Of a DNA stretch of 64,000 bases, positions 1 through 64,000 are shown one piece after another (the stretch's first letter is position 1; the number at the start of each line of letters is the position of its first letter). Source of the DNA: Incurvaria masculella (Eukaryota > Arthropoda > Insecta > Lepidoptera > Incurvariidae); contig OX335657.1 in assembly GCA_946894095.1 (NCBI GenBank), positions 10,540,001-10,604,000 of the forward strand, read 5' to 3'. The position numbers were made by a program, and so were the translations under genes. The notes beneath the pieces are model-generated. The model was not told the DNA's origin. It made no database searches and saw nothing but the letters and a program-made list of their open reading frames with translations.

Positions 1-42
1 ATGTGTATTCTAATCTCATAAGCAATGCGTTCAATGTTTCAG

Positions 43-180
43 GAGAAGGTGATAGTGGATGTGCTTAAAATGTCAGAAGACCACAAGCTACCGGAGACAG
101 TGGCAGAGACCCTGCTGCTCACTGCCGCCGCCATGACACACAACTTTGTCGAGAGCCGCCCTGGTAACACCACCGATAAT
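43..180 (+). CDS. Mtp: Mtp exon A (first in window)
   Basis: Acceptor TTTCAG ends at 42 and donor GTGAGT starts at 181. The 138 nt are phase 0 at both ends and encode EKVIVDVLKMSEDHKLPETV followed by a helical stretch of the vitellogenin-N domain. An earlier exon must precede the window. Confidence 0.85.
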
Positions 181-3100
181 GTGAGTTTTCTTTGGGAATA
201 ACTATTTTGGCTAATCATGACTCTGATCAATACTCCACATTTCCTTATATTTACAAATTTTCCACATTCCCTGCCTCGTTAGATTATGATTAAATTATCA
301 GTATGCTTGCTAAAATCCATATTAAAGAAGTTACAAGACAATGCAAAATTGTCTTGAGTTTTCCAGACAGCTTGTACAGTTCAATATGCACAGCTTGCGG
401 GCATGGCACCTAATTCCTTCGAAAATTTGGTTTTTAGGCTAATATCATATTGGTATTTCTATACAGAGGGTTTGGTATTTCATATATCTCCAGTTCCATA
501 CAAAATCCAATTAAATCAATAACCTTAAGATATCACGGGGGTACCATTTTTAATAACATCAATATAATCACCATACTAGGTGTATGGTACAAATAAACCC
601 AACAGTATCAAGCCACTTCTAAAATTTACACTTTGAAATATTTCAGGTATCCAACAAAGTGAAGGACACCATCACTCAAAACCTTTCAAAATGTAAGGAG
701 TCCAGCTGTTATGTTAAATACCTGAGAGCACTGGGCAACTTGCGCCGGGCCGACACCGTTCCCATATTAATAGACCACATGAGAAAAGGGGAGAAAAGTG
801 TTGCTGTCATGGCTTTGAAATCCCTTCGAGCCATGCCTAAGGAATACTGGTCCAAGGAGGTTGTGGAGTCGTGTAAGCGGGTGTTCTATCAACTGGACAA
901 ACGTTACGACTCTAGTGCTCGTATTATCGCCATCGATATTGTCCTGGAAGGGAAGCCGATGTTTTACGAACTGCACGATCTCGTAAACTTCTGGGTGTCC
1001 GATGACAAAGACTTCGAGGTGAAGCAGTTTATCCTCCAGAAGCTCCAGATGATGAGTGAGAGGTGCAGCACGCACAAGAGGACGATCGGTAACGTCATCA
1101 GGACCCAGAACCACATCAACAACTGGGATACTTTGGCGCAGAAAGGTAAGATTTTTCCTGTTGTTTCCCTTCCGACCGGGGCCCGCTATGCACGCCATAG
1201 TTGAGGCCGACTGCAAAATGCAGTTGACGTGCGATAGACTTGGACTGCATTTTGCTATCAGCCTCGTCTGCCAAATGCGGTCCGTATAAAGCAGCGTCCA
1301 ACAAGATGTCTTTAAAGACAGCTGCACGTATTTTATTTTTATGCTATCTTTATATGATTTATTATCACTTTGATAATGCAACCTCTTTTACAGCGTCGCA
1401 GGTAAACACTCCCCCAATTCCCCAAAACATTCTTAGGATTCCTCGAAATCTGTAAAAATCCAGAATAGGAACCAAGTTTTCATTGAAAATGTCGAATGAG
1501 CAAAACCAAAAAGATCATGCACTCAACAGTGTGATATTTTTCGAATGACCAAAAAAAAGCTCATGCAGCCAGAAAACAGAATTCCCTGTGGATCAACCAA
1601 TTCCCCGATGATTGCTTCCCCCGCAAGACCTCAAATTCCCCGCAATTCGGGGAATTGGGGAGCGATCGACAGCTGGAAAGTCCTAAGAACATATTATAAG
1701 TTTGTTCAACCATTTCAAGTTTGTTTATTTTTGGTAGCACCAACTCACCGATGGCCTGGAGCCTCTGAGCCACAGACTTGTGTGGCTCAGAGTCTCCAGG
1801 CCGTCGGCTGATCGGTTGACAGTTTGTGGGTGTTACGGGTACTACCATGATGATTATCTATGGAACTTATCTCCCTCATTCCTCCTGCACTCAGAGGATT
1901 CCTTTTGTGGTTGACATTAGGCTTTTGAAAACCAACTATCTACCGGCGGAGGCCTTTCCTCATACCTGTAACCTAGAAATCTTCAAACGTAATATAAACA
2001 AGCTTCATTGCCGTAAAATACTTCGCAAATCTGCGAATGGTATCGAGAGGTGAGGTGTATTTATTTAGCCGATCCGAGGATCCTGGTCGCTCTGGCCGTG
2101 CAGAGCCCCATGCTGGTTTGTCATAAAAAAAACCTTTTCAGGCTTATCGACGGCTCTGCTGCGTCCGGTGTCGTCCAGTGCGTGGTCGAACGTGAGCCTG
2201 GTGAGCGTGCAGGAGATCTCCGGCGGGCTGCTCAAGCGGGGCCACGTGGGCCTGCTTCTGGAGGGTCAGGGCGAGAGGCGAGAGGTGTTCAGCGTGAGTA
2301 CTGCCGTTCCCATCGATTTCTTTTGTCGCAGCGCCCAAAAGCACCGGCGGTTCTGCTAGCAAGTTGGACAATTGTTTGTGGCAGGACCGCCGGTGGTACC
2401 ACTTGCAGACCATGGGTTAATGTTTGCAATCTGAGTCTTTCAGCATCCTTTGAAATGTATATTTTGATGTTAATTTATCATAGACACTTATTAGTTGGTA
2501 TATGAATGGCAAAATCTCTTTTTTTTATCTAACTGGACATGGATGGCTAATACCAAACTGAACGTCAGATATTAGCCTTACACAACACATGAAAACTAGG
2601 TGCCATGCAAGGACCTTCCTTATATTGCTTGGCTACATTAAACTGGATGGAAAACTTGGTCAATTTTCATTGCCGCTTCGACCATCGTTCGTTCAATGCG
2701 ATGATACCAACCCGGGCGTGATTAACCCTACCACCTATTAAGTAAGGATGAAAATTGTCACCCATCTGGAACCCAACCGCGCTGAGGTGCTTACGCAGTT
2801 TATCTAATTGCAAAGCGTCGCACCACTGGTCTACCGAGGCTGCCAGTCAATGTTTTTCGCCACTGGCTGAAATGTCAAGAAAATAAATGATCCAATACTA
2901 ACATATTTAAAAGTTTCCAAGTGTAATGAATTTTTTTTTAGATATTGTGCGATATCATATGAAAATGTAGTTTCATATGTAAATGGCTCATTCTATATAT
3001 CTATAGGAGATTTTGAGGAGCTCTTTCTAATTTCGAAGTTAAATCATTTGGTTGTAGTAGGATTGTCCTTCTGCAGTTTTCAGTTTTGACCTTAATTTCT

Positions 3101-6100
3101 TCCTCCACTGATACAATACCCAGATCTCCATGCAAATTGTGGTTAAATACATAATAAGGTGCATTTGATACGTGTGATGAATGTGTACTGCGCCATTCCA
3201 GCTGGGCCTGTTCGCGAACGGGCTTTCCTCGCTCGTCGGCTCCGCCGGCTCCGAGGAGGCGGACGAAGCGGCCTCCGCGGGCATGGAGCTGTCGGTTCTG
3301 GGCGTCCAGCTGCGCCCCTTCGCCTTCTTCGGCGGCCAGGGCGAGCTGATGGGCCACGTGTGGTCCGGCACCGCCAGCGAGCGCACCACCGCCTTCCAGG
3401 TGCGGGCCGACGTTGCGCTACCTCTATCACACTGCTACCATTCATTTCGGTTTTACTAGCGAAAGGAGTAGTATGCCCAGTTTTGTATGGACGAAAAACC
3501 GGCCAAGTGCGAGTCTTACTCGCACACTAAGGGTTCCGTACCATCGTACAATAGATAACAAAAAAATCACCTTTTTGTATGGGCCCGTTTAATTTTTAAT
3601 ATTAACTATTTGTTGTTATAGCGGAAAAATATTTCAGCTGCCTACGGTTTACGGTTCATACCAGCCAGACAGATACAGCCCTGTCACAGACAGACGGACG
3701 GACAGCGGAGGCTTAGTAATAGGGTTCCGTTTTCACCCTTTGGGTACGGAACGCTAAAAAGCGTTGTCAACTTGATTGTTCCTCTATGAAACAAATGTAG
3801 TTCGTTTGTAAATATTTATTTCATATTATAATTCATATATTTCAGTTTTCCTGAGGACGGGAAACTCACCGATAATTTTTTTTTAATCACATCTGTTTTT
3901 AATGTATTTAGCCTGCCCGTATGGGTGAAACATTAGAAAGTCGTTTTTAATTGTTTAATGGTAAAGTTACTAAAAACATGTGATTTTGTAAATATTGTTC
4001 GAGTAATGTAAATTAAATAATATTTTTCTTCAAAGAGTATATTAACCATGTCTACAAAGCAAATGAAAACAGCTTGACGCAAAGCGACATCTGTTGCGTA
4101 ATCGCGGTTTGTGTTACGTAATTAGAAGTCAAAACACAATTGATTTGGCAAAACTATTCCTGGATTGAAAAAATCACACAATAAATGTCCATATTTATTT
4201 GAAATTCCAACAAGTCAGGCATTTTTCGGGAAAAGTCTACTTAATCTTCAGCTCCATCGAAAACTGAAATATCTCCATTATAATATGAATAAATATGTAC
4301 AAACGAGCTACGCTTGTTTCATAGAGGAACATTCAACTTGCCACCGCTTTTTTCGCCCGTACAAAAATGGACACACTCCTTTCAATCCTATAAATAAAAT
4401 GAGATTGTACAGCATAATTATGAAAGTGTCGTGCATAATTTGCTACGGATTTTTTTGTAATCTGTTTCTATTGTTAGTAATTAAGCCATCAAGTGTTCTT
4501 CAAAACGGCGTCTCATTATGTTGTCTATTCGTTGATCGCAGTCGCTGTTGGTGGCGCACGAGGAGGCGCGGCGCGTGGTGCTGGGCACGGGCGCGGTGGC
4601 GCGCCACGCGCTCGCCGCCGCGCTCTCCTTCGAGCTGGCGGGCCAGGTGCAGCTGTCGCTGTGGAACCGAGTCGCACACTCGCTCGTCGACATGAAGTCA
4701 GTCGCTCTGTCGTTAGGGAGCATTCACAAACCACGTGACGGAATTTAGAGCACTTTGGGGGGCCCTTGCCTAACACATAAGTCCCCCTAGTATAGTTGCG
4801 TGCATAAAATCACATTTTACACAATTTTTCGAAAAACCTGCTATTTCTGATAAATGTGAACTATATGTTGCTTACAAATGTAAGCAACATATAGTTCATT
4901 ATAGTATATATACATATTACATTGTCGAAAACGTCTAAATTATGTGAATATTTTAAATAATTTGTTTCATTTTCTCATTACTTCATGCTTCGGTGCATTT
5001 CGTCACATGACTCGGGCTGGAACTCCCCTCGTGACCAGAGATGACTGGGAGCCGGACCCCTCCCCCCCTAAATCTGTCAAGTGGTTTGTGGATGCCGCCG
5101 GTGTTTATTCTTTCTTTTTTACTAGCTTCAGTACACAGCTCAACACGGAATACTTTCCAAATCAATGTCAGGACAATAAATGCCTATGTCACTGTATGGT
5201 TTATAAAACAACTTCAGGTGACCCAACCCGGCGAGGCTAACTCATTCGTGGTCACAGTACAAAACCATGCTGTTGCGCTCTGGGACCTTCTCTGTTTCAA
5301 AGAATAAGACAGGCTCCGTGATGAGGAAAATGCAACAAGTCCACAAAAAAGACAATGTGCATAGTGTATCATTGGGTAAGATTTACGAACATTTTCATTA
5401 CAAAACAACTTATAGCTAAAAGTAAACCACCGCTGTAGTCAAAAATCTAACAAAAACCAAATAGATTATAATTCTTGATTAAATAAGCTATGTCTGATGA
5501 CTAATCTTTTTAAGATGTTCTTACTTTATCATTGCGTAATCCACCTCCTTTGGAGGAGTTATTGTATAAAACGCGCGAAAAATTCGAACTTTCAGACCTT
5601 ATAACTTAGAAACCAAGCACAATTTTACAATGCCAACGGTCATCAGACATCTAGTTCGATCAAATGAATCTATTTTGAGCAAAATTTGGGATCTTTGACA
5701 AGAAATATGGGCGTGATCTTCTTTCCCCGTTTGTTTGGGGAGTTGAGCGGGATAGCCCACCTTAATGTAAGAAATTACCTCGATCCGTTGCACTCTTGCT
5801 GCGTGAAAAGAAAATCAATCAGCTATCCTATTAGTAGAAATTAATCATCCATAGAACACTGCACTCAGATTTTACATATTCTAACATTTATTTAGTTCAA
5901 TAATAATTGAAAAAAACTGGCAAGATATTTCGCTGACTATATTTGCCACGCTCACTTACTCTAAGATGACAAATATAATATTTTTTGGCTCTACATATTA
6001 CACTCTAATTTATTCTACGTTTAGTTCTTTACTCATCACAGTACACTGCACAGTTCATGCCGATTTCAGAAACTCATTACCTAATTAAAAAATGCTAGAT

Positions 6101-6994
6101 TGCTCATACCACACCTACTTTGAAGCATTGTACAACTAAAGCAATGTACTTAGTCTTGTGACTTCATGTGACTTAAACCAGCCGGGCTTCTTTACGAAGT
6201 GCAAGACCCTCGTTGGCTGCTATTTCTAGCCAGTGGTGTGCCAATCAGTGCACTCTAGATTTTGTGTAGTTGTTTCAGATATTTTTACCTGAGTTGCAAT
6301 GGAGCCCTTGCAACATTGCTTTAAAACCTGTTTTATTTCGATGCGCAGGGCAGGCATAGTGGTGAAAGGGACCTACAATGCCGACATGCCATTCGTCAAG
6401 TCGGAGACGACGTTCGCGCTAACACTGGAACCTAGATTGGAGCTGGAGTCAGACGTGGACTTCTACGATGGTGTGCAGCTCTGCATACAGGTCACACAGC
6501 CCGACATACTGCTGAGGTGAGCCTCTTTCGACCGCTTAATATTATCACTTACCCACCATCACTAACACTTACTCAAGAGTAAATTCCAACATCCTGCATC
6601 TATCTGTCTGCCCTGTTCGCTGATAACTCTAAAATTTCTTGTTTACCGGATTAGTTATCAAGTAATATTTTGGTTCTTCTTATAAATTAAAGTCTACTTA
6701 CTTGCCATCATGTTTAATTCCCTATGTGGTTAGCGGTGTGGTTCCTTCTCCTAATCTGCAAGGGGCTAAATATGTTCACGCAAACCATTGCTGGCTGAGA
6801 TATTACCCTCTTAGAGATTCTTAAAGATCCCGTTTCTAATTTCCAGGCACAACATAACTAAAGTGGAGTCGATCCCGCAAAACATTCATGTCATGCAAAA
6901 GTCCAAATTCAAGAGTATCGTCATTCCGGGTCGGACCTACGCCCTTAACCGCAAGAACAATCACATGTGCAATGACATTCATAAGAAGAAGTGA
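43..6994 (+). CDS. Mtp: Microsomal triglyceride transfer protein large subunit, 3' seven exons (partial gene)
   Basis: MTP is an ER-lumenal lipid transfer protein that loads triglyceride and phospholipid onto apolipoproteins such as apolipophorin. Seven exons join in frame: 43-180, 647-1145, 2142-2293, 3202-3399, 4542-4696, 6349-6516 and 6847-6994, about 480 codons ending in TGA. The first two encode the helical part of the vitellogenin/LPD-N domain (CYVKYLRALGNL, VIRTQNHINNWDTLAQKG). The rest encode the beta-sheet lipid-binding part, where GVQLRPFAFFGGQGELMGHV aligns with the human MTTP stretch around DVQLRPVTFF, and LSLWNRVAHSLV with human FSLWYRESKTRV. The N-terminal half lies upstream of the window. 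The family is near 890 residues, so roughly half is here. Every junction keeps phase and I see no break, so the gene looks functional. Family assignment rests on recalled human sequence, not a search. Confidence 0.92.
647..1145 (+). CDS. Mtp: Mtp exon B
   Basis: Acceptor TTTCAG is at 641-646 and donor GTAAGA at 1146. The 499 nt enter in phase 0 and leave in phase 1. They encode the helical repeat part of the LPD-N domain, with LRALGNLRRADTVPILIDHM and ending at NNWDTLAQK(G). Confidence 0.93.
1400..1680. repeat. Interspersed repeat family (AATTCCCC type), copy 1
   Basis: The stretch with CCCCAATTCCCCAAAACATT, GGAATAGG.ACCAAGTTTT and TCAAATTCCCCGCAATTCGG recurs at 42505-42860 with the same order of blocks. 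It carries no intact gene. Lies in an Mtp intron. Confidence 0.6.
1753..1802. repeat. Perfect-type hairpin, 22-nt arms
   Basis: GGCCTGGAGCCTCTGAGCCA at the left pairs with its near-exact reverse complement at the right, around a six-base loop GACTTG. Probably the tip of a foldback element in the Mtp intron. Confidence 0.6.
1826..2130 (+). mobile_element. LINE 3' tail fragment (jockey/CR1-like)
   Basis: One frame reads ...QRIPFVVDIRLLKTNYLPAE and then FPHTCNLEIFKRNINKLH, which resembles the C-terminus of jockey/CR1-group reverse transcriptase ORFs (LPAEVFP...FKRNVNK). It is followed by a 3' tail TGGTTTGTCATAAAAAAA. A related tail lies at 45780-45966. 5' truncated, non-functional. Confidence 0.6.
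2142..2293 (+). CDS. Mtp: Mtp exon C
   Basis: Acceptor TTTTCAG ends at 2141 and donor GTGAGT starts at 2294. The reading is (G)LSTALLRPVSSSAW, then SVQEISGGLLKRGHVGLLLE. It continues exon B in phase and leaves in phase 0. Confidence 0.9.
2519..2860 (-). mobile_element. 5S-rRNA-headed SINE, diverged copy
   Basis: Read on the - strand it has a head with GGTAGACCAGTGGTGCGAC and a 5S-like GATGGGTGAC, a body with AGGTGGTAGGGTTAATC, and a tail TGTCCAGTTAGATAAAAAAA. It matches the full copy at 55540-55918. Confidence 0.65.
3202..3399 (+). CDS. Mtp: Mtp exon D
   Basis: Acceptor CCATTCCAG ends at 3201 and donor GTGCGG starts at 3400. The 198 nt are phase 0 at both ends. They encode LGLFANGLSSLVG, an acidic linker, then LGVQLRPFAFFGGQGELMG, the most recognisable MTP motif in the window. 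The exon is far more GC-rich than its introns. Confidence 0.92.
3494..3760 (+). repeat. GACGGACG-bearing lepidopteran interspersed repeat, copy 1
   Basis: Begins AAACCGGCCAAGTGCGAGTC, holds a CAGACGGACGGACAG core and ends GGTACGGAACGCTAAAAA. Four other copies: 28842-29121, 32581-32878, 47520-47745 (reverse) and 58484-58820 (reverse). Non-coding. Lies in an Mtp intron. Confidence 0.75.
4542..4696 (+). CDS. Mtp: Mtp exon E
   Basis: Acceptor GATCGCAG ends at 4541. The donor is GTCAGT at 4697, the phase-consistent choice. Encodes SLLVAHEEARRVVLGTGAVA through QLSLWNRVAHSLVDM(K). Leaves in phase 2; the next exon supplies the last base of Lys. Confidence 0.88.
4857..4898. repeat. 20-bp perfect palindromic hairpin
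   Basis: TGAACTATATGTTGCTTACA is followed by AA and then by its exact reverse complement. The two-base loop is too tight for a miRNA precursor. It is likely a foldback remnant. Confidence 0.6.
5214..5766 (+). mobile_element. TTAA-flanked MITE, copy 1
   Basis: Left end AGGTGACCCAACCCGGCG, right end TAGCCCACCTTAA. The body (ACTCATTCG.GG.CACGGTACAAAACC...) matches 46951-47500 along its length. No transposase. Lies in an Mtp intron. Confidence 0.7.
6349..6516 (+). CDS. Mtp: Mtp exon F
   Basis: Acceptor GCGCAG ends at 6348 and donor GTGAGC starts at 6517. Encodes AGIVVKGTYNADMPFVKSET, then LEPRLELESDVDFYDGVQLC, a conserved MTP beta-sheet segment. Phase 2 at the exit; Arg is split over the junction. 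Confidence 0.92.
6847..6994 (+). CDS. Mtp: Mtp terminal exon with stop
   Basis: Acceptor TTTCCAG ends at 6846. Encodes (R)HNITKVESIPQNIHVMQK to NHMCNDIHKKK, then TGA at 6992-6994. The closing Cys (MCND) matches the C-terminal Cys of MTPs. A poly(A) signal follows at 7159-7164. Confidence 0.92.
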
Positions 6995-7158
6995 TCTCTT
7001 TAGCTCTATGGCCTATGGTGCATTTATTTGGTTTATGTGATGAAAATATTTTGTGTGTACCATGTATATTATGTTATATATATCTATGAATGTGCCGTTA
7101 ATCAACATCTCATCGGCTTCCTATAATCTCTGAATGGAGGATAATAATCTAGTGACCA

Positions 7159-7164
7159 AATAAA
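7159..7164 (+). terminator. Mtp polyadenylation signal
   Basis: AATAAA lies 165 nt after the Mtp stop codon, in AT-rich sequence. It is the first canonical hexamer downstream of the coding region. Confidence 0.55.
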
Positions 7165-8184
7165 AACTTTAAGATTAATTCTCAGCATTTGTAAACCTAA
7201 AATATCATGGAATGATTTAGTCATGAGATCCTTTCATTCGTTGAATCTTTTGTAAAACATATATGATATTAATTTATAATTTCGTTAAATACATTTTTCA
7301 GTGATATTCTTGTTGGTTTTGCGTAATGGTTTACTCTCTCGTTTTTTCAAAAAATGTTCTGCTGTTTCACCAGTCACTGTTGTGACTTGTAAATATGTGT
7401 AGTGTCCTGGTAAAAAAAAAAGTTAATACTCTATTTTCTATCACATTTAATTCTTGTTTATGAGTTAATTCAAACATGTTTACTGCGCGGTTATCTAAAA
7501 AGGGTTACCTTTAATTCTTATTCGCTTATTCTTGAGGTATAAATTTTCAAGGTTTATGCAAATCAACTAGAATGTATTACTTTGTCAAGTATGGCAGCGC
7601 CACTTTTCGACAAGACCCATACTTGATGGAATAGTTTGTATGAATTTTTTTTAGAAATATCATGTAAGTTTTTATGTTTTGTTTGGAACACGACAATCAT
7701 TCCTTGAATTACGGAAATGCCTGACTGATTACATGCACTTTAACCTGTACAATGTGTAACCGGCCTGAAAGTATTCTGAAACAAACTGAAGAAACAATGC
7801 TGTTGAAAAGCAGTGATAACACCTTCTTTTTAAAAATCAATGTTATCACTACAAATATTTTTAATTTTATCTAATTTACGCTGGTAATGGAAAGAAGAAA
7901 AAAATGTTTTTTATCCAAAGTCAATATGACGGAAATAGATCTAGAATTTACATATATCGTTCGCATTAAATGTCTTCCCGTTATTATGTAAGTTTTAGAG
8001 AACATTTTTACCTGCCAAAGAAGATCATTGTACAAATTATCGGTGAACTTGCATGTGTATATTACCTAAATAGCAATAAGCGGTCAAAAGAAACCACTGA
8101 ACATATCTGTACATATATATATTGCTAAAATATTGTGCCTATAGTTATATAAATTATGTTTTTATGGACCATCTATAAAATATG
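7165..8184. other. AT-rich intergenic stretch after Mtp
   Basis: About 1 kb of AT-rich sequence follows the Mtp poly(A) signal. I see no exon, RNA gene or clear repeat in it. Confidence 0.5.
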
Positions 8185-9189
8185 TACAATGCGATTCAAA
8201 TAAGAATAGGACGGGGACCACCGTCATTTTGAAAGTAAAACTGCTAAAACCCTCACTTTACTTTACAAACTTCAGTATGGAGTGCAAAAAAAGTTTCTAC
8301 AAAAAATTTTTAATAAATATTTAGACAAAATAATTTGTTTTAACCAAATATTTATTTGAAAAACAGATATTAAAAGAACACTCAACAACGCGATAACAAA
8401 CAAAATTAACTGTCGCTGTCACGTAGTCTTGGGTCAAACATGTACCTAGATTGAGCGGACATGTCACATGTCTTTTGCCATTGCGAACTATAGGTCGGAT
8501 GTAGTTCATCTAGTTCACTGAATCGCAAGAGCTTTTGCCGTTATGCAGTTCCACAGAACTGTGTTATGAAATGGTTCGAAGTACATGTGAAATATTTACT
8601 ACATTTTGGAATATGGTATTTTATAATGCCCTAGGCAAAGAAAAAATCGGCGCTGATCTAATTATGGCTGAGGTACTAAGGGATTTCGAAAGAGCGGAGT
8701 ACCTTTTCGTAAAGTTGTGCATATGAAATATTTGCTAGGGTTTCGAAAATGCTTTTGTATAATGCCTCGGGCAAAGAAAAAACTAGCACTGATCTAATGA
8801 TCGCTGAGATAATAGGTGATCTAATACATAGTATGGAAATTCAGTAGAATCCAAGCGTTACCATAACGAGAAAATATTTGAGTGATAATGTACCGCCGAC
8901 CGATGCTCGCTCACAACTAACGATAGTTCCGTCAGGCAATCATTCCGTTTAGTTCATTTCATCAATCCATCTCTCCCGCTCAGTCAGGCTGGTCGAACTA
9001 TTATGTAAACTACTGAGAAATTTATCGCTGAATGGCATGACATGTGCATACACAGGGACATGACTCCTTGATATTGAAGCGAATGTTTTCCGTGTAAACC
9101 TGTATGGACGTACCAACCGTACTTTTCCGTGCAAATTTGAGTGAAGTTAGTCACAAGCCCCGTCCTATTCTTTTTTGAATCGCATTGTA
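8185..9189. mobile_element. 1-kb MITE with TACAATGCGATTCAAA ends
   Basis: The left end TACAATGCGATTCAAATAAG, running on into AATAGGACGGGG, is mirrored at the right by CCCCGTCCTATTC...GAATCGCATTGTA. TA is a possible target duplication, as for Tc1/mariner-type MITEs. A 180-bp relative lies at 41880-42058. The interior (8560-8830) holds a reversed piece of the repeat seen at 28380-28660. No transposase. Confidence 0.75.
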
Positions 9190-9273
9190 TTGCTTTGTTG
9201 TATTTTTGATGTTTAAACTAATTCACGATACATATCTTACACCCATGCAAATTTTTCAAAAAAGAAAAAGATT

Positions 9274-9734
9274 TAAGCTCTGTTCGGGCTATTGCTCCGC
9301 GGAACGGTTCCATTCTGTTCGGTACAGAACAGAACCAGGCGGAACAGCATGGTGCAAGATTTCATGCTCCGACAGCCCGAACACCTCAACCATTTGACAT
9401 CCATTCCATTTGTTTGACGCACAGTTTGACGTATGTGTGACGGATTCATTTTGGAAGCCCAACCCGACAAGAACAACCAAGAAGAAGATCATCTGTGAAG
9501 ACAAATAACGAGCGATCAAACTCGCTGACAGCTGACAGTTTTGATTGCGTTCCGCGATTCCATTTCGCATGATAGAACAGAAAGGAGTGATTCCGAGCGA
9601 TTCCGAACAGTTCTATTGTTCAGCGAAAACGGCTGAGGTAGGTACACAGAACTGTCATTCCGTTAGCCAAAACGCTTTTTCTTGCACTGTCCTGCTCAAA
9701 ATGGCTCACAGCAAGCAGCCCGAACAGAGCCTTA
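9274..9734. mobile_element. MITE with AAGCTCTGTTCGGGCT ends
   Basis: The left end TTAAGCTCTGTTCGGGCT is the near-exact reverse complement of the right end AGCCCGAACAGAGCCTTA. The flanking TAA/TTA would fit a 3-bp duplication of the PIF/Harbinger type. The interior is rich in inverted CGGAAC/GTTCCG motifs and encodes nothing convincing. Confidence 0.65.
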
Positions 9735-9752
9735 GTTATACTTACCAATAAC

Positions 9753-9786
9753 GTTCCTTATATATACATAAATATATATAAGGAAC
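9753..9786. repeat. Short palindrome
   Basis: GTTCCTTATATATA and TATATATAAGGAAC are inverted around CATAAA. It sits between the MITE at 9274 and the pogo element. Confidence 0.5.
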
Positions 9787-9877
9787 ATATTTTTATAGAT
9801 AATTTAGTCTAAAGAGCAATAAAGCATTAAAACAAACATGTGTTTTATTTCACAGCGTCTGTGAAACTTTAGCAGTA

Positions 9878-9900
9878 CCGTGAAACCTGGCAACTTTGCC
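9878..9900. repeat. Left terminal inverted repeat of the pogo-type element
   Basis: 23 bp starting CCGTGAAACCTGG, preceded by TA at 9876-9877. One mismatch to 14687-14709 in reverse complement. Confidence 0.88.
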
Positions 9901-10701
9901 AAAAATCATCCTACTTCAAACTTTAGCCACGAATAGTTAAAATATTTAGTTCCGTGAAATATTACCTCTTTAGTGTTTATGGCACATTCAAGTATCATTA
10001 AGAGTCTTACATCTTAAAACCTTATAAATTTCATACTGTTTTTGAAAAAACGTCCAAAAACAATAATGGCAAAGCTACTATGGTGTTTTGGTAAGATTGC
10101 CATTCAACTTTTTTAGGTGAAATCGCAAAGTTACCACCGTTGTTTATTGGTAAATGTTGTGAGAATAGTCAATGTCAGTGTAACACAAAAACAAAATTTT
10201 GTATAATGGCAACCCAGGAAAACATTTTGCTATTTTGGTAAAGTTGCCAACCGATTTAGAGCCATCTTCATACAAAATGGAAAAAGAGAGTTAGGGCTGT
10301 CACAAAAATAATTTTGAATCTGTTAGGAATTATGATTTAATTAACATATTTTTTTAACATAGATTTATACAAATACAAATACGAGAACAAAACCGTATTA
10401 AATAACCTTGAAATACTTGACAAATCTTAAGAGAAATAATGCTAAGTGGATTTAGGTATGTTAAAGATTATTAATCTTCTACTAAATATCATTTTCTTTT
10501 TATGAAATCGTCCTGAGAAATATTTTTACATTTAAAATGCTAGTAAAGAGTGCAAGGTGATTTGATTATTCGTCATGAATAAAAATGACAAAACTGGCAA
10601 AATTTAAGGCACAAACTTTTAAAATTATAATCTGATCCACTTAGGTAAATTCAAATTGCTGCAAATTGCTTGCTCCAAATTGATAACATGCAAGTATTGT
10701 T

Positions 10702-13464
10702 TCATCGAACATTATATTTCTGAATATTGATATCTCTAAATCTTAACATACCCCGTCTTAGCTCTTGAGGATTGTTTAATATTTTTTCAATATCACAATT
10801 ATAAACTAAGCTTTTATCTTCCACTGTTGGCCAATAAAATATATTTTCCTTCTTATGTCTCATAAATTTCGTAAGGTATCCATTTTCGCAAGTTTCTACT
10901 ATTTGCCCGACAAAGTATTTCACAGTCTTTTTGGAAGTGAATTTAACTAAAATGAATTTCTCATTCACGCAATTTGAAGGACATGTGACAGTGTACGAGG
11001 TTTCAGTTGTGTTGTCTGGCTGCGATTTAGCACTGGAATCTGAATCATTAAACCATTCCCCTTCAGAAGAATCATGCAAAGAAAAATCGCTTTCATCGCT
11101 GCTGTTGACTGAGATCGCTTTATTATTTTTCAATTTTAATGGAGACTTTTCCACATTAGTGCCGCCGGTTGAAGGCACAGGGTTCAAGCGTGGATTTGTA
11201 TCTTTGTGCATGTCAGTTTGAGATGGTTTCCCTTCGAAAACATCGAAGTCTCTACCTATGCGACTGAAACCACTCTTGCTCACTTTCAGTTTTTTAGATT
11301 TGGATGGAGAAAGGGACTCACTTGATAATACACATATTTTTCTTTTTTTGGTATTTGTCATTTTAAGTGTGTCTTTGGTGTCTATTTGAACTTCCTTATG
11401 GAGCACACTTAGATGTTTGACGTCTATTTGAGGTGCATTCGGTAGTGATTCACTTGTTTGGACTGGAGCAATTTCTTGAGTATCTTCAGTGAAAGTTGTT
11501 TTTATATCTTCTTTATCTATTTCTTTGGTCTCTTTTGTATCTTTGGTATTTTTATGATTTGTCTCTTTTGACTTTTTCTGAAGTGTCCCTTTCGTATCAA
11601 CTAGTTGTGTAGTCTTTTTCAGGGGGTTCTCAATGATCTTTACTTCATGTTTATTTTCGGTTTCTTCTTGGGGTATTTCCTTGGTCTCAAATTGATGTGT
11701 TTCTTGAGTATTTTCAGTGAAAAATGTTTTTATATCTTCTTTATATATTTCTTTGGTCTCTACTGGTCGCGTTTCTTCAATCTGTTCTTGAGAAGTTTCT
11801 TTGGTATTTTCATGATTTGTCTCTTTTGACTTTTTCTGAAGTGTCTCTTTCGTATTAACTAGTTGTGTAGTCTTTTTTAGGGGGTTCTCAATGATCTTTA
11901 CATTAAGTATATTTTTGGGTTCTTCTTTGGGTATTTCCTTGGTCTCAAATTGATGTGCTTCTTGAGTATCTTCTTGGAACAATTCGTTGCTACCTAAGGG
12001 AAGCAATTGTTGAGTGATTTCTTGACGTCTTTCCTTAATTCCTGTTTGAGGTACTAGTTTAATATATTTTTTTGTACTTTTTTTGTTTGTCTTTTGATTT
12101 TTGTTTTCCTTTTCAGTTTTAATTTCTTTCAGTTGCGCAATTTCCTCTGATGATATGGAAGCACCTGGCAAAACGTTTATCTTCTTATTTTTGGTTTTTC
12201 GAATGGGTTTTGGAGCACGATTTTCTTTCAAGTACGTTAAAAGAGCTGAATCAATGGAGTATTTCTCGTTTTCATCGTAATCAGGTAGTTTACTTATAAC
12301 TTTATACGGGTTATAGGGAATAATCCCGGTAGCTTGAAAGCCACTTTTTATTATATCGGTTTTATTTATATTTATCGCATCCATTAGTTTCGTCAGTAGA
12401 GCCGGAAAGTGTGATTTATTCATAGTAGATTCAGCAGGATTCTCTATTTTGTACTGCGTTAGTATTCTACGCCAGTGCTTTTTCAAGGGAGCGAAAAAAC
12501 CCACGTCAAGTGGTTGAGTTACGTGAGTTGAATTTGGGGGTAGGAACGCAAAACCAATTTGGTGTTTTAGGCATAGTTCCAAAATTTCGATATTCAAATG
12601 ACTTGAGAGATTGTCACCTATCACAACCTTTGGGCCTGCTTCTTTTTCTGCCCAAGGAATAACTATGGTTTTGAACCAGTCTTCAAATACAAATGCGTCG
12701 AACCATCCCGATTTTGTACGATTGTACCTGGCTTTACATGGTCCATTTTCACACCACGTCTGCCATAAGTGGTCCGCTTTGTAAACTGTATACGGCGGTA
12801 AAAGAGTTCCGTCTCCACAAGCAGCAAACATTATGCTAATAGACCCTTTGGTTTGATTGATGATCCGTTCCGGGTATTTTACTTTTCTTTTAAAAACGGC
12901 TTTTACAGCTCCGGGATTATCTGATAGGTTTGTTTCGTCATAATTCAGAATACACCTTTTAGGAACATCTTTTAGCGTCTCATGCAAATTTTCAAAGTAT
13001 TCCAAATATTCATCTGCAGTTTTTTCGGCCCGAGCTCTTTTTATATTCTGCGTGCTACGTGTTGTAAGTTCATTCTTGTGTCTATACAAGAAATGTTTGA
13101 CCCACCATTTCCCGGGTCGTTTGTTGTTAAATAAGCTTTCTTTGGAATTCTTCTTCAAATATTCAAAAACAGTCAGTCATAGGTCTAATTCGGTTAAAGG
13201 GGATCCAAAATCCCCTGCAGCAATCAAAACTTGTACCATTTGGGCTTCTTCAGCGTCAGTGAAACGTACTTGACCTCCAGGCAAATTTAAATGTAATTTT
13301 TTTACTTTGTTTTCGATGGTGCGTCTAGGAATGTTGAAATGTTGGGATGCCACCGCCGAAGTCATTTCGTTCTTCTGCACGTAGTCTGTTGCCAGTTGAA
13401 GCATTTCTTCTGTATAGTTTTTGTATTGTCTTGAACCTAACTTCCTTCTTACTCGTTTGGGCAT
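10702..13464 (-). pseudogene. pogo-like DDE transposase, interrupted by one in-frame TGA
   Basis: The start codon ATG is at 13462-13464, just after a CTTTTAG acceptor that suggests a 5'UTR intron. Residues 1-60 form a psq-type helix-turn-helix (YTEEMLQLATDYVQ, then FNIPRRTIENKVKKLH). A single TGA at 13177-13179 stops it after 95 residues, and the same frame then runs on for over 820 codons. The DDE_1 catalytic core shows CILNYDETNLSDNPG (first Asp), VVIGDNLSSHLN (second) and THVTQPLDVGFFAPLKKHWR (third). A Lys/Glu/Thr-rich region follows, containing a direct repeat of about 85 residues (twice with KIIENPLKKTTQLV). A conserved C-terminal domain with VKYFVGQIVE and FYWPTVEDKSLVYN closes the protein. 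The single stop suggests recent inactivation, readthrough or a sequencing difference. Confidence 0.9.
13177..13464 (-). CDS. Transposase N-terminal psq-type DNA-binding ORF (ends at the premature TGA)
   Basis: 95 residues, MPKRVRRKLGSRQYKNYTEE onward, with a helix-turn-helix that would bind the element's ends. If translated alone it would make a DNA-binding protein without a catalytic domain, which could act as a repressor of transposition. This role is inference. Confidence 0.7.
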   Translation of the reverse strand: MPKRVRRKLGSRQYKNYTEEMLQLATDYVQKNEMTSAVASQHFNIPRRTIENKVKKLHLNLPGGQVRFTDAEEAQMVQVLIAAGDFGSPLTELDL

Positions 13465-14686
13465 GTTGTACTCTAAAAGAAAAATAGTAAATTTTTAATG
13501 ATAACAAATCTCACCACCATCATTGCATGGAATATCTTATTCGAAGAATTTTTCCCTAGATTGGTAATACATCAGAAGTAACCCTAGCTTATTATAGACT
13601 GTAGAGCTGCGATGTAAATAGGAACACTCAAACTTTAAAAGAAAAACAAGACAAAAAACATGTCAAATGAACGAAATGAGAAATCAGATAACCCTTCTTT
13701 TCAAGATTACCGAGAGAGATGTGACCTTACCAAATTTTTTCATAGTTTAATTTTATGTATGCTTTTGATAAGTATATTTTAATATCTGTGGTAATAAGAA
13801 AATTGCATCACAAAAAAATAGAAAATAAACTTTAATTGCGGCCTTAATTGGGTCGGATTTTTTTTGTGAAGGGCTCATGTTTTGCTAATATTATAAGTTT
13901 TGAAATAAAGAAAAAAAAAATGCTATTATACAATACTTACATTTCGAGGCAGTAAATAATGCGCGTCGGGCTTTTAAAAACAGACAGCTGGATTCTCTCT
14001 TTCTAAAGCCCGACCGTTTATTTATTGCTACGTATTGTAATAAGCTTAAACTTTTTCGTTTAACTTGCTACTTTCGGCATAAAGTAGGTGCGAGGCGTGG
14101 TGAAGTCGGAACTCAGTCAAAACGTATTAGTGTAAGCGATTCTAGCACATAGACGCACACTTCCCCATAAAAATACACACATCCCGTAAACTCCCCCTAG
14201 CAAGTTAAATATAAACATGTTTCAACTTTAGGGTTTTATTTGAATTTTTGAACATACGAAAGTGACAACCCTGAATGATACAATATGCCGGCAAAGTTAC
14301 CACACAATCGGTAAAAGTGGTGTAAGGTGACATTGCCAAATCAAGTAACTCATTGTTTATTATGTTAACAATGTTTATCATGCAATCTACAATTAAAAAA
14401 CCGTGTTCCGCAAGTTGAATACAAAAATTACCTACCTCTAACCAGTATTTATATACTTTTTCACAAGTTTTTATTCAACACCGAAAAAAACGTTCCACCG
14501 CACTCGCAACTAAAATGGCGTCTGGTAAAAAAACGGAGTGAAGTTAGCTACATTACAATTATTAGTGTTGCCATAAGTGTTATCAAGAATACCCCAAAAA
14601 TCGATCCTGCGTGAATAATTAAATGCTTTCAAGATTTATTTGGTTAAAAACAATTGCAGCCGATTCTGGCAAAGCCACCTTGCGAT

Positions 14687-14709
14687 GGCAAAGCTGCCAG
14701 GTTTCACGG
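14687..14709. repeat. Right terminal inverted repeat of the pogo-type element
   Basis: 23 bp ending CCAGGTTTCACGG, followed by TA at 14710-14711. It pairs with 9878-9900. Confidence 0.88.
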
Positions 14710-15037
14710 TATTCTTGTTTTTTAATTCCTTTTTATACATAATATATTGGCTTGATACCAGCGCGCGCATGCTAGGTCTATGCTTGATACACTGCATCAG
14801 TATCAACTTCCCTCTGAACTGTTTAGAGGTAGGTTGTAAAAAATTGTATTTTATTTCCTGCGGTAAATGCCAGCCAGACACAAAATGATCTATGTGGGAC
14901 TATATCTGTGTGTTCCATAGACCTAGCATAATTACATCCTATTTCTATGATGCGTTCACTGCTTTACTCCATATGTCCATCGCCAATATCGGAGGCGCAG
15001 ATGCGTCGCCAAAGTGAATGTGGTGTGGGGATATGTA

Positions 15038-15120
15038 AGATAGGTTGGGTTAGGTTAGGTTTGGTTAGGTAAGGTTGGGTTAGGTTAGGTTATGTGGGGT
15101 TTGATTAGGTTAGGTTAAGG
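15038..15120 (+). repeat. Interstitial telomere-like (TTAGG) patch
   Basis: About 80 bp of degenerate GGTTA/TTAGG units (TAGGTTGGGTTAGGTTAGGT and so on), the insect telomeric motif. A shorter TTAGGTTGAATTAGGTTAGG lies at 17529-17548. Too degenerate and short to be a telomere. Confidence 0.7.
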
Positions 15121-15454
15121 GCCGAGTGCACGAAAGAACAAAAAATCAAAATCAACGTCAACGTATGATTAAACAGGTCACTTTCTATGGACTCTATGAA
15201 AAGAACTCCAAGCGGTTCACTAGAAGTGACGTGTTTGAACATTGATTAACTCAGCCATCTCGTCGTGCAATCGGGGCTAAATGTCCCACCCTACCATACG
15301 CCTTCGCACTCCCACGTACATATAGTGGCGACGGATCTGCGGTCTGGCCGCAGCTCCGTAGCTGGCGATGCATATGTTGGCGATGCAGGTGTTGGCCATG
15401 TAGATGCACGGCACCGTTCACTGCACGCATTTCGCAGACATATTTGTCAAGGGT

Positions 15455-15690
15455 TTAAGCCCACCCGGGTTGGTACCATCGCATGGGATTTGATTTAGAT
15501 TGGAAAAGTTGGTCAAAGGGGCAATGAAAAGTTGTCCATGTATTTGATCCGGTTCAATGTAACTGTGCTCATAAAGGGAAGGTCCTGGCGTGGCACCTAA
15601 TTCTTTCAGGAATTTAGTGTATTTGACTTATATCATAACGGTGTAGTAATAGCCATCCATGGCAGGTTGCATAAAAAAAGACCCGCTGCA
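15455..15690 (+). mobile_element. 5S-headed SINE, 5'-truncated copy
   Basis: Shares the body ACCCGGGTTGGTACCATCGC and GGCAATGAAAA, then GGAAGGTCCTGGCGTGGCAC, and a short A tail with copies at 34520-34746 and 55540-55918. Confidence 0.6.
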
Positions 15691-15780
15691 GTATGACCAC
15701 AAAATATTACTAATTTATTGAAGGACCAAAGAAACAAGGTACGACCCATTTATTTTGACTCGTTCGCGAAGGACCCGTAC

Positions 15781-15795
15781 GGGGGGGGGGGGGGG
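15781..15795 (+). repeat. Run of 15 G
   Basis: A homopolymer of about 15 guanines follows CCCGTAC. It could form a G-quadruplex or be an error-prone assembly spot. No function can be read from the sequence. Confidence 0.6.
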
Positions 15796-15849
15796 TGACG
15801 ATATCAAATGGTATTCTACAAACTGACCAATCCGGGAGTGACGCTACTA

Positions 15850-16130
15850 ATGAAAAGCAGCGCAAGCGTGGCCAGACGCATGCTAGAGCTGTCATATGTC
15901 ACTCGTGATTACCAATTTTCGAACTTCATGCTAACTTGTGCCATAGTTTGCATTAGCGTCCGATTTTACTCACGCAAAGTGTCCGTGAATTTCTTACAGT
16001 TTGAACCATCGTTACCGAAAGCGCGTTCACAACTGGCGTCCCGTGATGTCATCGTTACGTCACTCAGTGCTCACGCTTTGGAGGTGGGGCAATGTGTGTG
16101 CAACTGTGTAAGATTTTTACGTTTCCATAG
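15850..16130 (+). repeat. Interspersed repeat (GTGCTCACGCTTTGGAGGT type)
   Basis: CACTCAGTGCTCACGCTTTG, continuing to CAATGTGTGTGCAA, recurs in reverse orientation at 49840-50060 inside an Ago3 intron. It contains a 126-codon open frame without any recognisable domain, which I read as chance or TE-derived. Confidence 0.5.
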
Positions 16131-16343
16131 CGTAGGCTATAGGTTTTCCACCGTATTTTTTCACGAACCATTGAATTTTCCTGGTTAAATTATTCTAGTT
16201 TAGCTTCGAGCTATTGATAAGAAAAAACATTTGAAATGAAGTTCTATAACGAATGTCATTTGATCCATATTTGTTGTTATGTTTCCGTAAGCGCATACAC
16301 AAACGGTCCGAATAGTTTGTGTTGCTTACAGATTTGAGCGTGC

Positions 16344-16374
16344 AATCAAATTCAAATTCAAATTCAAATTCAAA
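16344..16374 (+). repeat. AAATTC-rich simple repeat
   Basis: Five units of AATTCA followed by AGTTTATTCAG. This type of end is common next to lepidopteran non-LTR tails. Confidence 0.5.
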
Positions 16375-16399
16375 TAGTTTATTCAGCCACAACACACGA

Positions 16400-17947
16400 A
16401 AATACATAGGACACCAATTAATCAAGCAAAGAAAAAAGTAACACAAGTTATATTCTATGTACAATTATCATTTAAACCTCGAGGCTTATATTGTGTTGCA
16501 CTGAAAGGGTATGCTCTCAGCTGGTACGCAGCAAACGCTGCGAAGCTGGTTTTCAGCGCATCCTTTTCCAGAGTCTGATTCGGCACGCTTGTATACGCTT
16601 TAAGCATTGTAATCGTTTGTTCAAAACGGAACGCGCAGCCATCCTTTTTTTTTTTGTTTGTTTATCCAATGAACAGGCAAAAGCTTTCGCTATACAGCCT
16701 TGCGCGCCATGCATCGCTATTCGCTACTAAAGAGTTCTAAGTATTTTTGGACGAGGGAAGGTTTATCATATTCTGTGGTGATTGCTGTGAGCGATTGACG
16801 ACACGGTTCTGTGGCTGCGAAAGACACTATCAGACGAAATCAGATGGTCCAAAGTTCAAACGTATTAGCGCGTTTATTTTAACCCGCGCTGTTTCTACTG
16901 ATCAGTTTATACTCGTCCTTTATACCAGCAGTGTCACCGCTTGCCTTCGCCATGACCCCTATCTCGCAGGTAAACCTTTGAACATTTGACTTTAACTGTC
17001 TAGTCTTCGTGTTGAGGTCAAAGGTCTCTCCACTATTTTTAGTGAACAGCAAACTTTCCTGTGTACCTTTTATGTACATACCTACATTCTCGCAACTCTG
17101 ACAAAACATCCCAAATTCATTTGTAATGTAGACCTAAGACCTAATATAATTAATAATATGGAGTCGCTGCGGAGCTTATGAAGTTAAATTTTACATCAAT
17201 CTTTTGTGTGACCAAGCTTCACATGGCAACCTATGTTGTTCCTATGGGGCTGCCAACACCTGAGTCGCAGCTGCTGCCGACCATCTCCCGTTTCTTTTCT
17301 AGAACTTCCCCCTTGCCTTTGTAAATGAGGAATATCCCAATATTGCCACAACACAATTTTATTGTCTGCACTAGATACATTCAATGCTCTGCTTAAATAT
17401 AAAAAAATTGAATTCTGTTAAATTATATTTAGGTATATATTGTAATAACTCATTTATATGAATACAACAAATTGTAATACCAGGATATGTTTTCCTTCAG
17501 TATTTCATGAATAGTCCTAATGACCAAGGGTTAGGTTGAATTAGGTTAGGATAGCAAAGGGTACTGCTATTCCCACTAACATCGTAAAACACTGGTGGGG
17601 ATCATACCCCAGTAGGTCTTGTCGCTTAGGCATATTCCTCAGTATCCTTAATTACTATTGCCATTCCATAATCTCCAGATAGGTACCAAAGCTGTTATGC
17701 AATCCCACTGCCCCTAAACTAAGTTTTTTAGTCCACGGCTAGTTGCTAGTGAAGCTTGCTGCTCGCCCAGGCTCATTGTGTTTGTCAGGCAACAAAGATT
17801 TTCCGCCACAGCAGCTATCCATATACATAGTTGTCTACAAGTCTGAAATCCATCGTGTAATGATTATCGGGTTCTTCAGGCGAAGGACAAACACTAAACA
17901 TATGTCTAAGAAAGATACATGTAGATCCTAAAGTGTTTAACGTCTAG
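16400..17947. other. Intergenic region upstream of ACADM presequence exon
   Basis: The ACADM promoter and an ATG-bearing first exon should lie here or further left. The presequence exon at 17948 has no in-frame ATG and is preceded by an in-frame TAG. I could not identify the first exon. The short open frame at 17225-17334 ends in the wrong phase to join. Confidence 0.4.
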
Positions 17948-18041
17948 GTGGTGCGCACATGCACACGTCCAGCCACCGCCGCTAGGTTCTTCTCAGCGAG
18001 CGCATCCCGCGCTTCTACCTTTAACACCGGTTTCTCATTTG
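17948..18041 (+). CDS. ACADM: ACADM presequence exon
   Basis: Acceptor AACGTCTAG ends at 17947 and donor GTAAAT starts at 18042. It reads [20 protein letters not shown], then [11 protein letters not shown](E). This is rich in Arg and Ser/Thr/Ala without acidic residues, as in mitochondrial targeting peptides, and it ends at GFSFE exactly as the human presequence does. Phase 1 at the exit. No start codon in frame. Confidence 0.78.
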
Positions 18042-21000
18042 GTAAATATATCTTTGTTACATTTTATATTAACTCATAAGGCATTTCAAAATATCTATAC
18101 TATTATATTCTGTATTTGCTATATCTTTGTAATAATTATATGTAATAATGATATAATTTTTGAAAAGCCACTCTTAGTGTGCTTAGAGTGTGAACCTTCT
18201 ACTGTGCAGGCTTCAATTGACTACTCTTACAATGTGGCAAAAAAATTAAAACCAATATTAAGATGTGAGGCAACTGGGCTATTAGACATTTATTTCCACA
18301 GAAAAATCCAAACAATGAATGTTTCCACCCGTTATAGAATGGTTGATAAATTTTCTTCATATCAATGAATGGCTTAGGTAACTAAGTTTTGTTTATTCTG
18401 TATACCACTGTGTACGATTTTTAATATTATAAGTGTATTTTAGTAGTGGCACAATAAATTACCTCCTCTGCCTGACACACAGTGTTCTGATCACAGAGCT
18501 CAATGAAGACCAGCGCGCCCTGCAGGATTTGGCACGCAAGTTCACGCGTGAGGAGATCATCCCGAAGGCAGCGGAATACGACCGCAGCGGCGAGTACCCG
18601 TGGCCCATCGTCAAGAAGGCATGGAGCCTCGGTCTCATGAACGGTCACATCCCTGAGCATTGCGGTAATGTCTTCGTTTTATAAGTTTTTGTGTTGTGTG
18701 GGTTCCGGCACTTAAAAATCATAAGTGATCTCACTGCATTTCTTAAGAGGTGACTTAGGGATTTTTCTTTTGTGGTTCGGGTTACTCGTAAAAGTGTAAG
18801 TCCCCTTCCTTAATTACTGGTGGTAGAGTTAATCCCGCTCAGGTAATTTTGCATTGAATCTATTAAATCATGTATTCATTCTCATCGTGTGTACCATTTA
18901 ACATTGAGGCCAGTCAAGAGTACCAGTTTATGTAATATAGAACATTGAATTGCGTATAAACTACATAGGTATTGGGATTAATCATTAAGGCATTGGATCA
19001 CACGATAAGGAGCCAAGTAATAGAAACAAACATTCTCCCATTTGAACATGCTCAAGAAAATTATATTTAATGTTCGATATTCATGTCTTGCTTTATCTTT
19101 AGCTGTGGAGGGACAAACAATTTATTAAAACAAACTTTCAGCCGAGATGACTGGTGGGAATTTATTTCCTTGAATATTTCAAGTTTGCCCCCTTGCTTAA
19201 CCCCCTCTCAAATTACCTTTGAATATGTAGGTTTCGTCACAGTACCCATAAGCTGCGATATTCACAGTGGTTAGTTAAACTCAATTTCAAGTTGTCTTGC
19301 AATGCACTACACAATCATAATGTTTATCCAAGTGTTAGCCTTCATAAACAATTGTATGCAGACCATTGGTTAAGTAGTCGAATAGTTAAGCTGAAAATAT
19401 TTTTTTTTTGTAAACACAATGTTGCCATGATTGCATTAAGGTTTAATTTACAATGGGAAAGAAAAGTCGTCGTCTAAGCGAGCTAACCTAAAAGATCTGT
19501 CAAAGCTGTCAGATACCATACAAAATCAAACAATAGATTTGAAAATTTTATTTACTCCAAAAATGTTATTCCGAAAATAATGTTTTCTTAATTATGCTAA
19601 GCAAAAGAAGTCTTGGGAAAGAAAATATCACAAAAACAAAACCTATAATATTTCATTTTGTACTTTGTGCTGGTCAATGACAGTTAAATTTGTTTCAAGA
19701 CTAACAAAAGCTCTTCGTTTCCTCTAAACCTAATTCTAACTGCTAAATCAAAATCTAAAAACTCGTAAATCAAACTTGATAGGAATGACAGTTTTGACGT
19801 TTTAAGGTGAGGTCGCTCATGCGATATCTACAATAAACTTTGAGTTTTCTTCCCTATTAGCTACTTACACACTAGATCAATTTGTTTACGACAATTTTGG
19901 CTAATCTATGCAACTATTTTAGAAAAAAAAATGTAGCGTTTAGAGAATGTGGATACATAGATTTTTTGTTTAATAATTTTTCATCTTCACAATTACACAT
20001 TTTTGTGCATTTGCTATGAGGACCTTTGAATTGTTTTATCTTAGATTAAAGTAAATACATAGATAAAAGATACTATACACTACCAAGTCGGTATAAGAGA
20101 TAGCCTTCTTTATCTTATTTTGTTCAAATTGTAAGTGACATTGAATATTTTTCATTTCTTGCAAGACGAATGGTAAAAATATTTTTAGAAAAGTTTCATA
20201 CACTACAGTAAAAAGACAGTAAATATTGCCTTTATGGTTAGGGTGCTAGCGAGCACAATTTCATAAGTATGATCTGCCACGTCTGACACATTTTCATATG
20301 GTTACAATGGATAGAGAAAGAATCCCTAAGTTCTTTTCACTCTAAGATCGACGCCAATATAAGAGATCTCGAATTTGTCTCTTATTTCTGGTAAAGCTAA
20401 ATAAAAAACATTAAAAAATATTTTTTAGGTATGACAGGCTTACTACAAAAATCTGTGTTTATTTTAATTTAGGGTTCATCAGGGACATCTCCAGTAGTAG
20501 CATCCATGCACTAAGTAAGCTATGTGCTGCCCGCTACTTTTTTCTGTGTGAGTGGATTTGAGACCCATATAAGAAAGGTCCTGGCACCTAGTCCCATGAG
20601 GTGTCAGTCCATGTCCAGTCACAAAAAAAAAACGCTTTGCGCATAGTGTGATTAAACGAAATGATGAACAGAAAACACAGAAGTACATAATACACAGATA
20701 ATCTGTAGCCGACACTTATTCTATATATGCCACAACCACTTTGCTATCAGACTTTCCCCAGGCATTATTCTAATTTTATGGTACAAATAATGGCTTCTTA
20801 CTGAACCCATCATAATGTGCAGGAGGTACACCTATAGGGGTGTTCGGTGAATGCACCATCGCAGAGGAGTTTAGTTTTGGGTGCACTGGCATCTCCACTC
20901 CCATTACTACAACTCACCTCGGTGTAAGTTCTGTATTCAACCCTTTTGCTAATAAAACAGTGTCTGATGGGGCAAATACATGTTCGCGCATTTTCCGTGG

Positions 21001-24000
21001 TTTGTTATGAATGTGGCTCTCAAATTTTTTTTCTTTAATTGGACTCAAATATCGAGCATGGTGGTAGTAAACTAGGAGGTCGCGACAAAAATGGTAACGA
21101 TAACGTAAACGGTTGAAACTGTGTTCACATATTATATTTTTACAACTAGCCATACCCTTAATAATATGTCAACCACTGTTACTAAACGCAAATAGACTTC
21201 CTGGAAAACGGGCAGCAGCCTTGTCTAGGAGCTAAAAATGAACTCAAAAGCTAACAGCGCAATCACAAGACATATCCCGTTGTTTCTGTTGTGTTAAATG
21301 CTGTACTAATACATTATAATGTAATAACAATAATAAATAATAAAGACCAACCTTTCTGAAGCTAAATGTGTCAGTCTGCCTGCGCCAAGTTATTACGTTG
21401 CCTAGATATGGCACCTGAAAAAGTAGTTATAGTGACAAAAAAAATATCTCAAGTATATAAATGGCTGCAAATAACGCAGCATGAAAGTATTAGCATATAG
21501 TTGTTTGGTAAAACTGAACAAATTGTTGGTTGCATTTCGTAGTTATAGCGATTTAGGTTACAGATATAACATTAGGTATAAAGTATTTAATAAAAAAACC
21601 GACTGGTTATTGTCGTATAATTAATAGAAATCAATATGTCCAGACAATCAGTATATTCATCAGCAGGTATATACGAACATCTATTTTGTATAGGCAATCT
21701 AGCTAACGCAACCACTTGGCGCAGGCAGACCGACATATCTCTGGCCTGTAAACTCTAATTCAGTCATTTACCTTATCGTGACCAAAAATGTCGTGATCTC
21801 CCGGAATATAGGTACTAATGCAATTCTACATCGCTGAATTAATACATCATCGGTTATGCATAATTAAATCGTCAGATATTTTGATCGGTGTAAATCATAT
21901 AGTAACAAACTACAGCTCCATATAGTCTTTCCAGGACTATGCAGCTTAACCCTCGGCATTGAACAAAGATTGCATTTTAAATTGAGGCAGGTTATGACCT
22001 TCCATGCAAATGCAGCAAGAAATTCTTGGCGGGATGGAAATCCATACCGCATAATGAGCTGCCGAATCAACAATATGCCTACCTATTCTTAAGTTTTCGC
22101 TTCTACTTACAGGTGGTATACCTTTGAGTGTGACCATCAAATGTGCCATAGCAGAAGAGTTTTCCTTTGGGTGTTCGGGAATACAGACAGCCATTGACGG
22201 CACAAACCTTGGTGTAAGTTCCACCTCACACTGCGGTGGTTCAATGTCTACGGTTTTTGGGATGTTGAAACGCTTTCCTCATGCCTACTGCTAAAACGTT
22301 CCAGCTGAATCTCGTGACTTGCAATATGGTGCTTAAAATGGACAAAATGTGCCTAGGGGCTGACTTATCTAATTGGAAGGACTAGATCGGAGAATGTGCC
22401 TAGGACATTATAGTAATAATTCATGTTAAATTTTAAAGTTGTTCCAATTACAATAATATATTGAGTTACTTGCGTTGTACAAACGGCATCACTCTAGACT
22501 TTGACCCATTGACACATACGTTTTCCTTGCAAACGCTAATGCCTATTGTGGCGCCGAGGGTGATGCACTCTGTACCTACATATTACATATTATCATTGTA
22601 CCAGTTTTATTTTTCTGGTCTGCCTTAAGTATTGCATTATGTAACATATACATTTTTACATTATCTTATCTTTGCGACATGACTGGGTGAACATGACTTT
22701 AGGTTGAAACCAAGCATTCGTCAAAACTTTAACAGGCACAATCTTTTTTTTAAGTTTGAAAAACATTATTTCTAACTAACATCATAAACTTCACTTTACA
22801 AATTGCAAGTGAACACAATGGAACGATTGTACTTTAACATTCTATTTTGCGTTTTTGTTGTTGTTTTACCTACATAATCTTCAACGTCAAAACAGTGCAA
22901 TACCCCTAGATCAAGTAGATCTCCTGGGCCCCTACTACGAACCCTATCGAGTAGGCGCTATCGATTAGGCGATGTCGCCTGTCAAAAATATTGTATGCGT
23001 TTGACAGATGGTATCGAAAACACTGTCGATACCATCTGTCAAACGCAAACACTGTCGATAGTGCCTACTCGATAGGGTTCGTAGTAGGGGCCCTGTTCAA
23101 TTGAGCTTAGACAGCGAAATCTTATTGTATTACATTTATATCAAAATAAAATCATGATGGATTGAATTAACCTGCGACCGTCGGATTACATGTCGGCTGC
23201 TTGACCACTGAGCTATGCACACCGCCAGGATTTAGTGTCTTTAGCTAACAGAATGAATCTAATGAAACCATCAATTTTTTTAATGTTTCGCCGCTTGGTT
23301 TGTCAGAGCAATAGGGGCTTTGCTAATGATGATGACAAAAGCTTGTACAAAACAGAAGAGCGAATGGAATTCTCTGGAATACCTACTTGTTGTGCAGGAG
23401 GAATGTGCACGCCTATCGGAGTGTTGGGTGAATGCGTCATCGCAGAGGAGTTGTGTTTTGGGTGCGCTGGCATCTCAACTCCCATTATTGTAACAAGTGT
23501 CGGTGTAAGTTTAATGTTCCAACCATTTGCTTCAACAGCAGGATGCGGTTGGGAAAAAGTGTTTGCGAATTTTGCAGTGGAATGTGGCTCTTCCAAGCTT
23601 TTGATTGGATTTTTTAATTGGACTCGAAACTCGCGCATGGCTTGTGGTAGATAACAATGTAATTTCAACATCGCTAAAGTGAGAAAAAAAAAAATTTTGG
23701 TTATGTTATTATACAATCGTCACATTGATTTCCACAACTCCTATCTGAAGCTGAATCCTCGGCATTAAACCAAAATGTAATGATTTGGAATATTTATTTC
23801 GCTTGTAAATGGGGGCAATTCCCCTCACATAATTTCTACTAAGACATTTTCGACGTTATGGCAATCCGTACCACGCAAGGGACAGAATCAAAAGATTTCA
23901 TATTTTGTGAAGTTTTTACTTTTATTTACAGGTGGTTTACCTTTGGGTGTGACCATGGAATGTACCGTTGCGGAAGAGTTTGCTTTTGGGTGTACGGGGA

Positions 24001-27000
24001 TAATGACAGCCCTTGACAGCTCAAACCTCGGTGTAAGTTGCACCTTACACTGATTCAGTGTTTTCTGTTTTGGGTCTTTGAAACGCTGACTAATGCCTGC
24101 ATCAAAATTATTTCGGGTGCTTCTAATGTCTTGTAATATGGGGCTTAAAATTAGGCAAAATTAAGTAGGCACTGAACTAAATAAATTTCAGGTAAAGATC
24201 CCCTATGAGCTACGTAACCTGAGCTACAAAGAGAGACTAGAAGCCCTAAACCTGCCTACTCTGGAGTCACGCCGTTAGAGAGGGGACCTAATTGAAGTTT
24301 ACAAAATTCTCACCTTTAAGTAAGACTGCCCAGAACTGATGGAAATATTTGCACGCAACAAGAATTTTTGTCTTAGAGGCCAAAACTTGAAACTGAAGAT
24401 AACGGCATTTAGAACTAATACTCTTAGGCTGAGATAAATAGTCGTCACCGAAACTAATGCTAACGCAAAGTACTTTGTGACGTCAATTGGCATTCGTCCA
24501 TACAAAATGTGTCAAAGTGAAGTCACAAAATACTACTATTCGTTGGTCTTAGTTTCTGTTACAACTATTTATCTCAGCCTTAAAAACTAGGATATATATC
24601 CAACGGAGCAGTAGAGGCATGACAGAAACTTCCAAAGGTGTGATTAACCCAACGACCACCAATCAACAAAAAAAAAAGGCTGGATAACCGTGTCAAACAA
24701 TATCATTAGAAAACAAAACTATAAATATATCACATAAAATATAACCAGAAAATCATTGGATAGTTAAATAAATATTTTTGGTAAGTTTTCAAGGCAGGTA
24801 ATTATAACACATAGTGTTTTTTTTGTGAATTACTCCAAAATTGAATACTAGTGGTCATTTACACCTGTGTATTGCAACAGTACACCCCAAAGGTTGGTAG
24901 GTACAGAATGCCCTTGGGCGTGGTCCGCCTTTTTAAATATTTTAAAACAGTTGGAAGATATTAAAGAATTATGTTATTATTATTTATTATATCGTAGGAC
25001 TTCATGAAATATGTATATGGATTATTTATTTAGTGCCGAGGTTATCACCTTTTACTTTGAAAAAACTTGTCTTTTCTCTGAAAAAACGTATCTGTTAAAA
25101 AACTGTCTGTCTGTCAGTATAAAATAAACTCAGCTTAAAACAAAAAAAATACATATTCAGAACTTAGGTGTTTTTTTGTTTTAAGCAGAGTTTATTTATA
25201 CGACTAGGTATATTTATTTCTTCTGGATATTGAAATATATTATTTATCATGTAATAACACAGAAGAGGCAATTAAAACAATTTTGTTTGTTGTGCTTTTG
25301 ATAAAAAAATAAAATACTTTTTATTTGCCTTTAACTTATTTACCACAGTAATTTGAGATTTCTCGCCATGGAAAAACACTAAAAAATACCTTTTTGATAG
25401 CATACCGTTTATCATTATTGCCCTCTAGGCCAAGGTCCACATGTATTAACTTTGAAAAAAGATTTTTGGAAAACTTTTTATTTATTATCATTTCAATCCT
25501 GCTCTGCGTGTAAATTTTTATTGTTGAAAAGATAATCAAAGCAATATTCTCTAATTTCTAGCCAAATTTGATATTGAACTGTTGTTATGATCCGTGAATA
25601 GAGGGACGCACAAGTTAGACTATTTAGTTTCTTTTTCACCTGTGAAGGACGGAACGTAAAACACTTAAAAATCGTCAAAAATGATGCATTAAGGATCAAT
25701 AGTTCACAGGATTACGATTTTCTATCAGCCTCACAAGTATCCTCATATCTAATCTTAAACCTTGTTGATGGCAACGTAGTTTGATACCAATGCTAATAAA
25801 GGCAACGTAGCTTGATAAAAATACTAATAAATCTTATCATAACACCAAGCTTTTATCATGAAGTAGTGTATATGTTAAAATACATCAAATGTATATATAT
25901 TCCTCGTTTTGCCAATCGGCCATTGATTGCCGCGAGGCAATTTATTCCTGGCATCCCATACGCACTCCCATGACGACTCATTTGTATCTTATGTTCCCCC
26001 CCCCATATCCGGGCTATGAATCACACAAACGCTTAGATTATAAATTTTATTGGCCAGTAAATTTAAAATCTCGTAAAAAATATTTATTGACGTTCCTCAT
26101 ATTTGTAGTAATGATGCTGATCACTTTGTTCTTTCATTTGGTACTCTTTAGCAATGTTTAGTATATCTAGTGAATTTTTTTATTTTTATTTCATATTACT
26201 TCATATTACTGGCTGGATGTCAGTAGTATCGGTGGGAACGCAAAGCAATCATCTTTAGAACTGGTCGTGAAGTTCATTTGTAATACCTCCCTGCCAAATG
26301 ATTAGGTTGTTACAAAACCAATTCATTCGTACTTTGGGAGAGACACCTCTGCAGCTAGTGCATTCCACAGTCTAACCGACTGGTTGTGAAGTCCCATAGT
26401 AATACCTAACAAATGATTAGGATTCGTGTCACAAAACAATATCAGTGGGAACACAAAGCAATAATCTGTAGAACTGTTAATGAAGTTCATTTGTAATACC
26501 TCCCTGCCAAATGATTAGGTTTCTTGTTACAAAACCATTTCAGTCTGTACTTTAGGGGAGACACCTCTGCAGCTAGTGCATTCCACAGTCTACCCGACTG
26601 GTTGTGAGGTCCCATAGTAATACCTAACAAATGATTAGGATTCGTGTCACAAAGCAATATCAGTGGGAACACAAAGCGATAATCTTTAGAACTGTTAGTG
26701 AAGTTCATTTGTAATACCTCCCTGCCAAATGATTAGGTTTCTTGTTACTAAACCATTTCAATCTGTACTTTAGGGGAGACCCCTCTGCAGCTAGTGCATT
26801 CCACAGTCTACCCGACTGGTTGTGAAGTCCAATAGTAAAAGCTAACAAATGATTAGGATTCGTTTCACAAAACCATTTCAGTGAACTTATCCTACCGTCT
26901 TTATTACTTGCAGGCGGCACACCTATTGGTGTTACTATGGAATGCACCATAGGAGAAGAGTTCGCTTTTGGGTGTACGGGAATAACTACAGCCGTGGGCG

Positions 27001-30000
27001 GAACAAATCTCGGTGTAAGTTCCACCTTGCGCTGCGGTGGTCACATGTCCTACCTACTGCTTCGTGTTGTTGGAACACTTTGACTATAACACTGCTTGGG
27101 GTAATCTGATGTTTGTCAATATTTTGGTTCGAATGTATGTAGGACTTAATCATGACATAATCTCATTGGGGTAATTTTTTTCTTATTTATTTTGCAGAAC
27201 CATTGTAGTAATTGGCACATGTTTATCTATTATGCTACAACCAAAATTTTCTTAGCTTGTATTTAACGCTTAGATTGTATCATGTTAATGATTTCCTTAC
27301 AATACGAGTCTGTCTATGTTTGTGATTTAAAACTGTGGGTAGGTATGTACAGTTGGGGGAATATTCAATGCATGCACCATGTAATTTCTTCGTCACGGTA
27401 GTTCAAAGTAACACTTGGCAAACAACCTGGAATAATTAGCCTCTCAGTGAGCATATCTAAATACGTAGGGTAGGTTGGAAATGAAACAACAACTGGCTTA
27501 AACATGAGTGGACTGAAGCAATTAATCTTAGTTCACAGTGCACAGCAGCTGTTTAAAAATTAAATCCCAAAGACTTTTTTATATTGAAGGAACCTTAAGG
27601 CTGGCTGCACTTTTGATATCGTTTCGTACGAATTGAAGTCGTGTAAACATGTAAAAATACGCATGAACAATTCCGAGTTGTATGGCAGCCCGCACAGTGT
27701 GAGAAAGTCGAGGGGTTAGTCACTCGAGCAAAAAGTGTACACCAGATTCCCAGTAGTCAAGATTTCCTTGGGATTTCTAGATTCCTAAAGATTTCCAAAG
27801 ACTACCAAAGATTCTTAGAGATTCCTAAAGATTTCCAAAGATTCCTGGAGATTCCTAAAGATTTCCAAAGACTACCAAAGATTCTTAGAGATTCCTAAAG
27901 ATTTCCAAAGATTCCTGGAGATTCCTAAAGATTTCCAAAGACTACCAAAGATTCTTGGAGATTTCAAATATACTGGGATTTCGTAAGATTTCTGAGGACT
28001 ACCAAAGATTCCTAGAGACTACCAAAGATTACCTGGATTTTTAAGGACTACCAACACATTTTTGGTACATTCCAATGATTTCGGGATTTCTAAAGATTCT
28101 TAGTGACCACCAACGATTCAGAGACTTATAATTGCGCGTTGCGCGCAGCACGTGTCCGTGACGTCATCGCAGACAGGCGGGCGGCGCGGCCGGCGGCGGG
28201 GGTCGGCACGGGCGCGGCGTCCGCGCGAGGCGGCAACAGCGCGGGCACGGGCGGCGGGGGCGAGCGGCGCCCGCAGGAGACGGCAACGGCGCGGCGGGCG
28301 GGGAGCCCCCGCGCCGTGGCCGTGCGATATTCGTTTTGGACATATTTACCCAGGCGGAATCCGGTTAAATTAGATCCCATATTATCTCAGCGATCTTTAG
28401 ATCAGCGCTGATTTTTTCTTTCCCTGAGGCATTATACAATACCATTTTTGAATCCACAGTACATATTTCACATACTAAATTTCAAGATGAGGTACTCCGC
28501 TCTTTCGAAATCTCTTAGAATCTCAGCCATCATTAGGTCAGGGTTGATTTTTTTTTTGCCTGGGTCATTATAAAAGGCTATATTTGAAACCTTAGCAAAT
28601 ATTTCACGTAGAAAACTTCGCGATTAGGTAGGTACTCTTCTTTTTCGAAATCCCTTGCAGTCGTATTCACTGTGAACCTGTAAAAACTTGGTACGAGATT
28701 AGCACCGGACTAACCATACAAAAACCGGTTTACTTCGACCTTAATACGCGTAGTAAAGTTAGTCCGCCCCGAGCTCGGTTCACAACATACCTACAATCAT
28801 CTAATTATTTAATCAAAATACATACAATAAACACAGTAAACAAACCGGCCAAGTGCGAGTCGGACTCGCACACAAAGGGTTCCGTACCATCGTAAATGAT
28901 TTAACACCAAAAAATCATATTATTTGTATTTTTTTATTATCTTTAAATTTTACTTATTTGTTGTTATAGCGGCAAATTAAATACTCACTCTGTGAAAATT
29001 TCAGCTACGTACTTATTACGGTTCATGAGTAACAGCTTTGTGACAGACGGACGGACGGACGGACAGCTGAGGCTTAGTAATAGGGTTCCGTTTTCACCCT
29101 TTCGGTACGGAACCCTAAAAAGTAGTATACGCATGATAACCTTCTATTCGCTTAGTACGCGTATTAAGGTCGGACTAAACCGGTTTTTGTTTGGTTAATC
29201 CGGTGCTTATCCCGTACTAAATTTTGACAGGTTTACTCTGAATACGGCTGAATATGTTTTGGAATTGTGTCGTCGGGCACACGCGGGGTGCGCGCTGCGC
29301 ACACTCGTGCGCACACGTGTGCGTGATTTCTTCGCAAACTGGCGGCCGCGCCCACGGCCGCGCTATCATTGTTAGATTAGATCCCGTATTATCTCAGCGA
29401 TCATTAGGTCAGCCCTGTTTTTTTTTTGCCTGATGCATTATGCAATACCATTTTTGAAGCCATAATACATATTTGACATACTCAACTTCACGATGAGGTA
29501 CTCCGATCTTTCGAAATCCCTTAGTATCTCAGCCATCATTAGGTCAAAGTTGATTATTTCTTTGCCTGGGCCGTTATAAAAGTCTATATTTAAAAACCTA
29601 GTAAATATTTCACGTACTCGAGATAAGGTACTCTTATTTTAAAAACCTTTACAGTCTTATTCAGAACTAACCTGTCAAAACTTACGTACTGTACTAGAAT
29701 TGCACCGGACTAAGCATACAAACGGTTTAGTCCGACCCCGACAAGATTATCTGAGATTACAAAGACTTTGATCGGATTGCCAATGATTCGCTTAGGATTC
29801 CTACACTCCCTGGGAGTACTCGAGACTACCCAAGATTTTCCTATTCCTCGGACTCCCGCCCAGGATTACTCGAGATTTCCATTAATTTGAAAGGATTCCC
29901 AATGATTTCCTTGGTATTCTCAGATTCCTTAGGATTACTCGGGATCACATAAGATTTCCAGATTCCTCGGACTCCCATCGGATTCCTCGGACTCCGCCTA

Positions 30001-33000
30001 AGATTACCCGAGATTTCCATGAATTTGATAGGATTCCCAATGATTTCCTTGGGATTTCCAGATTCTTTAGGATTACTCGGGATTACATAAGATTTCCGAG
30101 ATTCTCCGGACTCCCACCAGATTCCTCGGACTCCCACCTAAGATTCTTGAGATTCCCAAACGATTGTACACCAGATTCCTTGAGTGAGTGACCCCTCGGA
30201 GAAAGTTGTGCGTGCACGCGCGGCGCATATGTTGAAATAAATCTCAAATTGTTCAGATTTTGTATGCGTTCGTTCGTAAACTTATTGTCCATCAAGAGAC
30301 ATGATCTTGTGACAGTTACTGTCAAGATAAGCTGCTTAGGAGTCATGTTGCACCATTACAATGATGAAAGTGACCAAATTCATATCTTTTACGTTTATTT
30401 CATGCACCCTTTAGGTTCTACGATGGAACTGACACCCCGCCGTAGTCACTGAATCATTAAAGATATTTTATCTAGAATATTATATAATTCATTGAGATGA
30501 AAGAATTTTGAAAATTTGAGGCTTGCCTGAGTTGACCGCATCTTTTAAAAAAAAGATGTGGTTTATTATTGCTGATTTCTTTTTAACCAACCGTTGCGAT
30601 TATGCCAATATGACGAACATAATAGGGACGTTATGTTGATTATAATATAGATGGAAAATGTTTTGCCCTTTTTTCATTCAGACTAGTGTTATAAAATTGC
30701 GGAAAAATCTGGTGCTCTATGCACATTTAACTTCTTCTACTAAATAATAAAATTTTGCATCACCAAAACATTATTATACCTGCAAATGTTTGCACACTTT
30801 TGGGTGATACTTTGGAATGCAAACTCAGAAAAAAGTTTCCAATAAAACTCTATATGTTCATTAAATTTCGATTCAGTCCATTTGCAAAATTATAAATTGT
30901 GCTTATAGGTGTGTCAAAATTATTTCGTGTTAGTGATTCTTTCAGGAAAGAACATTTTTTGGATCAGTTTGTGTTCATCCAAATAGATGGTATTGGTTTT
31001 TTTTATGAATTATGATAGATTGGGGAGTTGGAGCATGTCAAGTGGGCGGTCACAAATTCGTAGCCATGAAGGCTTACCCTTGGTTTGCAGATCCATGGGC
31101 ACACATACTTTTAAAAAAAAGTGAATTGAACCATTAAACTCTACTTTAGATTAACTGATACTTCTCAATCGTTCTTATCAGTTAATTAATTTAGGTAATA
31201 AATTTTTTTAGTTGCGAAAATTAAACTTCCTTGCAGCAATTTTGCAGGTTTTTCTAGGACTCAATTCTGATTTGAGCCATTAGCATAAATCATTGATTTG
31301 AGCAATTCCGATTGTTTGTAACTATACATGTTCGTGTCCTAGTAGGATTCCGATCGTTGCTTGTTGCCTTAAAATAGCACCTATGTGTAGATTTCATAAA
31401 AAAATTAATGAAAAACAAATTACAAATATAAATTAGTATGCAAATACAAAAAGATGTATATCATGGATACAAGTAAAGTTATCGAAAAACCAACTCGTAC
31501 AGACGTAGCTCACACGTGATTTATTTATGGTGCAAAATTAAAAAAAAAATCTTAATTTGACTGAGGAAATAGGCACGAGCCATTGTATGGAACTTGATCA
31601 CCTCATTATCCTCTTAAGCAACCCACTGTCGATTAGATTTTTTTTAATGCAAATCCTGACATGCATATGCCAGCCTGTAACCTAAAGGACTCCAAACGAC
31701 CCGAATGGGCCTTCGAATTTCGCAGCCCCCAGGTTGTACTTTAGGGGAAATACCTCCTGCATTCTATAGTTTACCGACCCTATGGATCCCTGCTAATTGC
31801 GCTCAGCGACGGTAGAATGGGAACAGAGGGATAGCGTAATGCATCTGCAAAGATCATTCTCCGTGGTACACACAATAGTACACAGAAAGAGAACCTCCAC
31901 CCTTTGGAGTTATAGAGTCTTCAAATTCTGGGAATCGGCGACAAGACTCACGGCATGCTGCTGTAGTCAAAGGAGCCAAGCAGGTGCTTAGCTGATCTGT
32001 CTAACAGATGTGAACAATACTTCAGACGAGACGTTATCTGCGCCTCGTAGAGAAGTAGTTTACTGACAACCTGTTCAGTAGTCAGCTTTTTTAAGGCGAA
32101 CTTGGCTTTGTAACCTCAATATGGTGGTGTCCAATATAGCTTTGGGCAGGGGTTTCAGGGCCATAATAAACCTTGGACTCCTGTCCCACGTAATCGTGAG
32201 TAAAGAGGATGCCGATGAAAACTTTTGTTAAGCTAAACTAAAATCTAATCACACAAAACTATTACAAAACTCGGGAACCGCACATCTGTTTATTGTGTTT
32301 GTAACGTGTCGATGAGGTACCTATGTATGTCTATCAATGTATGTCTGGTTGCAGGGGGTATTAGCATGGGAGTGTTCGACGGGTGTTTGGTGGGAGAGGA
32401 GCTCGCATTTGGGTGTACGGGTATCATGACGGCCATGGAGGCCAGCGGGCTCGGTGTGAGTGTGCAATGTTCGTCTGCATGCTTCTTCATTTACCTGTAT
32501 TTATGTTGAGCTGCACTGCCTTTTGATCTAACTGGCTGGAACCAGGTGTAACCGAAAATGGTTACCGAAATTAAGAAAAAAAAACCGGCCAAGTGCGAGT
32601 CGGACTCGCACACGAAGGGTTCCGTACAATTGTAAAAAATAAAACAAAAAAATCACGTTTTTTGTATGGGAGCCCCCTTTAATTTTAATTATTTTTTAAT
32701 CTTACCTATTTGTTGTAGCGGCAAAATAAATACACAATCTGTGAAAATTTCAGCTGTCTACCTGTTACGGTTACTGAGATACAGCCCTGTGACAGACGGA
32801 CAGACAGACGGACGGACGGACAGCGGAGGCTTAGTAATAGGGTTCCGTTTTCACCCTTTGGGTACGGAACCCTAAAAATGGACGCTTATTACATATTAGG
32901 TCGTCTAAAGGCTGGACCCCACCGAAATAGTTAACACATTATCATGATGTTATGTCATCCATTTGATCATGTTCATCCAAATGCATGTGCTTACTGTAAA

Positions 33001-36000
33001 CTCACTGCACTCTTGATGTGTTTAATTATGTGATTAGTAAATATTTCCAAAATTATTGGATGTAAATTATTAATCTCTGGGAATTCAATATATTTAAAAA
33101 TAACGATTGCATGCTATGGTATCAATGCCAATACCATCGTCAATATCATCGAGAAGTAGTCGCCACAAAATATATGGTTTTACTTAAAAGCTTTGCTACC
33201 AAAACGATAGTTTGGGAAGCACATGCTATATGCATGCATAAATGTAATTTATTAAGCATTCATATGATTAAATGTTTGCACCTATCTTTCTTAGGTATCA
33301 CGTGACTGCACCAAACCTGATGTCAAAACACAATACTGACTTATATTTTTGAGGCTGTTAAATGGCGTAACCGATAAAATTCAGCATGGTAATATCTTAT
33401 CTTCTTTCTATAGTGGATCATTGAGGCACCAGGTACTTACTTAATTTGTAGGTGCCTCACAATACGCTGATAGTGGACTAAGACTTTGGAATGCTCTTAT
33501 CTCATTTAGGTTAAGGTGCAAGTTTTCATATTTATCTACTATCGTAGGATTGCGCTGTTGTTCTAGAATTTAAAATGATAAATATATCCAACTTTTTATA
33601 TCAAGGCTCCTAAAAAAAAAGGATGGCAACTCAGACTTTGAAATTATTTTAAATCTGAATGTTTGCAGTCCATTATTATCTTATTTATTTACTTATATTA
33701 TGTACTTATTTTTATTCGATCTATATCTAAAAGTAAGTACGGTAGGTAATATTTTGAGAAGTCTGCTTACCGGCGCGAAGGTGGCGAAGCGCATCGCTTC
33801 TGCTCGATGTTGCGACCCCTTCTGTGACCCGCCTGCTTCTCAAATTGCAGCTGTGGGTAGGAATTTATTCCGGATTGGCTGCGTTCCTTCGTTCTGCGTT
33901 CCGAGTTCCGGTAAGCTGACTTCTCAAAATATTATCATGAGTGACTGCGCGGGACGAAAAATGTTGAGTAAGATAGGTAATACTAGATGCCTATACTAGA
34001 ACATTCTGCAGTACATCACTAAGATGAAATACATGAAAACATTAAATTCTAGAAATAGAATCGGCAAATAACCATAATAGGTATTGCATCTTTGGTAAAT
34101 AAATACTAATTTGTAATTTTATTCATAATAAAAATGTCTCGCAATTATGAATGGGGGGGTAGAATATCTCATGGAGAAAAAATATAAGAGATTGCAAATT
34201 GTGTATGTAACGATTGACCTATGTACATGTTATTCAGCAAACTCCCGTGATCATCGCCGGCAATAAAGAACAACAGAAGAAGTACCTCGGCAGACTAATT
34301 GAAGAGCCATTAGTCGCGGTGAGTGGACCATGCATATAAATTTCCTTAAGATGTAAATTAAATTACCTATTTCGTTTCGTGTTTTGTTTATTATCCTTCA
34401 TTGGATTTACAAACTCTTGGATTCCTCGACGTTTCCAAAGTAACATCACTTTTTTTCATGCCGAGCATATCGTAAAGGCAATCAAGGGATTCGTTGATCA
34501 TGTTTAGGATTCCACTACTAGTAGGTCCCCTTCCTTACCAGGTGGTAGGGTTAATCCCGCCCGGGGTCGGTAACATCGCATTGATGATGGTCAAAGCGAA
34601 ATGAAAACGCCAACCAGTTCAATGTACCTGAGCAATTTAAGAAAGGTCCTGGTGTGGCACCTAGTTCCCATGCGGTCTGTTGTGCTAATATTATGCCACT
34701 GGGTGTGGTACTACCAATTCTTGTCCAGTTACATTAAAAAACCCTTAACAAAGGCCCTGAATGGCTAAGATATGAATATTGATCCTGCCGGGAATTGGGT
34801 TTCAGTATTTGCAGCTAAATTCACATCAGTCAAATTGTCAGCAAGGTATGTATGTGCGCAGGCCTACTGTGTGACTGAGCCGGGCGCGGGTTCGGACGTG
34901 AACGGCGTGAAGACTCGCGCCGAGAAGAAGGGCGACGAATGGGTCATCAACGGGCAGAAGATGTGGATCACCAACGGTGGCGTCGCTAACTGGTCAGCCA
35001 TAATCACTTCTTCCTGCCAGTATTCCAACTCAGGGGTAGAAGATTAATAGTAGCCAAAGTTTTAATAATTCTATGTAGATATCTTGATTTTTTATTAATC
35101 ATTAAACAAAAAACCTCTATCTGATGGCATCCATTCACGTATTCAACCCACCCACAGTGACATGCGGTGGCGGTAGCCAACATTAATCTGATTCTTATAT
35201 ACTTGTAGTAATATCCAAGCTATAAATAATATTTTTTGTAAGTTTTTACAAAATCAAACATTTTACTCAAACCAGAGTAGATACATCACCGTTGTCATTA
35301 ATTTGGGGTTATACAACGATATCTACATTAAAATATTGTATCCGATTTTGAAACTTACAAAAAGAATAAATAGTTTTTTGGTCTGGACATTCGTAGCAGG
35401 TAGAATTCGAACCTGCGATCTTGGGATTACATTTCCACTGCTCTAACCTCTAAGTTGTCCAGACAGTTACATCAGCCAACAAAGGACATTACCGATTTTA
35501 CTATGGGCCATAAAAGCGCTGTGACTTAAACGAGACCATATCAACCAAACGTATTTTAATTCCTCACATTTTTACATACAATAATTAATATGATTTACTT
35601 TACTTTCACAGTAGGAATAACCCGTAAGACACTTTTTAAAATACATATTTGAGGTTAGTCTTGTGAAATGTTACTTTTCTTTGTGTGTTTTTCGTCACAC
35701 GGAAAGGCAAGGACTTTCAGCTTAGAACCATAAATCATATTTTTCTATTATTTACGAAAAATGCATTTAAATTAAATCTGGCTGATAACCTTTTCCTTTC
35801 GATCCAAAGGAAAATATTATAGCGCCAGTCGGTTCTCCTTAAACTATTGAACACATACTGACCAATCTTTACCTTGATACATAAATACAATCTGTCATGA
35901 TGACGCCATGTCGTGGATGGAGCTGCCAGATATTGGTATAGAAAATAGGGCAAAACTAAACCGGAACTATGAGGATAACATATTTTATTAGTAGCATAAT

Positions 36001-39000
36001 TCATTTTACTATATGCAGAATATATTAAGTTTAGATTTTTAATGTAGATAAAAGACTATGAGATTAATCCTTTAGCTGAAATCGCAAGATAGGATTAGAA
36101 TGTCATGTCGTTACCTATTACTTTTTTATTTTTATTATTTTCGATTATTATCTACAATAAATCTATCTAAGAAATCTATAAATCTGATTGCAATCCTCTA
36201 ATTTTAATGTCGCTCTATAACCTAAAATAGAGTTCTGACACACTATACATGATATACCAAGGAGAATATAATTATGTTTTTACTTAGAGTCTGGTAGGTA
36301 TTATTCTGCCAGGGATAATGCGTAGCAAAATAATTAATATAATTAGTGGATTGTTCTTGCAGGTACTTCGTGCTAGCGCGGACCAATCCTGACCCCAAGG
36401 CGCCCGCGAGCCAGGCTTTCACCGGCTTCATCGTGGACCGCGACACACCCGGCCTCACTCCCGGCCGCAAGGTACGTTCAATTTTAGTGCTACTCACACA
36501 TTTAGCTTTTTTTCCCATGGTCTATTAAATATGTTTATATTATCGGTTCTTAGCTGGTGGTTCACGGACCATTAGTGGTCTCTGGCAGAACCCATTTAGC
36601 GGCCTTCTACATTTACTGTTGATGTTCCATGGCAAGAAAGAAATGTTGTCAAATAGGAACCACTCATCACAAACAGTAGTATTCAGAGAGGACCTGTCAA
36701 AACCTATTACGAGATTAGCACTGGACTAAACATTGAAAAACCACTAGTAAGAATGTGTAAACAATGCAATACTTGGCGAGATGAATTTGAAATCTTCTCA
36801 GGGTCACCTTCGTTAGTGAAGAGACTCAGTCCTAAGTCCGTGTAGGTTGTGTGTTAAATTGAGTTTTGCTTTTTATTTTCACTTCCTATTAAGTTTTTAA
36901 AATATTTTGTAATTAATATCTCATTGAACTTTATTTAAATTTTTAGTTTACTTTTATGATAATGCCTGTTTTCATTTACATTTTCATCTTAGTTATATTG
37001 GTAATCTTTTATTAATCTACGTTTCACTCACTGCTGCAACATTATAAATCGCATGTTGTGTTCACTAGTTGTAGAGTGTGTGTCCATACTATGTATCTGT
37101 TTGTTATTTTATTTTTACATGTTCTAACACATTACTCTGTAAGTGAACCTTATAAATAAATAAATAAATAAATAAACCGGTTTAGTCCGACCTTTAAGCG
37201 CATACTAAAGTTAGTCCGCCCACTCTGAATTGAGCTGTAAAAGGTTAGGAACCACTGTGTTATAGGAAAAGGCTGCAGAGTATTCATATAGAAGTGTTTA
37301 GTAAATGCCAGATGCCCCATCTAGCAGTTACTAACCAAGTAGAGCTAGGCAACCTAATATCATCTAATTAAAAAGGGTTTGTTCAATTTGGTTAATTTGG
37401 GTTGAGCTAGGACAGGTTCCAACCTTTGACTAGTTACACCTATGTAGGTTCGAAGTCACTTCAACCTTCGACTACAACACTAGTTATACTTTTTTATTTT
37501 AACTTTAATGTATCGAATCCTCTGGCATAAAATACTAGGACCGACCTTGTATGCAGCATTCTGATACAATCAACCTGTAAGCACAAATTTACCAAACTAT
37601 GAAGAAATTACAATGTTTTTGCTCAGTGAAGATTGTGCTTCTTTGATAAAGGATTTTTTTGTATTCCGAAAATTGACAACATAATATGCCTTTGAAATGT
37701 TTATTTCATTTGCCACGTTGTGTTGCAACTAAGCGCGCGATTAAGAGTGACGTGACAACAAAACTCCCAGTAGCAATGGAGTGGCATTTTTTGAAGACGT
37801 CTTTGATTTGAATTTTTGTGGTATTCATGATAAATCAAACTTATTTCAATATCCCTATTGCAATTACAGGAACAGAACATGGGACAGCGCGCGTCGGACA
37901 CGCGCGGCATCACATTCGAAGATGTACGGGTGCCCAAGGAAAACGTGCTGATCGGCGAGGGAGCCGGCTTCAAGATTGCGATGGGAGCCTTCGACAAGAC
38001 CAGGCCACCGGTTAGTGTCTTCAGATTGTAACTGTATAGAATAGTTTCTGCTCATTACTGTGCCTCTATTGGAAATTGACATGAAACTCGATGCAACTTA
38101 AAACACACAGATGCTAACATGTACTCAACTTTGTTAGATTAAGGGCTTGGTACTAGCCAAATCGCAAAGTTAGACGAGGCACCCCAAGTTAACTAACTAA
38201 GTCTGACGATTATAAGTGTCATTCTTACAATATATGATTCCTTGTCTAGGAATCGAATTATTTTCGTTAATGTATGTTTCCTTTTTCTATACAAAATACA
38301 TTGCGGAAACGGTGTCCATTTCCGAACTTTTTTGACTAAATGTAGAAATCTAAAAGCAAATGGAATTTTTTGTTTATGCATATATGCTGTTTTTGCTTAT
38401 ATCTAGAAATCGAATTACTTTCAGATTTCTAATGAGAAAAATCAACTTTTTTATTTTTATTATTATTTAAATAAATGATGGAATAAAAAAATATTAACAA
38501 TCCATTATCAGTCTGGAGTTCTATTTGGATTTGCTGAAGCGTTTCACTACATATTATTACATTTGTTAAAAAGTGCATTTGTATGGCGCGAGTAGTTGGC
38601 TAGTCCTAGCGCCTTAACTCCATAGAGGCCCAATGTACCCTAACGCAATTCACAAATGTGTATAGGCTACCCGTAGCCTATCGGTGTTGCCTGTGTTCAT
38701 CAAATCATGGTATTAATAACGAGATTCGTAGGAGCACCTAATTTTGAATGGTAATTTAATTTGTTTCACCTATTCTCAATTTATTTTACAAAAGTGTCCA
38801 TACAGTACGCTCTGATTCAAAGAAAAAGAAAGGCTGCGTAATGAGGTGGTCGCAACATATCCACAAAGAAGGCAATGCCAATAGTTTTTGCTTTGGTTGG
38901 ATTAAAAAAAATTACATGCATTTAATACTGTATGTAGTCATAAATCGAACAAAAATCTAATTGATTTTGAATCTCCATGGAACAAGCCAGGCTTGATCAA

Positions 39001-40775
39001 ATCAAATCAAATAATTTATTGTAACATAATTAGGCTCTGGTACAGAGTAATCTTACCGCTACCTAGAAAATGCTCTTCGTCACGTTGCACCCACATACAC
39101 AGCGGTCTAGACTACAATTGAAAAGTATTTTAGGTCGTAGAAAGTATTTTCTAGGAGCCAGTTGTGTAAGCGAATGCAAACTGCGAGTGATGACTAGCAT
39201 GTTTTAGATGGTTTTGTTTTAGTGTGATGTAATCCACGTCCAAAGTTATTGCAGAAAGCGTGAAAAAAAATCGAACTTTCGGACCTTATAACTCAGAAAA
39301 CAAATATCATCATATTCCGACAAGACCCAATTTTGTCCCAATGCCGCCACCAACCAAAATACTGTTTTGAGCTTTACTCAAGTAATGCTATCTGTTAGCA
39401 CAACATATAATTGTATATTTTTTGTTTAATTTTTACCTTGGGTCCAATTTAGATATGGCAACCTAGGTATGGAGAGATGAGCAGGAAGAACCACCTTAAG
39501 ATGTTTGATGAAGTGATGTTTGATGATGATGATATAAGGAAGGTCCTGGCATGGCACCTAGTTCCCATGTGGTGTGTTGGGCTAATACCATGACAGAACT
39601 TGTGGTATTAGCCATCCTAGTCCAGTCACATAAAAAAAAAAAAAAAGTAAGGATGGTAGGTGTTTCCTCGAAGCCGGATCTCGTTGACAGCACAGTGTGA
39701 CCTGTAGGTGGCGGCCGGTGCGACGGGCCTCGCCGCACGTGCGCTCCACGAGGCGACCAAGTACTCGCTGGAGCGGAAGACGTTCGGAGTGCCCATCGCG
39801 TACCACCAGGGCGTCGCGTTCATGCTCGCCGACATGGCAGCCGGCGTGGAGACGTCGCGCCTCGCCTGGCAGAAGGCGGCGTGGCTTGTGGACAACGGTC
39901 TGTACACTCTCACTCTTTGCATTATTTTGACAGGCACGCAGTGGTTTCACATTCTTCGTTTTCTTTCGTTTTAAATCGTTAGGAAATCCAGCATCTTCTG
40001 TTCAGTTCAATGTTGCCATGCTCAAATATAGTAAGGGTTCTGGCAAGGCCCAGTTCCCTCGGGAATGCACTGTAATGTACTATTATGACAGTAGTTGTAT
40101 CCGAGTTCTATGAAAAAAAGTATTTGAGGTGTTTGTTAAAAAATATTATTATTCATTATGATAATTTAATTTCTATAGGGTAATAAATTGTGCTCACAGA
40201 CTATTAATCCATACTTAAGACTTCTAGTAGGTGTTAACATAATAAAAAGTAAACCTATTATAGATGAAAGATTCGAAACATTGACCTCTACCGCCAGTTT
40301 GTACAACGTGTGGCTCGCTGTACCAGATATATTGAGGATGTTTCAAATATGGAGATATATAGGCCCCACCCTCCATATCAAATAAAAAGGGTTTAATAAA
40401 GAGATTTTGCAAATTTTATTTCATGATGACTTCCTTTTGCTGAGTTAAACCCTGATCCCGAACATCTCTTCATCTGAAATTTCCGTAAAGAAGCTTCGCT
40501 CAAAAAAGCTGTTTTCATGCATGGACGTATGCGTTGTCTTAGGTCACAGCAACACGCTGATGGCGTCTGTCGCCAAACTGCACGCGTCCGAGACGGCCAA
40601 CAAGTGCGCGTCCGACGCCGTGCAGATCTTCGGCGGGAACGGCTTCAACACCGAGTACCCCGTCGAGAAGCTCATGCGCGACGCCAAGATATACACCATC
40701 TATGAGGGCACCTCCCAGATTCAGCGCGTCATCATCTCGCGGGAGCTGCTCTCAGCCGCCAAGCAGACGCAGTGA
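17948..40775 (+). CDS. ACADM: Medium-chain acyl-CoA dehydrogenase with six alternative copies of one exon
   Basis: MCAD is a mitochondrial FAD enzyme for the first step of beta-oxidation of C4-C12 acyl-CoA, passing electrons to ETF. Exons: 17948-18041, 18497-18664, one of six alternatives, 34238-34318, 34862-34992, 36363-36471, 37870-38010, 39708-39897, 40543-40775. The joined protein aligns with human ACADM from GFSFE to the C-terminus: [13 protein letters not shown] (flavin and substrate contacts), [52 protein letters not shown], and [10 protein letters not shown] holding the catalytic Glu376 (mature human numbering). All junctions are in phase and I see no break. The first exon with ATG was not found. 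The exon cluster is treated separately. Confidence 0.93.
18497..18664 (+). CDS. ACADM: ACADM constitutive exon 2 (N-terminal helical domain)
   Basis: Acceptor ATCACAG ends at 18496 and donor GTAATG starts at 18665. Encodes (E)[33 protein letters not shown] and [14 protein letters not shown](G). It leaves in phase 1, which sets the frame for the exon cluster. Confidence 0.95.
18777..18870 (+). mobile_element. 5S-headed SINE body fragment
   Basis: TAAGTCCCCTTCCTTA.TTACT, GGTGGTAGAGTTAATCCCGC and the following GCATTGAAT match the middle of the full element at 55540-55918. Head and tail are missing. Confidence 0.5.
18871..20570. other. ACADM intron upstream of the exon cluster
   Basis: AT-rich, with short open frames that lack domains. 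I looked for further copies of the alternative exon here and saw none. Confidence 0.45.
20570..20640 (+). mobile_element. 5S-headed SINE 3' tail
   Basis: AGAAAGGTCCTGGCACCTAG, CATGTCCAGTCACAAAAAAA. 3' end of the family only, 180 nt upstream of alternative exon a. Confidence 0.55.
20823..20923 (+). CDS. ACADM: ACADM alternative exon a
   Basis: 101 nt, acceptor TGTGCAG, donor GTAAGT. Encodes (G)[33 protein letters not shown]. At the acyl-pocket positions 95/96/99/103 of mature human MCAD it has S/T/T/L, where human has Q/T/E/L. The proline after ST is unusual. Its downstream intron resembles that of exon c. Confidence 0.85.
22113..22213 (+). CDS. ACADM: ACADM alternative exon b
   Basis: 101 nt, acceptor CTTACAG, donor GTAAGT. 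Encodes (G)[33 protein letters not shown]. Pocket positions 95/96/99/103 read Q/T/D/L, close to human. A CCACC...GGTGG hairpin follows the donor. Flanking intron sequence resembles that of exon d and, after the donor, exon e. Confidence 0.88.
22926..23093. mobile_element. Palindromic MITE between alternative exons b and c
   Basis: GGGCCCCTACTACGAACCCT, continuing to ATCGAGTAGGC, is mirrored at the right end by GCCTACTCGAT...GTAGTAGGGGCCC. The centre also folds (TTTGACAGATGGTATCGA and its complement). Non-coding. Confidence 0.75.
23155..23225 (-). mobile_element. tRNA-derived SINE head or tRNA pseudogene
   Basis: On the - strand TAGCTCAGTGG at 23205-23215 fits a tRNA A box, and GGTTAATTCAATCC at 23160-23173 is a degenerate B box. 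It cannot fold into an intact tRNA. Lies 170 nt upstream of exon c. Confidence 0.5.
23398..23504 (+). CDS. ACADM: ACADM alternative exon c (two codons longer)
   Basis: 107 nt, acceptor TTGTGCAG, donor GTAAGT. Encodes (G)[35 protein letters not shown]. Two extra residues (MC) lie near the start, and pocket positions 95/96/99/103 read S/T/I/V, the most hydrophobic set. The FGCTG core is FGCAG. Length is still frame-compatible. It may be a decaying copy of exon a or a specialised variant. Confidence 0.75.
23932..24032 (+). CDS. ACADM: ACADM alternative exon d
   Basis: 101 nt, strong acceptor TTTTATTTACAG, donor GTAAGT. Encodes (G)[33 protein letters not shown]. Pocket positions 95/96/99/103 read M/T/D/L. 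It is only 427 nt downstream of exon c. Confidence 0.88.
24190..24330 (+). pseudogene. LINE reverse-transcriptase C-terminal fragment
   Basis: The frame reads [27 protein letters not shown], a TAG, then [14 protein letters not shown]. It matches the common non-LTR motif LEERR.RGDLI..YKIL. Truncated at both sides and interrupted by an amber codon, so not functional. Follows alternative exon d. Confidence 0.7.
24340..26220. other. ACADM intron between exons d and e
   Basis: AT-rich with poly-T/A tracts. The frame at 25889-26161 lacks a domain. No additional alternative exon is visible. Confidence 0.45.
26225..26885 (+). repeat. Tandem repeat, about 215-bp unit, three copies
   Basis: The block CCTCCCTGCCAAATGATTAG ends at about 26307, 26520 and 26738, giving units of 213-218 bp. 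Each unit also has CATTCCACAGTCTA.CCGACT. The array ends just before alternative exon e. A diverged piece lies at 31735-31795. Confidence 0.85.
26914..27014 (+). CDS. ACADM: ACADM alternative exon e
   Basis: 101 nt, acceptor TTGCAG, donor GTAAGT. Encodes (G)[33 protein letters not shown]. Pocket positions 95/96/99/103 read T/T/G/L, so no side chain sits at 99. It follows a 215-bp tandem repeat and has the same post-donor sequence as exon b. Confidence 0.88.
27770..28125 (+). repeat. 70-bp tandem repeat built of 10-bp subunits
   Basis: ATTCCTAAAGATTTCCAAAG with ACTACCAAAG and ATTCTTAGAG recurs at 27781, 27851 and 27921. Every subunit is 10 bp, close to one helical turn. Degenerate units follow up to about 28125. 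Lies in the ACADM intron after exon e. Confidence 0.85.
28126..28660 (+). repeat. CpG-rich repeat block, copy 1
   Basis: GC-rich DNA with CACGTG (28147-28152) and TGACGTCA (28157-28164), then ATCCCATATTATCTCAGCGA and TTTCGAAATC. A second copy begins at about 29275. Part of it also lies reversed at 8560-8830, so this is an interspersed repeat and not a host CpG promoter by itself. The long frames through it look like GC-driven open frames. Confidence 0.6.
28663..29255. mobile_element. MITE nested between the CpG-rich repeats, itself split by another repeat
   Basis: The left half (GTATTCACTGTGAACCTGT, AGATTAGCACCGGACTAA, CCATACAAAAACCGGTTTA) is mirrored by the right half (AAACCGGTTTTTGT, TTAATCCGGTGCTTA, AGGTTTACTCTGAATAC). 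A GACGGACG-type repeat lies inside at 28842-29121. Relatives: 29680-29745, 36690-37225 and 52690-52750. Confidence 0.65.
28842..29121 (+). repeat. GACGGACG-bearing interspersed repeat, copy 2
   Basis: AAACCGGCCAAGTGCGAGTC at the left, five ACGG units in the core and TACGGAACCCTAAAAA at the right. Near-complete. Confidence 0.8.
29275..29745 (+). repeat. CpG-rich repeat block, copy 2
   Basis: Starts GGGCACACGCGGGGTGCGCG, keeps CACGTG at 29314-29319, but reads TGATTTCT where copy 1 has TGACGTCA. ATCCCGTATTATCTCAGCGA and the following blocks match copy 1. Confidence 0.6.
29800..30150 (+). repeat. Tandem repeat, about 135-bp unit
   Basis: GGATTCCCAATGATTTCCTT recurs at about 29893 and 30030, with ATTCCTCGGACTCCCA units between. 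The motif style (AGATTYCY) resembles the 10-bp array at 27770-28125, so the two probably derive from one array split by the repeats between them. Confidence 0.75.
30190..31730. other. ACADM intron, AT-rich
   Basis: I see no exon, RNA gene or clear mobile element between the tandem repeats and the LINE fragment at 31797. Confidence 0.45.
31797..32100 (-). pseudogene. LINE (jockey/CR1-like) fragment
   Basis: On the - strand the frames read [14 protein letters not shown] and [15 protein letters not shown], resembling the region before the C-terminus of jockey/CR1 ORF2 (VFYRIYHGECS). Several stops are present. It is a dead copy. Confidence 0.55.
32355..32455 (+). CDS. ACADM: ACADM alternative exon f (closest to the ancestral exon)
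   Basis: 101 nt, acceptor GGTTGCAG, donor GTGAGT, unlike the GTAAGT of the others. Encodes (G)[33 protein letters not shown]. Pocket positions read M/T/E/L. With Glu at 99 and EELAFGCTG it is the nearest to vertebrate MCAD (EELAYGCTG) and it is adjacent to the common downstream exon, so it probably is the original copy. Confidence 0.92.
32581..32878 (+). repeat. GACGGACG-bearing interspersed repeat, copy 3
   Basis: AAACCGGCCAAGTGCGAGTC, core CAGACGGACAGACAGACGG, end TACGGAACCCTAAAAA. It starts about 125 nt after alternative exon f. Confidence 0.82.
32885..34237. other. ACADM intron between exon f and constitutive exon 4
   Basis: The frame at 33700-33999 has Cys-rich text (CCDPFCDPP) but no known domain and no sensible splice phase. 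No other feature. Confidence 0.4.
34238..34318 (+). CDS. ACADM: ACADM constitutive exon 4
   Basis: Acceptor TATTCAG, donor GTGAGT. The 81 nt are phase 0 at both ends: [20 protein letters not shown], then IEEPLVA. Human ACADM has [20 protein letters not shown] here. Confidence 0.95.
34520..34746 (+). mobile_element. 5S-headed SINE, body and tail
   Basis: CCCCTTCCTTACCAGGTGGT, GGTTAATCCCGCCCGGGGTC, AAGGTCCTGGTGTGGCACCT and CTTGTCCAGTTACATTAAAA. The 5S-like head is lost. Confidence 0.65.
34862..34992 (+). CDS. ACADM: ACADM constitutive exon 5
   Basis: Acceptor TGTGCGCAG, donor GTCAGC. Encodes [18 protein letters not shown], then [20 protein letters not shown]. It carries the middle beta-domain contacts to FAD and the acyl thioester. 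Phase 2 at the exit; Trp is split over the junction. Confidence 0.96.
35381..35464 (-). mobile_element. tRNA-derived sequence with inverted ends
   Basis: GTCTGGAC (35381-35388) and GTCCAGAC (35457-35464) are complementary like an acceptor stem. On the - strand GCAGGTTCGAATTC fits a B box. The A box is poor, so I read it as a tRNA-derived SINE head or pseudo-tRNA. Confidence 0.45.
35465..36362. other. ACADM intron, remainder
   Basis: AT-rich intron. Only domain-less short frames. Confidence 0.4.
36363..36471 (+). CDS. ACADM: ACADM constitutive exon 6
   Basis: Acceptor TCTTGCAG, donor GTACGT. Encodes (W)[36 protein letters not shown]. Nearly colinear with human ([20 protein letters not shown]). 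Confidence 0.96.
36690..37225. mobile_element. Diverged MITE with internal LINE-like tail
   Basis: CGAGATTAGCACTGGACTAA at the left and AAACCGGTTTAGTCCGACCT at the right match the ends of the MITE at 28663-29255. The interior ends in (ATAA)n at 37154-37178, typical of a non-LTR 3' end inserted within. Confidence 0.5.
37870..38010 (+). CDS. ACADM: ACADM constitutive exon 7
   Basis: Acceptor AATTACAG, donor GTTAGT. 47 codons: [45 protein letters not shown]. Phase 0 at both ends. Confidence 0.96.
38785..39502 (+). mobile_element. TTAA-flanked MITE, diverged copy
   Basis: TACGCTCTGATTCAAAGAAA at the left and GAACCACCTTAAGATG at the right, with TCGAACTTTCGGACCTTATA inside, match 46951-47500. A further insertion enlarges it. 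Confidence 0.5.
39536..39648 (+). mobile_element. 5S-headed SINE 3' part with A tail
   Basis: GGAAGGTCCTGGCATGGCAC, then CTAATACCATGACAGAACTT and CTAGTCCAGTCACATAAAAA. The A tail is 16 nt. Close to the acceptor of ACADM exon 8. Confidence 0.65.
39708..39897 (+). CDS. ACADM: ACADM constitutive exon 8
   Basis: Acceptor CCTGTAG, donor GTCTGT. Encodes [35 protein letters not shown], then the helix ending AAWLVDN(G). A 5S-headed SINE tail ends about 60 nt before it. Confidence 0.96.
40543..40775 (+). CDS. ACADM: ACADM terminal exon with catalytic Glu and stop
   Basis: Acceptor GTCTTAG. Encodes (G)[50 protein letters not shown] (catalytic base Glu) and ends SAAKQTQ with TGA at 40773-40775. Confidence 0.96.
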
Positions 40776-41035
40776 GGCCGGCGGAGCGAGCCGCGCCGTC
40801 CGGACGCTCACAGAACCGGGGCTTCGTTGTCTCCGAAACCGCTGGGTTTATGAGAGTCGACAACCATCACCATGCCGGTTTCTACACAATCTAAGATGGC
40901 ACCTCCCATTGATGCACATACAATCTCTGTTTCATAATGGACTGCCGTTGTGTTAATATCAACGTCACACTCGTTTTCAAGTTCAGTTCTGCTTTTGGAA
41001 TACACTGAAATTATCAGGACGGATAGATCAATGTA

Positions 41036-41305
41036 AATAAACTTGTTAACAGATTGTTTAAGGCTATGTACTATTTTTAGAAAGGTTTTATGGGCGACTT
41101 TGGGTGGTATTGCTCACGGTATTTTTAAGGAATTTTTATCAATTTAAAATTAAGCGCAAAAAGTTTTGATAACGATAGTTACAACACATCAAATATGTTC
41201 TTGTCATGTGAATTATGGACCACCACAATGTTTTGTTCAAACAATGTAAAAAAACAATCGATTCAATTTATTGAATGATGGTATGTATATTTGTTTCTGA
41301 ATAAA
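41036..41305 (+). terminator. ACADM polyadenylation signals
   Basis: Two AATAAA hexamers, at 41036-41041 and 41300-41305, lie 260 and 525 nt after the stop codon. Either could end the transcript. Confidence 0.5.
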
Positions 41306-41379
41306 TTATAAAAAATGTTATTGTTCAGTGCAGTTTTCATTCACGTACAATTTTTAATTCATTACCGCATTTCTGTGAC

Positions 41380-41460
41380 CTGTAGCCTAACGGTTAACTC
41401 TTGCCATAATAGGGTCACGGGCGTTTTAATTCCAGGGTATGCACCTCTTTCTCATCCCAA
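41380..41460 (+). mobile_element. Degenerate tRNA-like SINE head
   Basis: TAGCCTAACGGTTAACTCTT resembles an A box and GGCGTTTTAATTCC a worn B box. No intact cloverleaf. Confidence 0.35.
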
Positions 41461-41876
41461 ATTGAAATATTAAATGTCTTTGAGAATGCAGGTCATTCGA
41501 TGTTTAGGAACCCTTTTAAAACTGAAGGTACTTAATACAATTAGAAAAATATGAAGTGTAACATCAGACATCTCTCCTAGTTGGATTTATTTATTTATTT
41601 ATTTTATGTTATAAAATCACAATAGTGGTAAATGAGGTGATAAACCAAACACATTTATGGCCCTTTTCACGAAATCACTGCCCCAAATTGCAGCAACCAC
41701 ATTCCTTGTCATCATCAGACCCTGAAGGTTCTGTGTGAAGTATATGTCCTTGGGGTTTCAGTTAACAACCCAAACCCCGGAAGCTCGTAGCTGTCGTCGT
41801 TGCTGAGATCTAGTAATAACTTTCCTGATTTATTGGGCTTACAAACAGGATATAATCAAATTAACAAAACAAAAAT

Positions 41877-42060
41877 ATGTACAACGCGATTCAAATAAGA
41901 ATAGGACGGGGCTCGTGACTAACTTCACTCGAATTCGCGAGGGAAAGTACGCGGCAACTCAACAGCAAAGTACTGAAGTTTGTGAAGTGAAGTGAGCGTT
42001 TTAGCAGTTTGACATTCAAAATGGCGGTAATCCTATTCTAATCTTATTTGAATCGTATGG
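41877..42060. mobile_element. Short MITE, relative of 8185-9189
   Basis: TACAACGCGATTCAAATAAG to AATAGGACGGGG on the left, TCCTATTCTAATCTTATTTG and AATCGTAT on the right. About 180 bp, against 1 kb for the relative. Confidence 0.72.
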
Positions 42061-42107
42061 CATATTAACACTGGCTTATGAAACATCCAGAGCCGGTAGT
42101 CTAAGTT

Positions 42108-42421
42108 GTCACCTAAATTGGCGTTACGGCAAACCGAGCCACTGGCGTTTTCAAATGTATGGAGAAATTGAAGAGCGCGCGCAGCGGGCGTTAAGCGAAC
42201 TAACATTTGCGAGTCCGAGCTTGATTTGACAGCTTACTCAACGTTGCCGTAAATACGTCGACGTTGCCGTTTACGTCCACTCCGCGTTTTCATACAAATC
42301 GGAAGTCCGCGTTTGACTTTGACAGCTTGAAAAGTAAAACCACAGAATATCTAGTAAAACTTGTATGGAGTTTGGAGAAATCGCCAGTCGATCGGTTCAC
42401 CGTAAACGCCAATTTAGGCGA
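42108..42421. mobile_element. MITE with CACCTAAATTGGCGTT ends, copy 1
   Basis: TCACCTAAATTGGCGTTACG at the left and CGTAAACGCCAATTTAGGCG at the right. The interior repeats ACGTCGACGTTGCCGT. Other copies: 44769-45104 and, diverged, about 51660-51825. Confidence 0.7.
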
Positions 42422-42504
42422 GAGCTCAGACTGACCACTCTGAAGTAACAAGCACAGCATGTGCTAGCAGAATTGAAAGTGATCAGCAGCTTTCCGGATT
42501 ACAA

Positions 42505-42860
42505 CTCAGCAAATTCCCCAAAAACGTTGGGATTCCCCGAAATGTGTAAAAATCTGGAATAGGAACCAAGTTTTTGAAGATTTCGAATGAGCAAAATAAA
42601 AAAAGGGTCATGTAGCCGACGGCCACCCAATCAACTTTCGGGAGAAGATGAAATCTAAAGTTGTCCCGATTGATACAATATTCGTAAGATTTTTCGAATG
42701 TGCAAAAAATAAGGTCATGCAGCCAATGACGTTGATTAGTTTAAATAAAAAACTGAATTCCCCGTGGGTTAGCCAATTCCCCCAACATTACCCTACGCTT
42801 GCATTCCCCACAAGACCTCAAATTCCCCGCAGTTTGGGGAATTGGGGAGCGATCGGCCAC
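42505..42860. repeat. Interspersed repeat family (AATTCCCC type), copy 2
   Basis: Same block order as 1400-1680: CAAATTCCCCAAAAACGTTG, GGAATAGGAACCAAGTTTTT, TCAAATTCCCCGCAGTTTGG. Confidence 0.6.
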
Positions 42861-42869
42861 TCTGGTGAA

Positions 42870-44550
42870 CAGTCACAATACATGTACAAATGTAAATGCG
42901 TTAGGATATTATATGTTCTGTGTGTAAATGCATGTAGAAAACAAAAATTAACAACGAGGTATTGACAATAAGCTACTATTCTACCGGTAAAAGATAATAT
43001 CTGTAGGAGCGCAGCGACTTCTCCCAACTCTTTGGTAGGTACCTACCCATATTTCGTTGAATGGACAGTGACAAGAATTTTAATTTAAAAAAAAAAAAAA
43101 TAATGGTATCGAGTGATTTGGGAGAGATATTTGCCTGAAGGCTAAAACATAACATAAGAAGTTTTTGGCTTTGTCATAGTTTACTTAAATTTAATGACTG
43201 AGCAAAGAGCGAGCGTCTCCGTTTCAGATTGGGCAAATATACTTTGGCGTGTCCGGCTGGTTCTGAACCCGTTCTCGTCAAATTTTGTGAGCAGGTTTGA
43301 TAAAAGAAACTAAATCGGGTGGGCTACTCATGAGATTCTCACCTGTGTGTCACCTGTGACTCACCAGTGAGTCAGAAAGCTTTCGTAATCATGAAATTAC
43401 AACCACGAGTCACCCTCGTGTTGTCTCTTTCTAATTTCTTTATCTGTGACTAACTCGTTTTCGCTTTCCTGAGTAGATATGCGATTTTGCTTTTACGCAG
43501 CCACTGGAGGTTGGGAAGGGAAGGACTAGGTTCATCCTGGGCAGTGTATTTTTAGCAAGGAACTTGCATCTATGTAACGATACAAGTTGAAGACGGACAT
43601 GAGAACTTCTGGCTTTCGATTTCGTGAGTAGATATGTAGTATTATATACTGTGTTATAAAAATTCTTTGGTTTATAAAAAAATATTGTTTAGCGAGAGCT
43701 CTTGCCTTTCCTTATGAAAAAAATACATAAAAAAATCTAGTATAGGACAGTATATATTGGTAATCTGTGATATGCTGTGATTGCATCGGATTGCATTTCA
43801 TGCATTTCTGTATGCGAAAAAGGTTTTAAAAGTGTGTGCTATTTTATTTTGTGCGCCCATGATCTTAGTTCAATACAATCTTCGCGTTCGTTGACCTTAT
43901 TGTAACCGACCGATCCAAAGAAAGAGATCTCAAACTCAAACAACACAAAGGTTAGACTTACTACTAAACATACTGTTCGACAAAATAAGTTTTTCAGCAT
44001 GTGGGACATATTGCTTGTTGATAATTTTAACCCTGATTCTATGCTCATATTTAGTACCTAAACAATGTTTTTGTTGATGCATTGGATGGTTCTGCGCATT
44101 TTTAAGTGTATGTTGGACAGCTTTATTGTTCATGACTTGACACACATGAACAAATAACAGGGGTGAAATGCAAAATGATAATTTCCTATTATCCCTTATT
44201 TACATGAGTTGTCTATTTTACGTGATTCCGCAGATGCACAGGTGGTCTCGCACAGGATTTAGGCATTTACACGCTCATAACAGCTGTTATTAGTACGTAG
44301 ACTTACATAGTATTATACTTTTTTGGAAACTAGAATAGATAACCCACATTCTGAATATTATTTTAGGTTTCTATGTCTAAAATTGGTGGTAGTATGAAAG
44401 CAACTTCCCGAAATTCACATAAATATCTCGAAATATAGATCAAGAAGACATTTTATCTAGTTAATTTCGGGTTCCAACACATTTGCGTCCATTACCTAGT
44501 TCTGGTGTTGTGAAAGGTCAGCTAATTATATAATTAATGGACACTGGCAA
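42870..44550. other. Intergenic region between ACADM and Ago3
   Basis: The Ago3 promoter and a non-coding first exon should lie here, because the first coding exon starts with an acceptor. I could not place them. The short open frames have no domain. Confidence 0.4.
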
Positions 44551-44565
44551 TTTCAGGACATAAGA

Positions 44566-44718
44566 ATGGCACAACCCGGGCGTGGCCGAGGGGAGGCGCT
44601 CTTCACGATGATAAAGCTGCGACAGCAGCAGCAGCTTGGTCGAGGAGGTGACACTTCAGACTCAGTAGCCAGCCCCGACATCACCCAGCCACCTAGTGCC
44701 GCTTCAAGCGAAGTAGCG
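44566..44718 (+). CDS. Ago3: Ago3 first coding exon
   Basis: Acceptor TTTCAG ends at 44556. Nine bases of 5'UTR precede ATG at 44566, so an upstream non-coding exon is expected. 51 codons, MAQPGRGRGEALFTMIKLRQ onward, with donor GTGGGT. A MITE begins 50 nt past the donor. Confidence 0.85.
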
Positions 44719-47700
44719 GTGGGTTCACCTAACATTATTGCCATATTCTGTATGGTCAGTCCGAGTCCTCACCTAAATTGGCGTTTACGGAACTTTAAAG
44801 TTACGTAAAAACGTCAAAGCATTCAAACCTTTACTACTAAACTCGTTCTGTGGTCTTACTGGTTCAAGCTGTCAACATTATTTATGAAAACGTGGGCCTG
44901 GATAAATCAGCACAACAACATTAACGGCGACGATGAGTAAGCTGTCAAATCAAGCTCAGACTCGCAAATGTTATTTCGCTAATTGCCTAAGTGGGCAATT
45001 GCCAATTGCGATTGGTGGTAATTGCTCTGTGGGTGGCTCTTCAATTTCTCCATACATTTGAAAACGCTAGTCGATCACTTTGGGGCAAACCCCAATTTAG
45101 GTGACATGTTGGATTAGGGGCTCTGGTTTCATTTTGTGTCCGTCCGTGTCTTCACCTATGGAAATTTACACATTGATGAACATTAATGCCCCAGTTTGTA
45201 TGCAGTGGCAACCTAGCCTATTTGGGCATAGATGCAAGCACCACCTCATTACCCCCGCCCATCCGGGATTTAGGTGGGCAACTTAGGGAATGTTCCCATA
45301 CCAGGTGACCAATTTTAGGCCGCTTTTGCCCCCCTCACCCCTCTTGTAAACATGTGTGGTATGTTGACTCATCCCTTCCCCCCCACCGTTTTCACGTGGT
45401 ATTGTAAACTGACTGACTATTCCGCCCACCGGACTCGCGGCTATGCGGCTGTCCGTTGGCCTGCCTGACTGACTGCTGATAATGCAGCCCTTTTTTTACA
45501 TGTCGAAGCTCAGGAGGACCGCGGGTAGGTTGTCCTCGACGATTCACCTTCCACTAAATAACAGCAAGGGATTGTGTGCCACATAGCGATATGTGGCTTG
45601 CTAAAATGCAAAGAATATGATTGCATCTTAGCAGACCCGGTAGGAAGACATTGTCCTGCCACATAATTATACAACAGTGCCTCCTACTAGATCCAATAAT
45701 AGCAAAGAACCATTCAGGTGACCTTTCATCAAAATCAGTCAAGCCGTTTAGGATGAGAAGAATGACACACATATACCGGAATTTTATGTGTAAAGATACA
45801 TTATTAATAAAACGGGACTCCTTGTCAACCTAGGAGTACTCAAACGTAATTTAAACAAGCTTGATAGCTCTGAGAAAATCCGTAAATCCGTGTGGTGTAT
45901 TTGGCATTTCCAATCACCTTTGGTCACTCAGCACAGCCACCCATACCAGTTTTTCATAAAAAAAGTAGCCTGTAATTAATTTTTGTTTTACTTTTTAGGC
46001 ACCAACAAGCATCACCGCGGGACGCGGGCGAGCTTCCCTCATACTGAGCAGGCTTCAGGCACAGAGACCAGGAGGTAATCTTAATAATTTCTAGTCTTTA
46101 TTGAAATATTTTTTTATTTTTTATTTGAACACTTTATTTTTTTTCCCATATTTTAACCAATGTCCAATCTTCAACATTTAAAAAAAAGTTTTAAGATAGG
46201 TATCACAGCCAAATGCGTTATCTTAGGGTCGGGTCGGACATGTTCTTCTATCGTCTCCCTCTTCACGGCAATACAAAATTGTCCGTGTTTTCAATCCAGT
46301 TCAATGTGCTCATAAAGGAATTTTCCTGGCATCCTATGGCAATTTCTTGTCAATAGTCTAGTCAATGGGCCTAGTGGCAATGTATATGTAAGTAATCTTA
46401 AACACTGTGTTTAAGTATGTGTAAATTAGTAGACGCAATATCCGCGAATGGTATGTTTTGCTGGTTCAGGTCCAGCCTTGGCATATTCAAAAAGTAGTTC
46501 TTTTTACCGGGCTCATTCTGTAATTAATATGCCCTTAGAACAGTCTCGTTTGTTGAATGGCTAGCTTTCCCATCTTCATTTGTAATTGTTGGCAGTAAAT
46601 ATCTCAATAAGCTGTAGTGGACAACACCAGCGAACGCACTATGCATTCGCTTGCGGTGGCCGGTCCGGCGCACCATAATTTCTTGTATGGGCTGGTTCAA
46701 CGGTGAAACCAATGGATGTTATAACTTTTCCATACTTGTAAACAGAACAATGTCTAACAAATTCAAATGATGCGAAAAATATTGGAATTTAGAATTTCAA
46801 ACAAAATGCTTATTTCAATTCCAAGTTGCCAGTATTGAGAAGTAATTTCTTTTGTAACTACCAAGAATAAAAGCGAGAAAAAATAATTTGTTGATTTGTC
46901 CCATTGTTGTTATGTAGCCACTGAGCAATGGGTCGATTTGATTTTTCGCATTAAGGTGGCCCAACCCGGCGGGACTAACTCATTCGCGGGCACGGTACAA
47001 AACCGTGCTGTTGCGCTCTGGGACCTTCTATGTTTCAAAGAAAAAGACAGGCTCCGTGATGATGAAGATGCAAAATGTCCACAAAAAAGATAATGTGCAT
47101 AGTGTATGATTTGGTAAGATTTACGAAAATTTTCACTTCAAAACGACTTATAGCTAAAAGTAAACCACGACCGCTGTAGTCAAAAATCTAACAAAAACCA
47201 AATAGATTATAAATCTTGATTAAATAAGCTATGTCTGATGACTAATCTTTTTTAGATTTTCTTACTTTATCATTGCGTAATAAACCACCAAAGTTATTGT
47301 CTAAAACGCGCGAAAAATTCGAACTTTCGGACCTTATAAATTAGAAACCAAACACAATTTTACAAGGCCAACGGTCATCAGACATCTAGTTCGATCAAAT
47401 AAAGCACTTTTGAGTAAAATTTGGAATCTCGGATAAGAAATATGGGCGTGGTCTTCTTTCCCCGTTTGTATGGGGAGTTGAGCGGGTTGGGCCACCTTAA
47501 GATAGTTTATAGGTAGGAGTGTTACTTTTTAGATATTCGTGCCCAATGGGTGCCAACGGAACGCTAATATTAACGTTCCGATTTCCGCCCATTCGTCTGT
47601 CAGCGGGCTGTATCTCGTGAATTTTCACAGATTTTGTATTTCTTTTGCCGCTATAACAACAAATAGGTAGTAGAAATTTATAAAGAAAGAAAGGCGTCCA

Positions 47701-50700
47701 TACAAGAAACCTTTTTTGTCTGACACGCACTTGGCCGGTTTTTGTTTTACGTTCCGATATTTTACCGCCGGAGTTGGGTACCGCAGCTGGTATTAATAAA
47801 TGGGTCCACCTACCTTATATTACTATTGCACGGTCAGATGTTTGTTGTTTTTATTAATAGTTTACTTTATCCAATTTTACACGATGAGTCGATGCACTCT
47901 GCCACAATTTATGTTTCAGCAAGTCTTAAATTTTCTGTGAGAAATCCTGAAAGATTGTCTCAAATTCCATCTTTGATTTTGCTCCTAAATCGGGTAAAGA
48001 CTTAATACTATTTTGTGATTTACTCTAGGTGCCACAAGTACCGCTGAATCTGAGGTAAGCTCGGTGCCTTCCTCGCAGCCCTCGGCTCCAGTGGCGGAGC
48101 CACCGCGCGGAGCTGGCCGGGGTCAGAGTCTGTTCAAACATCTGTGAGTTTCTTCATATTTTACTCCGAGGATAAACTGAGGCTTACAGCTTTTGTTTTA
48201 TAAACATTGATTTATTATGTTTACACACATCTCACAAAGGTTTGTAAGATGAAAAACATTAATTTAATTCTTATTATTAGAACACTGGCGATTTCGAAAT
48301 TTGCGAGTGCGCTGTTTTTGTTAAATGTCGTCGAATGTAAATAGTTGTTGAGTCTGTTTTTAAAACTTTTAACTGATTCAGCACTGATGACTTCTTGTCG
48401 TCTTTCTGGAGATTCTTTCAATATAAAATTTCTTCGAAACCCTGGAAAGTCCTAGATTTTTTAGTTATACTTCAACAATTCCCTGGCACGAGTAACTCAT
48501 TCGCGGGCATGGTACAAAATCGTGCTATTGCGCTCTGGGTCCTTCTTTGTGTCAAAGATAAAGACAGGTTCCGTGATGAGGAGGATGAAAAATATCCACA
48601 AAACAGACAATGCACATAGTGTTTGAATTGATAATATTTACGAAAAATGTATTTACAACACGACTTATAGCTAATAGTAAATCACAACCGCTGCAGTTAA
48701 AAATCTAACAAGATCCACATTGACTATAAATCTTCATAAAATCAGCTATGTCTGATGACTAATCTTTTTAAGATTTTCTTACTTTATCATTGCATAATAA
48801 ATCACCAAAGTTATTGTATAAAACGCGCGAAAAATTCGAACTTTCGGACCTTATAACTTAGAAACCAAACACAATTTTACAATGCCAATGGTCATCAGAC
48901 ATCTAGTTCGACTAAATAAAGCTGATTTGAATTTTGGATATCTGACAAGAAATATGCGCATAATCTTCTTTCCACGTTTGTATGTTTAGTTGAGCGGGAA
49001 AGAAGGATTTTTTTTTTTATTGTTTTAACTGTTGAACTTTCTACCCTTTGTCGTGATTTGCTCAAATACATACACAGTATTCATTGCTGCATCGATCATC
49101 CCTAACATCTAGTAAGTAAGGCAGGGGAGTTACAGTTTAACCATGAACGACGAATCACTTGATCACTTCTTATGATATTCACGGAAAGAAATGCAGTGGG
49201 ACCATTTGTGTTCTTCCATTACATCCTGAAACCCACTCAGAACATGTAAGCTGAAGGCTAGAATCTAGGACATGTTTAATGGGATTTAGATTGGGGGTTT
49301 GTTCAATCATGTCTTAATCTTTGCAAGATCAACATGGCCATGGCATAAGATATGAAGTGTTGCTGCAGGGACTCGATGAAGAAGCTAGGGTCGAGTGGCT
49401 CGAGCGGTGCTTCGGCGTCGTCGGGTGAGGGGGCCGGGGATGCCGACGTGGCCAGCGTCGCCAGCAAGCTCGAAGGCACCGCCATCAGCGAAGTCACTAC
49501 CGCCATCAGCGGAGTCACCACCGCCATCAGCGAAGTCACCACCGCCAACACGCTCAAACCTAAGAACAAATACATTGTGAGTGCCTTTTTTCCTGACTTA
49601 CCATATCAAAGACAAAAATTTAAAAAAATCTAGTTACACTCACACATACTTTTATCCCGTGCCCACATGGCCACGCTGAGCCAGTGCATGGTCTGATTTG
49701 AACTGTAAACGATAATAGTGCTCACGGTGAATAAAAGTGTCCCGATTCAGATTGCACGCTCAAAGCTGTCAGCATCAAATAGGATTCGGACCTTTTTTGT
49801 GCGTGCGAAACAAAACAACAAACATGGAAAAATGTCATTAGTCGTTTGAATCTAATCATTTCTTCTAAGCTGAACTTAAATGTTCACCTGAGAGACATTC
49901 AACAGTTTGTGAAACAACACGGTCAAGAGACGATAGATAGTGCTAAAGAAATGTCAAAATGTGACACTGACATTTGCACACACAGTGCTTTACCTCCAAA
50001 GCGTGAGCACTGTGTACGGCATTGAGTGACGAAGATGTCATACCATTCACGAGACACAATTTCGAGAGCTGTTAGCGCGAATTGGACCACTCCGACTCCA
50101 CCGATTCCCACCGATTTTCTCCGACGGTTCTTCCCAATTCCATTCCTTTAAAATCTAAGATCATTGTCGAATGGGATGTGTGCAGAGAGAGGTGAAGGAC
50201 ACACCGCCGGTGGTGAAGCTGGGCCAGTCGGGCCGGCCGGTGGAGCTGACGGCCAACTTCATCCGCATGGAGGTGCAGCCGGGCATGGGAGTGTTCGAGT
50301 ACGAGGTCGACTACAAGCCGCAGCAGGACCTCAAGGGGTACCGCATCAAGCTCCTCAACAGTGAGTCGCCTTTGCTAGCCACTCGACCCTATCATGGCAC
50401 AAATTGGCGTAATTTCGCAAATCAGATTGACAAGTTCATTGTTTGTATTGACCTCAAGAAATACTTCCCAAAGTTATGGCATTGGTTACTCTTACACCCA
50501 TCAAATTAATATAACGCTGGCCTTCCTGAGATTGAATAACAATGAAAAGTAAGGTTTTACTTTTGCCTTGCTTCCTGGCTTCCGTCTGTTAAAATTTAAT
50601 GGCATCCTTTTCCTTTTACATAGCTTAAGTTAGCGTTATATAACATCCTACTCAAAACTTAGTTCTTCTAAGAAAAACTGTGATTTTTTTAACTGAAAAT

Positions 50701-53700
50701 GTGGATTATTCGTATTTATAACCCGGAATGACAATAAAATACTACGCGTGAATGATCTAAACATTTGGTATGTTTTCTGTTTAGTAAAAAGCAGTTTTTT
50801 TTAATTCCTTGTTTTCTTTCTGCTATAAAGAAGCGATCTGTCATAATTATTTTGCGAGGGTTAAGAATCCCTGTTACTTATTGATGAAAAGACTTGACCT
50901 GACAAATTATTGTGAGGTGAATAAGAGATCATAACGCTATAATGACCAAAATTGTGTGCGATGTCGGTCCTCAGTGCACTTGGATGTGATCGGACGCACC
51001 AAGACGTTCGACGGCACCACCCTGTACCTGCCGGTGGAGCTGCCTCAGGAGGTCACGCGGCTCACGTCCAAACACCCCACCGAGGACTACAACGTGGAAG
51101 TTAAGGTAATAGGCCCGTTCAAAAAGCAAACAAACAGATGTGTTTTATTTTGAATGCGTAAAGAGAAAACCTTTATTATGAGATGATGGGAAAAGAAGTT
51201 TTCTTTTGCATGTTGGATTTTGGTATTCATTCATAAGTGTATTATGTCATTAATGTGGAGGAAAAAAAATGACGAAGCAACTTTCGAGGCGCTAGGCATC
51301 AGAAAACAAATAATCCTTCGAATGGGAAACCAATATGCAAAAATTGTGGTTTTTTGACACTATTTCATTGTAACTTTAACGGAAATTGATGGGTCTGAAG
51401 TGATTACGATAAGCGGTTAAAATGAGTCAAACGTCATCGTAGCCAAGAAATTCTGTCATTTTTACTTGTGAATTTTCTTTAATTTTTATAGTATCCTGTT
51501 AAGTTTTTTATATACTTATTTATACACATGACGAATACATTTCACATAACAGTAAACCAGGCCAGGAAGAAATGTAGTATACTTTATTGCAATATAGAAA
51601 AAAGAAAAATCAAACATTTAATTCAATATTGATGAGTTAACTTTCAAATAACCTTCCGAAAGTGTCGTCAATACGCTCTCAAACGTACTTTACGGACTAT
51701 GTATTTTGTATGAAAATTCGGAGTTGGCATAAGCAGCAACGTCAACCTACTTACGGCGACGATGTGTAACATTTGGAAACGCTAGTCGATCAGTATGGCT
51801 CAAACGCCAATATAAGTGACAAGGGCTCTAGGGAATGAAATATACACAGTGTTCTTCAATTTTTTTAAATAGTTACTGAGTGTGTCATTCTGCGCTCCCT
51901 CGCAGATAATATTCCGGCGGCAGCGTCGCATGGGCGAGGTCATCCACTTGTACAACGTGCTGTTCAAGAATATCCAACGCGAGCTAAAGCTTATACGCTA
52001 CGGCCGACAGTACTTTAACCCAGCGACCGCCATCATCATACCGCAGCACAAGCTGCAGGTTTGGCCCGGGTCAGTATTGCCGTGTCCGCACTCCGGGCTC
52101 ACTATTTTGTACCTTGTCTCATCCTTGAATAAAAAGCCTACAGCAGCAATGTGGTTTGCGAACATAAGATATGTATTGAAAACATTTGTTTATTTTTGGC
52201 TACAGAATCACCTCTCATCTTTTTTAGACAGGTCTTGGATGTTGTTCAAGTTTTAACATTTTTTTTAATAACAAAGCAGACAAATAACTCAACTTCATAG
52301 TTCAAAACCCAGGTAAATCTGTTTCCTACTTACTAGGTGGTAGAGTTAAGCCCATCCGGGTTGGTGACATTGCATCGAATGAAAGTTTTTTTTATGCAAC
52401 CTGACATGGATGGCTAATACCACACAACTACCGTTATGTTAGCCTAATACATATAATAATATATGCAGCAGGATGTGTGAGCTCTGACCAGTTCAATATA
52501 GCTTCAAATGTTCAATCTTCAATGTTCAATGCTCAAATAAAGCGAAGGTCCTGCCGTGGCACCTACATCCTTCGGGAGTGCTGTGTAATCTGCTAATATT
52601 GTGACACCAATGACAAATTCAATTTGTGGCGGGTACGATGATGCCGTGTGCCAGTACTATGAAAAATACCCAAATAGTAAAGTGAAAGAAACTGCCAAAA
52701 CTTAGTAAGAGATTAACACTGGACTAACCATACAAAAACCGGTCAAAGTTGAAACCAAATCCATAATTTACCCCGTGATAAAGAACAAAGAAGAAGGTAC
52801 AAAGCCACTCTCAAAGTTTCTTTTAAACATAATCTAACATAATCTACTACTAACATAATCTAACATGTATCTTCTAATTCGCCGTGTCGCTGTACGAGAC
52901 AGGTACGTGACGGCGGTTGACGAGTACGAGGGCGGTCTCATGCTGACGCTGGACTCGACGCACCGCGTGCTGCGCACCGAGACCGTGCTGCACCTGATGC
53001 GCGACCTCGCCATGAAGGACAAGGTGCACTTCCGGGACAACTTCGTGACGGCGCTCGTCGGCAGCTCCGTCATGACTACGTACTCCAAGGCGCTCTACAG
53101 GTATACGCGTAAAAGAGTAAAGCACATCAAGTTCAAAAGAAAATAATGATTTTGATCTCACTGGTAGTTCCAAAGCTAGCTGAACCATAACCGGCATTGA
53201 ATATATTTTAGTATCATACTTTGCTTAAGGGTGCTTATAAGTTAATGAATATAACTGTCATGATGATTTGAATTATTGCAATGCAATAAATGATTTTAAT
53301 AATAAATTTTTAATGGTATGGATAGCAAAAAAATTTAACAAAAAAATAACCGACTTCAAAGAAAAAGCACTGAAAAGTAAAAAATAATTGCCATTTTTGT
53401 AGTTAAGATTGTTGTTATTTTTTGAGTCGGCATCAGCCGGGCACGCGCTGCGCCAGTCAAGAAAACCTTGGCTACCTTGGCTGACACCGCCTGAAGAAAT
53501 AACAATCATCGTAACTACAAAAATGGAAATTATTTTTTACTTTTTAGTGCTTTTTCTTTGAAGTCGGTTATTTTTTGTGATTTTTTTTAATACTTTATTT
53601 TTAGTGAATCTGAAGTACACTAACTAATTTGTACACGTACTTTCCAAAAAAAAAGAATCATCAAAATCGGTTCACCCAGGCAAAAGTTCTGAGGTAACAA

Positions 53701-55141
53701 ACATAAAAAAAAACATACAGACGAATTGAAAACCTACTCCTTTTTTGAAGTTGGTTAAAAATTGGTTTCTACTGGTCATATCAACATTTTTATTACTTAT
53801 TCATTTAGAATATTTTACGGTAAGTATCAAGATGTTTTCTATCAAACTATAATGACTTGTCAGTGTTCCGGTCAAATCCAAGATGTTTTTTTTTTCACAC
53901 AGTCTATTGTGGGTGCAAGTGTGATGTTGGCAACGCTGCTTAGAGAAATTTACATAAGGTACTTTTGTATGCATCCCATACTTAATATTCGAATAATTTT
54001 CGATTTTATTCCCATACAATTCTGGCCCTAGGTATATCTATGTTTCACAGTATTTTGTCGCATTGATGTATCTGCCAATTGAATTTTGAACCAAATTAAT
54101 TATACCATTAAACAATTCCGGTAGCATATCTGTTACTTAGTCTCTTCATTTGAATATATAACTGCACGACGATTGAAATGTTTAACATTGCGCAGAGTGG
54201 ACGACGTCGCTTACGACATGAACCCGATGTCCGAGTTCACCAGCTACGACGGCACCAAGATCTCATTCGTACACTACTACAAGGAGAACTACGGCGTGGA
54301 AATCGTGGACTTGGATCAGCCACTCCTCATCTCCCGGTGAGCCACTAGCTTGTGTACATTTACTTTACTTTCTTTAACTTTTACCGATTGTGGACCACTT
54401 TCCAAATGCCAAACATGGACAAAATTCTCTCAGACCCCTGCCAAAATTAATAGTAGGTAAGATAAACAGTTCATTTTATAAATATTGGAATAGATCAGTA
54501 TGTAGTATTGTCAGCCTCAGACACCTTGCGGTTCAGTAATCGAACTGAAGTATCTCGGGGCGCGATTAAGTTCTTGATGGTTGACTGTTTTCGACAGTTG
54601 AGGCTGGCCGTACTTCGTATACAATGTAAAACTGTAGGACATGGATGGGTTATACCACACCCACCGTCACCACATTAGCACAACACACTGATTTCCCGAA
54701 GGAATCAGGTGCCATGTCAGGACCATCCCTTTAATAGAACTGGATGGAAAACACGGTGTGGTGGTATGTAATAAATACTCATTTATGATTTGTGGTCACC
54801 ATGGTTAACACTCATATTAAGTTTTCTAAGAAACGGCTTATTCACGGTGTGTCGAGGATGTTACACGATGTTTCGGACCAATCCGTCGTGTAACATCATC
54901 GACACACTGTGTGTAAGCCATTGCTACAAATACTCATTGGTCACTGTCTCACAGTCAAAAGAGGAGCAGGCAGCAGCCGGACGGGACGGAGTCCAAGGAG
55001 GACGTGCTGGTGAACTTGGTGCCGGAGCTGTGCCAGCTGACGGGGCTCAGCGACGACCAGCGTTCCAACTTCCGACTCATGAAGGACGTCGCGAGCTACA
55101 CGCGCATCACGCCCAACCAGCGCATGTGCGCTTTCAAGAAG
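44566..55141 (+). CDS. Ago3: PIWI-clade Argonaute (Ago3), first ten coding exons, partial
   Basis: Ago3 is a nuage-located PIWI protein that partners Aub/Siwi in ping-pong piRNA amplification. Exons: 44566-44718, 45999-46074, 48029-48143, 49369-49576, 50186-50360, 50975-51105, 51906-52069, 52903-53100, 54196-54336, 54955-55141, about 515 codons, all in phase. The N-terminus has three GRG boxes, each followed by a leucine-rich short helix (GRGRGEALFTMI, AGRGRASLILSRL, AGRGQSLFKHL), the layout of Ago3 and the usual sites of symmetric arginine dimethylation and Tudor binding. The N domain follows (SGRPVELTANFIRM, FDGTTLYLPVEL), then the linker and PAZ (THRVLRTETVLHLMRDL to QPLLISR), then linker 2 (VNLVPELCQLTGLSDDQRSN). 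The MID and PIWI domains are not visible. Siwi/Aub is less likely because FDGTTLYLP and the GRG box layout fit Ago3. Confidence 0.87.
44769..45104. mobile_element. MITE with CACCTAAATTGGCGTT ends, copy 2, in Ago3 intron 1
   Basis: TCACCTAAATTGGCGTTTAC at the left and CCAATTTAGGTGA at the right, with AACGCTAGTCGATCA just inside. Same family as 42108-42421. Confidence 0.75.
45780..45966 (+). mobile_element. LINE 3' tail fragment
   Basis: CAAACGTAATTTAAACAAGC, TCCGTAAATCCGTGTGGTGT and CCAGTTTTTCATAAAAAAAG parallel the tail at 1980-2130. Very short copy, ending 32 nt before Ago3 exon 2. Confidence 0.5.
45999..46074 (+). CDS. Ago3: Ago3 exon 2 (second RG box)
   Basis: Acceptor CTTTTTAG, donor GTAATC. 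Encodes APTSITAGRGRASLILSRLQ, then AQRPG(G). Phase 1 at the exit. Confidence 0.85.
46951..47500 (+). mobile_element. Full-length TTAA-flanked MITE
   Basis: TTAAGGTGGCCCAACCCG (46951-46968) and CGGGTTGGGCCACCTTAA (47483-47500) are exact inverted repeats and begin and end with TTAA, the piggyBac-type target. 550 bp, no transposase. Three more copies are in this window. Confidence 0.85.
47520..47745 (-). repeat. GACGGACG-type interspersed repeat, copy 4 (reverse, diverged)
   Basis: GCGGGCTGTATCTCGTGAAT, TTGCCGCTATAACAACAAAT and GCACTTGGCCGGTTTTTG are reverse complements of the family body. The microsatellite core is nearly lost. Abuts the TTAA MITE. Confidence 0.7.
48029..48143 (+). CDS. Ago3: Ago3 exon 3 (third RG box)
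   Basis: Acceptor TACTCTAG, donor GTGAGT. Encodes (G)ATSTAESEVSSVPSSQPS, then PPRGAGRGQSLFKH(L). Low-complexity Ser/Pro linker before the box. Confidence 0.85.
48470..49000 (+). mobile_element. TTAA-type MITE, copy lacking both ends
   Basis: GAGTAACTCATTCGCGGGCA through TCGAACTTTCGGACCTTATA to GTTTAGTTGAGCGGGAAAGA follow the family, but both terminal repeats have decayed. Lies in an Ago3 intron. Confidence 0.65.
49369..49576 (+). CDS. Ago3: Ago3 exon 4 (Ser/Gly-rich with three 8-residue repeats)
   Basis: Acceptor TGCTGCAG, donor GTGAGT. DSMKKLGSSGSSGASASSGE is followed by three units of TAIS(E/G)VT in 24-bp DNA repeats. Ends LKPKNKYI. Disordered N-terminal region. Confidence 0.82.
49840..50060 (-). 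repeat. Interspersed repeat, reverse copy of 15850-16130
   Basis: TTACCTCCAAAGCGTGAGCA followed by CTGTGTACGGCATTGAGTGA is the reverse complement of the block near 16055-16100. Confidence 0.5.
50186..50360 (+). CDS. Ago3: Ago3 exon 5 (start of the N domain)
   Basis: Acceptor TGTGTGCAG, donor GTGAGT. Encodes REVKDTPPVVKLGQSGRPVE, LTANFIRMEVQPGMGVFEYE, YRIKLLN. The GxSGRPVxLxANF motif marks the N domain of PIWI proteins. Confidence 0.92.
50975..51105 (+). CDS. Ago3: Ago3 exon 6 (N domain)
   Basis: Acceptor GGTCCTCAG, donor GTAATA. Encodes HLDVIGRTKTFDGTTLYLPV, then ELPQEVTRLTSKHPTEDYNV. Phase 0 at the exit. Confidence 0.92.
51640..51830. mobile_element. Diverged CACCTAAATTGGCGTT-type MITE remnant
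   Basis: AACGCTAGTCGATCAGTATG followed by CAAACGCCAATATAAGTGAC matches the right end of 44769-45104. The left end is not clear. Confidence 0.45.
51906..52069 (+). CDS. Ago3: Ago3 exon 7 (linker 1 to PAZ)
   Basis: Acceptor CCCTCGCAG, donor GTCAGT. Encodes IIFRRQRRMGEVIHLYNVLF, RYGRQYFNPATAIIIPQHKL, QVWP(G). This is the PIWI-family motif before the PAZ domain. Confidence 0.93.
52320..52680. mobile_element. Two 5S-headed SINE fragments, opposite orientation
   Basis: 52325-52380 carries the + body (TTACTAGGTGGTAGAGTTAA, CATCCGGGTTGGTGACATTG). 52385-52450 reads as a - strand tail (ACATGGATGGCTAATACCAC). 52540-52670 has a further worn + 3' part. Confidence 0.5.
52903..53100 (+). CDS. Ago3: Ago3 exon 8 (PAZ)
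   Basis: Acceptor GAGACAG, donor GTATAC. Encodes YVTAVDEYEGGLMLTLDSTH, RVLRTETVLHLMRDLAMKDK and onward. Phase 2 at the exit. Confidence 0.94.
53337..53576. mobile_element. Foldback element in an Ago3 intron
   Basis: AATAACCGACTTCAAAGAAA, continuing to AAGCACTGAAAAGTAAAAAA, is repeated in inverted form at 53522-53575. Arms are about 65 bp and the loop about 110 bp, with a GC-rich centre GGGCACGCGCTGCGCC. Confidence 0.75.
54196..54336 (+). CDS. Ago3: Ago3 exon 9 (PAZ C-terminus)
   Basis: Acceptor TTGCGCAG, donor GTGAGC. Encodes (R)VDDVAYDMNPMSEFTSYD, ISFVHYYKENYGVEI and DLDQPLLIS(R). The YY...QPLL ending is typical of the PAZ 3'-end binding pocket in PIWI proteins. Confidence 0.94.
54625..54742 (-). 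mobile_element. 5S-headed SINE 3' part
   Basis: ACATGGATGGGTTATACCAC, CAGGTGCCATGTCAGGACCA and ACTGGATGGAAAACACGGT fit the 3' half of the family on the - strand. Confidence 0.55.
54955..55141 (+). CDS. Ago3: Ago3 exon 10 (linker 2), last one visible
   Basis: Acceptor GTCTCACAG, donor GTATTT. Encodes (R)QKRSRQQPDGTESKEDVL, VNLVPELCQLTGLSDDQRSN, MKDVASYTRITPNQR. It ends in phase 0 with a donor, so the transcript continues. I found no in-phase exon further right. Confidence 0.93.
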
Positions 55142-55146
55142 GTATT

Positions 55147-55515
55147 TTTTTGTATGTAACTGGACATGGATAGGTAATACCATGTTATGGTATTAGCCGA
55201 ACACACCACGTGGCAACTAGGTGCCGTGCCATGCCAGGACCTTCTTTATATTGCTTGGCTACGTTGTGCTAGATAGAAAATATGGTCAATTTTCATTGCT
55301 GCTTTGACCATCCAATGCGATGGTACTCACCCGAGCGGGATTAACCCTTAACCACCGGGTTTAACCACCGGGTAAAGCAAGGACCTATAGTTATAGTAGA
55401 CCTATAGTAATCTAAACCCAGCCTCAATGGTTGAAAGCGGTTAACCATCTAGATCCTAGCCACACTCAGAGTTGTTACAACCAACTTGCAAGGACGAATC
55501 ACTAGGCTTCGCGCC
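55147..55515 (-). mobile_element. 5S-headed SINE, near-complete second copy
   Basis: On the - strand: a head with TAGCCCAGTGGCGCGAAGCC, a body ending with the CCCGCTCGGGTGAGTACCAT region, and a tail TGTCCAGTTACATACAAAAA. It begins right after the donor of Ago3 exon 10. The 5S part is more diverged than in the next copy. Confidence 0.65.
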
Positions 55516-55539
55516 ACTGGGCTACCTAGGGTAGGTTTT

Positions 55540-55918
55540 TTTTTATGTGACTGGACATGGATGGCTAATACCACAGTTTCTGTCATGGTATTAGCCTAAC
55601 ACACCACATGGGAACTAGGTGCCATGCCAGGATCTTCCTTATATTGCACGGTTACATTGAAGTGGATGGAAAACACGGACAATTTTCATTGCCGCTTCAA
55701 CCATCGTTCATTCAATGCGATGGTACCAACCCGGGCGGGATTAACCCTACCACCTAGTAAGTAAGGAAGGGGACTTACAGTTTAACGTGGAATCCGCACT
55801 ACGGCCAGCCTCTCTCAACGTTCGAATGGTCACCCATCCAAGACCAGACCGGACCCAGCGTTGCTTAACTTCGGATAGCGATCGCCGAAGTGTCGCGCCA
55901 CTGGGCTATTGAGGCTGA
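55540..55918 (-). mobile_element. 5S-rRNA-headed SINE, full-length reference copy
   Basis: On the - strand it starts CAGCCTCAATAGCCCAGTGG. GATCGCTATCCGAAGTTAAG, CAACGCTGGGTCCGGTCTGG and TCTTGGATGGGTGACCATTC then follow the internal promoter part of 5S rRNA (CGAAATTAAGCAGCGTCGGG, TTAGATGGGTGACC). The body runs via AGTCCCCTTCCTTACTTACT and AAGATCCTGGCATGGCACCT to TGTCCAGTCACATAAAAAAA. This is a SINE3-class layout with an A tail. Confidence 0.8.
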
Positions 55919-55919
55919 C

Positions 55920-57840
55920 AAGCTATAGGTTATTGCGCTGGAACCATGTCGAGCTGCTGCTAGTGTAGTTTACTCTGTTTAGTGCCCCTGGTGACCCTGT
56001 CAATCTACCTATTCATTATTTTCATTTTCAATTGCAATTTTTTTTATGAAATGGATTGTGTCGTAACGGCCAGTACACTATGGCATGTTGGAGCGAGATC
56101 GACCCCGAACGTTGCAGGCGGAGAGTGCAAAACGACAACATCGCCTCAAATTACACAAGATGAAAACATACATTTCAGAAATTCATAGGCATCTTGGTAA
56201 CTAGACAATTTAGCACAAAAAATATTGATGATGGAAACATGAGGATTATGCTGGCGAAATTTATGTACTGGTCTTTAGGACACAGGTATAATAACAACGA
56301 AAGAATATGTTGATGCAATACAATCTATACGCCGGCGCCATATGTTGACGAAAGCTGAGTTTAAAGAGGAAGCCATAGATTGCTGACATCGTACCAGTGT
56401 TGAATTGGGATAATAAAAGTCGGCAGGTGCCGTTGCAATTCACATTTCAGAATACATTAAATAGTAACCGATTAATGTCAGTGATACTGTTTATTTACAA
56501 TGACATTTGAATTTATATTTGAAATGTAACGTTTTCATAACGCCTACCTAGGCAAAATTTGGAATCAAGCTTAGTTTAATGACGGTCTAACTAATTCCGG
56601 CAGTGACGGATGGTGCTGGTTAGAAATTTCATAATACCCATAGACCTAGCTTGCGCGCGCAGCGCGCTTACAAGACGAACAGAGTGTGGGAGCGAGAGTC
56701 GATTTCAAATATCACTACCGATGAATTAGAGAGGGATGGAACATAATTCCCGATTAGACCACTTTCAAAATCGCTATCACCACGCAGTGTACAAACACAT
56801 AAAATGTCAAACGTTTTTTCGAAATATCTCGAACATTTCTAAGCATTCCTTAAAGAAAGCAGTGTTGAAGCCATCGTTACCTGTGCCTTTACGGATTGTG
56901 AGGTGAATAATCGCCATAACCGAGAGAAATACACTTTTTAGGGTAAAAACGAAATATCAACCTTACCCATTTTCTTGTAATATAAGCCGAAACTCTGCAA
57001 ATAAAGTAACTGTAATTGTAAATTACGCTTCCTTTTATCAATATTTATATAATTTATAACATTTCCTGCGTACATTTAGGATATTGTGAATATGTGAGAA
57101 AATATTTTTCTTCGCTAGGGCTTGACGGAGACCTTTGTTTGACAATCGATATTTTTTTACAGATCACCACGCGAATCAGACGCCGCGCGACGCGGTGCCC
57201 GTGCGGCTCGGTCGCCACTCCTTTCACGGAATAATATATATTGAAACTATTTTAGATCTATTTCAAGGTTATTTTTATGACATCATTCTTTACGTTAGTA
57301 CCTTGCTGGATGAGTTTTATGCAATTGGGCACATTATTAAGTGGCTAGAGTCCACGTCACAGATTACGAAAAATCTCTATTGCTCAGAGCTTTTTTAATT
57401 TAAGATGGTCTTTTAATTCCTTGATTGTAGTAATAAATGCTATCTGACTCCCATTAAACGTTATTGATGGACGTTGAAGCCAGCTATTTTTCGAAATGAG
57501 TAAAATTATGATCATTTATTTGGTGTTTGTAATCAGAGACATTTAAGGCTGCGTATGAAGATAGACAAATTCCCGATTTCCCCCCCACCGCTCCGCTAGA
57601 CGCCGAAACAGCAGTGGCACCGTGAATCTTAGGACAAAACTGAAATGAGATATTGTTAGAGCGACACCTATACGCCGTCGCGGGAACTTCGTGAAAGTTG
57701 TATCGATCCCGCGGCAAGTCGTCAATGATCATACAACCAATCACAAGGCTCGAGATCACCCGCCATATTATTCACATTGCTGCTAGAAAACAGCCACCAT
57801 TTCGTGAGATCTCTACTTCATGAAAGGATTTGATATTTTC
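55920..57840. other. Region downstream of last visible Ago3 exon
   Basis: AT-rich with short GC-rich islands at 56640-56700 and 57160-57230. The second island follows a TTTTTTTACAG acceptor-like site, but the phase-0 reading is short and unlike an Argonaute MID domain. No exon can be supported. Confidence 0.4.
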
Positions 57841-57854
57841 ACATCGATCGTCAG

Positions 57855-57950
57855 TAGCTCGTTGGTGTAGCGCGTGAGACGTCTTATCTACAGTTATTGT
57901 TCGATGGGGGTGTCGGTTCGAATCCTGTAAGTTACAAAACTTTTTTTTCT
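57855..57950 (+). ncRNA. tRNA-like Pol III unit (tRNA-derived SINE head or pseudo-tRNA)
   Basis: TAGCTCGTTGG (57855-57865) fits the A box and GGTTCGAATCC (57915-57925) is a perfect B box at normal spacing. A TTTTTTTT Pol III terminator follows at about 57941. The acceptor and T stems do not pair well, so it is not a working tRNA. Confidence 0.5.
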
Positions 57951-58483
57951 GTTTTTTTACTTTTTATTGTTAATGGTGTATAGTATATAATTATAGCGTG
58001 GGTTAGACTTAATTGATTTACACATATAAAAAAATATTACATAATAATATGGTAAAAGTTTTTACCTGAGAAACAATTTTAAAAAGTATAAACGTAAAAT
58101 AAAACAAAATAATAAAAAGTAAAATAACACTTTTAAAAAGGATAAACGTGAGACGATTGAGAAAAAATTTCCATACAACGAGCGCGCAAAAAATTACGCC
58201 ACGCGACTTACAACATTATATCGCCGTTCATAGCGCCCCGTAGCGCAGTGATGAAAACGGAGAAAAATCTATTTTTTTGTCTCCCAAATTGATAGGTAAA
58301 CTGATAATAATAAGAATTATTTTTCAATAAACCTGATGGTCGTTACGTCATTCTTCATTAGTAGTGAGAGCCGAAACTAAGGCCAAATTCCTCCCGCGGC
58401 ACAAGTGAAGTAAATTTACTTTTTTGTACTAAGCAGGTACCTACGTCGCTTATTCCAAGGAATGTGACAAGTAGTGTCGACAC

Positions 58484-58820
58484 TTTTTAGGGTTCCGTAC
58501 CCAAAGGGTGAAAACGGAACCCTATTACTAAGCCTCTGCTTTCCGTCCGTCCGTCCGTCCGTCCGTCCGTCCGTCCGTCCGTCCGTCCGTCCGTCCGTCT
58601 GTCACAGGGCTCTATCTCATGAACCGTAATAGGTAGGCAGCTGAAATTTTCACAGAGTGTGTATTTATTTTGCCGCTATAATAACACATAGGTAAATTAA
58701 AAAAATATATAAAAGTTAAAGGGGTTAATACAAAAGAAACGTGATTTTTGGTGTTGATGGTACGAGTGCGCGTGCGCGAGTCCCGTGTGCGAGTCCGACT
58801 CGCACTTGGCCCGTTTTTTT
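58484..58820 (-). repeat. GACGGACG-type interspersed repeat, copy 5 (reverse, expanded microsatellite)
   Basis: TTTTTAGGGTTCCGTACCCA at the left, more than twelve GTCC units in the core (about 58540-58600), and CGAGTCCGACTCGCACTTGG at the right. The microsatellite is much longer than in copies 1-3. Confidence 0.85.
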
Positions 58821-59202
58821 AGTTCAATTTGCTCTTCTGTGGTCGCCTGGAACGCAGTATCCTCTATTTAGCTGCTATTTGCCGCGGCAGCGAGTGCCGC
58901 GTCTTTTGTCGTTTGAACATCTTTTGTTCGACGTTGGCGACGTTGTCGTCGTTGTTCGTCTTTGTTGATGTCGAAAACGGAACCCTATGCGCGCTCGTCG
59001 ATTGTATCTCGTTCACTCGCGTCAGTCGCGCGGTCGCGCCGCGCCGAAGTGTCTTATAATATTTGGACGCTCGTCCGCTCCGCTGTAGCGCCACAGAGCA
59101 GCGCTGTGCAACAATCGAATAATGTAGATTTGTATTCGAATGAATCGAATAACGGGAACAATCGAATAATTCGCTTGTTTTTATTCGCAATCGCCTATCG
59201 CT
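58821..59202. other. GC-rich sequence before the satellite
   Basis: Open frames on both strands lack domains. The end has three AATCGAATAA-like units. Probably a fragment of a mobile element, identity unknown. Confidence 0.35.
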
Positions 59203-60073
59203 AGTCTACGACCAGTGTTTCCAATGATATAACGAAAATAAATTTTGACATGACAGACAGGTAGATCAGGTCGGGGCGTTTATATTGAGTGGTCGCTTGA
59301 TGGGTCTACGATCAGTGTTTCCCATGATATAACGAAAACCAATTTTGACATGACAGACAGGTAGATCAGGTCGGGGCGTTTATTTTGAGTGGTCGCATGA
59401 TGGGTCTAAGACCAGTGTTTCCCATGATATAACAAAAAACAATTTTGACATGACAGACAGGTAGATTAGGTCGGGGCGTTTATTTTGAGTGGTCACATGA
59501 TGGGTCTACGACCAGTGTTTCCCATGATATAACGAAAACAAATTTTGACATGACAGACGGGTAGATCAGGTCGAGACGTTTAATTTGAGTGGTCGCATCA
59601 TGGGTCTACAACCAGTGTTTCCCATGATATAACGAAAACAAATTTTGAAATGACAGACAGGTAGATCAGGTCGGAGCGTTTATTTTGAGTGGTCGCATGA
59701 TGGGTCTGCGTCCAGTGTTTCCCATGATATAACGAAAACAAATTTTGACATGACAGACAGGTAGATCAGGTCCGGGCGTTTATTTTGAGTGGTCGCATGA
59801 TGGGTCTACGACCAGTGTTTCCCATTATATATCGAAAACAAATTTTGACATGACAGGAAGTTAGACCAGGTCGGGGCGTTTATTTTGAGTGGTCGCATGA
59901 TAGTCTACGACCAGTGTTTCCCATGATATAACGAAAACTAATTTTGACATGACAGACAGGTAGACCAGGTCGAGGCGTTTATTTTGAGTGGTCGCATGAT
60001 GGGTCTACGACCAGTGTTTCCCATGATATAACGAAAACAAATTTTGACATGACAGGAGGTAGATCAGGTCGGG
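59203..60073 (+). repeat. 100-bp satellite array, left block
   Basis: About 8.7 monomers of 100 bp, each with TCTACGACCAGTGTTTCCCA, TGATATAACGAAAACAAATT, TTGACATGACAGACAGGTAG, ATCAGGTCGGGGCGTTTATT and TTGAGTGGTCGCATGATGGG. Monomers differ at a few sites. It carries no long ORF. Confidence 0.95.
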
Positions 60074-61477
60074 CATAGCCTGCTGTATTGTTTTGCGTTT
60101 GTGTGTGTGTTACAAGCCGTGAAGTAGAAATTCGGTACGTCGAGTCGTAGGCCTACACGCAGGTAGCTCCGACATTGTACCGGCCCACCTTTCAGTATGC
60201 TTAGTGCCGCCAGCTATGAAGTGCGCTTGATTCGTTCGTTCGTGATTTGACTCAAATGTGTTGATTTGGTTGTTATTATGTAAATAAGTGGTGTTTCTAC
60301 AAGCAGTGAACCTCTAAAAATCATACACAAGAAAGTTAGTGAAGTGTGTGCGCCAAAATATGTGTGACAGTGACTGGATTTAAATGTTTCCGAGTACTTA
60401 TAGTCCCATTCTGTTAAATAAAAGAGCTAGTTTAGTTATTTATTTATTTATTTATTTATTTGACAAATACATACATTTTACATAACAGAAAACCAAGGCG
60501 TAAAATTTTTTGTTTAAGAATTATTTTGTTTCACACTATATGCATTATTTGATTAAATAAGATTAGATTTATATAATAAAGAAGAATTCTTAATGTAGAA
60601 TCCTATATATAATGTCGATATCTATTCTAAAAGTTCAATGTAGCAGCATATTTAAGTGAAAACGTATTTAGACATGGCAACAGATTAAACGATAAAGATA
60701 TGTATTTTAAAATGACTCCTTCCTGAAGCTTCATATACCTACGTACATATTAAACATATTGAACTAGACATATTACATTATCATTAGTCAAGCTCAACAC
60801 AGCAAATAGTATTTAGGAGCTATCCCAGGGCCTGCCTTAATCGCGGAAAATTGTCATTGATAAATATGTAGTAGATATGAATTTCCTTGTGTTTGAGGCA
60901 GGTTCTATTACATAAAGAAATTATGCCATTTTTGTAGATATATCTAGCAAATATGATGACATGTACAGTTGTATATGTTTGCAGATTATATGTAGTAAAT
61001 ATTATATTTTTTGTGTCTTAGGTAGTTGCGTCAATAATTGAAAATGAATGTTTGAAAATCTATTTAACCTATAAACTAAATATAAATAATACATATATTT
61101 TATTTTAGCTCCACTCTCAAAGTAATGCACATTTTTCACAGTAACAAATTAATTATAACGTATTAATAAAATGATTAATTTGTTACAGTAATTCTAATCA
61201 CGAAATGGCAAACAATAAATGATCATTCACTCATAAAAACTATTGCTAAAAGATACAGTTACATTAATTAAGTAAGAAAAGGCTAATTAATACCTAGAAC
61301 AAGGCTAGAATCAGCGTCTTTCGATAATATTTTGACCTCAGCTCGATAAGATAGAAAGAGCCTTCATACAAAGCTAAGATATCGGTAGGCCTACCACTAC
61401 CTGAAAATGGGACGCTGCTAATCCTACTTCACGGCTTGTAACACACACACAAACACAAAACAATACAGCAGGCTATG
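60074..61477. mobile_element. 1.4-kb element with long terminal inverted repeats inserted in the satellite
   Basis: CATAGCCTGCTGTATTGTTT opens a terminal repeat of about 53 bp (to GCCGTGAAGTA), and its reverse complement closes the element. GGTCGGG stands on both sides (60067-60073 and 61478-61484), a 7-bp target duplication made from the satellite. The interior is AT-rich with (ATTT)n and no transposase, so it is non-autonomous. Confidence 0.9.
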
Positions 61478-64000
61478 GGTCGGGGCGTTTATTTTGAGTG
61501 GTCGCATGATGGGTCTACGACCAGTGTTTCCCAAGATATAACGAAAACAAATTTAGACATGACAGGAACGCAAATCAGGTCGGGGCGTTTACTAAGAGTG
61601 GTCGCATGATGGGTCTAGGACCATTGTTTCCCATGATATAACGAAAACAAATTTTGACATGACAGGAAGGTGGATCAGGTCGGGGCGTTTATTTTGAGTG
61701 GTCGCATGATGGGTCTACGACCAGTGTTGACCATGATATAACGAAAACAAATTTTGACATGACAGACAGGTAGATCAGGTCCGGGCGTTTATTTTGAGTG
61801 GTCGCATGATGGGTCTACGACCAGTGTTTCCCATGATATAACGAAAACAAATTTTGACATGACAGGAAGTAAGACCAGGTCGGGGCGTTTATTTTGAGTG
61901 GTCACATGATGGGTCTACGACCAGTGTTTCCCAAGATATAACGAAAACTAATTTTGACATGACAGACAGGTAGATCAGGTCGGGGCGTTTATTTTGAGTG
62001 GTCCCATGATGGGTCTACTACCAGTGTTTCCCAAGATATAACGAAAACTAATTTTGACATGACAGACTGGTAGATCAGGTCGGGGCGTTTATTTTGAGTG
62101 GTCGCATGATGGGTCTACTACCAGTGTTTCCCAAGCTATAACGAAAACAAATTTTGACATGACAGACAGGTAGATCAGGTCCGGGCGTTTATTTTGAGTG
62201 GTCGCATGATGGGTCTACGACCAGTGTTTCCCATTATATGTCGAAAACAAATTTTGACATGACAGGAAGTAAGACCAGGTCGGGGCGTTTATTTTGAGTG
62301 GTCGCATGATGGGTCTACGACCAGTGTTTCCCAAGATATAACGAAAACAAATTTAGACATGACAGGAACGCAAATCAGGTCGGGGCGTTTACTAAGAGTG
62401 GTCGCATGATGGGTCTAGGACCATTGTTTCCCATGATATAACGAAAACAAATTTTGATATGACAGGAAGGTGGATCAGGTCGGGGCGTTTATTTTGAGTG
62501 GTCGCATGATGGGTCTACGACCAGTGTTGACCATGATATAACGAAAACAAATTTTGACATGACAGACAGGTAGATCAGGTCCGGGCGTTTATTTTGAGTG
62601 GTCGCATGATGGGTCTACGACCAGTGTTTCCCATGATATAACGAAAACAAATTTTGACATGACAGACAGGTAGATCAGGTCGGGACGTTTACTTTAAGTG
62701 GTCGCATCATGGGTCTACGACCAGTGTTTCCCAAGATATAACGAAAACTAATTCTGACATGACAGACAGGTAGATCAGGTCGGGGCGTTTATTTTGAGTG
62801 GTCGCATGATGGGTCTAAGACCAGTGTTTCTCATGATATAAAAAAAAAACAATTTTGACGGAACAGACAGGTAGATCAGGTCCGGGCGTTTATTTTGAGT
62901 GGTCGCATGATGGGTCTACGACCAGTGTTTCCCATTATATGTCGAAAACAAATTTTGACATGACAGGAAGTAAGACCAGGTCGGGGCGTTTATTTTGAGT
63001 GGTCGCATGATTGGTCTACGACCAGTGTTTCCTAAGATATAACGAAAACAAATTTAGACATGACAGGAACGCAAATCAGGTCGGGGCGTTTACTAAGAGT
63101 GGTCGCATGATGGGTCTAGGACCATTGTTTCCCATGATATAACGAAAACAAATTTTGACATGACAGGAAGGTGGATCAGGTCGGGGCGTTTATTTTGAGT
63201 GGTCGCATGATGGGTCTACGACCAGTGTTGACCATGATATAACGAAAACAAATTTTGACATGACAGACAGGTAGATCAGGTCCGGGCGTTTATTTTGAGT
63301 GGTCGCATGATGGGTCTACGACCAGTGTTTCCCATGATATAACGAAAACAAATTTTGACATGACAGACAGGTAGATCAGGTCGGGACGTTTACTTTAAGT
63401 GGTCGCATCATGGGTCTACGACCAGTGTTTCCCAAGATATAACGAAAACTAATTTTGACATGACAGACAGGTAGATCAGGTCGGGGCGTTTATTTTGAGT
63501 GGTCCCATGATGGGTCTACTACCAGTGTTTCCCAAGATATAACGAAAACTAATTTTGACATGACAGACAGGTAGATCAGGTCGGGGCGTTTATTTTGAGT
63601 GGTCGCATGATGGGTCTACTACCAGTGTTTCCCAAGCTATAACGAAAACAAATTTTGACATGACAGACAGGTAGATCAGGTCCGGGCGTTTATTTTGAGT
63701 GGTCGCATGATGGGTCTACGACCAGTGTTTCCCATTATATGTCGAAAACAAATTTTGACATGACAGGAAGTAAGACCAGGTCGGGGCGTTTATTTTGAGT
63801 GGTAGCATGATGGTCTACGACCAGTGTTTCCCAAGCTATAACGAAAACAAATTTTGACATGACAGGAAGTTAGATCAGGTCGGGGCGTTTATTTTGAGTG
63901 GTCGCATGATGGGTCTACGACCAGTGTTTCCCATGATATAACGAAAACAAATTTTGACATGACAGCGAAGGTAAATCAGGTCGGAGCGTTTATTTTGAGT
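61478..64000 (+). repeat. 100-bp satellite array, right block with higher-order repeat
   Basis: About 25 monomers run off the window end. A marked monomer (ATTTAGACATGACAGGAACG) starts at 61551, 62351 and 63052, giving higher-order units of 800 and 701 bp. It is always followed by the CTAAGAGTGG and GTGTTGACCATG monomers. Confidence 0.95.

What the first reader, a model, noticed from the sequence alone, without database searches (positions are those of the whole stretch)
20823..32455. Six-fold mutually exclusive exon cluster in a medium-chain acyl-CoA dehydrogenase gene
Six homologous exons lie in tandem between two constitutive ACADM exons. Five are exactly 101 nt and one is 107 nt. All have good AG/GT sites and the same phases (1 in, 0 out), and all encode the same 34-residue segment with FGC[TSA]GI. 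Because 101 and 107 both leave remainder 2 on division by 3, skipping all of them or using two shifts the frame. Only one-at-a-time use gives MCAD. I know of mutually exclusive exon clusters in Dscam, Mhc and ion channels, but not in an acyl-CoA dehydrogenase. This looks like an undescribed way to make several beta-oxidation enzymes from one gene.
Basis: partly seen in the sequence, partly recalled or inferred. Interest (0 to 1): 0.96.

Follow-up and report, generated by a model that had tools for sequence, protein, structure and literature searches.

The report
Fat-burning enzyme with six swappable exons
In a likely moth or butterfly genome, one fat-burning enzyme gene carries six alternative copies of a single exon that encodes part of the pocket for the fatty acid, and it is predicted to splice in one copy at a time, which would likely let one gene make several enzymes with different fat preferences; annotated proteins of 28 other butterflies and moths show the same kind of swap.

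Summary
Six homologous exons (five of 101 nt, one of 107) lie between two constitutive exons of an otherwise single-copy MCAD (ACADM) gene. Of the 64 ways to use them, only the six single-exon ways keep the reading frame. In public protein sets, 28 other lepidopteran species have two to five MCAD isoforms that differ only in this segment (69 of 70 isoform pairs identical elsewhere). The alternative class most like window exon e also occurs on a transcript-sized contig. So this is a mutually exclusive exon cluster shared across the sampled Lepidoptera, not a local oddity. The segment carries pocket positions 95, 96, 99, 100 and 103 of MCAD. Position 99 reads T, D, I, D, G, E in window exons a-f and mostly E, G, Y or L in the four main lepidopteran classes; pocket positions switch between hydrophobic and other residues far more than the rest. 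Best reading: alternative splicing swaps part of the acyl-CoA pocket and so, predicted, tunes substrate choice. No RNA from this species was available and no substrate assay was found. The closest precedent is the two-way exon 3a/3b swap of acyl-CoA oxidase ACOX1. Public annotation already lists such isoforms, but my literature searches found no paper describing the cluster.

The parts
18497..18664 (+). constitutive MCAD exon upstream of the cluster (ELNEDQ...HIPEHC; ends in phase 1)
   Evidence: tblastn to MCAD, splice sites
20823..20923 (+). alternative exon a, 101 nt, [35 protein letters not shown]95, P97, T99, T100
22113..22213 (+). alternative exon b, 101 nt, [35 protein letters not shown]95, D99, G100
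23398..23504 (+). alternative exon c, 107 nt (36 residues), nearest to a; S95, P97, I99, V100, V103
23932..24032 (+). alternative exon d, 101 nt, nearest to b in DNA; M95, D99, S100
26914..27014 (+). alternative exon e, 101 nt, closest to the widespread lepidopteran G class (T95, G99, G100; 26 of 34 to its consensus)
32355..32455 (+). alternative exon f, 101 nt, canonical MCAD exon (M95, E99, A100; 30 of 34 to the lepidopteran f class); 3'-most
34238..34318 (+). constitutive MCAD exon downstream of the cluster ([19 protein letters not shown]...)
34862..34992 (+). constitutive MCAD exon ([12 protein letters not shown]...)
36363..36471 (+). constitutive MCAD exon
37870..38010 (+). constitutive MCAD exon
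39708..39897 (+). constitutive MCAD exon
40543..40776 (+). last MCAD exon, with the catalytic-Glu motif [10 protein letters not shown]; its coding part ends at the TGA directly after AAGCAGACGCAG

Best explanation
A single MCAD gene carries six homologous alternative exons for a segment that holds five substrate-pocket positions of the enzyme, and splicing is predicted to put exactly one of them into each mRNA, which would likely give MCAD forms with different acyl-CoA substrate preferences. Shown by sequence: six open exons with usable splice sites, of which only single use keeps the frame; dN/dS below 1 between the duplicates; isoforms of one gene differing only here in 28 other Lepidoptera; strong and chemically radical isoform-to-isoform change at the pocket positions. 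Inferred: that this species splices all six; that zero-exon and multi-exon products are discarded, most simply by nonsense-mediated decay on top of ordinary splice-site competition; that the pocket change alters which acyl-CoAs are oxidised and that use differs by tissue or stage. The origin would be tandem duplication of an ancestral f-type exon before the window's lineage split from the other sampled Lepidoptera, followed in this lineage by duplication of an a-b pair into c-d.
For: Frame logic: 6 of 64 exon subsets open, all single use. The gene is open from ELNEDQ to its stop and otherwise single copy; best solved relatives are mammalian MCADs, 1udy and 3mdd, E about 1e-191. Selection: dN/dS below 1 in 15 of 15 pairs; 29 of 34 third codon positions vary against 13 of 34 second positions. 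Splice sites comparable with the constitutive exons. Relatives: 28 species with two or more isoforms, 69 of 70 isoform pairs identical outside the segment (built from 75 of the 124 proteins listed). Fused gene models show the exon order with the f type last: P0003, P0004, P0005, P0014, P0121, as in the window. Expression: of the non-f G class, P0097 has as its only contig one of 1,636 bases with a complete 424-residue ORF, which a gene with introns can give only after splicing (a retrocopy apart); P0092 (25 contigs), P0116 (3) and P0066 (2) carry the same source label 'lgn' beside genome sources. Pocket: a human MCAD cryo-EM paper names residues 121, 124, 125 and 128 among its 11 cavity residues, and Q120 and T121 in the hydrogen-bond network that determines substrate accommodation (precursor numbers; minus 25 = mature 95, 96, 99, 100, 103), all in this segment (PMC10709515, passages). 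An LCAD paper ties the shape of helix E to cavity size (PMC11153573, passages). Tests without class labels: isoforms of one species differ at pocket positions in 0.73 of comparisons against 0.39 elsewhere (4,423 of 200,000 position shuffles as high); they switch between hydrophobic and other residues in 0.46 against 0.05 (15 of 100,000) and score 0.57 against 3.71 on BLOSUM62 (348 of 100,000). Clustering 108 segments on residues 71-94 alone gives four groups whose residues 99-100 are EA (42 of 42), GG (31 of 37), YI (19 of 22) and LT (4 of 7). Among the window's own exons the pocket positions are also more varied (3.4 residue types against 2.3 over all 34, shuffle fraction 0.031).
Against: No RNA from this species. 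None of the 30 Y-, K- and D-class proteins among those listed carries the read-assembly source label, so for those classes support is annotation only. No assay shows changed specificity. Docking-site/selector RNA pairing was looked for and not found: best common partner sites were no better than six shuffles (donor side -29.6 against -29.9 to -32.4; acceptor side -21.8 against -22.2 to -24.6). The segment also holds three residues of the ETF anchor pocket (mature 73, 75, 83 after renumbering PMC11153573); these differ between isoforms as often as the pocket (0.81), though conservatively (hydrophobic switch 0.07), so substrate choice may not be the only thing tuned. Exons a and c put a proline at position 97, and a region search with exon a found no close match, so they could be less active or degenerate products. 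The recent pairs b/d and a/c have dN/dS of 0.80 and 0.54, compatible with relaxed as well as diversifying change. My first pocket test was circular because the classes were named by those residues; it is not used.
Confidence: 0.75

Rival explanations
1. Only f (and perhaps e) is used; a-d are recent duplicates on their way to decay or spliced at noise level.
For: A region search with exon a found only G-like relatives; the pairs a/c and b/d have the highest dN/dS (0.54, 0.80); exon a has a weak pyrimidine tract.
Against: All six frames and splice sites are intact; a and b against their older partners show dN/dS of 0.10-0.36, and 0.46 for b/f; clusters with up to five isoforms are annotated in relatives.
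Confidence: 0.15
2. The swap is real but its main effect is not on substrate: it tunes electron hand-over to ETF, stability or other contacts, or it sets MCAD level through unproductive splicing.
For: The segment holds three of the seven residues of the MCAD pocket that takes up ETF beta-Leu195 (mature 73, 75, 83; PMC11153573 passages), and isoforms differ there in 0.81 of comparisons (3,045 of 100,000 shuffles as high). In the window position 73 reads T, I, T, L, T, I. Unproductive combinations are plentiful (58 of 64).
Against: Changes at the ETF positions are conservative in the 28 species (hydrophobic switch 0.07 against 0.46 for the pocket). Regulation by poison exons would not need several coding versions kept open. 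The strongest and most radical changes are at pocket positions 99 and 100.
Confidence: 0.2
3. Assembly or annotation artefact: collapsed paralogous genes or copies pasted into an intron.
For: Tandem and dispersed repeats fill the introns between the exons.
Against: The other MCAD exons are single copy in the window; the six exons are only 15-25 of 34 identical to each other, so they are not misassembled copies of one exon; the same architecture is annotated in 28 other species.
Confidence: 0.02

Closest known systems
ACOX1 (peroxisomal acyl-CoA oxidase 1) exons 3a/3b
   Same: A fatty-acyl-CoA-oxidising flavoenzyme, recalled to share the acyl-CoA dehydrogenase fold; a mutually exclusive exon swap with reported difference in activity toward palmitoyl-CoA (PMC12318918, table passages; primary paper not held).
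   Different: Two exons not six; oxidase, peroxisomal; whether its exon 3 covers the same structural segment was not tested here.
OGDH exons 4a/4b (mitochondrial 2-oxoglutarate dehydrogenase)
   Same: Mutually exclusive duplicated exon in a mitochondrial metabolic dehydrogenase, tissue-biased (PMC7969005, abstract and passages).
   Different: Two exons; toggles calcium sensitivity, not the substrate pocket; exclusion enforced by distant branch points in a short intron, while here the introns between alternative exons are 427-5,340 nt.
PKM exons 9/10
   Same: Mutually exclusive exon in a metabolic enzyme (table passage in PMC12318918).
   Different: Two exons; glycolytic enzyme; different functional outcome.
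Insect Dscam1 and similar large exon clusters
   Same: More than two tandem homologous exons, one chosen at a time.
   Different: Cell-surface recognition protein (recalled); docking-site/selector pairing is described there (abstracts in a search listing), and no such pairing rose above shuffles here.
Mammalian MCAD (ACADM)
   Same: Same enzyme family and domain order; catalytic-Glu motif YEGTSQIQR kept.
   Different: No swap of this exon is reported in the papers searched; the mammalian gene structure itself was not examined here.

Membership tests
Mutually exclusive exon cluster | Tandem homologous exons between two constitutive exons, same phases | tested here: met
   Six exons, phase 1 in and 0 out
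Mutually exclusive exon cluster | Zero or multiple inclusion breaks the protein | tested here: met
   58 of 64 subsets have premature stops; only the 6 single uses are open
Mutually exclusive exon cluster | Alternative exons kept by selection | tested here: met
   dN/dS below 1 in 15 of 15 pairs; 0.80 for b/d, so weak for that pair
Mutually exclusive exon cluster | Transcripts that each contain one of the exons | tested here: inconclusive
   Not available for this species; in relatives f- and G-class proteins sit on transcript-sized contigs, Y, K and D only in annotation
Mutually exclusive exon cluster | Mechanism of exclusion (steric, spliceosome incompatibility, RNA pairing or decay) | tested here: inconclusive
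   All sites are GT-AG and introns are 427 nt or more, which argues against steric and U2/U12 incompatibility; no pairing above shuffles; decay is inferred from frame
Medium-chain acyl-CoA dehydrogenase (ACADM) | Acyl-CoA dehydrogenase domains and highest similarity to MCAD rather than SCAD, LCAD or VLCAD | tested here: met
   MCAD structures score 626-641 bits; the next hit is 1ukw (395.7), then rat SCAD at 270 and LCAD at 218 (exon f form); Pfam PF02771 and PF02770 in the first 161 residues with exon a
Medium-chain acyl-CoA dehydrogenase (ACADM) | Catalytic glutamate (mature 376) between helices J and K | tested here: met
   YEGTSQIQR in the last exon aligns with solved MCADs
Medium-chain acyl-CoA dehydrogenase (ACADM) | Activity with C6-C12 acyl-CoA | not testable with these tools
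   Needs enzyme assay
ACOX1-type exon swap that changes chain preference | Same exon position and measured change in substrate preference | not tested
   No ACOX1 sequence was aligned; primary paper not held

The most novel reading that the evidence does not exclude
Lepidoptera use mutually exclusive splicing in place of gene duplication to make a repertoire of acyl-CoA dehydrogenases: one MCAD gene swaps part of its acyl pocket among two to six versions (E, G, D, Y, L, T or I at residue 99), giving homotetramers, and possibly mixed tetramers, specialised for different acyl chains such as unsaturated, branched, shorter or plant- and pheromone-derived ones.
Probability: 0.5. Interest if true: 0.87.

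Novelty: new variant of a known kind. Interest (0 to 1): 0.76.

Why it matters
The exon swaps in metabolic enzymes that I found in print (ACOX1, OGDH, PKM) are two-way switches. A six-way swap aimed at the substrate pocket of a central beta-oxidation enzyme, shared by butterflies and moths, would mean that fatty-acid substrate range can be set by splicing. It gives a natural series of pocket variants on an identical scaffold for enzymology. It also offers a testable link to lepidopteran lipid specialisations such as diet, flight fuel, diapause and limited chain shortening for pheromones. Single-isoform annotation or cloning of lepidopteran MCAD would miss most of the enzyme.

Tried and rejected
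Docking-site/selector RNA pairing: scanned 60-nt stretches next to each alternative exon against the whole cluster; best common sites were no better than six sets of shuffled stretches. The inverted-repeat pair I22 (24035-24058 with 33501-33524) looked like a selector for exon d but is one of 75 pairs (25 shown, 70-97% complementary), so I dropped it.

Structure prediction of two butterfly isoforms (P0083, P0115) gave mean pLDDT 41.6 and 38.5; discarded, and no fold search was run on them.

Pocket divergence by residue-named classes was circular; replaced by within-species tests and by clustering on residues 71-94 only. In these, 35-residue segments were brought to 34 by dropping one residue near position 74, so positions 73-75 are less certain.

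The first exon of the gene (mitochondrial leader) was sought with leaders of relatives and not found (best E 0.12). An Rfam scan of the window found nothing. A region search with exon a returned 7 proteins from 8 candidates, none a close relative of a. The NCBIfam scan gave 22 families, every one below its cut-off. Several exon boundaries were first placed wrongly and corrected.

Rows dropped: of 124 proteins listed gave no segment by the pattern (P0002, P0003, P0004, P0005, P0014, P0063, P0068, P0105, P0110, P0121) and P0124 fitted no class. 75 proteins of 28 species entered the isoform comparison. Clustering left out six further rows that are not, or may not be, lepidopteran. One row (P0110) was skipped in the tree. 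One search listed only the best 120 of 7,664 hits, so absence of other orders or classes there is not evidence of absence.
Full report
WHAT IS THERE. The window holds one MCAD (ACADM-type) gene on the + strand. A tblastn scan finds the exon before the cluster and six exons after it, each once, and between them six copies of one exon (one further chance hit at E 4.3). The assembled protein from ELNEDQ to the stop has 384 residues with exon f. It matches solved mammalian MCADs best, 1udy and 3mdd at 640 bits, against 396 for 1ukw, 270 for rat SCAD and 218 for LCAD. The leader exon was not found. The six alternative exons are a 20823-20923, b 22113-22213, c 23398-23504, d 23932-24032, e 26914-27014 and f 32355-32455; all enter in phase 1 and leave in phase 0.

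ONE AT A TIME. I enumerated all 64 subsets of the six exons between the constitutive exons. The six single-exon products are open to the natural stop; the other 58 carry a premature stop, at the latest after residue 121 of the assembled part. The remainder argument alone does not exclude four exons together; the actual sequence does. Splice sites of the six resemble those of the constitutive exons: donors match 6 of 9 consensus letters against 5-8, and pyrimidine counts are 8-13 of 17 against 7-11.

NOT OBVIOUSLY DEAD. Pairwise dN/dS is below 1 in 15 of 15 pairs (0.10-0.80; two extra codons of c left out). The highest, b/d 0.80 and a/c 0.54, belong to the two pairs with the lowest dS. The flanking introns of b and d align over about 259 nt at 76%, and of a and c over about 261 nt at 70%, while e shares 131-145 nt with d and b at 77-78%. 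So an a-b pair was probably duplicated to c-d, and e is a relative of b and d (inference).

RELATIVES. A protein search with the f form returned lepidopteran MCADs whose source names include isoforms X1 to X5 (best 120 of 7,664 listed). Of 124 proteins listed fall into f (52, five of them not or perhaps not lepidopteran), G (31), Y (22), K (6) and D (2) forms of the segment; P0124 fits none and 10 gave no segment. In 28 species with two or more listed forms, 69 of 70 pairs are identical outside the segment; the exception, Pieris rapae, differs in length. Colias croceus has five forms. The species belong, by recalled taxonomy, to Nymphalidae, Pieridae, Papilionidae, Bombycidae, Noctuidae, Pyralidae and Crambidae. 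Five gene models that fused exons show f last, after K, G or Y exons (P0003, P0004, P0005, P0014; P0121), the order seen in the window. On a tree of the constant part (39 rows, quick method), the window lies outside 33 other rows, whose named members are all lepidopteran (SH-aLRT 96 and 95), with a caddisfly and a beetle further out. The best identity of the window to any row was 88%, so it is none of the species on that tree. Exon e fits the G consensus at 26 of 34 positions and f fits the f consensus at 30 of 34, so at least f and G probably predate that split (inference). I could not tell whether caddisflies have the cluster.

EXPRESSION IN RELATIVES. The source label 'lgn' I take, from recall, to mean assemblies of public sequencing reads. 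Ten f-class proteins with that label as their only source have longest contigs of 1,398-2,526 bases (two of them, P0080 and P0112, fall outside Lepidoptera on the tree), and the G-class P0097 has 1,636 bases with a full 424-residue ORF. P0092, P0066 and P0116 are G-class with 25, 2 and 3 contigs and 'lgn' among their sources. Such short contigs with full ORFs imply spliced RNA, a retrocopy apart. None of the Y (22), K (6) or D (2) proteins carries that label, so their use rests on annotation.

WHAT THE SEGMENT DOES. By alignment to solved MCADs the segment is mature residues 71-104. A cryo-EM paper on human MCAD lists residues 121, 124, 125 and 128 among 11 cavity residues and Q120 and T121 in the hydrogen-bond network for substrate accommodation (PMC10709515, passages). 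The paper prints T124 and A125 where the human chain has E and G; I use the positions. Mature numbers are 95, 96, 99, 100 and 103. A paper on LCAD reports that a proline (132) near the start of helix E unwinds it and enlarges the cavity (PMC11153573, passages). Window exons a and c carry a proline at 97, two or three residues further along by my eye alignment (inference). At position 99 the window exons read T, D, I, D, G, E for a-f. Isoforms of one species differ at 99 and 100 in 98% of comparisons; the five pocket positions average 0.73 against 0.39 for the other 29, and 4,423 of 200,000 random position sets do as well. The changes are radical: hydrophobic-to-other switches in 0.46 against 0.05 (15 of 100,000), mean BLOSUM62 0.57 against 3.71 (348 of 100,000). 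Species are not independent; only positions were shuffled. Clustering 108 segments on residues 71-94 only, without the pocket, gives four groups whose residues 99-100 are EA in 42 of 42, GG in 31 of 37, YI in 19 of 22 and LT in 4 of 7. So the forms are coherent types with their own pocket chemistry.

A RESULT THAT CUTS THE OTHER WAY. The LCAD paper also lists seven MCAD residues that take up ETF beta-Leu195. Its numbers exceed mature ones by 29 (it gives Glu405 for mature Glu376), so three of the seven, mature 73, 75 and 83, lie in this segment. They differ between isoforms in 0.81 of comparisons (3,045 of 100,000 shuffles as high), but conservatively: hydrophobic switch 0.07, BLOSUM62 1.82 with 15,643 of 100,000 as extreme. 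In the window, position 73 is T in a, c and e. Tuning of electron transfer is therefore a live rival or companion effect. Position 80 also changes strongly (0.97) and I have no role for it.

MECHANISM. Shown: frame incompatibility. Inferred: splice-site competition picks one exon, and products with none or several are removed by nonsense-mediated decay. Steric blocking is unlikely because the introns between alternative exons are 427-5,340 nt; U2/U12 incompatibility is unlikely because all sites are GT-AG with ordinary donors. A docking-site model was tested on this one sequence and not supported. Functionally, an enzyme with the same catalytic base but another pocket would prefer other acyl-CoAs. 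Limited beta-oxidation is a recognised step in moth pheromone synthesis (PMC4575462, passages), and that paper also cites the view that it takes place in peroxisomes, so a pheromone role is speculation.

LITERATURE. Ten full-text searches of the held open-licence library were made. No title or abstract listed concerns mutually exclusive exons in an acyl-CoA dehydrogenase; the lists were capped (15 of 116, 20 of 31, 15 of 39), and the library lacks most subscription journals. Of the hits I looked inside PMC12318918 only; the others were seen as listings. That review (passages) reports ACOX1 exon 3a/3b as mutually exclusive with different palmitoyl-CoA activity: the closest precedent. OGDH 4a/4b is a mitochondrial case (PMC7969005, passages). 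A silkworm pan-transcriptome paper counts mutually exclusive exons, but its main text does not name acyl-CoA dehydrogenase (PMC13072181).

VERDICT. Real and shared across the sampled Lepidoptera; splicing in this species and substrate tuning remain to be shown.

Noticed in passing
window 26227-26883: About three head-to-tail copies of a roughly 213-nt unit (89-93% identity) end some 30 nt before alternative exon e.
   Followed up: no
window 27759-30158: Long intronic stretch of diverged short repeats built on AAGATTCC-like units, with a very GC-rich island near 28140-28330 (by eye) and two related repeat blocks at 28364-28740 and 29371-29737.
   Followed up: no
window 10702-13158 (-): 818-aa ORF with a DDE_1 endonuclease domain (PF03184, E 1.5e-19), a transposase-like gene upstream of MCAD.
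   Followed up: partly
window 22926-23093: 39-nt inverted repeat, 97% complementary, with a nested 26-nt hairpin, between exons b and c; looks like a small mobile element.
   Followed up: no
window 44567-50509: Exons that look by eye like a Piwi-type Argonaute gene downstream of MCAD; the 112-aa ORF at 50171-50509 had no Pfam match, so this is recall only.
   Followed up: no
P0003, P0004, P0005, P0014, P0121: Public lepidopteran MCAD gene models that fuse two or three of the alternative exons, or parts of them, into one protein.
   Followed up: yes
P0072 and P0102 (Pectinophora, Hyposmocoma): f-class segments with K95 instead of M95 while keeping E99, a mixed state between classes.
   Followed up: no
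segment position 80 (mature numbering): Differs between isoforms of one species in 0.97 of comparisons, as much as the pocket positions, with no role known to me.
   Followed up: no
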